Below are positions 1 to 64,000 of a stretch of DNA of 64,000 nucleotides, in pieces. The stretch is from Nymphaea colorata (taxonomy: Eukaryota > Streptophyta > Magnoliopsida > Nymphaeales > Nymphaeaceae). A model generated the notes under the pieces. The model made no database searches and had not been told where the DNA came from. It worked only from the letters and a program-made list of their open reading frames with translations. The stretch is from positions 19,218,370 through 19,282,369 of the forward strand of contig NC_045140.1 of the NCBI RefSeq assembly GCF_008831285.2. The letters run 5' to 3'. Both the position numbers and the translations under genes were made by a program. The stretch's first letter is position 1. Every line of letters starts with the position of its first letter.

Positions 1-1175
1 GTTCCATATTCTATGACATGTACAAGGCTAGACTCTTTCACATGCAGTTAGCATAGTGAGCAAGTATATTACAAATCTTGTTGAAGAACTTTGTTTAGTT
101 GTTAAGCTGGATTTTCAGTGTCTGAAGGTAAAAAGCTAAGTAACACAAATTCTTTAAAATAGTTGCTGACACAACTTGGTTGCAGGTGTTAAAAATGAAA
201 ATAACCAAGAAAAGACAGTGTGTTTAATGTGATGAACGTGAAATCTTCATCACGGAAGGCATAGCTATAGACCTTGATAACTCTTGTGCAAAAACCTTTA
301 TTTAAGCATGGCAAATATCCTACACAGATTTTTTGATAATTTTCAGTTACAGATCTGTTGCCAATATTTGTTGGTACTTATCTATGGCTGTGGATTTCTT
401 GTCCATTTTGCTGATCAATTGGCTCTTTCGCTATTAAAATTTTGATCTTTGATTTGAGCATTTCCTCTGTAATTTCAATATTGTTGCTCCTTTTTTGCAC
501 TGGTCAATGGACATGTCTGCCTAACTAGACCCCTGGTGATTTACAGGCCAGGGGTTAGTTGCCAGACCAACAACTAGCCTGACCAGTTGACCAGTTGGAC
601 AGACTCTCTGGTGGTTTGATAATCACATCCCTCTTTGACAGTTGGTAACTTTGCTTTAAACTGCTTTGGGCCAACTGAAATTCTTAATAGCACGACAACA
701 GACACATGATTGTGGGTGTGCCTGCTGGTGAGAATCAACGAACCCTTAATAATTATAAGTACATACATAACAGAATCAAGTAAAGGCAAGCTATGCTACT
801 GATAGAAATTTTATCAAGAAAAACCAATGGCAATAGCAAAAATGTTTCACAAAAAGGGAGTTGGTGCATTTTGACTGAGTCTGTGTGCTCAGGCTTTGTT
901 CACCAGACTGCGCTTCTGTTGGCTAGAGTCTTGCAAGCGCTTGATGACAATAGTCCGTTCCGGTTGGCAAACCTGCACCCAGATCCAATATGAGTCCACT
1001 TGGGTGTGGCACCTGTTTTGGCAAGCCTATGTGACATAATTTGTCCATGTTACTTCTCGAGTACAATGAATTCTGGTTTACCATATGTGCAATTTTTTTC
1101 TACCTGAGGCACACATATTTATGTTCTTCAGATTTGTCATTTCACTTTCTTTTTCTTTTTGTCGTATTGATGCAG
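1..1175. other. AT-rich intergenic DNA, no gene recognised
   Basis: Both strands carry frequent stops and no segment combines an open frame with splice signals. The short open frames at 574-789 and 793-993 look like chance. Confidence 0.5.
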
Positions 1176-1328
1176 TGCACTTTTGTGGCTTGTGAACCTG
1201 ATCATCTTGTCTGCAGCATAGTGAGCCTTTCTTCCTCTACAATCTTCAATATGGCTACATGCAACTCTTCTGATCACCTCGGTCAGTCTTCAGGAAGGAT
1301 TCAGGATCTTTTTCTGGAAGATGTACAA
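1176..1328 (+). CDS. Unassigned exon candidate (51 codons)
   Basis: The segment is preceded by a pyrimidine-rich tract ending in TGATGCAG and followed by a good donor, CAA|GTATGTC. It is open in one frame for exactly 51 codons, beginning CTFVACEPDHLVC and ending QDLFLEDVQ. I do not recognise the product. It sits upstream of the zinc-finger-like exons at 2018-2628 and could belong to the same gene, or be one more captured fragment in this fragment-rich region. No start codon or initial exon was found, so it is only an internal exon candidate. Confidence 0.3.
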
Positions 1329-1611
1329 GTATGTCAAGTTTCTTGTGGTTTCTGCTCGAGTTACACTTTTCTAGTTCTGTTCTGCTGAAAATGTTGTGTT
1401 AGTTTGCATGAATTTGGAATTTTCTTCTGTTAGAGCTGGTGACTACTTCATAGATCTATGAATGTCCCACACCTGAAAAATTATATTTTTGCTAGTTTAG
1501 GTTGCTGAAAAAGTTCTCCTCTGGTTCTTCCACAATTCAATTTTGCATTATATGAATAATTCTAGGGTCTAGTTCTTTGCTTAGTGATGTTCTGTGCTAT
1601 AATGATGAAGG

Positions 1612-1693
1612 CTTGAAGATATGTTGAATGTTTTTGCTGATAGAGTATCAAAGCCTTGTCTTTTCTTAACTGATAAGATGCAAATTGCTCTTG
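1612..1693 (+). pseudogene. APH1 gamma-secretase subunit exon fragment
   Basis: One frame reads [15 protein letters not shown] followed by [11 protein letters not shown], then a donor (CTTG|GTAAGC). This matches the APH1 segment around the residues usually written [15 protein letters not shown], with Cys in place of the usual Arg. Upstream, toward the expected EGLRVLFW region (about 1565-1611), the similarity breaks into frames with stops, so the exon is decayed at its 5' side. The next APH1 exon in order is at 3450-3574. The start of an intact APH1 gene lies at 61794, so this is a separate, broken copy on the same strand. APH1 is a multipass membrane scaffold of the presenilin protease complex. 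Confidence 0.7.
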
Positions 1694-2017
1694 GTAAGCT
1701 TAACTGATTTTTTTTTCTTAATTTTAACAATAATTTTTGTTATCGGCATTAGATAAAAAATCAAACAGCAAACAATTTACAGAAGCATGCCCGACAAATG
1801 GTACCAACTATATAAGAAAAGCATGCCAACGTTTTAATAATTTGCATTTCACTGTCTGGATCAAGAAAAGTATATAACAAACAGCCACTTTTTGATCGTC
1901 AACAGGAAAAACTAAAGTTTTTTAAGATAAATTATTTTTCACCCTATCAACAACCCTATTACTCAATGTTATGGAGACATTTAGCTGGTAAATCTTCATT
2001 TCTTCCTGATTGTTTAG

Positions 2018-2628
2018 TGCCAGAATTGTGGAGTTGCTGGAACAGTAAAGCTGCACCAGAATGATGGAGCTCTGTTAGAACATGGAAGCATCTCTCTCTT
2101 TCTCTGCTTACGTTGTACGAAAATGAATGGAACAGATTACAGGATGGTGAGGGGGACGAATGGGGGAGCAAGGACAAAGCAGGTGAGGAATTGTGCAGAC
2201 GAAGCTAGGAAAGCATTGAACTACATTCATTGCAACTTGCAATCAAGTGTCTAATGAATGATGTAAAGACCTCTGTTTTATGTTTATCATGACACTATTC
2301 TCTTCCCCTCATGATTTTGATGATTAAGGTGAATTAAACACTCTGCCAAGATGGCATCCCCACTATGAGTGGCGCTGTCGCATATGCACTCAGCCTGATG
2401 CAAGTTTGCAGTTGCAGAGAGAAATTATCAGCTGAACCTTGATTTCTCTAGCAGGAAACGAACTGAGGTTTTGCAGGACACAGAAACAATGGTCTCTGGC
2501 CCCAATACAAAATGTCTTCTGCATCCAAACCAAGCACAACCAACCTGAATTTGGTTCCCAATGGCAACCACAATGGTTTTACCTCCTGGAGGAGGCCTGC
2601 TTTCAAACCTATTGTTGTTTCACATTAA
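2018..2628 (+). CDS. Unassigned multi-exon candidate with paired CxxC motifs
   Basis: Three segments look coding. 2018-2182 follows TTTAG, is open for 55 codons and ends at CAG|GTGAGG; it begins CQNCGVAGTVKLH and later has CLRC, a Cys-x2-Cys pair at each end as in a treble-clef or zinc-ribbon fold. About 2330-2410 reads LPRWHPHYEWRCRICTQPD, another CxxC, and is followed by a TGA. 2477-2628, after TTTTGCAG, reads NNGLWPQYKMSSASK and ends with WRRPAFKPIVVSH and a TAA. The exon phases do not all join cleanly, so the middle boundary is uncertain. I do not recognise the protein. It lies between two APH1 fragments and may itself be a captured or decaying fragment. Confidence 0.38.
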
Positions 2629-4147
2629 CTCCAACTGTTTTGGCCTCCATTCTCTTGTTCCTGTTGAAAGAAAAGAGCATACTGGCGCAACATTGACAGA
2701 ATAAGGAGAGGTATAGATATTGGTTGTTACTCTTCTGTAACTAATACTAAACTTTGGTTAACCTAACAATGGTGAGGAAAGAGAGTGCTTGAGGAAAACT
2801 CTGGAACCTTAAGGATTGAATGAAGAAAACAAATAGAGCATACTGTGCTTTTGTCGAGGCATGTTCTTGTAATGTTTGAAACTAGAAGCTGCTGACTCCA
2901 ACTTGGTTTCTTTTCTTGGCTTCATCACACAGGAGAAAGAGTTAACATACTTAAAGTTCTATAAAAAATGTGAGAAATATAGAAAATATTAAGAGCCATT
3001 GAAACCTCTATGTGCATAAGATGCAAAGTTTCCAACACTTTCACAAGTTTAGACTTCAGGAAGCTTTATCGGCTTATTTCTCTTCAGATGCAAGTTTTAC
3101 CTACAACATGTTGTCATTGTGACATAGCAAGAACACTTTCTGGAGTGGTTAATTGCTTATCCTGCATCAAGAATATCACTATCAGACAATTTGTTAAGGA
3201 TCATTAATTAACCATTTGGAAAGCTCAAATATTTAAGAAACATATTCCAGTAAGAAAGGAATTCATATTATCTTCAGCAGAATTAACTGGGAACTCATCT
3301 GCAGTTTTATACATGAAAAGATGGACCATAAAAGATGAAGAACATGATATGACAAGGTCTTTGTTTTTCAGAAAATTTGCCTTCAATATTTTTATTTGAA
3401 TATTCTCTTACTATCTCATTTTTGCTTTTTGCTGTCTTGTATGATTCAGCTGGTGGTTTAGGTCATGGAGAGGCCCATGCAGTTTTTTTCTGTCTGAGCC
3501 TTTTGATACCTGCTTTTGGTCCTGCAACTTCTATGTTGAAAGCTCTCCTCATATGCCATTTTTTCTTGTCTCGTGTAAGATACTATCTTGTACTTGACTC
3601 CATATTTTTTTTTACTTACCCTAAAAGTGCCTCTACTTAATCTTTAAGTATTATTTAGCCATGAACTTGGAGTATTTTTTCTGAATGAATAAGAACTTTT
3701 TTCCTCTGGTTTCTCCTTGCCTCTGATTGTAATAGCTAGCTTTTAGTATTCTTTGCTGTTGTATGTTCAGTTTGCCTTTTCTGCTATGGTCCCCATTGAC
3801 TGTTCATGAATAGACACATATTGCTGCTTTAGTATATACCACAGCACTCACGTCATTTTTTAACAAAATGTCTCGTGGTATGCCCTTAGCTATAGCACTT
3901 AGTTACATCATAAATTGACGCTTATTAGCATCGGTCCATTGAATATGTTGGTTTTTTTGCACTTAAGTACATCACAAAATTGATGCTTTTTATACCTTAT
4001 TAATGTAGATCTACTCAAATATGCTTGTTTTTTGTCGGCTGAAATTTGCATCTTTGTGTTGCATGTCCGTGTGCATATGTGTGTGAAAGAGAGAGAGAGC
4101 TTTTAAAGCTTTGGTTTTTCGCTTATACTATCTCTGTGTATGTATGT
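2629..4147. other. AT-rich DNA around the APH1 relic
   Basis: Apart from the exon at 3450-3574 no coding segment is evident. A short GA tract occurs near 4087-4100. No further APH1 exon was found downstream of 3574. Confidence 0.5.
3450..3574 (+). pseudogene. APH1 gamma-secretase subunit exon with 1-bp deletion
   Basis: After an acceptor (GATTCAG) the frame reads [18 protein letters not shown] then IPAFGPAT, the conserved APH1 segment that contains the membrane-embedded GHGxAHA histidines. The frame breaks right after PAT: family members continue with an aromatic-Tyr-Val motif and here one base is missing, so the original frame resumes shifted by one (FYVE-like, then MPFFLVS) before a donor, GTAAGA, at 3575. 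The GHG histidine and AHA histidine are retained. Together with 1612-1693 it forms a broken APH1 relic interrupted by 1.75 kb of unrelated sequence. A sequencing error could mimic the deletion. Confidence 0.8.
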
Positions 4148-4552
4148 GTATTTCAAACCATGAAAATGTAAATATGAGGTGGGGGTTTTAGTGTATTATA
4201 CTTATTGAATTCAGGCATGTTCACTAGTAATATTATAGTTGGTCACCATGAAGATCCATATCCATAAATTAGATCCAAATTAATTGGATACAATTAAAAC
4301 ACAATAAGATCCTTATCCATAAATTAGACCCAAATTAATTGGATAGAATTAAAACACACTAAGATCCATATCGATAAATTAATCTCACTCTCTCTTAGTC
4401 TATATGTTCTTGGTTCGAAATGGTTCGACCCATCGGCAGAGCTTTCCTTCTCAAAGTACTCTCTCTCAGTTCTTTCTTCTTCTTTTTTTCTTTTTCTTGG
4501 TCTTCTTCTTCTTCTAAGTTTTGATGGCCGGTGCAAGATCTTTTCCACCACA

Positions 4553-4774
4553 ATGGCCAGACAACAGAAGGACAACGACAAGAAGGACAAGAAGGATAAT
4601 CATGAGCTTATCATAAAGCTCGCGGCCAAATTTAAATGGCAGCAGTGTCCCAAATGCAAAATCTACATTGAGAAAATAGGGGGCTGCAACCACATGACTT
4701 GCAGGTGTGGTTGCAGTTTCTACTACAAATGTGGAGTACGATGGGCGCATCACCAACGATGTCAATCCTCATAA
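4553..4774 (+). CDS. RING2/IBR finger fragment of an RBR E3 ligase (left arm)
   Basis: A 73-codon ORF beginning MARQQKDNDKKDKKDN, then a Lys-rich helix (LAAKFKWQQ) and a zinc finger: CPKCKIYIEKIGGCNHMTC, RCGCSFYYKCG. The order CxxC, GCNHMTC, CxC, CxxC is that of the catalytic RING2 (Rcat) domain of plant RBR ubiquitin ligases. RING1, the middle IBR and any other domain are absent, so it cannot act as a ligase by itself. In this family the last block usually reads FCYxCG; here the first Cys of that block is Tyr, a change absent from the relative at 23031-23248 (SFCYKCG). A 5' polypyrimidine/GAAGAA tract precedes the ATG. Its mirror copy is at 5264-5485. Confidence 0.65.
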   Translation: MARQQKDNDKKDKKDNHELIIKLAAKFKWQQCPKCKIYIEKIGGCNHMTCRCGCSFYYKCGVRWAHHQRCQSS

Positions 4775-4797
4775 GATCCGACACCACCATGACGTCG

Positions 4798-5238
4798 TTA
4801 TGGTAATTATTTTCTTCCCTTTCACTTACCCGTTTACAGTACAAACCTCCTCAGTTCTGACGTGTTGGTGGTTTTGTATGTCCTAATGTGACTGAATCTT
4901 GCGGAGACGCCTTTTCTTTCTTCCCATTGTTCATATTCTTGCTACCTTGTTTGAAGTTTTTCTTTCTAATAATGTATTCAGGAAGTTTTTCTAATATTTA
5001 CAGAAAACCTTCAAACGGCCAACGTGGCAGCATGAAGATGTCACATCAAAAACTTCCTGAATACATTATTAGAAAGAAAAACTGCAAACAAGGTAGCAAG
5101 AATATGAATAATGGGAAGAAAGAAAAGGCGTCTCCGCAAGATTCAGTCACATTAGGACATACAAAACCACCAACACGTCAGAACTGAGGAGGTCTGTACT
5201 GTAAACGGATAAGTGAAAGGGAAGAAAATAATTACCAT
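4798..5238. repeat. CPK24-derived core of the inverted repeat
   Basis: 4798-4990 and its mirror 5048-5238 match 20353-20549, the end of CPK24 exon 1 plus the first ~190 bases of intron 1. The match includes the splice donor context TTATG|GTAATTATTTTC. The spacer segment around 5019-5047 (GGCAGCATGAAGATGTCACA) matches 19889-19908, inside CPK24 intron 2. Because the homology spans a real exon/intron boundary, the gene is the likely donor and the repeat the recipient. Confidence 0.85.
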
Positions 5239-5263
5239 AACGACGTCATGGTGGTGTCGGATC

Positions 5264-5485
5264 TTATGAGGATTGACATTGTTGGTGATGCGCCCATCGT
5301 ACTCCACATTTGTAATAGAAACTGCAACCACACCTGCAAGTCATGTGGTTGCAGCCCCCTATTTTCTCAATGTAGATTTTGCATTTGGGACACTGCTGCC
5401 ATTTAAATTTGGCCGCGAGCTTTATGATAAGCTCATGATTATCCTTCTTGTCCTTCTTGTCGTTGTCCTTCTGTTGTCTGGCCAT
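5264..5485 (-). CDS. RING2/IBR finger fragment of an RBR E3 ligase (right arm)
   Basis: The mirror copy of 4553-4774, with the same 73-codon length and only one visible residue difference near the C terminus (HHQQC for HHQRC). It keeps the CPKCK, GCNHMTC and RCGC blocks and shares the Cys-to-Tyr change in SFYYKCG, so the arm duplication came after that mutation. Both ORFs remain open, which is expected for so young a duplication and is not evidence of selection. Confidence 0.65.
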   Translation of the reverse strand: MARQQKDNDKKDKKDNHELIIKLAAKFKWQQCPKCKIYIEKIGGCNHMTCRCGCSFYYKCGVRWAHHQQCQSS

Positions 5486-7112
5486 TGTAGTGGAAAAGAT
5501 CTTGCACCGGCCATCAAAACTTAGAAGAAGAAGAAGACCAAGAAAAAGAAAAAAAGAAGAAGAAAGAACTGAGAGAGAGTACTTTGAGAAGGAAAGCTCT
5601 GCCGATGGGTCGAACCATTTCGAACCAAGAACATATAGACTAAGAGAGAGTGAGATTAATTTATCGATATGGATCTTAGTGTGTTTTAATTCTATCCAAT
5701 TAATTTGGGTCTAATTTATGGATAAGGATCTTATTGTGTTTTAATTGTATCCAATTAATTTGGATCTAATTTATGGATATGGATCTTCATGGTGACCAAC
5801 TATAATATTACTAGTGAACATGCCTGAATTCAATAAGTATAATACACTAAAACCCCCACCTCATATTTACATTTTCATGGTTTGAAATACTGACATGCTG
5901 TAGGTAGCTGTGGACACACAAGCCTTCTTTTCTGTTGTTTCAAACTTTTAGCTACCTATGGACTCGGAACTAACTTGGAAAACCATAAATCTGGCAATGA
6001 TATTGATCATTATGGTTCGTATAGCACAATTTTTAATCAAATGCTATCCTTTATTGAAATGAGTCTGTTATTTGTCATGACTTCTCATCAATGTGTCTCT
6101 ATTACATAGAGGTGTTTGCATATTTGTGGAGATATTCACCTATTGTTTATTTGTAATCTCTATGGTATGTTATTTTAAATGTTATATTTAATGCTTCCTC
6201 GTTATTTATAATTCTACAAATTGTAGTTAACCTCAGTTCATTACATCGTCAAAGCATGGGAACGTTATCAAAACAAAAACTAATATGTGCTTGCAACACA
6301 TGCAAACCCAAAAATGGATTCATAGTCATTTGCATAAACCCGCCGTATCTGGCATTTTCGAGGTAAGGATCAACTCTAACGCTAAATCAATGAGAAAACA
6401 CAAAAAAGAATTATGTAGAACATAGAATTCTAATGTTAAGTCAATGAAACTGAATATAAATTATGTTGAAGTTGGAACCTATTATATTTCCAATACACTG
6501 AAAATTTGATTCTGATGGATATAAACTTGTTCCTTTTCTAATTGAAAACTTCTGATATCAAAGGTAGATCAAATGTGTGGCGCCTTATGCTTGAGTTGCA
6601 CTGATATAGTACCTAAGTTTGTTGAGTTACACTGGTACAATACCTAATTTTGGCGTGTATTCAGAACGACAACTAGTCTTTATTTCCCATTCAAAGCACT
6701 TAGCTACGTTACGTTTTAAACGCTGTCTCTCTCTGTTCTGGGCGTGTCTGTGTTCGAAGTTGTTTTTGTTCCTCCCTTGGGTTTGAGATTGAGGGAAATA
6801 GAATAATATGGAGGCAAGATCGGAGAATAAGACTGAAACACATTGATATTGGCCTGTATCTTCGCAGTCACAATAACAAAAATACAGCCAGAACGCTGGT
6901 GGGCGGCAAGAGATGCAGAAACATTAGCTTGTCTCAGTAAACTAATTTGGTCGACTCATTCATTTATTCAATGGGAGTTTATCACAATCGTTTTGGCCTC
7001 CAGGTTTGTGGAGTTCAAGAGAAGCGCATAGAGGGTTGTCTGGTTTGCAGCTGCAGGGGTAGATCTTCCAATTTTAAGGGCCGATATATATCTACATCCC
7101 GATAATGTGTAA

Positions 7113-7391
7113 TTAATTCTTTGTGAGAACTATCGTATCCACATTTGGTCCTCGATTTCTATGGCCGTCTTTCTGCGTCGGCCAATAGATCGTGAGAAGA
7201 TCACTATCCAACTGAGGGACTTTATCTTCATTACCAGGATATGCTAGTGTTACTAAAAGACACCAAAGCGAGTTACCAGGAAAAAGATCTTGCATTAGAA
7301 GAGAACGTCCGCGGCAAGACACCATGACCGGGCCAGAAACCTGGTTCAACGCCAATGTCAAGGATGTATACGCATCCATCCTGTAATCCAA
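7113..7391 (-). CDS. Conserved ORF of element A (copy 1), product unknown
   Basis: A 92-codon ORF, beginning MDYRMDAYTSLTLALNQ and ending GPNVDTIVLTKN. Copy 2 (13984-14262) encodes the same 92 residues with one visible change, and the inverted remnant at 39985-40140 preserves the block PGNEDK...PQLD...WPTQK and the final TKN. It lies about 300 bases downstream of a minus-strand TATA-like box. I recognise no domain. It may be an exon of a host gene carried by the element. Confidence 0.35.
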   Translation of the reverse strand: MDYRMDAYTSLTLALNQVSGPVMVSCRGRSLLMQDLFPGNSLWCLLVTLAYPGNEDKVPQLDSDLLTIYWPTQKDGHRNRGPNVDTIVLTKN

Positions 7392-7889
7392 AAAACAAAA
7401 AACAGGTTTGAGATTCTCAACACCATGTCTCTTACGGCAGAAAGAAAGGCAGGAACGATTCTTTGCCTTTATGAGGCGAAACAGAAGTGCCCGCGACAGC
7501 TTATGGTAATTTGGTACAACGGATGTTCGAGGTGCATTTGGTCCAAAGGCTCACTACCCACACATGGTCTTCCACATGCCGAGAGATTCATACCTTCAAA
7601 GCACCATGTGGGCAGCGGAAGATGGACGAAGGGTTCCAGCAGTTTCGATACGATGAGCAACAGCCGAGTTCCTTTTCTTTCTTTCCTCTCTTCCCCTATT
7701 TATAGTCACACGCTCGTATGATGAGATGAACAGTTAGCGTTGTTTGGCCGTTGGGATGATTATCGTTCCTGATAAGGATGAACATTATCAAAACGGATGA
7801 ATGATTCTTGTATTTCTTGACTGTCCTGGCTGGTGGGCACGAGGCGAAGTAGGCAACTGCCTTTCCCATTTACTTGGGCGGATCCTTCA

Positions 7890-8355
7890 TCTAGATAACC
7901 AACAGGCCCCTGCGTCTGCTTATGCGCCACCACCAAACTGCCTCGGTTGTTCGGGGCGGTTGAAATGTATAATTTTGCACATTTTTTGGTAAGCATTATT
8001 TACCTCTTTGGGGCGGTTTTGAGTAACACATTTAAAATTCATCTTTGGGGCGGTTTATGTTTTAAGAAGTTAGCATCTATAATCTAAATTTCATGTAAAT
8101 ATAATAAGTTAATATAGTTAATTTTTAGTAATTCTTAAACATAGCATATTTCAAGTTTTATTTTTGTGAAACCAACCATTATCTAGATAACCAACGGGCC
8201 CCTGGGGTTGAACACATCTGCTTATGGGCCACCAAACTGCTTCGGTTGTGCTATGCCCCTGCCTCTGGGGGCGGTTGAAATGTACAATTTTACACATTTT
8301 TTGGTAAGGATTATTTACCTCTTGGGGCCGTTTGAGTAACACATGTAAAATTCAC
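7890..8355. repeat. Internal direct repeat of element A copy 1
   Basis: Two diverged tandem units, about 7890-8035 and 8180-8355. Both contain CAACAGGCCCCTG/CAACGGGCCCCTG, a GGGGCGGTTGAAATGTA block, ACATTTTTTGGTAAG and GAGTAACACAT. Element A copy 2 carries only one such unit, which explains most of its shorter length. Confidence 0.7.
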
Positions 8356-8456
8356 TTTGCCTGAATCTGGTCCCTAAGAAATTCGGTTTGACAAAACACC
8401 CTTTCCAAGAAGGAGTAAATAGCATGCCCCTCCTTCCCTAAGTTGTTTATAGAAAA

Positions 8457-10714
8457 CATTGTTTCTATCTTCTCAACGAAATACACAAGCCAGGCTCTAA
8501 GAACTGGTTGAAAATCCAAGTGTTTACATAACCCGATTTTCACAAAGGTCGGTCAATGAAGGAGTCATCTACACACAAGATGAAGTGAGTGTAATAGCCT
8601 AATGCACAAGATGAGCTTAACTGATCAGGCAATTGACTAAAAAGCCTTGTGACATTAAATCCCCACAAGATGAAGCTCGTCTTTCTGATGTTTATGTGGG
8701 GAGAACTTGACACGGAGCACTAGTTTTCTAAACAGGACTACTAGAAGGGAGACAAGAAGATATTGAAAAATATTTCCTGCCTGCCTCGCTCAGAATAGCA
8801 GATGGTCAAAAACCAAATCCAACCAAACTGATTGACAGTGAACACTCTGGTCATGCAAAAAGCTCCTAACTACCCATAAATTATTAGAAGATATGAAGAA
8901 AATTGAAGAACCAAACGGGCTACCGAGTACCAAATTTACATGTTGGGCGTATCTATCTGTATGAAGACACAGAAACACCTCCTAAAACGATAATTCACAT
9001 CATAATGATCGCTGCCATGAGAGTCTCCAAGTGCTGGGAGTTCTTCTTGTATGTCCTCTTGAGCTTTTTATTCATTAAACTAAAATATGTATTTTTTACA
9101 TCTATGTCATTTTATTGGGTATGTTCGTTTTATATTTTCTTCTGCTTTCAGATGGCTATGTCATATCTGCTCTCTAGTAATAGCTTATTATTACTGTCCC
9201 AAATCTGTGAATGACGAATTATGTCAACATTAAAGCATCTAGATTTTATTGTACCCTCTGCATGTTTTATTTGGAAGAGCATTTCCATTTCAAGTTCTAA
9301 TCTAGCGACTGTGGTATGTATTTTGCAGATAGGTAGGAATTTTTTTGTCTGCCAACTTCATCAGTTACACCTCTCCATGATCATCCAGAGATGACTGTGC
9401 TCAGCAAAATCCTTTATGGTTCAATGCATGTCAAAGCTTATGACTGGTTGAACCTGCGTGCATCCAAAGGACTGCTGATACTCAAAGTGATCCACTGTCC
9501 TTGATAAAGTGATCCACTATCCTTGTTTTATCTGGTGTGCTGCGGAAAAGGCAACCCCTTGAAACCATGTTGCCCTTATTATTAAGGGAACCGTCAAAAA
9601 TAATACCGACCTCTTTGGATTTTCTGAAATGGCTAATTCACCTGGAATGTAGTTCACAGATATCCAGATTGACCTATTTTATTGTCCACCTTCATCCAGG
9701 CATAACATGCAATAGGCCGGTTCGCTGTTGTGATCCATCTGATGCAAAGTTCATGGCCAACGGACGGTTAACTGATGCTATCACAAATGATATAACTAAT
9801 TAACATGTGCAAAGGCACACATACACTTGCAATAAAGCATCTACTTCTTCTTTAATGGTTATTGTTTACTCACTGATTTCTTCTGCCAACACTGTGATGC
9901 ACACTTACTGTCGTCTCCCTCTGCTGTTTTGATTGAGTCGTTTCTCTGAGCAGTTGATGACGAAGTCCGCATGCTGTAAGCTGATTCTTTGTATTGTTAA
10001 CGTATATATTGGACTTATTTTTCGATTGCACAGAAAATTCCAAGATCTGTTTTTCAACCTTTGTGTGTATGCTGGAAATTGCTTCATCGAGCAATAAAGT
10101 CATGACTGGAAATTGACTTTGGTTCAAGATTGTTCTCTTGAATCTTGTCTGGTCCTTCTATGAATTGTTTGGTTGTTCCCTTTTCGGTTTTTGCCGTGAC
10201 GTGAATCGCTAACTTCTGCTATTAACTTTATCACATAATGCATCTTGTCAATTTTGTATTTGTTATTTTACATAAAAGGAAACTGCCATTGAGTGACCCA
10301 ACTATCTTTAGGCATAAGAACGTTGATAATTCTAAGTGGAACATACATATAAGAGCATAACGAAGCTGAAGCTAAGAACGCCCCTGCTTGTGATCCTGGA
10401 TCTCAAGCAGTATGAGTATGTTCAGCTAACAACTTGTATAAGCTACAATAATACAATTCATTTAACCACAGTTGCAGGCAAAGCCTACCCAGTGAGATTA
10501 ATGAACCCAACCTGGCATAAACTTGCACATATTTGTTACAAAAAATGGACATATAATAATCTGCAGACAGCAAGTTTAACAGATTTCAAAGTTCAGTCCT
10601 GGATAAGCAAGCACGTATCAATTCATGTTACAGAAGCAAAAGTTACATCCAACTGAGAAAAGGAATTAGAATTGTAGATGTAAGATGGGGAGTAAACATA
10701 TATGCTTCTAAGCA
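8457..10714. other. No gene recognised
   Basis: AT-rich sequence without convincing splice-bounded frames. The plus-strand ORF at 10336-10656 lies just beyond the stop codon of the minus-strand gene candidate at 10715-11240 and may be its 3' flank. Confidence 0.4.
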
Positions 10715-11240
10715 TCAGTTTAGACCTTTAACCAAAGTGCCAGATTGTGAGGATCCTCTACCGATGATTTGGGTACCTGCAAGGATAAAGAAAAACTTTT
10801 AAGAAAAGGATAATAAAAAAAAATTGTCATGTATTTTTCGTTTCTTGGATGTCTAATAACAACTGGCTATAAAACAAGAGAAATTTGAGAAGGCGACAAC
10901 TTTAGTCTGCTCGTACACTAATTATTTCACAGATTCTCCAAGCAGAGGCTTGTGCATAAGCTGCTTGAATAGCCCCTGTAGTGCTACAATCCATTTAACA
11001 ATTAAATTAGTCACTATTTTGAGTTTATGTTTTTCAAAACAAGGACGCATACCACTCTTCCTCCCATTCTGTCTGTAACAAAAGGTGTTCTAAACCTGTT
11101 TTAAAAATGCAGTAAAACCGCAATCAGAAAAGGTGATATCCCGAAATCCTTCACTGGTGTGTAAAACCGCTCGAGAGAGAGGAGAGGAGAGAGAACCTTA
11201 GCAACTCCTTGTGCAGGATATTCTCCCATCGGCCTTGGAT
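10715..11240 (-). CDS. Last four exons of an unassigned minus-strand gene
   Basis: Four short segments join in phase with consensus splice sites: 11240-11197, 11072-11053 (20 nt), 10975-10919 and 10776-10715, ending in TGA. Acceptors are TTTACACAG, TTGTTACAG, ACTACAG and TCCTTGCAG. The spliced frame reads IQGRWENILHKELLRQNGR, then SGAIQAAYAQASAWRICEII, then STQIIGRGSSQSGTLVKGLN and stop. Four junctions preserving one frame are unlikely by chance, so this is probably a real 3' end or a young relic. I do not recognise the family. Upstream exons were not found with confidence; the decayed exon at 12387-12622 could belong to it. Confidence 0.45.
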
Positions 11241-11387
11241 CTGTGTAAAGTATAGAAATCAGAAGTTCAACAGGGCATTTCAAAGAATAAAACGTTCCCA
11301 AGTTTTTGCGATGTCAAGCTCCAATAAAATGAATCAGCAGCATGAAAACAACGCACAAACTGCCATATACATGTACAGTTTATCTGT

Positions 11388-12310
11388 CATGATCAGATTC
11401 GTGTGCTTCGAAGTTCTTTGCAGTCTCTTCTTTCAGTTTTGATCAATAGATAAGCATCACAATGCTGAAATCTTTCAGGATAAAGAAGAATCTAGTTTCA
11501 CAGTGGACCTCCACAACGATTCCAAAAATCACAACATCTCCACCTCATAATTGAAGTGAATTTTTTCACTAAAACTTTGGTCTATTTGTAGTAATTGCAA
11601 TGGTGCTTAGACACCATTATCATCATCATCAGGTTCCGTGAATGTAATAGTGCATCTCTAGGTATTCTTTCTCCTTTTGTTTCATCTGCCCTAAATTGCC
11701 TAACTTCTTGCATACATGATTTGGAATGTTCATTTGCAAGAACACAAATAGCTGCCTGTAAACTAGGATAGTGGTCTCCCGTAAAATGTTATTTACATCT
11801 ATATAATGAATAAGATAAGAGCTGCAGAAGGTACAAGAGAAAAAGAGATGTTGACAATGAACAAAAGAACAAAATTTAAAAGAAAAAGAAATAGTTCAAA
11901 CTCGTCTTCTTTTAAGAGACCACAACATCATAATTGTTCCTTCTGAGGCTATATCATATGCATCTATGACCTTAGTACAATCTTCCAGACAAGCATAATT
12001 TCAGTTTAAGTAACAAGGTGTCATCTCATCAGTGTGTATTCATTGATCCAACGGCAGTCAATGATGTAGATGTTGATGCATTCTTAGTCAAATGGTGAAG
12101 CTAATTCTTGTCTATGCAGCTAAGGTACAAGAACCCCCACAGTTTGATCTGTTCCAATTTCACTTAATTCATGTTCGGTCTGCAGAAATTAGTCTTAATA
12201 TGTTTAGCAAAGCATAATGAATTTCAGGAAACAATAAAAAACCAAAAAAATTTGAATGATACTTGAATGCTCAGAAAGTTGCTTCAATAGAGTAACAGTA
12301 AAGAAATTAA
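11388..12310. repeat. Repeat family B, copy 1
   Basis: This ~0.9-kb stretch is clearly homologous, in the same orientation, to 40870-41830, with small indels. On the minus strand it carries a coding-like block ending at 12029 (HLTKNASTSTSLTAVGSMNT). The right-hand copy has a longer open version, 41627-41538, preceded by an acceptor and read as LHPQELAHHLTKKASTSTS and on to a stop. It therefore probably includes exons of a host gene, product unknown. Confidence 0.7.
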
Positions 12311-12386
12311 CAAAAAGGCATGTCTGACAGATTTTATAGAGCTATCAATCTAACCCCCATTAAAAGATGCAGTAAGGAAGATGCAC

Positions 12387-12622
12387 CTCATGCCGAAGTC
12401 CAACCTTTTTCACCTTGAAGCCTGTAATCAAGTGGATGTCGAAGTTCGTTGCAGGCCAGAGTTGCGGTTCGCCCAGAGGATGCGAGAACAGCCACAAAGA
12501 GATCATAAAATTGACAAATGCCGAAACATGGGCTAGCTACAGCTTGGCAGCATCTGACAAAGGCAGTCTGTGGGTCCACAGCTTCTACAGTTTCTCAGGA
12601 TTGTGATTCTTATTGATGGATT
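12387..12622 (-). pseudogene. Decayed exon with two in-frame TAG codons
   Basis: Between an acceptor (TTTGTTTTAG) and a donor (CATGAG|GTGCAT) the best frame reads NKNHNPEKL, TAG, KLWTHRLPLSDAAKL, TAG, then LAHVSAFVNFMISLWLFSHP and LWPATNFDIHLITGFKVKK. The two stops (12585-12587 and 12537-12539) both lie in CTGTAG. Either they are CAG-to-TAG changes, or the exon really begins at the second, which could serve as an acceptor. The exon-like composition is clear but I do not recognise the protein. It may belong with the exons at 10715-11240 on the same strand. Confidence 0.4.
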
Positions 12623-12760
12623 CTAAAACAAATAAAGCAAGAGAGGAAAAGAAAAAAGTGAAGATATGGATGTACACTGATGACAGTATATAAAATTCAG
12701 CTCTAAAAGACACTGATTTTCATTGTAATTCATTTTTTAATACCTTTGCCTTTGTCAGAT

Positions 12761-14828
12761 ACTGACAAGCTGTAGCTAGCTGTGGACACACATGCCTTCT
12801 TTTCTGTTGTTTCAAACTTTTAGCTACCTATGGACTCGGAACTAACTTGGAAAACCATAAATCTGGCAATGATATTGATCATTATGGTTCGTATAGCACA
12901 ATTTTTAATCAAATGCTATCCTTTCTTGAAATGAGTCTGTTATTTGTCATGACTTCTCATCAATGTGTCTCTATTACATAGAGGTGTTTGCATATTTGTG
13001 GAGATATTCACATATTGTTTATTTGTAATCTCTATGGTATGTTATTTTAAATGTTATATTTAATGCTTCCTCGTTATTTATAATTCTACAAATTGTAGTT
13101 AACCTCAGTTCATTACATCGTCAAAGCATGGGAACGTTATCAAAACAAAAACTATTATCTGCTTGCAACACATGCAAACCCAAAAATGGATTCATAGTCA
13201 TTTGCATGCACCCACGTATCTGGCATTTTCGAGGTAAGGATCAACTCTAACGCTAAATCAATGAGAAAACACAAAAAAGAATTATGTAGAACACAGAATT
13301 CTAATGTTAAGTCAATGAAACTGAATATAAATTATGTTGAAGTTGGAACCTATTATATTTCCAATACACTGAAAATTTGATTCTGATGGATATAAACTTG
13401 TTCCTTTTCTAATTGAAAACTTCTGATATCAAAGGTTGATCAAATGTGTGGCGCCTTATGCTTGAGTTGCACTGATATAGTACCTAAGTTTGTTGAGTTA
13501 CACTGGTACAATACCTAATTTTGGCGTGTATTCAGAACGACAACTAGTCTTTATTTCCCATTCAAAGCACTTAGCTACGTTACGTTTTAAACGCTGTCTC
13601 TCTCTGTTCTGGGCGTGTCTGTGTTCGAAGTTGATTTTGTTCCTCCCTTGGGTTTGAGATTGAGGGAAATAGAATAATATGGAGGCAAGATCGGAGAATA
13701 AGACTGAAACACATTGATATTGGCCTGTATCTTCGCAGTCACAATAACAAAAATACAGCCAGAACGCTGGTGGGCGGCAAGAGATGCAGAAACATTAGCT
13801 TGTCTCAGTAATCTAATTTGGTCGACTCATTCATTTATTCAATGGGAGTTTATCACAATCGTTTTGGCCTCCAGGTTTGTGGAGTTCAAGAGAAGCGCAT
13901 AGATGGTTGTCTGGTTTGCAGCTGCAGGGATAGATCTTCCAATTTTAAGGGCCGATATATATCTACATCCCGATAATGTGTAATTAATTCTTTGTGAGAA
14001 CTATCGTATCCACATTTGGTCCTCCATTTCTATGGCCGTCTTTCTGCGTCGGCCAATAGATCGTGAGAAGATCACTATCCAACTGAGGAACTTTATCTTC
14101 ATTACCAGGATATGCTAGTGTTACTAAAAGACACCAAAGCGAGTTACCAGGAAAAAGATCTTGCATTAGAAGAGAACGTCCGCGGCAAGACACCATGACC
14201 GGGCCAGAAACCTGGTTCAACGCCAATGTCAAGGATGTATACGCATCCATCCTGTAATCCAAAAAACAAAAAACAGGTTTGAGATTCCCAACACCATGTC
14301 TCTTACGGCAGAAAGAAAGGCAGGAACGATTCTTTGCCTTTATGAGGCGAAACAGAAGTGCCCGCGACAGCTTATGGTAATTTGGTACAACGGATGTTCG
14401 AGGTGCATTTGGTCGAAAGGCTCAGTACCGACACATGGTCTTCCACATGCCGAGAGATTCATACCTTCAAATCACCATGTGGGCAGCGGAAGATGGACGA
14501 AGATAAGCAACAGCCGAGGAGAGTCCTTTTCTTTCTTTCCCCTCTTCCCCTATTTATAGTCATAGGCTCGTATATCGTTGGTTGGCCGTTGGGATGATTA
14601 TCCTTCCTGATAAGGATGAACATGCCTTTCCTATAAACTGCCTCGGTTGTTTGGGGCGGTTGCCCGGCGGTTGAAATGGATAATTTTGAACATTGAACCT
14701 CTTTGGGGCGGTTTTGAGTCACACATTTAAAATTCATCTTGCCTAAAACGAAACCAGGTTCCCAAGAAATACAGAACACCCTTTCCTAAAAAGAGTAAAT
14801 AGCGTGCCCCCAAAGTTGTTTATAAAAA
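12761..14828. repeat. Element A, copy 2
   Basis: A near-identical but shorter copy of 5889-8456, in the same orientation. Differences over the left two thirds are scattered single bases. It keeps the minus-strand TATA-like box (14547-14559) and the 92-codon ORF, and has lost about 0.5 kb of the GC-rich right third. Its left edge carries a 33-38-bp inverted copy of sequence from the neighbouring exon at 12527-12564. Confidence 0.85.
13984..14262 (-). CDS. Conserved ORF of element A (copy 2), product unknown
   Basis: The 92-codon counterpart of 7113-7391, with one visible residue change (HRNGGPN for HRNRGPN). It has the same length, start and stop. No domain is recognised. Conservation may reflect recent spread of the element and not selection. 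Confidence 0.35.
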   Translation of the reverse strand: MDYRMDAYTSLTLALNQVSGPVMVSCRGRSLLMQDLFPGNSLWCLLVTLAYPGNEDKVPQLDSDLLTIYWPTQKDGHRNGGPNVDTIVLTKN

Positions 14829-16208
14829 GGTGTGCCGGTGATCCTGAATCTCAAAACTGAATCCCTTTTTACCCAGATAGCCTTGAAATTGGAACCGAGT
14901 TTTGAAAATATATTTTACCTGTTGTAAATAGATTTGGACAAGAGACTAAATTGTTTTAATTCGGATCCACCGGTTCTGTTTAAATAGACGTTTTGGTCTT
15001 CTAGATAAGGATTTAACTTGTTTATAGTTGACCCGTATCAGTTGTTACATACATAATTGGACCTAGATCCAACTTGCCTTGAAAATAAATAATTTATGCT
15101 TCACAAATGAATTTCGATTTAGATCTATATGTTCTAAAAATAGATATTTAAATGGACTTGAACATGATTTAGATTGTTTGAAAATATGTACGTTTGAATG
15201 TCGTTATGGATTTGGACCCAAACCCAGTTTGGCCTATATAGTTCAATGGTGTGGATTAGTTAGATTAGTGAAATCAAATAAAACATACTAATAAGTACTT
15301 ATGGATATGGATCTTGTTGTGTTTTAATTGTATCCAATTAATTTGGATCTAATTTACATATACATGCTTACGTATTGCTTGTTATGCATACATGTGGATG
15401 TGAACTTCATTTGTTTGAAGTGTATACATTCGTGTATGATTACAAACAGATATAGATTTGGATTTAACTTGTTTTCATATCCATATGTATATCGTTGTTG
15501 ATTATACTTGTATGATGGCCCATGTCATGATGATATGTTTGCTTTGATTAAACATATCTATTTATGCCTTGTTAAAACTGCAATGATTTTTGGATCTTAG
15601 CAAGAGAATGGGAGCTCAACGATGTATTCTAGACGCCTTACTAGTTACTTGTACTTTAGATCCCGTGGGGGCTGTGGAGCCACATGATACAGAATTGGCT
15701 TCACCTAATGGCTGTCAGCCAAGCTGCAGGACCATAGGTAGCTTCTCTGTGGAAAACAAATAAGTTAGGTGGAATAGTTTGCATGGAGATTGAAGGAGCG
15801 TAAAGGTGAAGGAGAGCAAATGGAGCTCAAAGTACTGTAATACGTTCACTGCAATGCCATCATTTGTATCTCGTTGTACTTTCCAGCTCGACTTATCTGT
15901 GCTCAATTTGTTTGAGGTGCTGAGCAGGTTGATATGCATGTATCCTCTTCTTGTTTATTCAGTCGTTATAAGACATTGACAAATGGTGGTGACAGAGCAT
16001 TCGCTTTCATCTAGTTTTGTTTCTGGTGTACGCAGCAAAGGTGCTTCATGAGAAAAACTAGATGGATTTAGCCAAAAAAATTCTTTATATCAACAAAACA
16101 ATTTGAACTAGATATACAGAGAATATATATGGGAAGTAATATACATGAATTCCCAGAAATAGACCTTCACCTTCTGATAGGGATATTATTTGGAAATATG
16201 GTGTGAAT
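14829..16208. other. AT-rich repeats downstream of CPK24
   Basis: No gene recognised. 15298-15356 (GATCTTGTTGTGTTTTAATT and flanks) matches the AT-rich outer block of the large inverted repeat (5718-5775), a sign that this block belongs to a dispersed repeat family. The stretch to about 15500 is rich in degenerate TTTGGATTT/GATTTAGAT-like words. Confidence 0.45.
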
Positions 16209-21111
<4,903 letters not shown>

Positions 21112-21334
21112 GTACACCGCTTCCTCCTCCTCCTCCTTCCTCCTCTAGAGGGAAGTTAGAAAGACAGGAAGGAAGACGGCGTGTGGTGGACCTGTGGAGG
21201 AAGGGGGGAAGAGAGAGAGAGGAGGTGGCCACTATGAATGTGTCTGCAGGAGGAGGGTAGATGGATGGACGGCAGCACGCATTGCTCGCTGGTCGTTATT
21301 CTTTCCAACGTACTTCAACGAACAATGGCCAACG

Positions 21335-21378
<44 letters not shown>

Positions 21379-22404
21379 GAGGTTGTGCTTGTTCCGCTAG
21401 GAATGATTTCCCCGCCACCGCTTGAGTTTGTCGTCTGTAGCAAATGATATACTGAAATCGGTTTGTCAATCGAACCAAAAAAATAAAGCCTCATTATTCA
21501 GCGATTCGATGAATCCGATCTGATCACTTGTGAAGAAGACTGATTAAAAAATTAAAAACAATGAGGTTGATTAAAAATTGGTTTTTAATTAAAAACCAAT
21601 TAGCGGCCTATTGCAGATAAGAACAACGGTCTAAGTTTCTTTTAATTTCTAATTAAGAAATGGTCGCTCAGGTTTTTTTCATGATTCTCAAATTAAGCCA
21701 CGACATCGTTAGTGTTGGCAAATGTATAGTTAGAAAATTCATGACTGAGAGCCACTGACTTATTGTTGATTTGATCAAGTTTTAATATAATATGAATCGG
21801 CGACTTAAAACGCCGAGTTAAGCCAAGTGGGGCTGAGTCAGGGGGACAAGATGGATCAACCTTGACTCATAGCCAGGTCTTTTTAGCGATTCAAGAGTCG
21901 ACCGATTCCTCAACCAACTCGGCAAACAAACCAGCTATATTTAAAAGACCACATTTCAAAACTGAAGAATGCGAGGTCGTCTGTCTTGGTGAGCTCCTTG
22001 ACCGCACTCTCTCAGAAATACTGAACTGCATGTAATCAAAAAGTAAAATATGTCTAACCGTATTTTGAAAGTATACGTAGTGCCTTCAATTCAAATAGAG
22101 ATACTCAAAATTTTCTCCCAAACTGAATCAAGCAAGACACAAATAGCACAACACAATGAGTCGAGCCAACTCGGCTTCGACTTAAACTCGCTTGAAAAAA
22201 CTTAAATCCAGCTCAACTTGTTTATAGACTAGAGTTAAAGCTGACACTTAAATTCGAAACGATGAATAAGTTCAGCTGTAGTTACAAGAACTTCACTTGG
22301 TTTAAACTCGACTTGCTACTTTAAACCGGTTGAATCCCAAAAAACCGGTTCACCAAATTTCCGAAACCAATTCGACAGTTTAGGGTAAAACGAAAATTTC
22401 TTTA
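21112..22404. promoter_or_regulatory. CPK24 5' leader and upstream region
   Basis: The transcript leader should lie immediately right of 21111. It contains a (CT)n tract at about 21340-21371 (GA repeat in gene sense), a common feature of plant 5' leaders. No clear TATA box was assigned. From about 21500 the DNA is AT-rich with degenerate CGACT/GAGTC words and no gene. Confidence 0.45.
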
Positions 22405-22543
22405 CTGTTCACAACGGTCGTCGTTCCCTTCCTTTCGACTTGTCTCTCCCTCTCTTCCGTGGGACTCCACGGAAGAGAGGGAGTCCCACGGAAGAGAGGG
22501 AGAGACAAGTCGAAATGAAGGGAACGACGACCGTTGTGAACAG
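22405..22543. repeat. Palindrome, 63-bp arms with 13-bp loop
   Basis: 22405-22467 (CTGTTCACAACGGTCGTCG to GTGGGACTC) is the reverse complement of 22481-22543, with one mismatch that I can see (CTTCCTTTC against GAAATGAAG). The loop is CACGGAAGAGAGG. Arm composition is mixed, not simple-sequence. It could fold into a long hairpin RNA of precursor-miRNA size, or be a fold-back insertion. Confidence 0.95.
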
Positions 22544-22879
22544 CAGAGTCACCAGACCACGGTCACAGACGTGCGAGACCACCGCACCAGCACCGGCCCA
22601 TCGGCGTCGCGTCATCTGCCTAGTAGCAAGAATTCGCATTCCACTTTTTCCATTAAACATTCTTTTATTTATGTAGACGCTTAGCTTATTTCGTTACATA
22701 TTATTTCAAAGAAAGAACGAAAAATACATTCAACCAAGCACCAAGAAGGGGAATCCTTATTTATTTAATACAAACGGTGAAACTGTGTAAATCTCTTGCA
22801 CTCGAGGCTTCAATCCATGAGATGAAGACAACGATGCTGCAGTGCTACTTCGACCAACTTTGGGACGAGGACTGTCGTA

Positions 22880-23012
22880 AAACACGCACTTCTTGCATCC
22901 AATGATTCCTCAATTGCCAAACAACACATACTAATCAAATAACCTGCCGAAAAACCTTCCGTCTGATCTGTTGTTGGTGAGTTCCCAGTAAATGACATAG
23001 TGGCCTGGATTG
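22880..23012 (-). pseudogene. GH3 auxin-amido-synthetase fragment
   Basis: On the minus strand 23008-22979 reads PGHYVIYWEL, and 22926-22891, in another frame, reads CCLAIEESLDAR. These two blocks occur in this order in GH3 acyl-acid-amido synthetases, near the start of the C-terminal domain, separated by a variable loop. The frame change between them and the loss of everything else make this a relic. It directly follows, in the same sense, the RING2 fragment at 23031-23248, with no spacer of more than about 20 bases. The whole is a chimera of two unrelated genes, as produced by gene-capturing transposons. Confidence 0.75.
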
Positions 23013-23030
23013 TCGGCTCTTTCAGGATTG

Positions 23031-23248
23031 ACATCGGGTGATACGCCCATCTTGCGCCACATTTGTAGCAGAAGCTGCAACCACACCTGCAAGTGATGTG
23101 GTTGCAGCCCCCTACTTTCTCAATACATTTTGCATTTGGGGCATTGCTGCCATTTAAAAATGGCCGCGAGCTTTATGATCTCTTCATCATTATCCTTCTT
23201 GTTCTTCTTGTCGCTGTCCTTCTTTATCTATCCATTGTGCTGGAAAAG
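23031..23248 (-). pseudogene. RING2/IBR fragment, 3' part, interrupted by copia
   Basis: Homologous to the RING2 ORFs of the inverted repeat. The ATG at 23235 is followed two codons later by TAA, and a 2-bp deletion after CPKCKMY shifts the frame. Past it the reading is GGCNHITCRCGCSFCYKCG, with the conserved FCYxCG that the inverted-repeat copies have lost. It is interrupted in its 5' flank by the copia insertion and resumes at 30167. Homology to the inverted repeat stops at about 23031, where the GH3 fragment begins. Confidence 0.8.
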
Positions 23249-23572
23249 TGTTGGACGTTTTTCTATGCACCAGAAATCTCCCTATGTTGGTTCAGCAAGA
23301 TCTCCAGCGTCCTCTGTGAAGAACAGCAAACAAGAGCAAGAGCAAGAGGAAGAGAGAGAAGATAAGTCAGTTTTATTTTGGGGTTTTCTTCCAAAGGGCT
23401 TCTCACGGATTATCATCTTGAGAGTTTGCTAGGAATTTAAAGCCCAGCCCTTTAGGTTTTCCCCAACCCTAGCTACGGTTACGTGGGAGATTCTTTAGGA
23501 GATATTGTAAGAGTACTTTTAGATGAAAATCTAGTAACTGCTCGGATAGGGCTCAATGGCCACTATCCAACA
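23249..23572 (-). repeat. Copia 3' LTR (324 bp)
   Basis: TGTTGGACG...ATCCAACA. Compared with the other LTR it has three substitutions (near 23270, 23342 and 23510) and 17 extra bases (within AGATGAAAATCTAGTAACTG). The Leu-to-stop region of RNase H ends about 165 bases to its right. Confidence 0.97.
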
Positions 23573-23584
23573 TCTCCCACTTGG
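23573..23584 (-). promoter_or_regulatory. Polypurine tract of the copia element
   Basis: In element sense AAGTGGGAGA directly abuts the 3' LTR (plus strand TCTCCCACTT). This is the expected primer site for plus-strand DNA synthesis. Confidence 0.8.
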
Positions 23585-23737
23585 CCATGAGACCGCCAGT
23601 TTTCTTCCATTATATGTGGGTTTTCTTTTCTCAGTTTGTTACGTGGTTTTCCTTAATTGGCTTATCCAGCGTAACTTAAACCTTTTTCGAGGTTTACAGC
23701 GAGGTTTTCCATTCAATGGTTTTTCCTTCGCAATCTT

Positions 23738-24235
23738 TCAAATATATTTCAGCCCCATATGAGCTACATGTTTTGAAAACAAGTCTTCAGATATTCCCTT
23801 GGTTAAGGGATCAGCCACCATATCATTTGTAGGCAAATATTCTACTGAGATTTCATTTTTCTCGATCATTTCATGAACATAATGGTATTTCACCATTATA
23901 TGTTTACTCTTTGAGCTGACAGCTCCATTTTTCATCAGAGATATTGCTGCCTGATTATCACAGTATAGTTGGACCGGTTCATGAGCAAGATCTAATTTCA
24001 AGTCTTTCAAGAACCGATTTATCCAGACAGCAAAAGTAGTTGCAATATTGCATGCTACATACTCTGCTTCTTGTGTGTGCTGAGCAACACATCCCTGTTT
24101 CTTACAAGACCAGGCTATCGCCCCACCTCCAAAGAGAAAGACATACCCTGAAGTGGATTTACTATCATCTTTACAACCTGCAAAATCTGCATCAGAATAG
24201 CCAACTAAAGTTAGCTCATCTGCTTGATAAGACAA
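23738..24235 (-). pseudogene. Copia RNase H domain
   Basis: Reads LVGYSDADFAGCKDDSKSTS, then CDNQAAISL and KHIMVKYHYV, ending at a normal stop. These are the diagnostic copia RNase H blocks with catalytic Asp (YSDAD), Glu (QEAEYVA) and Asp (CDNQ). It is in the same frame as the RT segment but separated from it by an in-frame TGA at about 24242. Confidence 0.95.
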
Positions 24236-24241
24236 TTTCAG

Positions 24242-25336
24242 TCATTTTGTTCCTTTAATATACCGAAAAATTCTTTTGACTGCTTGCCAATGAGGCCATC
24301 CAGAATTACTTTGATAACGACTTACCAGACCGATAGAAAAACTTATGTCTGGTCTGGTACAAAGCATTAAATACATCAGACTACCAACTGCTTGTGCATA
24401 TGGAACATTTAATTTTTGTTGTTCTTCACTGGGACAATCACTCCTGCTTAAGTTTGCTCCTTTAGCTATAGGAGTCCCAATTGGTTTACAGTCTAACATA
24501 CGAAATTTCTTCAAGATATGATCAATATACCGTTCCTGGCTTAAACTCAGGATTTTTGAGTTTCTTTCTCAAGTGATTTTTATTCCTAATATATAGGATG
24601 CTTCACCCAAGTCCTTCATTTCGAAGTTTTTGTTTAGCCAAGTCTTCGTTTTGTATATCATATCGTTATCATTTCCTGTTAATAATATGTCATCAACATA
24701 TAATGATAGAATACAGAAAAGACTCCCACTTTTCCAAACGTATACACAGTGGTCTAGTTGGTTTGCTACAAACCCAAGTTTTGTAATTGCTTTGTGAAAA
24801 GCAAAATACCACTGTCTTGGAGATTGTTTCAGTCCATATAACGATTTATTCAACTTGTACACTTTGTCTTCTTTTTCCTTGATGACATATCCCTGCGGTT
24901 GAGTCATATATATAGTTTCTTTTAACTCACCGTTCAGAAAAGCAGTCTTCACATCCATCTGACAAATATCCAGGTCATAGAATGCCGCGATAGCCAAAAT
25001 TATTCTGATTGATGCGAACTTTGCAACTGGCGAATAGGTCTCTGAGTAATCAATTCCTTCCTTTTGGGAAAAACCTTTCGCCACTAGTCTGGCTTTGAAT
25101 TTTTCAACTGATCCATCAGCTTTATACTTCTTCCTTAGCACCCATTTACATCCAATGGGTTTTCTGTCATTAAGAAGATCTACTAATTCCCAGACTTTAT
25201 TCTTTTCTATGGATTCAATTTCTTCATCCATAGCATTCACCCAATCTGACGATTCATGTGAGCTTACCGCTTCATCATATGTCAGATTGTCAGACATTTC
25301 GTCAATGTCTGCTAGGTAGCATAGCTCCTCTGCCAA
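24242..25336 (-). pseudogene. Copia reverse transcriptase, broken
   Basis: 25336-24569 contains KPIGCKWVLRKKYKADG, FKARLVAKGFSQ, the active-site strand LYVDDILLTG and the connection region up to LGIKI, where a TGA (24569-24571) stops the frame. The same frame resumes at 24514 with CKPIGTPI and GSLMYLMLCTRPDISF and is stopped again at 24242. The TGA at 24569 fits a C-to-T change of an Arg codon, as expected from cytosine-methylation decay. Confidence 0.95.
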
Positions 25337-25353
25337 ATATACATAATAATCAT

Positions 25354-26706
25354 TTAAATATGAAGGAGGAGCTCTTGGTCTTTTATGACTGATAACGTCT
25401 GAGATGATGAAGTATTCATATCAGTTGGTTCATTGCCTAACTGATCTTCAGTAGGTTCATTTCCTGACTGTTCCTCAAATGATTCTTGTTCAGTTGGTTC
25501 ATTGCCAAACTGAACTCCAGTCGGTTCATTTCCTGACTGACCTCCAGTCGGTTCATTACCAGACTGTTCATCTGAATAAATCAGATCATCCAGTGTATCA
25601 TTTCGATATTCCACTGGATCATAATCTTTATTATTGAGTTCTTCTATGAACTCTACATCTCTACTTTCTATAAGTCCCATAGATGAATGATATAATCTGT
25701 AGCCCTTGGATCCTTTTGGGTATCCAATAAATATACATCTCACTGATCTATTATCTAGTTTATCCAATTTTGGATCTAGAATTTTCACGTGTGCTACAGA
25801 TCCCCATCTCCTTAAATATCTCAGATCTGATTTTATACCAGTCCATCTTTCATAAGGAGTGGTTGGGACTGCTTTGCAGGGCACTCGTTTTATTGTATAC
25901 ATAGCTGTCAACACAGCTTCTCCCCAAAAAACTTTTGGTAATTGTGCTCCTGCCAACATGGATCTCACCATGTTCAAGAGGGTTCTATTACACCTCTCAG
26001 CCACACCATTTTGTTGTGGTGTCCTAGGCATTGTCTTTTGCCTATTAATTCCAAGGTTTTTGCAGTATTCGAGGAATTCACTAGAAGTGTATTCTCCTCC
26101 TCGATCAGACCTTATGATTTTGATGTTCCTTCCAAGTTGTCTCTCGACTTCAGATTTGTATTCCTTGAATTTCTCAAGTGCTTCAGATTTATATCTGATT
26201 AAATATATGTAACCAAATCTTGAGAAGTCGTCAATAAAAGTTATGAAATATAACTTGCCACTATGAGTTTGGACCCTGAAAGGTCCACAGATATCAGTAT
26301 GAATTATCTCTAATAATTCAGTGGCTCGAATTACTTCAGATGGAAATGGTTTTCTTGTCATTTTTCCATATACACATGACTCGCATTTCGTAAAATCACT
26401 TAGATTTATGTCAGGTATTAAACCTTGTTGTGCTAGAGTCTGCATCTTTTTTATGCTTATATGGCTTAATCTTTCATGCCATAAGTTTACATTCACACTC
26501 ATTGCACAATCGAAATAAGCAGAACTTGAAGCTTCATTCATGTCATTCAATTTGAACATACCATGTTCTTTTACAAATTTTCCACTAAACATGAGTCTTC
26601 CATGTTTTCCTACTGTTACTTTTCCTGGAATAAAACGTACTTCAAAACCTTTCCCAGTTAGTGCAGGAACTGACACTAGATTCCTCCTCATGGAGGAGAC
26701 ATACAA
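25354..26706 (-). pseudogene. Copia integrase
   Basis: A long ORF with the GAG-pre-integrase zinc-binding part (LWHERLSHIS, then CESCVYGKM) and the integrase core: HTDICGP (Asp), IRSDRGGEY (Asp), PQQNGVAER (Glu). It ends with a Gln/Asn/Glu-Pro-Thr repeat region (GNEPT repeated about five times) before a frameshift near 25390 that separates it from RT. It is also out of frame with the upstream protease segment. Confidence 0.96.
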
Positions 26707-27302
26707 AACTTCGTTACAACACTTGTACCCTCAACATTTAAACGATATGCCCCAATTCCCATGACATCACAATAAGAATTGTTTCCCATATAGACTTTGT
26801 GGGTTCCCGGACTCAGATTTTTCATGTGGATCACTCCTTCTTTCGTCTTCGCAATGTGACGAGTTGCTCCTGAATCGACCCACCATCCAGTTAGATCTCC
26901 ATCTGCAAACAGACATTCTGATACGACACAGATGACTTCCCTGTCAGAGTCTCCTTGAGGCTTCCTTCTGTTGTAGTTGCCCCGACCAATGTTGTCTTTC
27001 TTACTCGGGAATTTTGTCCTGCAATTCTTCTTTATATGTCCAGGCTTCCCGCATCTGTAGCATTTCACTACAGTTCCTTGATATTTCTTAGTACCTGCAT
27101 AATTGCTCTTGAACTTGCCATCGTTTCGATTTTTAAATTGTTTTGATTTTATAGGCACATGACTACCAGCAGGTTTTTCCTGGACTGTCATCAACTCTGT
27201 TCTATTTTTCTTGGTCAGTCGTTGTTGCTGTAGAGCTAACTGTATGGGAAGCTTTTCTAACGTAAGGGTATCAAATTGAACACTCAAAGCAGTAACTGCC
27301 AT
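26688..27302 (-). pseudogene. Copia gag C-terminus and protease
   Basis: Contains the nucleocapsid zinc knuckle CYRCGKPGHIKKNC (Cx2Cx4Hx4C) and the aspartic protease motif WWVDSGATRH. It is in frame with the gag N-terminus but separated from it by a TGA at 27306-27308. It ends prematurely at 26688 because of a one-base frameshift just before the integrase ORF. Confidence 0.95.
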
Positions 27303-27305
27303 ATC

Positions 27306-27830
27306 TCAAGAAGGAGGTAGGCTGTTCAGGATTGTGCTGATCTGCATATTGTCAGATATGACATTCCCTACCACAGCTAAATCTTTAGCCATGACCAACA
27401 TCTTGTTGACATGGTCCATTACATTATCTGACTCTTTCATCCTATAGGAATTGTATTGTTCTTGCAGTAGCTGTATGTGCATCGCAGTCATGGTATTGTA
27501 TTTAGAAGCGATAGTATCAAACATATCCTTGGCAGTTGGACAATCCTCAAAGACTCTGATTTGATCATCTTCCATGAAGGCTAACATAATTGTTTTAGCC
27601 ATTAGATCATCAGAAGAAAATGACTCATATGCCTTTTTCTCTTCATCTGTATGTTTGTCTCCTAAAATTGGAAAAGGCTCGTTGATTACATAAACTAGTC
27701 TTTCTAGGGTCAAGGCCAACATTATTCTATGCTTCCATGCATGGAAATTTGTCCCATTCAGTTTTTCGGTCTTAGCTAATTCAGAAGCTCCGACTCTTGA
27801 TGTCATTTCTAAATTGATTTCCCATGGCAA
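27306..27830 (-). pseudogene. Copia gag N-terminus
   Basis: A 174-residue capsid-type segment with LNGTNFHAWKHRIMLAL and LLQEQYNSYRM, hallmarks of copia gag. The premature TGA falls where relatives have Trp (LPPS-W-D), consistent with a G-to-A change. Confidence 0.93.
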
Positions 27831-29841
27831 GTTAAGAACAACAATAGCAAATAGAAATAAAATTTACAATAAATATCACATCAAGAGGTCTTAAAATAAA
27901 TATGCATGTACATCAATCTCAAACAACATTCTAAAATAATATTTAGAACAAGAGAATTATAGATTAAATTTAATACGTATATAACTCTTTTTCAGAGTCA
28001 TTTTCATTTTCAAAACCCTCTTTCTCCACTGTTTAACAACAAGCTAGAGGGTGCCATACGAAATTTCGTATAAGAGCAAGGTTTTCCGCTAAAATTGCTA
28101 AATAAATTTCCGGAACCCCTTATAGCAATTTATAATAACGCTGAGAGTCCCCATAAGTAATTTCTTATAAAGTTCCAGGTCTTTGATGAGAATTAACTTT
28201 CGCGAGCCTCTTTTTGAAAAACTTTTCAGCAAAAATGTTGCGGCTTTAATTTATGAAAAGTGTAACAGCCTATTTGAAGATCAAGCGTAATTGAAGGACA
28301 TTTTTGTAATTTGTGAACTTGGAGTATAAAGTTCTTTCCGCCCGTTTTCTTTTTTCATTTTCACTTTCGTTTTCTCTCTCCTCCCGAGAGTTCTTCCCTC
28401 TCGTGTGAAAACTACCGCAGCGCCTGTTCGTCCTGAGCGTGAAAGCTGCGTTGGTGCCGCCTCCTTGGTCCAAGCCGAGAGTTGCGCTCCGGCGGGGTTG
28501 CTCTAGGGTGGAGGATACGGCGTGAGGCTAGCTTCACAATACGGTGGTCACGCACGGTTGTAACTCGAGTGAGGGCGCATGAGTTGGTGGGACCGCATAC
28601 TGGTCGGGTTCGGCGAGGTTGAAGGTGCACTTGACGGACTGCCCTGTTCCAAGCCGTGAGTTGTCTCAGGGCACCCGGCCGAAGGGCTGGTTATTATGTT
28701 ACTTAAAATGGAGGGGACCGCGTGAGGCTGGTTTCACAGAGCAGCGTACACCTCCCGATCTCGGCAGTGGAAGGATAACAAGCCGTTGCTCCCCTCCCTT
28801 GCTTACCCGAGCCTGACCCCAATCCTTTTGGGTAACTTCGTGCCACTCAGAGAGCGGCGGGAACTTTTCCCTGTCAAGCAGGGAGCTGGCAAAACCAGTG
28901 ACCGGAGCTTTTCTTGTCGGCATTAGAGAAAACAGGTCACCCACTGCTCACAGGTGAGTTTTGGATTTTTGGGTTTCCCTGATCTCTGGCTACACTCGAG
29001 TGACTGCCGTTTGCTGAGACAAGGGTAAACAGACAGAGAGAAAATTTTCTTGAAATCAGACGCGTCTTCCTCTGTGCTCAAGCCCAAATCACTTCTCTGC
29101 CATCATCAGGAGGAAGACGCCAGGGTTCCTAACGTTTGGTGTTGGCTGCTCATCGGCAGAGAAGGCAGGAGCAGAGGAGTCGAGGTTTACAAGAAAGTGG
29201 GTCATTAAAAAAATGTGAGAATGACAAGAACCACAAGCCCTAACGCTTTCTGCCCCTTTGTGAACAAATTTTCGTCACTCAGTTTTAAAGTTTGAGGGCC
29301 AAAAAAAATGCCAGACAAGGCAACAGGGACGAAGCAAATCATACTAATCACGGAGGATTTCTCATCTGTAACAGAGGGTTTTCAAAAAAGAAGGAACTCT
29401 CAAACAAGGTATATGTTTTCCTTTTTTTTTTTTTTTTTTTGTTCCTTTAGGTTCTCTGCTTTGTGAAGTCGACAATGCTGTCTGAAATTGGCAGCATTGT
29501 CTGATACAGAAGATTTTATGGTCTAAGCATCTCAAAGGAACAGAGGACAAATAAACTGAAATACCATGTTCTAGAATGACAAGCACATAAACTTCATGGA
29601 TCGATTTGCAGTCATCATGCTTCTTGAATAACATGTTCAAAAATAATTGAGCATGCTAATTTGCATACAGAAAGCCTTAACTTGCTTCATCCACACAGCA
29701 TAGTTCTAAACTTTTGATCTAGCATGTTTTCATCATTCACGGAACATGATTCTAAGAACATGATGCATATTTACGCATTCACAGCATGATGCATATTTAG
29801 GCATTCACCAAGGACATCACAGAAGTCTGAAAGGACTTACT
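27831..29841 (-). other. Long untranslated leader of the copia element
   Basis: About 2.0 kb lie between the primer site and gag, with no coding frame of recognisable type. 28400-28960 is GC-rich and contains two diverged copies of CCAAGCCG(A/T)GAGTTG followed by GCGTGAGGCT. Two 24-25-bp tandem units with AAATATGCATCATG lie near 29757-29806. A T-run of about 18 occurs near 29422-29440. Confidence 0.7.
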
Positions 29842-29859
29842 TCCTGGCTCTGATACCAC
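29842..29859 (-). promoter_or_regulatory. Primer-binding site, initiator tRNA-Met type
   Basis: In element sense TGGTATCAGAGCCAGGAA follows the 5' LTR after one to two bases. TGGTATCAGAGC is the standard complement of the plant initiator tRNA-Met 3' end used by copia elements. Confidence 0.9.
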
Positions 29860-30166
29860 TGTTGGACGTTTTTCTATGCAGCAGAAATCTCCCTATGTTG
29901 GTTCAGCAAGATCTCCAGCGTCCTCTGTGAAGAACAGCAAACAAGAGCAAGAGGAAGAGGAAGAGAGAGAAGATAAGTCAGTTTTATTTTGGGGTTTTCT
30001 TCCAAAGGGCTTCTCACGGATTATCATCTTGAGAGTTTGCTAGGAATTTAAAGCCCAGCCCTTTAGGTTTTCCCCAACCCTAGCTACGGTTACGTGGGAG
30101 ATTCTTTAGGAGATATTGTAGGAGTACTTTTAGATTCGGATAGGGCTCAATGGCCACTATCCAACA
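29860..30166 (-). repeat. Copia 5' LTR (307 bp)
   Basis: Pairs with 23249-23572. It is 17 bp shorter and differs at three other sites that I can see. Because transcription starts here, the deletion is expected in any daughter copies. Confidence 0.97.
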
Positions 30167-30400
30167 AAAAGATCCTGCACCAGCCATCAAAACTTAGTTC
30201 TTCTTGTCGCTGTCCTTCTGTTGTCTGTCCATTGTGCTGAAAAGATCCTGCACCAGCCATCAAAACTTAGAAGAAGAAGAAGAAGAAAAGGAAGAAGAAG
30301 AAGACCAAGAAAAAGAAAAAGAAAGAACAAATGAGAGAGAGTACCTTGAGAAGGAAAGCTGCGGACGGGTCGAACCATTTTGGAAGTTTGCCTCCTAAAT
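30167..30400 (-). pseudogene. 5' flank of the RING2 unit, right of the copia insertion
   Basis: Matches the region upstream of the RING2 ATG in the inverted repeat (GATCCTGCACCAGCCATCAA, the GAAGAA tract and CGGGTCGAACCATTT). The GATCCTGCACCAGCCATC unit occurs twice, at 30171 and 30246, a local tandem duplication that also carries a second copy of the ATG-proximal sequence. Confidence 0.8.
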
Positions 30401-31239
30401 TTTGGTATGACCAAGTAGGTACATGCTCGCATGGCCATCTTCTTCAGTTACCTATGCCTCCAAATAGTACAGATGCATTTCTTTCCTATTTACCTCATCA
30501 GTTTGTTCTTTTGCTCTAGCTCATGCACTCGCTAATATATCTATGCTTTGGAAAACAGGATAACTTGTTTGATAACTTTTTTATGAGTTTTCAAAAGCAC
30601 AAATAAAATTTTGGGTGCAAAAAAGTACACATGGGTCTAAATATTTGTTAAGGAAGCACCTCGCTTTTGCTGTGTTGGTCATTCTTCAAAACATTTTTTG
30701 CTGGGTTATCTTTAACTCCAATGAATCCAAGTATTTCATTGATTTCACCCAAAATTGCAAAATTTTTAGCACACCCACATATTATGTGAGGACCTTTTTA
30801 TCATCGTTGAAAAAGTTGCAGTGCTTGAATTCAGAACATTCATATCTTAAAATGTTCCTTACTAAAATTGTTTTTTGTGTGGCCTGTACCAGGTACCTGG
30901 TATTGACACTCACTATGTTTTCAGTTCGCCTGACCAGACCAGTTATATTATGCCCCTTCAAACTTTTTAAATAAGTTTTTTTTTAATTAATGAACAGCCC
31001 AAAATATAGGTCATCTGAAACTAAAGGAAATAAAGCTGCCAGAAACGAAACATTTATCTCTTGTGAGAGACACAATACGCAAACCAATCGATCTAATGTA
31101 TATAGTATCATTTGCCTGCTTTTCTATGTTTAGTGGTACAAAGTCCATTTAAGAAAATTGAACGGCAAAATCTGGTTATTTAGACTCATTCAATCTCTAA
31201 TCAGAACCCATCTGAACCAACAAGATAGATGGTCAAGAG
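30401..31239. other. No gene recognised
   Basis: AT-rich. The plus-strand frame 30615-30974 has no splice context or recognisable motif. Confidence 0.5.
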
Positions 31240-32303
31240 AAAAATAAGAAAAAAATATATAATGACTATTTTTTCATTTAATATCAAGTTACACATTTTT
31301 ATCATTGTTTTTTTTTTTCTTAACCATCCTCTTACTTTAAATGGACAATCTTAGATGACTCTACACACACTCATTACAAATATACATTTATATAAAAAAA
31401 AAATGTAGATATTCTCATTCGGTTACTGATTGCTTCCGTATTAAATCTTACATTTTTTATATAAGTAATTTTGGTTTTTTCTCGTGAAAATGACCATACA
31501 CCACTAATTTGGGAGTTCTTCCATTTTCTAGCCGTAGTGGACTGGTCTACGGTCTTCGTCATTTTCAACAACATTCGTTGACGGTAGAGTTCCCGGAACG
31601 CAGGAATTGCCATCTCTCCGTGTTTTTTTTTTTCCCTTTGGTCAGTAGGTCCAACTTGTTAGCTTTACAAATTTATTCTATAAATATTAACAAAAAGGCA
31701 TGTGAACGCTTTGACGCATTTACAAAAGCATGCTACATTTTGGGAAATTATATTTTCAAGTCTCGTTAAGAATGTACATTTTGAGAAATTATATTTGCAA
31801 GTCTCGTTAAGAATGAACTCTTTTCGCGGGAGGTCTACAGTTGTGTTGGTACCAAGCCATAGTTTCAACTTTTCAAGCAATTATCATGGAATTAGCTCCC
31901 ATATTAATTTACTCTTTTTAAGCATGGAAGATTTGGCCTAACGTTTGATCCTTTCCTTTCCCACTGTTGATTTTATCTTCAAATTGTTTCAAGAAGGGCA
32001 AGGCTCTACCAAGTTGAAAAATACAACCAATGACTCAATGAGTGCATTGGGTGGCTAAATTTTGCCCGCCAAACCCACAAAACGCTCTGCTCTTTTGGCG
32101 GTGGTGCTCTCATCGCCACAGCAGAAACCTTCCTTCTTGGGAGTCTGGTGCAGCCTGTTATTTTGACCCAACTGTCCAAAACTTTACCTCCTAATTCTGT
32201 GGAGTTGTTTTTGTCTTCCCTTACAAGATGAAACTGCCGGCCTTCAATGCGATAATTTGGCATCAATGCGAGCAGAGATGATGCTGAAGCGGCATGGATT
32301 CCT

Positions 32304-34466
32304 ATGGTACTGCCCTTCGCCTTGCTAATTTCTTTTTTCGTTCTGTTTCATTCTTTTGTGATTACAAACCTTATATTTTTGTTGGCCTTTTTGGTGGAAA
32401 TGGTGACCACCCATTGCTTGAGTCTTTAATGGGAATCATTCTTATCAGTATGCTTAAGAGTTGAAATGACGGACACCAAGATTTCCTGTATGGCAATTCA
32501 CAGATACTATATGCAGCGACATTTCCGATGCCATTTATGCTTCTGATAATTTACAGTCATCCATCCGCCATTATCTTCCCTTTTTCCCATGTCTTTCTTT
32601 GTTCCATTCTGTTTTTCTGTCCTCTCCGCATAGTTGGTATTCTGAATGATAGCCTGAAATGTTTACTTCTTTATGATCTTTTTTTTTGCTTAGTTCTTTA
32701 ATAACGCAAACGAGTAAATCGACGTGCAGAAATGGGATTTTGAAGAAGCCTTTCAGATGGGTCTTCCTGGGCATGACATGGCTGTTGCTCTTGTGAATCA
32801 TGCACCTCTAGATCTTGGTTCTCAGCCTCCTCTGAGACAGGATACATGTGCCCCTCTGGTTTCAGGCACAGATTCCTTCTTGTGTAAAAGGAATTGCGAT
32901 GTTCCCTCAAATTCTCCCGTCGGTTCAGCTTGCATGAATTTACCTTCTCGAGGCCGGAGCAAGTCTATTCGGATTCATACGCTAAGCAATAGAAATACCG
33001 ATACTTTCTTTCGACCTGACGGTGCTCTGAACTGCAAAGATTGGCCTGCTTTTAACAATTGGGTATGCTCGTCTCCGGGTTGCATATCTCCTTCATTTCT
33101 GTTATTCGATGAATTGCGTGGTAGTGGCAGCAGCAGTAGGCTAAAAGAAAATGCTTGCTCAAGTTCTTCTACAACCAATACATTCTGTACGTCGAGTCTG
33201 TCAGTTCGAACTAATGGGTTGCGAACGTTGAGATGTCATGCTGCAGATATAGAAGCAAGGCATGAGGATGAACCATTCATTGGCTTCACTGAAGAGGCCT
33301 GGTCATCATCGTCTGGGTGCTTGTCCCCTTCCTTTATCTGTTTTGATGAGCTTCGCACCAGAGATGCCACCTTTGGTAAATCTCTTGGCATGTGGGAAGT
33401 GCAGGTTGATCCTTTGTTCTCTCAGATACTATCATCATATGAAATTCTAGAGAATTCTTATTTTTCGGTGTCAAAACCCTTAGATGAGGAGGCTCTCGTT
33501 CTTCTAAGAAAGTTAGCATCCCTTCATCTTGGAACAAGATCTGATGCATTCTTGGAGGTCAGAAAAGTCCAGAGAGTAAATTCCGTTGATGGCAAGGAAG
33601 GTTGTGCTTCTCTTCTTTCTTCAGAGCTCACTGGTTCAGGGAATCCTTCTCTGAGTGGCAGGACATCTTTCACTGGTTCGCTTCCACAAAACCCATTACC
33701 AGCTATAGATGAGGTTCCCTTCCCCACAGGTTTGGACAATCTTGAAGGCCTTGAAGATGATGGACCTCTCTTCTGGCCTTTCGATCAAAACTGCCTCAGA
33801 TATGATGAGCTAAACTGGGACTTGTGTATCTCTCCATCTCGTAGGAACAGAGTTGATGCTTGCGTGACTCCAACATTCAGACATGGGAAGAATACCAACT
33901 TGCAACTTCGTAGAAGTGCCATTCAGAATAGCAGGAGAAAAAACCAAGCTTGTAGACCTCATGATCACTCTGTTTTCGACTATGATTCAACGAAGGAAGG
34001 CAGACCCACTTCAAGTCCAAATGTGCTTGCAAAAATACGGACCAGAGCTAGTATCCGCAATGAGGAAGATAAAATGGCTGCGGATAAACAAACATGTTCT
34101 GGTTATTCTCTCCTCAAGACGAAAAATGGAGTGAAATCTCGCCTTGGAGTTCAGTAATCATGCCATGACCAAAATAGCTTTTGTAATGTTTCAACTGATG
34201 GAAGCTGCATGGACAAACCACGAGAACATTCCAGTGGTGATTTGAGACGTGCGGGCGAGCATGTTGGTCAATTACTTGAACTTTCAGTCGAAGACAGTCA
34301 AGTGCTCGTACAGATCATCTTTTGGCCTATCCAGGAGTCCATGTCTGTTGAGGCATTGGTGGGCATGGAAGAATTTGATGGGCATGAAGGCATCCCCACT
34401 GAACTAATAGGGAATCAATTTTCTCCAGAAGATTTCACCAGAGAACCTGTGAGTTCAGCATTATAA
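32304..34466 (+). CDS. Gene U, left copy: unknown plant protein
   Basis: Main coding block 32730-34157, after an acceptor (CGTGCAG). A start is possible at ATG 32304-32306, which abuts a GT donor and would make a 423-bp first intron; the reading then is M-KWDFEEAFQMGLPGHD. The protein (~475 aa) is Ser-rich, with a motif repeated twice, GCISPSFLLFDEL (~33078) and GCLSPSFICFDEL (~33315), and a later QNCLRYDELNWD. Lys/Arg clusters near the C-terminus suggest a nuclear protein. No known domain recognised. The frame ends at TAA 34155-34157, but the same frame continues open to 34466 (LRRAGEHVGQLLEL, VEALVGMEEFDGHEG), and that tail is conserved in the right copy. The tail may be lost by nonsense or reached by splicing. 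Confidence 0.65.
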
Positions 34467-35868
34467 AGCTGCAGTTTCGATAAGTGAATCTAATGGTTAT
34501 AGTAAGAGCTGACCAAAGATTTCTCAACATCATCTTTGGTCTACCATCTTTTCTACTTCTGGGGATGCTGGTACAATGTTCAGGAAACTCGTGCAATGTG
34601 GGCCGCCTCTAGTGAGTGTTTGTTTCATCGTCGGAAAATGTATTTGGAAAGACTTACACCGAGATATTTGGAGTTATTTAGATGTGCTCACATGGTTTTT
34701 TTCATTTGAGCAGATTTGAGAACTTCATCCTAATACTGGAAATGTTTCTTTTATTCTAGCTATATTCTTCACTAAACATCCGGCCAACAGTCCTCAAGTT
34801 AAGTTAGTTCTTCCTTGTAAATGCATCTCCTGCGCTACTTAAAGAGACCTATCGGCTTCTTTCATTTATCTGTCCTATGTTCCTATATAAGTTCCAATAC
34901 TTTCTAGCATGTTAGGTATCTTTAAAAACCAATTCTGTGTCAAAAAACGAAAAAACGAAGGTTAAAACCATCATCACGTGGTCCCTGCTGAGAAGTACCA
35001 AGAAGTCGGTTAATGATAAGGAAGGAACTACGCCCAGCAAGTTAGACAGAGACCAAATGTATCAAATGCAAAGGCAAGAGCAATATAAAGGGCATGAACC
35101 ATAGGTTGATTCCAACAGCTCCCATGTTTTCAGTTGTAACTAATAGTTTAAGCCTTCAGCTAATGTGACAGCGAGAGTGAGCAGGATCTATCGATTCTAG
35201 ACTCTCTGAACAATTGAATTGTAGAGGAAGAAAGAAGTAACCGAGATGGGAACCTGATCAGTGAGACAGACCAAGTAAGCAAAAACAATGTAGAAAGCTA
35301 ATAACAAATGCTGAAAAAAAGAATGAACAAGTACCCAACTTCTCCATGCAAATGAATGTCTCGTCTAATAGATGCGACACTTTAATAAGAAGAAAAGAAA
35401 AAATAAATAAACATCATTACCTGAAATAATTATCCTCGTAAGCACTAAGTACTTATGCAGCAGCTTGATAAACATATAATACTCCAAACGAGACGACAAC
35501 CTAAAGGATAGGAATGTTTTCTTTGCTTCATTATCCATCTACTTTTACTATATTCAAAGAAAAGCTCAGAAAAAGAACGGTTGAATCCAAGAGGATCCGA
35601 TGGGTATTCACATTGCTTCATTGTCCCTGAGTTGGAGAAAACTCACCCTGCCCCTTTGGGGTGTTGATCTGGCGCTCCAATGAGAGTCCTATGATCCTAT
35701 CGTCAGTTGAGAGTCCTATCGATCAGTTCGTCGTAGGTGCTATTCATATGCACTATAAACAGTGACAAGTGATGCTCTAATTGATGAGTGCACCAAAGTA
35801 GTCCTGAACTGCAAGAGTAGGGAAAAGGAGAAAGGGTTCTGTCCTTTCTTCTGGCAGCTTCCACTCAC

Positions 35869-35989
35869 CTGGAGAAAACTCGTCGTTTTGCTCTCGCTTG
35901 CATCTTGTTTTAATTTGCAACACAATTCCTGGATCAACATATTTAATATCTTCAGTGTGAAATGGGCCAAACGGCTCAAATATGAACAT
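35869..35989 (-). CDS. Minus-strand exon candidate, left copy
   Basis: Starts at an ATG (MFIFEPFGPFHTEDIKYVDP) and ends at a strong donor, CCAG|GTGAGT, after 121 nt. The right copy at 47085-46965 preserves start, length and donor with only conservative residue changes. A possible continuation around 35700-35640 reads GAPDQHPKG before another GGTGAG. Unassigned. Confidence 0.4.
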
Positions 35990-36599
35990 GGCTAAAGTTC
36001 GATTAGAAAAAATTGAAGAATGTAAACCAAAATAAATAGATCAAATCTGTCTTGGCGTATGAAGACGAGCAAGGGTTGGAGACTATTTAATAAAACTAAT
36101 GTTGGCTCACCAATAGACATCAAATCCATATGTTTGGTGTTTTCAATATGCATGGATAGGTAATTTGATTGATTTGCATGTGAATCTAGTGGAACTTGAG
36201 TAAAATGCAATAAACACATAGTTTGGTTTTGGGCGACAGAAAAGAACTGAACCGGGACGTTGCAGTTCAAGTTACGGTTTTGGTATGTGAATCAAAGAAG
36301 AGGAAAGAGTGAGCCGAGCTGGTCTTGCTGAGTTACACTGCATGAATACAAGAAACTAAAACATGTATACACGTAAATATATGAGCGCAGACGCTCCACA
36401 ATGGTTCCTCGAATCAAACGCCCTCTTATAGAAGATCAGAAACAGAGAGGAACGTACTTGGAAACCCCCACCGTAACAAGAAACGCTCCGCCATTTTAAT
36501 TCATCTAGTCTAGTTAAATGATACCCATCTGGTTTAACTATACAATAATTGTTATTTTCAATTAATTTAATCCGATTAATCCCTGTTTGCTGTTCCTTT

Positions 36600-38307
36600 A
36601 TGGCAATGCCTCTGGCCAATTGCCTGCGGAGCACCCTCGTGCCGCTGCCACGCTCGTTGTTCTCACTGGGAATGGCGACAAGGCGGGGAAGAGGCGTTCG
36701 TTTCTCTTCAAACTCGAAGGCAGACGAAGGCAATTTCTCGATACCCAAGTCGTTTTTCTCGGACCCACTTCGCTCTTACCTTTTTTTTTCCCTCTGTGGA
36801 TATTCTTAATGAAGCTTTCTTTCTCTTGGTGGAAGATGCCAATGGAAGACAACTAACTAGGAACCAAATCTCTGCGAGCAAGAAGAGGGTGAAGGCGACG
36901 GTGGACGTAGAGACCAAGGAGATGGGAGCAGATTCTTTGATTGAAATGGTAGAAACTTCATCTCTTTATTGTATTGCTTCTTTTTTCTGTTCTTAGATGT
37001 TGGTTATTATTGATTATGGAAATCATGACGAGCGGGTGTTAACTTCTTTTCCTTTCTGGGAGTATGGTTGCTGTTTGCTTTGTACTCAGAATAATGGCAA
37101 TCTCTCTCTCTCTCTCGCTCGCTCGCTTTCTTCTGTCGTTTCTTACTCTCGCTCTTGTCTTTTTCTTTCTGAACGGCCTATCATGTGTGTGGCACACAGA
37201 GTTGGCAACATACGGAGTTCATTTCTTGAAGTTTTATGTTTGATCATGTCATCCCATGCGATGTTCGTGTCGATTTGACTTTCCCTTGTGATGCTACGTA
37301 GGGAGTTGCTACTTCTTTTCTCAATATTTTGGGAAGAGCTTGACATTGACTTAACAGTCAATTTGTGAGGGTTGATAATAAGTAACTGAGGCTTGCAATT
37401 TGTACTGGGTCAGTTTTATGATGACGAAAGCCTGACGCTTTGAAGTTTGAAAATTCATTAATATGTAAGTTTCTAAAAGATAATTGTTAGTTCACGTGGA
37501 CGGTGGGTGAAACTTACGTTATTCACAGTTTCACGGAACTCTGTAGCAAGAACGAAATATGAACACGGGCTGTAGGAATCGAACTGAAATGATGAGATTT
37601 ATCCCTTATATGCATTTCTTCATGAAATGTTACAATTAGGGAGCATCGTTATATTTCCTTCTTTTGCTGCTTATACCACAATCTACTCGTAATGTTCATC
37701 TTCTCTGACTAGCACAGGCTATTTTTCCTGAAGAAGCTCAAATTGCCTTTTGCTTGTAAAGGAAAACTGAAGCTGAATGTGCAGAAACTTTTGGCAGAAA
37801 CTGAATTATGTTACTTTCCTTTCCTAAGAGGAGAAGATAATTTATAAACTTCAGAGTACAGAAAGGGAACAATAATAAGGTACACACGTTAAAGGGGGAA
37901 AGGAATGAAAAGGACTTAGTGGAAAAAGTGAAGCTTAATCCAACATTGGGAGAGTGCTTCAGCTCCTATCGCAGTCTGTTGCCTCCCTACCACTTTGATT
38001 GCAAGTTCTTGATGTGGTCAGGTACATAGTGCAGCTCCTGTATTTTGTCAAAGGTTGATTGCCTTTTCTTCTTTTTGTTTCATGATAATTTTTTTTGGGT
38101 GACTTTGTCAGTGCAATTATATCTAAAAGATTTTATGATACTTGTATAACTGCGTAAAAAACATTACGAGTATTTTAGTTATTGTTCCTTAGCATCATTC
38201 TGCATTATAATTTGGTAACTTCTTGGCTTTTTTGTAATATGTGCAGCTTGGAAGCCTCCCTGAGATTGAAGATTTTGCTTTCCACAAGACTAGGAAGTCT
38301 ACTTCAA
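36600..38307 (+). pseudogene. NTH1: NTH1 5' exons only, left copy (truncated)
   Basis: Contains the counterparts of NTH1 exons 1-3: [19 protein letters not shown] with [11 protein letters not shown] (exon 1), [15 protein letters not shown] (exon 2) and [15 protein letters not shown] (exon 3, 38247-38307). The duplication ends at 39958, so the glycosylase domain (helix-hairpin-helix, catalytic Lys and Asp, Fe-S cluster) is missing. The exon 3 donor is GA (CTTCAA|GAATAC) where the intact copy has GT. It could at most make a plastid-targeting peptide with a short tail. Note that it retains a promoter region highly similar to that of the intact gene. Confidence 0.88.
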
Positions 38308-39214
38308 GAATACTCTTGAATCTTGATTTGGTTATTTATGTGGAAGTTGGTTTCACTTATTTATGTCTTAAGTAACTTAATGTGCAGACTTGCTTTGCCT
38401 ATTTCTCAAGTTCCTCATTTTGTATTGTCTGTTCGTTGAAAGTATGGAGGATATAAATCTCTACTCCTCGGGAGTAGACCTCTGGACAGGTTGAAGAAAT
38501 AAACTCATCTTCATGAACTTGCCACAGGCTCCTATGTCAGTGTAACTAGATTTGGGGCAACTGTAAGATCAGTTTCTTAAACAAGCCTTTCTCATATATG
38601 GGTTGTGCTTGTTGAAGGGGAGCTTGATGAGTAGGGTCAAGTTGCCAACTACATCCTTAAGTATTTGAGAAAAGCATCAATGTTCATAGCCCTTTGTTCC
38701 ATTATTCTGTTCCCTTCTTACTTTTATTATAACTGGGAAATTTAGTTTAAGAAGTATGCAATCATCTTGTAGCTCCAGTTATTGTGCTACCAAAGCAAGA
38801 ACCAGCGTTCGAACCTTTTCTTTCTCATAGATTGGAACTGGGCAGCAACATGACAAAATGAAATCTGGAAATTTACGGGCAAGTTTATCGTTGGTTAATT
38901 ATCCTCCTCTGTGAGTTCAAATCTAGGGACAGTAATCAGTATGCAGAAATCACAGATTTAAACAAGACTATGTTCTTCAATCTTCATTTTATCATTGCTA
39001 ACTGTTTGTTATCATACATGTTGGTATAGGTTGTTAAATTAGATGAAAGAACATGTTTTAGAGTGAAACATGACAGTAGGTGTGCTGCACACATGCTCCC
39101 TTGTACTTTCAACCAGCCTTGGAAATGTTATATACATGTCTAAGTTAGGCTGTGATATATGGCAGTGACCTCCTTGGGTACTGGCCTGCTGGGCAGCAAA
39201 ATTAGGCGTGGCGT

Positions 39215-39695
39215 TAGAATTTAAGGTTTAGACACCATGTAAGTATACATATGTGTATTTTATATGTACTGTCATACATCATATACTCTTGGTAGTTTGA
39301 TGTATGATTTGTATATATAAATATATATATGTATGTGTAGGCTTTTATGTTATGTTCTCTTCTTTTTCTGTATTTATTTTCTCATCTTTTTCTTTGTATT
39401 TTTCTGTATTTTTTTTATCAGCTCGGAGAACTAGCTGTTGGCTGCTCCCAATGGCTAGATTCCTAACCGTTGGAGCAGTCCCAACAGCTAGTTTCTTTAA
39501 CCCTTCTTCTTTCCTTTTCTTCTATAAATATGAGACTTGGGTCCCTTGCTTGGCGTGGGCTTTAAGGCCTGACTTTGTGTATCATTTAAGATTTGATACA
39601 AGTTTTTTTCATCTCTAGTTTGAGGTTTCTCATTGTGTGACTTCTTGGACTGGTTGGTATCTTCAAGAGTGTAACACTTGAAGTGTTTCTAACTT
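39215..39695 (+). repeat. Putative solo LTR in NTH1 intron, left copy
   Basis: A stretch starting GTTAGAATTTAAGG and ending near GAAGTGTTTCTAACTTTC, with an internal TATA box (TTCTATAAATATGAGAC, 39511) preceded by an imperfect palindrome (CTAGCTGTTGGCTGCTCC... repeated inverted). The arrangement resembles a copia-type LTR. The counterpart is at 50733-51225. No target-site duplication was confirmed. Confidence 0.4.
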
Positions 39696-39984
39696 TCTAT
39701 CACCAATTATGGGCCTGGTTTACAGGTGGCACTTGACACTTGACATGTTTTGCATATGGTTGCATTTCTACCTTCTGAATAACTTTAGGCTTAGGCTTCT
39801 GGTTATTGACCAGAGGCATGGATATTAAGGTTAACTCGATAGTTGTTAGAAATTTATATTCACTTTGGCATTTTACATCTTCATTTACATGGAAACATTA
39901 TGTTATTTAAAGTTCTTATTTCAATGTGTGCAAAATTGCAAAGACATACATGCATGCTGATATATATATAAATATATCATCCTG

Positions 39985-40875
39985 ATAGTGTGTCTTTGGT
40001 GTCTTTTAGTAACACTAGCATTTCCTGGTAATGAAGATAAAGGTCCTCAGTTGGATAGATATCGTCCAACGATATGTTGGCCGACACAAAAAAGACGGCC
40101 ATGGAAATCAAGGACCAAAGTTCGCACAAAGAATTAATTACACACCAAAGACACCAAAGCGAGTTTATCAGGATGATATATTTATATATCGGCCCTTAAA
40201 ATTGGAAGATCTACCTCTGCTGCTGCCAACCAGCCATCATCTATGTGCTTCTATTGAACTCCACAAACCTGGAGGCCAAAAGGATTGCGATCAACTCCCA
40301 ATTGAAGAAGTGAATGAATCGATCAAATTGGTTTACTAAGACAAGCTAATGTTTACCTCTTGCCGCCCACTAGCTACCTGGCTGTAATTTTTTACTGTGA
40401 GTGAAGATGCCGGCCATTATCAATGTGCTTCAGTCTTATTCTGCGATCAGGGAGGAACAAAAACAACTTCGATCACAGACATGCCCAGAACAGAGAGAGA
40501 CAGAGTCTAAACATAATACAGCTAAAGTGCTTTGAATGGGAAATAAAGAGTATTAAAATTCTAGGTTCTTCATAATTGTTTTGGGTTTTCTCATCGATTT
40601 AGCATTACATTTGATCCTTACCTCGAAAATGCCAGACATGACTATGAATACATTTTCAGGTTTTCATTTGTTACAAGCAGACAATAGTTTTTGTAATGAC
40701 AAGATCCCCTTGCTTTGACGATGTATTGAACTGAGGTAAACTACAATTTGTAGAATTATAAATAACGAGCAAGTATTCAATATAACATGTAAAATGACAA
40801 ACCAATAGATATTACAAATAAACAACATGTGAATACCTCCACAAATAAGCAAATACCGCCATGTAATAGACACGC
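39985..40875 (-). repeat. Element A, copy 3 (inverted, partial, diverged)
   Basis: Reverse complement of about 6080-7270, including part of the conserved ORF (PGNEDK, PQLD, WPTQK). It is more diverged than copies 1 and 2. It joins family B at a short overlap near TCATGATCAGATTCG. Confidence 0.85.
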
Positions 40876-41830
40876 ATTGTTGAGAAATCATGATCAGATT
40901 CGTGTGTTTTGAAGTTTTCTCTATAGTGTCCTCTTTCAGTTTTGAACAATAGATAAGCATCGTAATGCTGAAATATTTCAGGATAAAGATGGATTCAGAT
41001 TCACAGTTGACTTCCACCATGATTCGAAAATTATATCTCCCCCTCACAATTGAAGTGATTTTTTTCCCTAAAACTTTCCTCTATTTGTAATAATTGCAAT
41101 GGTGCTTAGACATCATTACCATGATCATCAGGTTCGGTGATTGTAATAGTGCATCTCTTGGTATTCTTTCTCCTTTGTCTGATCTGCTCTACCTTGCCTA
41201 ACTTCTTGCACACATGACTTGGACTGTTCTTTTTGCAAGAATACAAATAAAAAAATAGCCACTTGTAAAACTAGGATAGTGGTCTCCCGTTACATGTTAT
41301 TTACATCTATATAATGAATAAAACAGGAGCTGAAGAAGGTACAAGAGAAAACGAGATGTTGACAATGAACAGAACAATAAAATTTAAAAGAAAAAGAAAT
41401 AGTTCAAACTTGTCTTTCTTTTTACAGACCACCACAACATAATTGTTCCTTCTGAGGCTATATCATATGCATCTATAACCTAGTACACTCTTTCAGGCAA
41501 GCATAATTTTAGTTCAAGTAAACAAGATGTCATCTCCTTAGTGGGTATTCATTGATCCAACGGTAGTCAATGATGTAGATGTTGATGCCTTCTTAGTCAA
41601 ATGGTGAGCTAATTCCTGTGGATGCAGCTAAGGTACAAAACCCCCACAGTTGGATTTGTTCCAAATTTCACTTAATTCATGTTCGGTCTCAAGAAATTAG
41701 TCTTAATATGTATTGCAAAGCATAATGAATTTCAGGGAACAATAAAGAACCACAAAATTCTGCATCAATTGTACCTGAATGCTTAGAAAGTTGCTTCAAT
41801 AGAGTAACAGTAAAAAAATTAACAAAAATC
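40870..41830. repeat. Repeat family B, copy 2
   Basis: Homologous to 11388-12310 in the same orientation. The minus-strand segment 41627-41538 is a 30-codon open segment after a TACCTTAG acceptor, ending in TAA (LHPQELAHHLTKKASTSTS at its start). With 39985-40875 it forms the 2.2-kb block that separates the two duplication copies. Confidence 0.8.
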
Positions 41831-43506
41831 CATTAACAAACATCGCAAGCTGTCTCCGACTTCAGAAATGAATAATGAATAAACCATGTTAAAGATGTGC
41901 ATATTTTGACCATCAAATGGTTGCCATGTTCTGCAAGATGTTAAGAAAGAACTACTTTTCAAGAATTAGTTCAAGCCACGTAAGGTTAGACCAACTCCAA
42001 TTCACATGTTGCGCCAAAGAATGAAGAGATGTTAACTTTTTGAAGGTGGGGAAGCTTTAATTTGTCCTTGGTGTTGCTCTGGTTATCGACGATCGAACAG
42101 AAAAATAAATATCAAGTATTAGAAAATAGGAAAAAAAATATATAATGACTATTTTTCCATTTAATATCAAGTTACACATTTTTATCATTGTTTTTTTTTC
42201 TTAACCATCCACTTACTTTAAATAGACTATACTATGTGACTCTACACAACCAAACTAATATGGACACTCATTATAGATATACATATATATATAAAATGTA
42301 GGTAACCCCCCATGTGATATTCTCATTCGGTTACTGATTGCTTCGGAATTAAATCTTACACTTTTTGTATAAGTAATTTTGGATTTTTCTCGTGAGAATG
42401 ACTACACAACTAATTTGGCAGTTGCTGGAAAATGTGACTGGGTCGTTCACCATTGTGGACTGGTCTACGGTCTTCGTCATTTTCAACAACATTCGTTGAC
42501 CGTAGAGTTCCCATAACGCGGGACTTGCCATCTCTCCGTGTTCTTTCTTTCCCCCTTTCGTCAGTAGGTCCAACTTGTTAGCTTTACAAATTTATTCTAT
42601 AAATATCAACAAAAAGGCATGTGAACGCTTTGACGCATTTACAAAAGCACGCTACGTTTTGAGAAATTATATTTTCAAATCTAGTTAAGGAAGAACTCTT
42701 TTAGCGGGAGGTTATAATACCATCTAAATGAGAGCTCAAGCTCTCCTCCTCCTCTCCGGCCAAATGAAATAAGCACGTCAATTAAGAATTCTTTAAAAAA
42801 TTAAAGCATGTTTTGGTAAAAATTTAAAGGTGAAGCGCGTTCTTGGTGCTGACTCTTTATCTTTTTCGACTTTGAGAAATTTTCCTGTATGTTTCCCCTA
42901 ATTTTTAATGTGAGAATGACTTTCTTTTAAGGGTTACTGTATCTTTTTTACCGGGTTGGTAGTGCATGATTAATCGCACTACCGGCCTATAACGTCAAGT
43001 ATGCACTTGTTTTTACCATGGAAGAACAGAAATGAATATTAAAAAGTTTGTCAAGTGAAAATGAATCTGGGAATGTCCAATAAGGAGGAAATTATCATGG
43101 AATTAGCTGCCATATTAATTTACTCTTTTTGAGCATGGAAGATTTGGCCTAACTTTTGATCCTTTCCTTCCCCACTGTTGATTTTATCTTCAAATTGTCT
43201 CAAGAAGGGCAAGGCTCTACCAAGTTGATGAATACAACCAATGAGTCAATTGGGTGGCTAAATTTTGCCCGCCAAACCCACAAAACGCTCTGCTCTTTTT
43301 GGCGGTGGTGCTCTCATCGCTACAGCAGAAACCTTCCTTCTTGGGAGTCTGGTGCAGCCTGTTATTTTGACCCAACTGTCTAAAACTTTACCTCCGAATT
43401 CTGTGGAGTTGTTTCGTCTTCCCTTACAAGATGAAACTACCGGCCTTCAATGCGATAATTTGGCATCAATACGAGCAGAGATGATGCTGAAGCGGCATGG
43501 ATTCCT

Positions 43507-45641
43507 ATGGTACTGTCCGTCGCCTTGTTAATTTCTTTTTTGTTCTGTTTGATTCTTTTGTGATTACAAATCTTATATTTTGTTGGCCTTTTTGGTGGAA
43601 ATGGTGACCACCCATTGCTTGAGTCTTTAATGGGAATCATTCTTATCAGTATAGTTAAGAGTTGAAATGGACACCAAGATTTCCTGCATGGCAATTCACA
43701 GATACCATATGCAGAAACGTTTCCGATGCCATTTCTGCTTCTGATGATTTACAGTCATCCGTCCGCTAGAATCTTCTCTTTTTCCTCTGTATTTCTTTGT
43801 TCTTATTCTGTTTTTCTTTCCTCTCCACCTAGTTGGTATTCTGAATGATAGCCTGAAATGTTTACTTCTTCATGATCCTTTTTTTGTTTAGCTCTTTAAT
43901 AATGCAAACGAGTAAATCGACGTGCAGAAATGGGATTGTGAAGAAGTCTTTCAGATGGGTCTTCCTGGGCATGACATGGCTGTTGCTCTTGTGAATCAAG
44001 CACCTCTAGATCTTGGTTCTCAGCCATGTGCCCCTCTGGTTTCAGGCACAGATTCCTTCTTGTGTAAAAGGCATTGCGATATTCCCTCAAATTCTCCCAT
44101 CGGTTCTGCTTGCATGAATTTACCTTCTCGAGGCCAGAGCAAGTCTATTCGGATTCATACGCTAAGCAATAGAAATACCAATACTTTCTTTGAATCTGAC
44201 GGTGCTCTGAACTGCAAAGATTGGCCTGCTTTTAACAATTGGGTATGCTCGTCTCCGGGTTGCATCTCTCCTTCATTTCTGTTATTCGATGAATTGCGTG
44301 GTAGTGGCAGCAGCAGTAGGCTAAAAGAAAATGCTTGCTCAAGTTCTCCTACAACCAATACATTCTGTACGTCGAGTCTGTCAGTTCGAACTAATGGGTT
44401 GCGAACGTTGAGATGTCATGCTGCAGATATAGAAGCAAGGCATGAGGATGAACCATTCATTGGCTTCATTGAAGAGGCCTGGTCATCATCGTCTGGGTGC
44501 TTGTCCCCTTCCTTTATCTGTTTTGATGAGCTTCGCACCAGAGATGCTACCTTTGGTAAATCTCTTGGCATGTGGGAAGTGCAGGTTGATCATTTGTTCT
44601 CTCATATACTATCATCATATGAAGTTCTAGAGAATTCTTCTTTTTCCGTGTCAAAACCCTTAGATGAGGAGGCTCTCGTTCTTCTAAGAAAGTTAGCATC
44701 CCTTCATCTTGGAACAAGATCTGATGCATTCTCGGAGGTCAGGAAAGTCCAGAGAGTAAATTCCATTGATGGCAAGGAAGGTTGTGCTTCTCTTCCTTCT
44801 TCAGAGCTCACTGGTTCAGGGAGTCCTTCTCTGTATGGCAGGACATCTTTCACTGATTCGCTTCCACAAAACCCATTACCAGCTATAGATGAGGTTCCCT
44901 TCCCCACAGGTTTGGACAAACTTGAAGGCCTTGAAGATGACGGACCTCTCTTCTGGCCTTTCGATCAAAACTGCTTCAGATATCATGAGCTAAACTGGGA
45001 CTTGTCTATCTCACCATCTCGTAAGAACAGAGTTGATGCTTGCGTGACTCCAACATTCAGACATGGGAAGAATACCAACTTTCAACTTCGTAGAAGTGCC
45101 ATTCAGAATAGCAGGAGAAAAAACCAAGCTTGTAGACCTCATGATCACTCTGTTTTCGACTATGATTCGACGAAGGAGGGCAGACCCACTTCAAGTCCAA
45201 ATGTGCTTGCAAAAATACGGACCAGAGCTAGTATCTGCACTGAGGGAGATAAAATGGCTGCTGATAAACAAACATGTTCTGGTAATTCTCTCCTTAAGAT
45301 GAAAAATGGAGTGAAATCTCGTCTTGGAGTTCAGATGCCATGACCAAAATAGCTTTTGTAATGTTTCAACTGATGGACGCTGCATGGACAAACCAGGAGA
45401 ACATTTCAGTGGTGATTTGAGACGTGCGGGTCAGCATGTAGGTCAATTACTTGAACTTGCAGTTAAAGACAGTCAAGTGCTCGTAGAGATTATCTTTTGG
45501 CCTATCGTGGAGTCCATGTCTGTTGAGGCATTGGTGGGCATGGAAGAATTTGATGGGCATGAAGGCATCGATAATGAACTAATAGGGAATCAATTTTCTC
45601 CAGAAGATTCCACCAGAGAACCTGTGAGTTCAGTATTATAA
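43507..45641 (+). CDS. Gene U, right copy: unknown plant protein
   Basis: Coding block 43928-45343, same acceptor and same possible start ATG (43507-43509) next to a GT donor. Relative to the left copy it lacks six codons in frame (PLRQDT) and has scattered substitutions; no stop or frameshift interrupts 1.4 kb. Both GC(I/L)SPSF...FDEL motifs are kept. It ends QMP-stop because five bases (TAATC) present in the left copy are absent, which puts the conserved tail (45324-45641, LRRAGQHVGQLLEL, VEALVGMEEFDGHEG) in another frame. The two paralogues thus lose the same tail by different routes. Function unknown. Confidence 0.65.
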
Positions 45642-46964
45642 AGCTGCAGTTTCGATGAGTGAATCTAAAGGTTATAGTAAGAGCTGACCAAAGATTTCTC
45701 ATCTTTGGTCTAGCATCTTTTCTACTTCTGGGGATGCTGGTACAATGTTCAGGAAATTCGTGCAATGTGGGAGCCTCTAATGAGTGTTTGTTTTCTCGTC
45801 GAAATATGTATTTGAAAAGACTTACTCCGAGATATTTGTAGTTATTTAGATGTTCTCACATGGTTTTTCGTTTGAGCAGATTTGAAAACTTCCTCCTAAT
45901 ATTGGTACTGAAATGTTTCTTTTATTCCTCCTAATATTAGTTCTTCCTTGTAAATGCATCTCCTGCGCTACTTAAAAGAGACCTATCGGTTTCTTTCATT
46001 TTATCTGTCCTATGTTCCTATATAAGTTCCAATACTTTCTAGCATGTCAGGTATCTTTAAAAACCAATTCTATGTCAAAAAACGAAGGTTAAAACCATCA
46101 TCACGTGATCCCTGCTGAGAAGTACCAAGAAGTCGGTTAACGATAAGGAAGGAACTACGCCCAGCAAGTTAGAAATAGACCAAATGTATCAAATGCAAAG
46201 GCAAGAGCAATATAAAGGGCATGAGCCATAGGTTGATTCCAACAGCTCCCATATTTTCATTTGTAACAAATAGTTTAAGCCCTCAGCTAATGTCATAGCG
46301 ACAGTGAGCAGGATCTATCGATTCTAGACCTGTGAACAATTGAATTGTAGAGGAAGAAAGAAGTAACCGAGAGAGGAACCTAACCAGTGAGACAGACCAA
46401 GTAAGCAAAAACGATGTAGAAAGCTAATAACAAATGCTGAAAAAAAGAATGAACAAGTACCCAACTTCTCCATGCAAATGAATGTCTCATTTATTAATAT
46501 ATGTGCCACCTTAATAAGAAGAAAAGAAAAAATAAATAAACATAATTACCTGAAATAATTATCCATGTAAGCACTAAGTACTTATGCAGCAGCTTGATAA
46601 ACATATAATACTCCAAATGAGACAACAACAAAGGATAGGAATGTTTGCTTTGCTTCATTATCCATCAACTTTTACTATATTCAAAGAAAAGCTCAGAAAA
46701 AAAACGCTTGAATCCAAGAGGATCCGATGAGTATTAACTTTGCGTCATTGTCCTTGAGTTGGAGAAAACTCACCCTGGCCCTTTGGGGTGTTGATCTGGT
46801 GCTCCAATGAGAGTCTATCGTCAGTTCTATTCTTGTAGGTGATCTTCTGATCTTCATCTGCACCATAAACAGTGACAAGTGTCACTGTAATTGATGGGTG
46901 CACCAAAGTAGTCCTGAACTGCTAGGGTAGGGTTTTGTCCTTTCTTCTGGCAGCTTCCACTCAC

Positions 46965-47085
46965 CTGGAGAAAACTCGTCGTATTGCTCTCGCTTACATC
47001 TTGTTTTAATTTGCAACACAATTCCTGGATCAACATAATTAATATCTTCAATGTGAAATGGGCCAAACGGCTCAAATATGAACAT
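46965..47085 (-). CDS. Minus-strand exon candidate, right copy
   Basis: Paralogue of 35869-35989: MFIFEPFGPFHIEDINYVDP to CCAG|GTGAGT, 121 nt. Conserved but unassigned. Confidence 0.4.
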
Positions 47086-47848
47086 GGCTAAAGGTCGATT
47101 AGAAAAAATTGAAGAATGTTAACCAAAATAAATAGATCAAATCTGTCTTGGCGTATGAAGCCGAACAAGTGTTGGAGCCTATTTAATAAAACTAATGTTG
47201 GCTCACCAATAGACATCAAATCCATATGTTTGGTGTTTTCAATATGCATGGATAGGTAATTTGATTGATTTGCATGTGAATCTAGTGGAACTTGAGTAAA
47301 ATGCGATAAACACATAGTTTGGTTTTGGGCGACAGAAAAAAACTGAACCGGGACGTTGCAGTTCACGATACGGTTTTGGTATGTGAATCAAAGAGGTGGA
47401 AAGAGTGAGCCGAGCTGGTCTTGCTGAGTTACACTCCATGAATACAAGAAAGTAAATATGTATACACGCAAATATATGAGCGCAGACGCTCCACAATGGT
47501 CCCTCATCCTCCAACATTAACATCCTTTTAAACGGACAATCCTGAAGCACTTGAAAATGGCGGTTCAGTTGGACAGGAAGCCGCCCACTCTGCATAGTGT
47601 GGACGATCTCATACAGCGTGGCTAGGGATGCACCACGTAAAAATGTCAATAACTACCCAACTATCCGCCATCTCTTAGATGAATGGCTGTTCAACACTGA
47701 GCAATCCATGCGTGGAAACCCCCACCGTAACAAGAAACGCTCCGCCATTTTAATTCATCTAGTTAAATGATACCCATCTGGTTTAACTATACAATAATTG
47801 TTATTTTCAATTAATTTAATCCGATTAATCCCTGTTTGCTGTTGCTTT

Positions 47849-48348
47849 ATGACAATGCCTCTGTCCAATTGCCTGCGGAGCACCCTCGTGCCGCTGCCAC
47901 GCTCGTTTCTCTCACTGGGGATGGCGACAAGGCGGGGAAGAGGCGTTCGTTTCTCTTCAAACTCGAAGGCAGACGAAGGCAATTTCTCGATACCCAAGTC
48001 GTTTTTTTCGGACCCACTTCGCTCTTACCTTTTTTTTTTTCCCCTCTGTGGATATTCTTAATGAAGTTTTCTTTTTGTTGGTGGAAGATGCCAATGCAAG
48101 TCAACTAACTAGGAACCAAATCTCTGCGAGCAAGAAGAGGGTGAAGGCGACGGTGGACGTAGAGACCAAGAAGATGGGAGCTGATTCTTTGAATGAAAGG
48201 GTAGAAACTTCATCTCTTTATTGTACTGCTTCTTTTTTCTGTTCTGATATGTTGGTTATTATTGATTATGGAAATCATGACGAGCGGTTGTTAACTTCTT
48301 TTCCTTTCTGGAAGTATGGTTGCTGTTTGCTTCGTACTCAGAATAATG

Positions 48349-48383
<35 letters not shown>

Positions 48384-51300
48384 CGCTCGCTCGCTCGCTT
48401 TCTTCTGTCGTTTCTTACTCTCGCTCTTGTCTTTTTCTTTCTGAACGGCCTATCATGTGTGTGTCACACAGAGTTGGCAACATACGGAGTTCATTTCTTG
48501 AAGTTTTATGTTTGATCATGTCATCCCATGCGATGTTCGTCTAGATTCGACTTTCCCTTGTGATGCTACGTAGGGAGTTGCTACTTCTTTTCTCAATATT
48601 TTGGGAAGAGCTTGACATTGACTTAACATTCAATTTGTGAGGGTTGATAATAAGTAACTGAGGCTTGCAATTTGTACTGGGTCAGTTTTATGATGACGAA
48701 AGCCTGACGCCTTGAAGTTCGAAAATTCATTAACATGTAAGTTCTAAAAAATAATTGTTAGTTCACGTGGACGGTGGGTGAAACTTACGTTATTCACAGT
48801 TTCACGGAACTCTGTAGCAAGAACGAAATATGAACACGGGCTGTTGGAATCGAACTGAAATGATGAGATTTATCCCTTATATGCAATTCTTCATGAAATG
48901 TCCCAATTTGGGAGCATGGTGATATTTCCTTCTTTTGCTGCTTATACCACAATCTACTCGTAATGTTCATCTTCTCTGACTAGCACAATCTATTTTTCCT
49001 GAAGAAGCTCAAATTGCCTTTTGCTTGTAAAGGATGACCGAAGCTGAATGTGCAGAAAGTTTTGGCAGAAACTGAATTATGTTACTTTCCTTTCCTAAGA
49101 GGAGAAGATAATTTATAAACTTGTTCAGAGTACAGAAAGGGAACAATAATAAGGTACACACGTTAAAGGGGGAAAGGAATGAAAACGACTTAGTGGAAAA
49201 AGTGAAGCTTAATACAACATTTGGGAGAGTTCTTCAGCTCCTATCGCAGTCTGTTGCCTCCCTAGCACTTCGATTTCAAGTTCTTGATGTAGCCAGGTAC
49301 ATAGTGCAGCTCCTGTAGTTTGTCAAAGGTTGATTGCCTTTTCTTCTTTTTGTTTCATGATATTTTTTTTTTGGGTGACTTTGTCAGTGCAATTATATCT
49401 AAAAGATTTTATGATACTTGTATAACTGTGTAAAAAACATTACTAGTATTTTTGTTATTGTTCCTTAGCATCATTCTGGATTATAATTTGGCGACTTCTT
49501 AGCTCTTTTGTAATATGTGCAGCTTGGAAGCCTCCCTGAGATTGAAGATTTTGCTTTCCACAAGACTAGGAAGTCTACTTCAAGTATACTCTTGAATCTT
49601 GATTTGGTTATTTATGTGGAAGTTGGTTTCACTTATTTATGTCTTAAGTAACTTAATGTGCAGACTTGCATTGCCTATTTCTCAAGTTCCTCATTTTTGT
49701 ATTGTCTGTTCTTTGAAAGTCTGGAGGATATAAATCTCTACTCCTCGGGAGTAGACCTCTGGACAGGTTGAAGAAATAAACTCATCTTCATGAACTTGCC
49801 TCAGGCTCCTATGTCTGTGTAACTAGGTTTGGGGCAACTGTAAGATCAGTTTCTTAAACAAGCCTTTCTCATATGTGGGTAGTGCTTGTTGAAGAATATA
49901 ACTATTTTATATTTATTCCTTCAGTTACCTTGTAAGTTGCAAGTTTTAACACAAACAACACATTTGGTGCTTACATGCTTGTCTTCAAGCTTATCCTCTC
50001 ACCTTACGTGGGTGAGAAGAAAAATTGATCAAGCCTGATAAGAATACCCTAGATTGGGATTGAATATCCCACTCTTGAGTTGCAAAGTTCATGTGCAGCA
50101 TTGACTGCCGGTAAATTTGCTGAATAGTTGTTTGGGAGGTTGATGCATAGGGTCAAGTTGCCAACTACATCCTTTAAGTATTTGAGAAAAGCATCAATGT
50201 TTATAGCCCTTTGTTCCATTATTCTGTGAATCTGTTCCCTTCTTACTTTTATTATAACTGGGAAATTTAGTTTAAGAAGTATGCAATCATCTTGTAGCTC
50301 CAGTTATTGTGCTACCAAAGCAAGAACCAGCGTTTGAACCTTTTCTTTCTTATAGATTGGAACTGGGCAGCAACATGACAAAATGAAATCTGGAAATTAA
50401 TGGGCAAGTTTAGCGTTGGTTAATTATCCTCCTCTGTGAGTTCAAATCTAGGGACAGTAATCAGTATGCAGAAATCACAGATTTAAACAAGACTATGTTC
50501 TTCAATCTTCATTTTATCATTGCTAACTGTTTGTTACCATACATATTGGTATAGATTGTTAAATTAGATGAAAGAACATGTTTTAGAGTGAAACATGACA
50601 CTAGGTGTGCTGCACACATGCTCCCTTGTACTTTCAACCAGCCTTGGAAATGTTATATACATGTCTAAGTTAGGCTGTCATATGGCAGTGACCTCCTTGG
50701 GTACTGGCCTGCTAGGCAGCAAAATTAGGGGTGGTGTTAGAATTTAAGGTTTAGACACCATGTAAGTATACATATGTGTATTTTATATGTACTGTCATAC
50801 ATCATATACTCTAGGTAGTTTGATGTATGATTTGTATATAAAAATATATATATGTATGCGTAGGCTTTTATGTTATGTTCTCTTCCTTTTCTGTATTTAT
50901 TTTTTCTTCTTTTTCTGTATTTTTTTAATCTTTTTTTATCAGCTCGGAAAGCTAGCTGTTGGCTGCTCCCAACGGCTAGATTTCTAACCGTTGGAGCAGT
51001 CCCAACAGCTAGTTTCTTTAACCCTTCTTCTTTCCTTTTCTTCTATAAATATGGGACTTGGGTCCCTTGCTTGGCGTGGGCTTTAAGGCCTGATTTTGTG
51101 TATCATTTGAGATTTAATACAAGCTCTTTTCATCTCTAGTTTGAGGTTTCTCAATGTGTGACTTCTTGGACTGGTTGGTATGTTCAAGAGTGTAACTCTT
51201 GAAGTGTTTCTATCACCAAGTTTGGGCCTGGTTTACAGGTGACACTTGACACTTGACATGTTTTGCATATGGTTGCATGGCTACCTTCTGATTAACTTTA

Positions 51301-54300
51301 GGCTTAGGCTTCTGGTTATTGACCAGAGGCATGGATATTAAGGTTAACTCGATAGTTGTTAGAAATTTATATTCACTTTGGCATTTTACATCTTCATTTA
51401 CATGGAAACATTATGTTATTTAAAGTTCTTATTTCAATGTGTGCAAAATTGCAAAGACATACATGCATGCTGACATCTGCTTACATGTAGGGCGCAGTAT
51501 GTGATAGTAACATCCATAAACAATTCTTGTGTCCCTTGGAGTGAATATCTGAATTTCCGTTCTCTGCTGTTCTGTAAATGCAGTAGATCACTTTTTATTG
51601 TCTGTTTTCATTTAATTTTTTATTTTGAAATTGGAAAATAGTGGCCAGTATTTGCTTTTAAATTTGATTATTTTCTTCTTTAAATTGTAAATCTAGACAA
51701 CTTATGAAATACAGAATGAGAAAAGCTCAGTGGTGCCAACTAAAATGAATTAAAGGTATTCAGTATGAAGAGTAAAGAAAAATGACGGAAATGCATGTAA
51801 TGGATGGAATCATTGTCCTCTATCGGTGTAATTTTTTTAATTATAAATTTCTCGTTGCATTTAAATTTTTGTCTGTTACGGTGTTACTTTTTGGACATTG
51901 GTACATCTTCCATTTATTTTTTAAATCTTTTAGTCAAGTTGAAACATATGTCCATAATACACTTCTGTAGGACAGGCAGCGGTTTCATCTACATCTCCCC
52001 CTGTGACGAATGGGACTGATCTCTCCAAGTCAACAGGTACTTGTCCAAAGATGTCTTGATTATCGTCTACATTTATGGTGTTTTTGAAGCTGGAGACTTG
52101 TAAAATTGAGAATTTCTTTGAATAAATTTAACCCAATTTTTGTACTGGAGAATGCTATTCAAATTCCAGCCTCATAAACAGCCAACGTGGAATGGACGTG
52201 TTGAGAAGATGAAATTTACCTTTGTTTTCTTGTCATCTGGTAATAGAAATCCATGAACTGGATGTCCTAAATGTTGCATTGCTGCAGTTGGTTTTTGCTA
52301 AATGAATAAATTCAAATAGCTAGTTATACAGTTTCCCTTACATAAGTTCTCATAAGGAAGTTGTTCCATCTGGAAACCTCTAATACAAATTCTGTTCAAT
52401 TTTCCTCAGTCCTTACTGGCAAACTTCTAGCTTCTAGCATAGCCATAGTACAGAGGGTGGTGAAGTTGCTGGAGCCTTATCTTACAGTTATCATCATAAT
52501 ATAATTAATGATTATCTTTCTGCATGTACTAAATTGTGTCTATTAGAAGTCAAACCTCTATCATGGATTTTCTTTTATGCAGTGGAACCACCTGCTGGTT
52601 GGCAGGAAATTTTGCAAGGGATTCGGAACATGAGAGCTTCTGAAGATGCTCCTGTAGACTTGGTTGGATGTGAGAAAGCTGGTAGATTTCTGCCAGAAAA
52701 GGTATTGTATGCATAACTGTTTCGCATAACTGAATGGTCCATTAATCTAGGATTGGGGTTTTCCCTGCATAAAATCTTGTTGAACTTTTTATTCATAGTT
52801 TGGTTAAGCCTGTGTTCAATTTTTTTTGTTTTTGGAATTTGTTGCATTTCATTTGAATGTTTTTCAGTCTTTTTTTTTTCTGAAAATCTTTAAGCTGTCA
52901 ACCATGAGGCTCAACTTGTGACAAGAACAAACAGAAGTATTTTCAGCTGCACTAGCACCACAATCTTGTTAGCTGTTTAACGTGATTTGTAAGGAAATAC
53001 AAGTGTTGATATCTTCTTGATGTTGGCAACTGTACTAAAGTGGAGTCCAGGCATACTTCAAATTTTTAATGCAGTATTTTGGCACATTGTCATAAAAATG
53101 GTGTCCTAAAAAAAGTTATTCCCTGTTAGACACTGAACTTTGGTCTCCAACTAATAATTTTTTGTTCATATGTCACTTTTTATCTGTTAGACAGTGCTGT
53201 GGCCTCTGTGCCTATCCATTAGTCATTTAAAGGAAATAAGTAACCAATCACTTCATTATTAAGAATGCCTCTCATCCTTTTTCAATATGATTACAACGGG
53301 ATGGTTTGCTGACCTTAAATAATTTTGCAGTGAGTATCTCCACCTTAGTATTTGCATTTTGTATGATTGTTGCTACATTTTCTGCCCAAAAAAAATATCA
53401 ATAATTTCCTGACCCGATTCAAGTTTCTCATGAATAGCTCATATTAAGGTCCTTGAATGGATGATAAGGTGTTATTGAAGTTGCCTGATAAACTAAAGAT
53501 TCAATTAACTGGCATTATTTGGATATTTATATACCAAAAATGGCAATTATAGCAGGCAATGACCTTTGGATAGAAATTGCACCAATCCTATATTTCATCG
53601 GTAGGGCATTTTATTCACTATTTCTTGCTCTATTCCTATCAGCAAAGGAGATTTGTGGTTCTCATTTCAGCTCTTTTATCAAGTCAAACCAAGGATGCTG
53701 TCACTGATGGCAAGTACCATTGTCCTACAAGAACTATGGATGTTAGATTCCTTTTGTTTATTTTTTCACTTGATAAGTAGTTCTGTTTACTTTGTGAATA
53801 TTCTAATACATGTATGCAATGAGGAGTGCAGGAGCCATTCAACGGCTTCATCAAAATGGTCTTTTGAGTGCTGATGCCATCACAAATGCAGATGAGTCAA
53901 TCCTTAGAAGCTTGATCTATCCAGTATGTCATTCCACATTTTAGCAATGAGCAAACTTGCATTTTTTGGAGCAAAGTCTGAAAATGCTGGATATAATGTC
54001 ATGGAATATTTGTGATTTTTTGATAGATTCTACATAATCAAAAGAGTATTTTTGTAACATTCTGAAATTGTTATTTCTTTATCTTCCCCAAGAAAGGTTT
54101 AGCGTGGGTTGGAATGACATAGCTCGATGATTAGGTTACTTCAATACAACCAGCGGTCTTGAAACAAATCCCATCTGGTGTAGGCGTCTAGCCCTATCTA
54201 GCTAGTTAGGAAAAGCTAAACGATATAGCACTCTTAGGTTGTGCTTCTCTGCGCCTGCTCAGTGTTGCAAGCACTGGAGCATCTTTTATTCTCCATTTTG

Positions 54301-55708
54301 TGTTACAATCAAGCGGATCTGTTAAAGCAACCTAAAGAACCAAAAAGGTGGTTTCTTCTTCAGCAATATTATTAGTATGGAATTTTGTCTGGGAAAGGAA
54401 TATATGAGTGAGTTTCCTCTTATCAGGTAGGATTTTATACAAGAAAGGCTGTTTACATGAAAAAAGTTTCTGAAATTTGCCTCTCAAAGTATGGAGGAGA
54501 CATTCCCAGTTCTTTAGAGGAGTTACTCTCACTTCCAGGAGTCGGCCCTAAGATGGCTCATTTGGTGAGTCATGTTTCTTTTTTTGCATTGTCGTTAGGT
54601 CAAAATCTCACAATACTTCTTCCATGTGGATAATTCCTTCGTGCTGTGCAGGTCATGACTGTGGCTTGGGATAATGTTCAAGGCATATGTGTAGACACGC
54701 ATGTTCATCGGATTTGCAATCGGTTAGGATGGGTATCAAAGCTAGGGTCAACACAGGTGTGACATTATAATTCTATATGGCTTATACATATCTAAAACAA
54801 GTTTCCAATTAAGATTTTGTTTGAAAGATCAACTATTCGCAATACATTATATTAGCCCTTTTTCTAAGTCCACGATTAAAATTCTCAGAAAAATATTACA
54901 AATTCAGTATGTTCCTTTTTCCTGTGCCTCTCTCGTTGTATGCAAAGTTTGGGTTTAACACTAGCAAAGCTTATATTTGATATATAATTTTTCTCGGTGT
55001 TACTGTGTGAGAATATATGTTTGCTTTTTAAACTGGTCCCTAAAGTTTTTTTTTTTTTATCAGAAAACGTCAACACCTGAAGAAACAAGAGTCTCATTGG
55101 AATATTGGCTTCCAAAGGAAGAGTGGGCTCCAATCAATCCGCTACTGGTTTGTACACCTCTTTTTGTGCATCGTATTGCTAGTTTGCTTTCTTCAAAGGT
55201 CATATTACAACAAGGGCTTACCTTAGTGCTGCTTTATAAGTGAACTGCTTCTTGAAACAATACAGGCTTTATGTGTTTCAATTTTTTTGACATACGAAGA
55301 TCACAAATTCATACAGGTGTTTATGATTTCTTTGACTAATGAACTTCCATGCAGATTCAAGAAATAGATTTGTTGAACATTTTTGTTCTTTCTTTGACCA
55401 TTCATATGGCTTCTGTATCGGTCTTATGTTGAGAATCAAATGATTAGGTTCAGACGAAGCCATTTCTCGTTTTGCATTTGTTAAGTGTTTCCTTAAAATC
55501 ATACGAGGACATACCTCGGTCATTTCTTTTCTATTTAGTTAACAATTCCCATCTGTTTCTGTAGGTTGGGTTTGGACAGACAGTATGCACCCCTCTTCGT
55601 CCAAAATGTGGCTCATGTCTTGTAAATCATATTTGCCCCTCTGCCTTCAAGGAAGCGGCTACCAGTCCAGCTTCTAAGGCCAAAAAGGCAAGTCCGAGGA
55701 AAAGATAG
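47849..55708 (+). CDS. NTH1: NTH1, endonuclease III homologue (DNA glycosylase/AP lyase)
   Basis: Eleven exons join in phase to about 375 codons: 47849-47997, 48101-48200, 49523-49583, 51971-52036, 52583-52701, 53643-53709, 53832-53923, 54427-54564, 54652-54756, 55064-55147, 55565-55708. The first junction is the least certain. It excises oxidised pyrimidines from DNA and cuts the abasic site; plant NTH1 acts in plastids, and the Arg/Ser-rich N-terminus fits a transit peptide. Motifs: LLSSQTKD, helix-hairpin-helix [11 protein letters not shown] with catalytic Lys (~260), [10 protein letters not shown] with catalytic Asp (~279), and the 4Fe-4S ligands C-x6-C-x2-C-x5-C ([17 protein letters not shown], ~335-351). 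Intron 6 (53710-53831) has a GC donor (GATG|GCAAGT). Length is close to the Arabidopsis protein. It has a truncated twin at 36600-38307 and lies upstream of APH1, as in Arabidopsis. Confidence 0.93.
48353..48400. repeat. (TC)n(GCTC)n tract in NTH1 intron 2
   Basis: CTCTCT run followed by GCTCGCTCGCTC. It is longer than in the left copy (37100-37129), so the tract has changed length since the duplication. Confidence 0.9.
50733..51225 (+). repeat. Putative solo LTR in NTH1 intron 3, right copy
   Basis: Starts TGTTAGAATTTAAGG and ends near GTTTCTATCACCA, with a TATA box (CTATAAATATGGGAC) at about 51043. It was inserted before the duplication, because the left copy has it too. It lies well away from the exon boundaries. 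Confidence 0.4.
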
Positions 55709-58300
55709 TGATGACATTTTGGTCAAAGCCTATGTTTCTTCTTTCTGTGATCATCAATTTTTGGAGGTAATCATCGTTCCATTAATCCAGCCATTTTAAT
55801 TTCGTATCACAATACCATCTATAACACATCCTTTCTGTGTACAGTTGCAGTAGACACAGTTTGTTCCTTAACAGGAGCCTGTAAAATTGTAAATCTTTCA
55901 ATCTTAATCAGATGAATAATTCTTTTACTGATTAAATTGAAACCTATCCTTTTTTTTCCCTTAGAAAAACTCAGTCCTGTTATTGTCTCTAGAGCTCTAT
56001 TCAGATAAACAACTCTTATTGTTTGCTGTTGCCCTTTGGGAATCCCTCATTTAGGGTCATCCATGTCTGGACGCTTTTTGCCTCCCCAAGATGGAAGGCC
56101 TGATGGATCTTTTGCTTGAGAGGAAGTTGAAATTTGTAATGGTGAAAATTAAAGCATCCTTGTTCAGCATATTTTCATATCTCAGCTAAATAGTGTAGCG
56201 TATTTTCCTATATTGACTGAAAAAATAAGGGATCATTGCCTACACGAAATAATTATGTTGATGCAAACAAGTTCGATGCAGTAAAACTAAATACATTGGA
56301 ACAGAATCAGAACTGGTAGAGTTGATGACCAACTTCCATACCAGATCTGACCCGTTTAAAACCTTAGCTAGAAATGCACGCAGGCACATGCGTCCCATGT
56401 TTTGGCTCATTTATTCACATGCACTGCTGTCATAACTACATTGTACATAAATGATTGTCTAGCTAGGAAGAGAAAATGGTTGTCAGTCATGTAAGGGTAG
56501 TCTGTTTTTATTAGGTTCGTAAGATTATTTTTAGATGACAATGAAAGACAAAAACTCATGTAATCTTGCCTTTTCATTCAGGTTATTCAGGGAGGCAAGA
56601 GTGTTCGGCAGCAGCATGAATAGCAAATTGATGAAGAATCTTTTTTGGGTATTTTGGTTAATTTTGGATCACAGATGATCTGCTTTTTTGTCATTGCAGC
56701 TACATAGGCTGTCCAGGAGCGATTTTGTCATATTTAGCCCCCCACTCTTTAACAGAAGCTGCTGGAGTAGCTGGAGATTAAAGAAGATGGAAAACCATCT
56801 TAGTATGCATTCTTAACTCTGTAGATTGCCCGTGTTGCTTTTTATATTATTCTGCTGTTTGTATTGAGATATTAGTGAAATCATGTCCTCCGCTGAAGGG
56901 CAATGGAGTAGACATGGATAGGTTCTGTGAGTCCTTCGGTTTGAACTCTCGGCTTGCTAATCAAGTAACTTGGCATCAGAAAGTTTACTTGTTGAAGTTG
57001 TCACAAAGCATATATTAGTTGCCAATGTTTTTTGGTATCGGATTGGTTTTGCTCACTGATACTGTGTATCAGCTGATGCCCATCTCATTCTAGCTATGCA
57101 TTATTGAATTTGAACGACCAGATCTAACTCATTGTAATCTTAGCCGGACATTTTGTAGGAAAATCACAGCTGGGTCCAACTAGAATAAGAGTAGAAACAA
57201 CATGTTTTTAGTTACTTGTTTAACAAAAAAACCTCCGGAATGCTAATCAGAAATTGTGTCTGTGCATGTATGAAAATAAGATAATTGTTTAAAAATAATT
57301 ACCATCATCATGACCAATAAGAATGCCAACTAGTTGCCTATGAAAAAGTGGGCAAATTAATTTGAGAGAGAAAATTACTAATAGGTAGTTTATTCGGGTA
57401 TAGTTGAATGTGATGTTTGAAAGTTTTGGAGTCCAACCATTGCATACAACACCCTAACCTTTTGTCATGTAATTCTCAAATGGTGGAATCAACAAAACAA
57501 ACCGATGTCGACTTTAGTTTTAGCAAGGTTAAATCGGCCCCAAGGACAAGTCTTCCCATCTCACACCGATTTTATTTTCTACTTAACATTCAAGTCACGA
57601 AGTGCGCAGCCCATGTTATTATGAATCTCATGACCAGAATTGCTAACTATGAAACTGGTTCGTTGAGATGTATTAATACAAGCCTAGTCGGCTTTAGAAG
57701 GTATGTTCTACATTTTATTGCATGCTCCCTTTGAACTCATTGAGGCAGTCAGTAGGATAGGACTCAATTAATGGATGAGGAGACCCAGGTAGTCATTGTG
57801 TTGGATAGGTATCGTCTGCCTAACTGCATCTTATCAATTCAGAGAGAGAGAGACCATTGAAAACATCCTTGTGCAAGTTTAAGAACGATGTGCAAATTTG
57901 GACCAATGTTTTCATTATTATAGTTCCCATCTAACAGATTTAAAATTTAGGATTTTTATTCGCATCGTCCAAATGTGCATGAAAGAATTAAACTTTTGAT
58001 GTGTAACCCTAGAGCCGATTGACTATAACTTCAAACCCACCAGATAATTGCATTTCATCGTAAAAATTCAAGAAAACGATTTTAGGATAAGAATAAAAGA
58101 ATTGGCAAATATCATATGTAGCCAAGGATTCGGATGCACCAAAATCTACACAACTCTTTGGGCACCCTTCCACCTGGCTCTTCATCTTCGAAGGTTTTTA
58201 TCTCTGCGTTAGGGAGGCCTCCCTTTCAGTCTGCCTCTCTGCTGGGACCTTCGCTCACCAGAGTTTTTTTATCTTTTTATTCCATTTGTGTTTAGTGCAG
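55709..58300. other. NTH1 3' flank, no further gene recognised
   Basis: AT-rich. A possible alternative 3' exon follows an acceptor at 56580 (TTCATTCAG) and reads VIQGGKSVRQQHE to a TAG. It is not needed for the NTH1 reading frame. Confidence 0.4.
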
Positions 58301-58639
58301 TTCTACTCCTGTTAATGCTTAAAAATTTTATGCGAACGAGATGTAGACCAGAAAACCAACATGGTGGACATTCCGGCGGCCATCTCGGTCGCTAGACTTA
58401 CTCTACGAAGGCAAACTTGGGCAGAAGCGAACTGCTGTGAAAAGAAATCACAGATCACTCCTTCCATAGGTCCTTCGCTAATACCATCTATCGACGCACT
58501 CACTCATAAAAAAGAGCACAAAAACAAGAATGGGAAAGAAAGTAAGCGAATATGAAAAAATAGTATGCCAACACCCAAGCAATGACGAGATCAAAAGAAA
58601 AAATCCCAAAATACGAATCACCCTGATTAAAAAGAAACG

Positions 58640-58990
58640 AAGAACGGAGGACGACGCCCGTGATGCTCAGAGAATACGAACCAATGGACAACTCTTCTTG
58701 TTCTCATCCTGTGACCGCAAGGGGCCACAGTCGGTCGTACTAAGAGCAGTTTCTCATCACTGCATCTTGGGGAAGGAAGTTACGGGTAGTCGCCGTCGGA
58801 CTCTTCGCCGGATTCAAAAAAGTGGGCAGTCGCTTTCCCAGCACGCTTTGCCGGAAGGCGGCAGCAAATGGTGGTGCGGGTAGAGGACGTTCGCAGGAGG
58901 TAAGGAAAACGCGGGCTTCGAAGTATTTCTCTGTTGGGGTCTCTCTAACAAACCCTAAAAAGCCTCCGCTTCAGCCTATTTATAGAGCTA
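58640..58990 (-). promoter_or_regulatory. Possible minus-strand promoter and first exon
   Basis: On the minus strand a TATA box (TCTATAAATAGGC, 58975-58986) is followed about 25 bases later by TTAGGGTTT (58950-58958), the telo-box typical of leaders of ribosomal and housekeeping genes. A GC-richer stretch then reads RLPAKRAGKATAHFFESGEE, SDGDYP, stop, with no ATG. No downstream exon was recognised toward 58300, so the gene, if any, is unidentified or lost. Confidence 0.35.
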
Positions 58991-59555
58991 CCGGGCGACG
59001 ACTCGATATCGTTCATGAGAACAGTAAAATGAAAAATCTTGGTGAAACCAGGGTTTACTCTAACCCAATAACATTTGAGTGTGTGTGTGTAAAACTAGTA
59101 GTACTGATATGGGCCTGGATCAACCTATTCGAACCGGATCGATGGCAAATCAAATCCATCTTCTGACAGGTTCAAGAATGCCAAATTTCGAATAGAAATA
59201 CTTTTCTAATATTTTAAGCATCTCCTAATTTTAAGTATTTTATTTTTTTTTTTTAAGAAAAATTTCTTTGCTATACCGGTTACATAAAAATAAAATGTAC
59301 TTCAATCTAATGAAAATTACAATAAATTCTCGTCAATGCAAATAGTAATAAGGTTTTAACAAAGTTTAAATGTTTTGATTCAATTACTTTTTAATCAACA
59401 TTCGCTTCATCGAACATGGGGCAATTCATCTTCATTTGAGTATTTATAGATTGTGTAGATTCATCACCTTATTCAGTTTCTTTATTAGTACCAGTACTCT
59501 CATTTTCTAAATTTTCTTCTTTTTTAGCTTTTTCTAAAAAAACAATAAAATTAGT

Positions 59556-59818
59556 GCATTTAGTAAATAATTAAAGATTGCATGCATTTATTTCAAGAAT
59601 TACAAATATGTTACTATATCTTGTCAATTTTCTTCCTTTTATTGCATTTAGTAAATACCTAAAAGATGACTACATTGTTTCAAGAATTACAAATATGTTA
59701 CTATATTCTTTTAGTTTTCATCCTTTTAATGCATTTAGTAAATAAATAAAAGATTACTTATATTTATTTCATGAATTACAAATATGTTACTATATCTTGT
59801 CTATTTTCATCCTTTTGG
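59556..59818. repeat. Three tandem units of about 88 bp
   Basis: Each unit starts TGCATTTAGTAAATA and contains GAATTACAAATATGTTACTA followed by a TTTTC(A/T)TCCTTTT end. Units begin at about 59556, 59643 and 59730. Confidence 0.85.
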
Positions 59819-61261
59819 AAGATAAATTCTCTTTTGCCTTTTGTCGACTTTAGTGAACGTACAGGATGAATAATATTCAAATGAATGTTTTCATGGCACA
59901 AAGAATTATCAACACCCTCTCCTTCTTCTACGTCTTTCCTTCAAGTTCATATGGAACAGTACATGACATACACTAAAATGCTTAGTTTTTTTAGCTGAAT
60001 GCGTTGTTTTTATTTGTAACTAATAGATAATTTTGTCAAACTTGTTTAGATAAATCCTTGGTTTAACACATTGATATACAACAACAAGCAATTGTTGTCA
60101 AGTGCGATCAGGCAGTTATATAAAACATACAGAAACAACCCACTATGTGAATCTGCTACGAATTTAAGACGATGCTAGGCAATGGTTTCATTTAAATTGT
60201 GATGCTGTGTGAGCTTTGAATTTTAGACGATGAACCAACCCACTATCTGAATATCTTTCCTCACTCTTTTCCTTCTTTTTCTTCTTATTACGCTTTTTGT
60301 CGACGATGAAAAAATGTTCAGAATCAACGGTGATATGTTAATCCTACTTATTCTTCTCCGGATTGTCCATCGAAGAAGTTCCTACCAATGACTTTTTCCC
60401 TTCTGTGCTCAATCAAATTTGTTCCCAACCTGTTTGTGCTGATTACAAGGGAGAAAAGTTGAATCCGCTCGATGCACCTTTTTCCCTTCTATTTTTCTGA
60501 CAAATATGAAACAGTTACCTCATCTCTGATCTAAGGGACGAGGCGTTGACGATTCATTCTCAAGAAACAGAGATTCGCTGACAGTTCTTTCTTCAGAAAC
60601 AGAGATATGCAGAAGTGCAATTAGTGCTTCTATCACTCTTCAGCAATCATGGTAATTTGGTTCTACATATTTCACTGCTTCCTAGGGCGTCATGTTCAGA
60701 AATATCACCTTTACATTGATCTCTGCCCGTACTTTCAATTCAAAGCAAAGACGATGGTGTTGCCAAATGTTGGCTCTTGGCCAAGGTCCAATTTCTGCTG
60801 AAGATTTTAATGAAGCCTCAATCATGGGCGGGAGTTTAACTGAACAACATTGGGCTACCCAACAGATCAATTTGTAGTTTAGACCTTAAAATCTGCTTTA
60901 GATTTTGAAGTTCCTGCGTTAATGGAAAATCTTTTAGTTTCTAAATGCTCTTTCCATTATCATCAGATCAGGTTATTTGTTCTGGTCATTCCCATCAAGT
61001 GGTTGATGTCCTTCACCATAATGAATAGACATAACACCGAACTTACCCGCAAAGTGTTGAAACCATTTATTGTGATACAAACTGGTAAATATACTTTTCT
61101 ATAATAAATTGAATGCATTAAAAACATAAAAATAATAAAAAATTGAGAATAATTTTGTCATATTTGATAGGTTGGTAAAATTTTCACTCTAAATGCCTCT
61201 AAAAGCCTTTGAGGGGTGACGTAAGGGACATATAAATGATACATCTTCAATTTAGAGTGCT

Positions 61262-61422
61262 ATTTTTTTAAAGCTGCAAACAATGACATATGCGACATTC
61301 AAATTGAATGGTATACGATAAAAACATAGTTTTAGTTTGATTTTTATGAGTGTTATTTTTTTGAAACGGCAAACAATAATATATGCAACGTTCAAATTGA
61401 ATGGTATATGGTAAAAACATTA
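61262..61422. repeat. Two diverged tandem units of about 107 bp
   Basis: Both contain CAAACAAT(G/A)A(C/T)ATATGC and TTCAAATTGAATGGTATA followed by AAAAACAT. Confidence 0.75.
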
Positions 61423-61793
61423 GGTCTTAAGACAGTCCTAAAAAGTGGAGAATAGAGTAGCTTTCCTGCATAACACCTTATTGCCTTTAAAAATTTTAAG
61501 GTGATTTCATTTTCAGGTTTATATTTATTTATAATTTTTGGAAATGCTCATTTTTACGATTTTCTTCAAAAGAATTACATTTTTTTTACAAATATATTAT
61601 AGACCCGAAGCAATATTTTATTAAGAAAATAAAAAATTTCCCCAAAGGTTAATGGGCGACCAAACCCCCCCAAGTCGTTAATGGGCTATCCAATGTACGG
61701 GCGACCCCAACTCGTAGGCGGGAGTATGCCGGAGCTCGTTACGACGTTACGCATCATTCCCGTGATTTGACTGAGAGCTAGAGAGCCGGGGAG

Positions 61794-62571
61794 ATGACGG
61801 TTTCTGCAGGTATAGGATACGCGTTGATCGCCCTGGGTCCGGCTCTATCTCTCTTCGTCAGTGTCGTCGCCTCCAAGCCCTTCTTGGTACTAACCGTCCT
61901 CTCCAGGTGAACACGAAGGAAGCCCTCTTTTTCTCTCAGCTTTCTCCATGCTGTCGTCTGCTTTGTACTAATTACATTGAGACCATGAAATCTACGCTTT
62001 TCGGGTTTCTGAAACAGGAAGGTATGATGTTTGAATCATTAGCTGCCAGAAGTAAGCAGTTGAAGAAGCGTGTAGAAATTCAACGAAACGGCATTTTCCT
62101 CTTGTCGGTTTATCTTTCACAATGTAGGATCATTTCTTTAGAATCCCGACCACCAAATACGATGTGGGTATTTCAATTAATTTGATACTGGCGAGTAGTT
62201 ACAAGTTATACGACCTAAACTAAGAAGAACTCATGCTTCGATTGCCTTTGCGAGGCACAATATTGTATGCAATGTTGTCATGTTGTTGTTACATATGGAT
62301 CTAATGAAAGTGAAGGATTTTGGCCTTTTAAGAAACTGGGCAAGTGTTTGCTGGGTTAGAGGGAATGGGGCATCTCAATAGAAATAAGGTGAGGCTGAAA
62401 TTTTCATTTAGAAAGCTTGGTGCCTGTATCTCACGCGAAATGGGAGAAAGTTTTTGTCATTTTCTTGATTTTTTCGATTTCGCATATTGTGGTGCCTGGG
62501 GCATCAAACATCTCGTCTCCGACAGTCTGAGAACGTGAAAGAACGCGTTCACCTTCTATTCAGAAAATTAT

Positions 62572-62654
<83 letters not shown>

Positions 62655-64000
62655 GACACACACCCCTTTCCAAGTGATGCCTCCTTCGTTCGAGGCTTTC
62701 TTACTTGATCACTCCATTATAGAATGGTGTGGTGTCGGACACCTTTTTAATTGATAGTTTTTTCATCTCATGGAAATATCCAACATATAAACTACCCTAG
62801 CATGCACACATGCCATACATGTCTTTTGAATCTTGCTATCTCAACCTCCTATCTATGGAACGAGTCAAAGGTGAGCTTCATAATCTTGATTGAGTTGCTG
62901 GCTGGTAAGTCTTGCTGACCAACAATCTCTACCTTGTCTTGAACGACTTCATTTTAATCATCCTTCATCAATCTGGTATTCTTTCCAAAGAACCAAATTT
63001 TTTTACTCATGATGCTAGTGGTGCTTAAGGCATGCATTTCATGGGATTGTGTACGTGTACAAGCTGCTTGTCCGATTGAAAAGCCATCTTATTAGCTTTT
63101 CATGCATGTCCTTAAGCTTTGCCTGTCTTCCTCTTTTTTTATGAACTACCAAGAGACTTCCACTGAGAGGATGGATCTGACAAACCGTCATTCTTTCCTT
63201 TTTCGTTGATAGTCAAAGAATCGACGATTTCAAGTCATGAAGCTAATATAGTTTAAGGCCTCAATTAATTGGACTTAGTTACCTATACAAGCTATCCTTT
63301 TTTACACAAACCTGCCTGTCAAGTTGAAAAGTCATCTCATTAGCTTCTAGTGCCTGCTGTTAAAGCTTGCTTCTTCTATTATGATTTACGAGGCATCAAG
63401 ACTTTCACTGAGAAGATGAATGTGACGAATCATTGTCGCTTTTCCTTCCTGTCTGTTTGGTAATTCTACTTGAAATGAAGTTCTCTTACTCCAGTCATTT
63501 GGAGTGCTTCTTCTGCTCCGTTTTTTCATAAAACTCTTCTCAAAATTCATGTTTCCTCATTGTCAATTTTATTTACCTAAATAACTACACTTGCAATAAC
63601 TACTCTCAGTGCTTTTCGATTTCAAAATTTTCAAGAATAGCTTTCTTTGCTATTGAGAAGGTATTTTAAAAAATGTAAAATATGACATAGGTATCAAGAA
63701 AGAATGCGGTGTCTAGCACCGAAGCCTTTCACCTAGAATTGAAATAAGCTCCTTAGAAGAAGCTAGGACTGATTTAAACAGCCTGAATGGGAGCTGACCA
63801 TGAGGAGCAGATGAAGTTGTTGAGAAAGAACCAAACATGGGTTATTATCTCATTGTCTAAAGGAGAAAGACAATTGGTTGCAATGGGTATATGGGAAGAG
63901 TGAAACTTCTGGTAATGACAAAGAGATTACAAATGAACCTTGACTTGTAGGCTTGTAGCAGAGGATCTTCCCAAGAAGATAGTGATGATGATGACTGCTT
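61794..64000 (+). CDS. APH1: APH1 gamma-secretase subunit, exon 1 and intron (partial)
   Basis: Exon 1, 61794-61906, reads [20 protein letters not shown], then [17 protein letters not shown], followed by a donor AG|GTGAAC. This is the first transmembrane segment of APH1, the scaffold of the presenilin/gamma-secretase intramembrane protease. The 113-nt exon ends in phase 2. The rest of the window is intron as far as I can see, with no second exon identified, so the gene runs off the right edge. It lies 6.1 kb downstream of NTH1 on the same strand, matching the Arabidopsis neighbourhood. Decayed APH1 exons occur at 1612-1693 and 3450-3574. Confidence 0.88.
62574..62652. repeat. (CT)n(CA)n microsatellite in APH1 intron 1
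   Basis: About 25 CT units followed by about 14 CA units. Confidence 0.97.
63070..63451. repeat. Diverged tandem duplication in APH1 intron 1
   Basis: 63070-63215 and 63313-63451 share TTGAAAAG(C/T)CATCT(T/C)ATTAGCTT, a TTAAGCTT/TTAAAGCTT block, and a CACTGAGA(G/A)GATG(G/A)AT end. Period is about 243 bp. Confidence 0.7.

Follow-up and report, generated by a model that had tools for sequence, protein, structure and literature searches.

A long, near-perfect inverted repeat lies at positions 4148-5890 of the analysed stretch of Nymphaea colorata DNA (the window, 64 kb, C3:19218370-19282369, in a genome of 407.8 Mb and 783 contigs). This inverted repeat is real, looks young and belongs to an already known kind of locus, and its mosaic make-up, together with two sister repeats elsewhere in the genome, appears to be the unusual part. 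About an even chance is given to the reading that it is a natural long inverted repeat produced by local rearrangement, probably methylated, possibly diced and probably without a selected function.

Structure of the inverted repeat

The initial annotation described two equal arms, a single centre and a 57-bp spacer, and its coordinates proved exact:

4148-4990, plus strand: left arm, 843 nt long
4991-5047: spacer, 57 nt, with 4991-5053 aligned to CDPK intron 2 at about 19870-19921
5048-5890, minus strand: right arm, also 843 nt, differing from the left arm at 7 positions

Arm-to-arm identity, put at about 98% in that annotation, is slightly higher when computed, at 99.2% (7 mismatches in 843 nt, no gaps). 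Six of the seven mismatches can be polarised by a source copy, and five of these six look, by eye, like right-arm changes. The predicted single-strand minimum free energy of the 1,743-nt hairpin is -1557 kcal/mol, with 850 pairs, and its CpG observed/expected ratio is 0.60, compared with 0.56 for the window. A scan of 4000-6000 with bacterial models returned four promoter-like signals (6.3 in shuffles) and two terminator-like signals (1.2 in shuffles), which have no bearing on a plant. Open frames of at least 65 aa were catalogued for 1-4147 and 5891-12758, and Pfam searches of those at 7116-7550 and 7299-7718 gave no hit.

Short-spacer inverted repeats are a known type of assembly artefact, a resemblance that speaks for a missed-adapter palindrome or a chimeric contig. 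However, seven sites differ between the arms, both arms terminate at the same point and lead into flanks that are unrelated to each other, and inverted repeats of different extent made of the same parts occur at two other places in the assembly, so that an artefact is very improbable. Long inverted ends and captured gene fragments would likewise be expected of a foldback or Mutator-like element whose terminal repeats measured 843 bp, but no target-site duplication is visible by eye in the flanks at the outer ends (4147/5891), and no other place with the outermost arm bases occurs among the 20 matches listed in the genome search. A transposon with long terminal repeats was rejected on these two grounds and is the explanation to which we give almost no credence.

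Mosaic composition of the arms

The arms are a mosaic of a CDPK intron-6 piece, a dispersed 55-bp repeat, a RING2 fragment and an exon-1/intron-1 junction. The RING2 fragment and the CDPK junction had already been recognised in the initial annotation, and both are present; intron 6, intron 2, the 55-bp repeat and a right-flank copy are further sources. The kinase and EF-hand domains and the stop-free run of exons identify the gene at 16212-21111 as a CDPK, in which no broken exon was seen (exon ends placed by eye). The gene, the blocks and the flank duplication are arranged as follows:

16212-21111, minus strand: CDPK gene (putative CPK24, the label of the initial annotation), kinase and EF-hand exons
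20178-20544, minus strand: CDPK intron 1, main exact identity to the arms at 20356-20432
4171-4254, plus strand: CDPK intron-6 block, source 17786-17714, mirror 5784-5867
4251-4381, plus strand: 55-bp unit, 2.4 copies, mirror 5657-5787, second place 15299-15356
4418-4588, plus strand: RING2 fragment leader and start, source 30380-30167, mirror 5450-5620
4540-4783, plus strand: RING2 fragment, source 23248-23011, mirror 5255-5498
4791-4984, plus strand: CDPK exon-1 end and intron-1 start, source 20556-20356, mirror 5054-5247
5887-7785, plus strand: right flank, copy of 12759-14623, 31 of 1,861 positions mismatched
12759-14623, plus strand: other copy of the flank duplication

Every recognisable block is matched in the neighbouring stretch, all in one relative orientation, and the composite occurs twice, inverted, around part of CDPK intron 2. 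Exonic sequence contributes about 20 nt, from a single exon; the other sources are introns, a pseudogene and a dispersed repeat. In-window BLAST E-values for the best match of each source block run from 5e-20 to 1e-78, with weaker matches for the second 55-bp unit (8e-18), 35 nt of the spacer (4e-9) and a 31-nt leader repeat (2e-7), indicating that the block matches are not due to chance. The intron-6 block is mismatched with its source at 5 of 79 positions (6.3%, over a slightly longer alignment), the exon-1/intron-1 block at 8 of 177 (4.5%), and the spacer with CDPK intron 2 at 4 of 50 (8%), with one 11-nt gap and a core match at 19887-19921. The intron-1/intron-2 block has four genome matches, all in the hairpin or the CDPK gene itself, and the next best genome match of the CDPK exon-1 protein is 72% identical. 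Short matches to the 55-bp unit were also found by genome search on C4, C6, C8 and C14, and this unit is thus a dispersed repeat. The right flank, a 96% copy of 12759-14623, starts inside the last 4 bases of the right arm. No source for arm stretches 4148-4170 and about 4382-4417 was found within the window, and part of the latter is common to an inverted repeat on C9. This C9 hairpin also gives the best score to the RING2 block outside the window hairpin (355 bits over arm positions 246-636), compared with 284 and 188 bits for the split window source, and the window copy therefore need not be the direct source.

The RING2-GH3 pseudogene family

Sequence comparison places the RING2 fragment in a family of RING2-GH3 chimeric pseudogenes near a GH3 tandem array. 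The window member of this family is split by a retrotransposon:

22405-22543, no strand assigned: palindrome of 139 bp, MITE-like in appearance, with the RING2-GH3 pseudogene on one side and the CDPK gene on the other
22585-23248, minus strand: RING2-GH3 chimeric pseudogene, 3' part
23249-30166, minus strand: Copia LTR retrotransposon splitting the pseudogene, LTRs 23249-23572 and 29860-30166
30167-30380, minus strand: RING2-GH3 pseudogene, 5' leader part

In its 3' part the chimera corresponds to GH3 genes (last exon and 3' region), and GH3 domains were confirmed by Pfam in both of the stretches submitted. A search with the C9 arm found eight plus-strand places in the GH3 array (C3 19132.6-19196.1 kb), besides an inverted repeat of GH3 pieces on C3. 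The Copia LTRs are mismatched at 3 of 307 positions with one gap, and a target duplication, CTTTT, is recognisable by eye at the split (23248/30167); the hairpin carries the unsplit RING2 version. A full-length match to plant SRP RNA lies between the LTRs at 28540-28843 (143.9 bits, plus strand), opposite in orientation to the genes of the element. At C3:19204372-19207464, four broken RING2 5' pieces occur in a tandem pair of 2-kb units, with the first part of another such unit after them. RBR-like genome matches show 39-56% protein identity, at places that are absent from the matches of the arm DNA search.

Elsewhere in the window, a large direct duplication (31241-39963 and 42123-51476) is 83-95% identical in pieces, with a long open frame of 479 and 475 aa in the respective copies, the 479-aa frame being without a Pfam hit, and a snoR145 H/ACA snoRNA match lies at 58112-58256 on the minus strand.

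Two further inverted repeats from the same parts

The inverted repeat on C9 (C9:14669283-14671512) has arms of about 1,055 nt enclosing about 119 nt, with 10 mismatches in 1,054 aligned positions and one indel. Its arms hold CDPK intron 7 (19 of 213 positions mismatched), a linker, RING2 and a GH3 end, its right flank continues into CDPK exon 7, and sequence related to the palindrome at 22405-22543 sits, as seen by eye, in its spacer. The other repeat, 2.2-4.3 kb to the left of the window at C3:19214120-19216174, consists of GH3 last-exon pieces paired in inverted orientation. Its inner palindrome spans 587 nt (90.6% identity) and its outer arms 275 nt (94.5%), and the right copy carries an insertion. 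The window and C9 hairpins differ in both their centres and their outer ends, making separate origins the simpler reading, though a common ancestral inverted repeat may lie behind both. In a tree of nine RING2 pieces, both arms of each hairpin pair together, with no resolved order among the window source, the C3 hairpin and the C9 hairpin.

Divergence and origin

Divergence amounts to 0.8% between the C3 arms, 0.95% between the C9 arms, 1.0% between the Copia LTRs, 1.7% for the flank duplication, 3.4% (2/58) for the 55-bp unit, 7 to 11% between arm and RING2 source and 11.8% between a C3 and a C9 arm. Read on a clock, these values make the composite older than its inverted copying, and the spread of block-to-source divergences (4.5-11%, with 3.4% for the 55-bp unit) means that the blocks may not share one date. 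In the gene-conversion test, the longest mismatch-free runs of 401 and 399 nt gave p values of 0.083 and 0.062, neither significant and at most suggestive of conversion between the arms; as possible conversion would make the arms look too young, arm identity is an unsafe clock. A C-to-T excess was also considered as a methylation footprint and proved uninformative, transitions making up 6 of 7 differences between the C3 arms and 5 of 10 between the C9 arms.

The composite may be the collapsed remnant of tandem units, each made of the RING2-GH3 pseudogene and the CDPK gene, as suggested by the retained block order of CDPK 3' part, RING2 and CDPK 5' part. Inverted copying would then have joined the composite to the left flank via a 4-bp GTAT match, in the manner of template switching or snap-back repair. 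However, no further CDPK pieces were found in 7785-12759, where a simple tandem-array origin would predict some, and this counts against such an origin.

The RING2 open frame

Each arm contains a short open frame:

4553-4774, plus strand: open frame of 73 aa containing a RING2-like pattern of Cys residues; the minus-strand mirror, 5264-5485, is open as well

The hairpin could be a by-product of gene duplication, namely two convergent copies of a gene for a small RING2-only protein. The frame is open in all four hairpin arms at the two loci, whereas it is stopped or split in all five other C3 places found; dN/dS between C3 and C9 is 0.32 over 67 codons; and among 5,000 neutral simulations a stop was gained in 73%, with 4.8% of the stop-free ones having as few replacements. 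The C9 copy also passes the Pfam IBR cut-off (31.9 vs 24.3 bits). The frame thus looks conserved between the two hairpins, which we treat as a hint; mere debris would not need such conservation, and to this extent it counts against a debris origin. However, the IBR-type Pfam scores of the two window copies fall below the curated cut-offs, the C9 copies carry Ser in place of a Cys of the RING2 pattern, which we take to be the catalytic Cys of RBR ligases, and the shared history may partly predate the fragment. Moreover, a single RING2-like piece stands in a 148-aa stop-to-stop frame, with no RING1-IBR-RING2 series in that frame. A RING2-only gene is accordingly regarded as improbable, and local rearrangement without a selected function is retained as the preferred reading.

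Silencing potential and candidate targets

Outside the hairpin, the window contains 111 21-mers that are identical to arm sequence. CDPK intron 1 wholly contains 64 of them and intron 6 another 3, 6 span the junction of exon 1 and intron 1, and the remainder lie at 15299-15356 (20) and in the pseudogene leader at 30167-30420 (18). A 77-nt stretch of CDPK intron 1 (20356-20432) is identical to the arms. Two features of inverted-repeat siRNA loci are therefore present, namely a long near-perfect repeat with a short loop (843 nt, 99.2%, 57 nt) and identity to another locus long enough for siRNAs (the 111 21-mers). Arms matching the exons of a working gene, a feature of PTGS-type silencers, were not found for the CDPK gene or the GH3 stretches compared: no wholly exonic CDPK 21-mer lies within three mismatches of the arms (exon ends placed by eye), and the hairpin shares no exact 21-mer with the GH3 stretches, which hold five of the eight array places. 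CDPK mRNA was consequently rejected as an siRNA target, and for this gene only an effect on chromatin or pre-mRNA is plausible. A genome search with the arm gave at least 20 matches, and those longer than 100 nt all lie at C3:19.20-19.25 Mb or in the C9 repeat.

The initial annotation proposed a natural inverted-repeat silencing locus acting on CPK24 chromatin or pre-mRNA and on the RING2 fragment family. The near-perfect 843-nt foldback and its identity to a neighbouring gene are the right anatomy for such a locus and lend the proposal partial support, but no exon match of the kind required for mRNA silencing was found. Action on CPK24 is compatible with the intron-1 21-mers, limited to DNA or pre-mRNA, the exons being unmatched. 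The RING2 family is a doubtful target, with no exact 21-mer to 22500-23248 and 18 to the leader, and the targets here would be pseudogene pieces. Under the preferred reading, the near perfection of the inverted repeat makes methylation of its DNA probable, and transcripts reading through it would fold back and become DCL substrates; among intact genes, only the CDPK gene was found within its possible reach, where an effect would fall mainly on intron 1, via chromatin or pre-mRNA.

A selected silencer, in which hairpin-derived small RNAs modulate the CDPK gene via its first intron, would fit the identical 77-nt stretch and the genome search, in which the intron-1 block matches only the hairpin and the CDPK gene. 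However, no exon is matched, and the arm-to-intron-1 divergence of 4.5%, compared with 0.8% between the arms, indicates that the intron match has not been kept exact, and such a silencer is quite unlikely. The locus could instead be inert rearrangement debris, with no transcription, no methylation above background and no effect on any gene. Its make-up from pseudogene, intron and repeat pieces with about 20 nt of exonic sequence, the missing exonic 21-mers and the lack of an Rfam match in the hairpin at the gathering threshold agree with this; the last result also led to the rejection of a known RNA family or miRNA in 4148-5890, the two Rfam hits lying elsewhere. Methylation is nevertheless reported to be drawn to plant inverted repeats, in the case of PAI1-PAI4 irrespective of whether it is transcribed (PMC9263138), and wholly inert debris is considered rather unlikely. 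A rearrangement product that is probably methylated is still the reading preferred here.

Two GH3 loci have 108 and 117 exact 21-mers in common with the C3 GH3 repeat, of which 94 and 99 fall within their open frames, and this repeat thereby appears to be a better candidate for mRNA silencing than the window hairpin. For the C9 repeat, the corresponding counts are 3 with one compared GH3 stretch and 86 with the window pseudogene. We hold it unlikely, though conceivable, that the region is a small silencing cluster that formed repeatedly, with three repeats of GH3, RING2 and CDPK pieces on two chromosomes, differing in centres and ends, of which the C3 GH3 repeat could silence the GH3 array and the window hairpin could act on CDPK chromatin.

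Comparison with known systems

The literature (PMC12825306, PMC9263138, PMC3804491, PMC3440606, PMC3237417) already describes natural inverted repeats of considerable length as sources of small RNAs or targets of methylation. Arabidopsis IR71 is processed by DCL2, DCL3 and DCL4, and like the window hairpin it is a long natural foldback able to yield one dsRNA; however, its dsRNA is about 3 kb with proven DCL products, whereas the window hairpin has arms of 843 nt and would only be predicted to be diced (PMC12825306). The Arabidopsis PAI1-PAI4 inverted repeat is methylated and acts on identical single-copy loci, and the window hairpin resembles it in being natural and in sharing identical stretches with a single-copy locus, where methylation in trans could follow, but consists of intron and pseudogene pieces diverged from the gene by about 4.5% or more overall (PMC9263138). 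The soybean I locus, with inverted CHS1-3-4 clusters, also arose inside a cluster of related genes; it carries genes and acts on mRNAs of about 82% similarity, whereas the window hairpin has no usable exon, and the I locus resembles the neighbouring C3 GH3 repeat more closely than the window hairpin (PMC3804491). Maize Mu killer is likewise a partial inverted duplication, whose transcript was proposed to form a hairpin, but it silences a transposon and its transposase gene, as shown by crosses, and short antisense transcripts, not the proposed hairpin, accompany this silencing (PMC3440606). In the birth of MIRNA genes, gene or pseudogene sequence is also duplicated in inverted form, whereas the window hairpin has a far longer stem and no exon target was found for it (PMC3237417). 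Among the 10 papers listed of 2,016 that matched a literature search, none dealt with small RNAs of Nymphaea colorata.

Collectively, the locus shows how a hairpin can be assembled piecewise from neighbouring fragments before any target relationship need exist, and as the same parts became inverted repeats at three places in the genome, the formation of such repeats and any silencing that came later can be studied separately. If a silencing cluster does exist here, the GH3 repeat could silence its array as the soybean I locus silences CHS, and the window hairpin would act on CDPK chromatin. If the arms of the window hairpin are methylated or diced, they would show, as a natural experiment, whether a gene can be affected through a match confined almost entirely to its introns.
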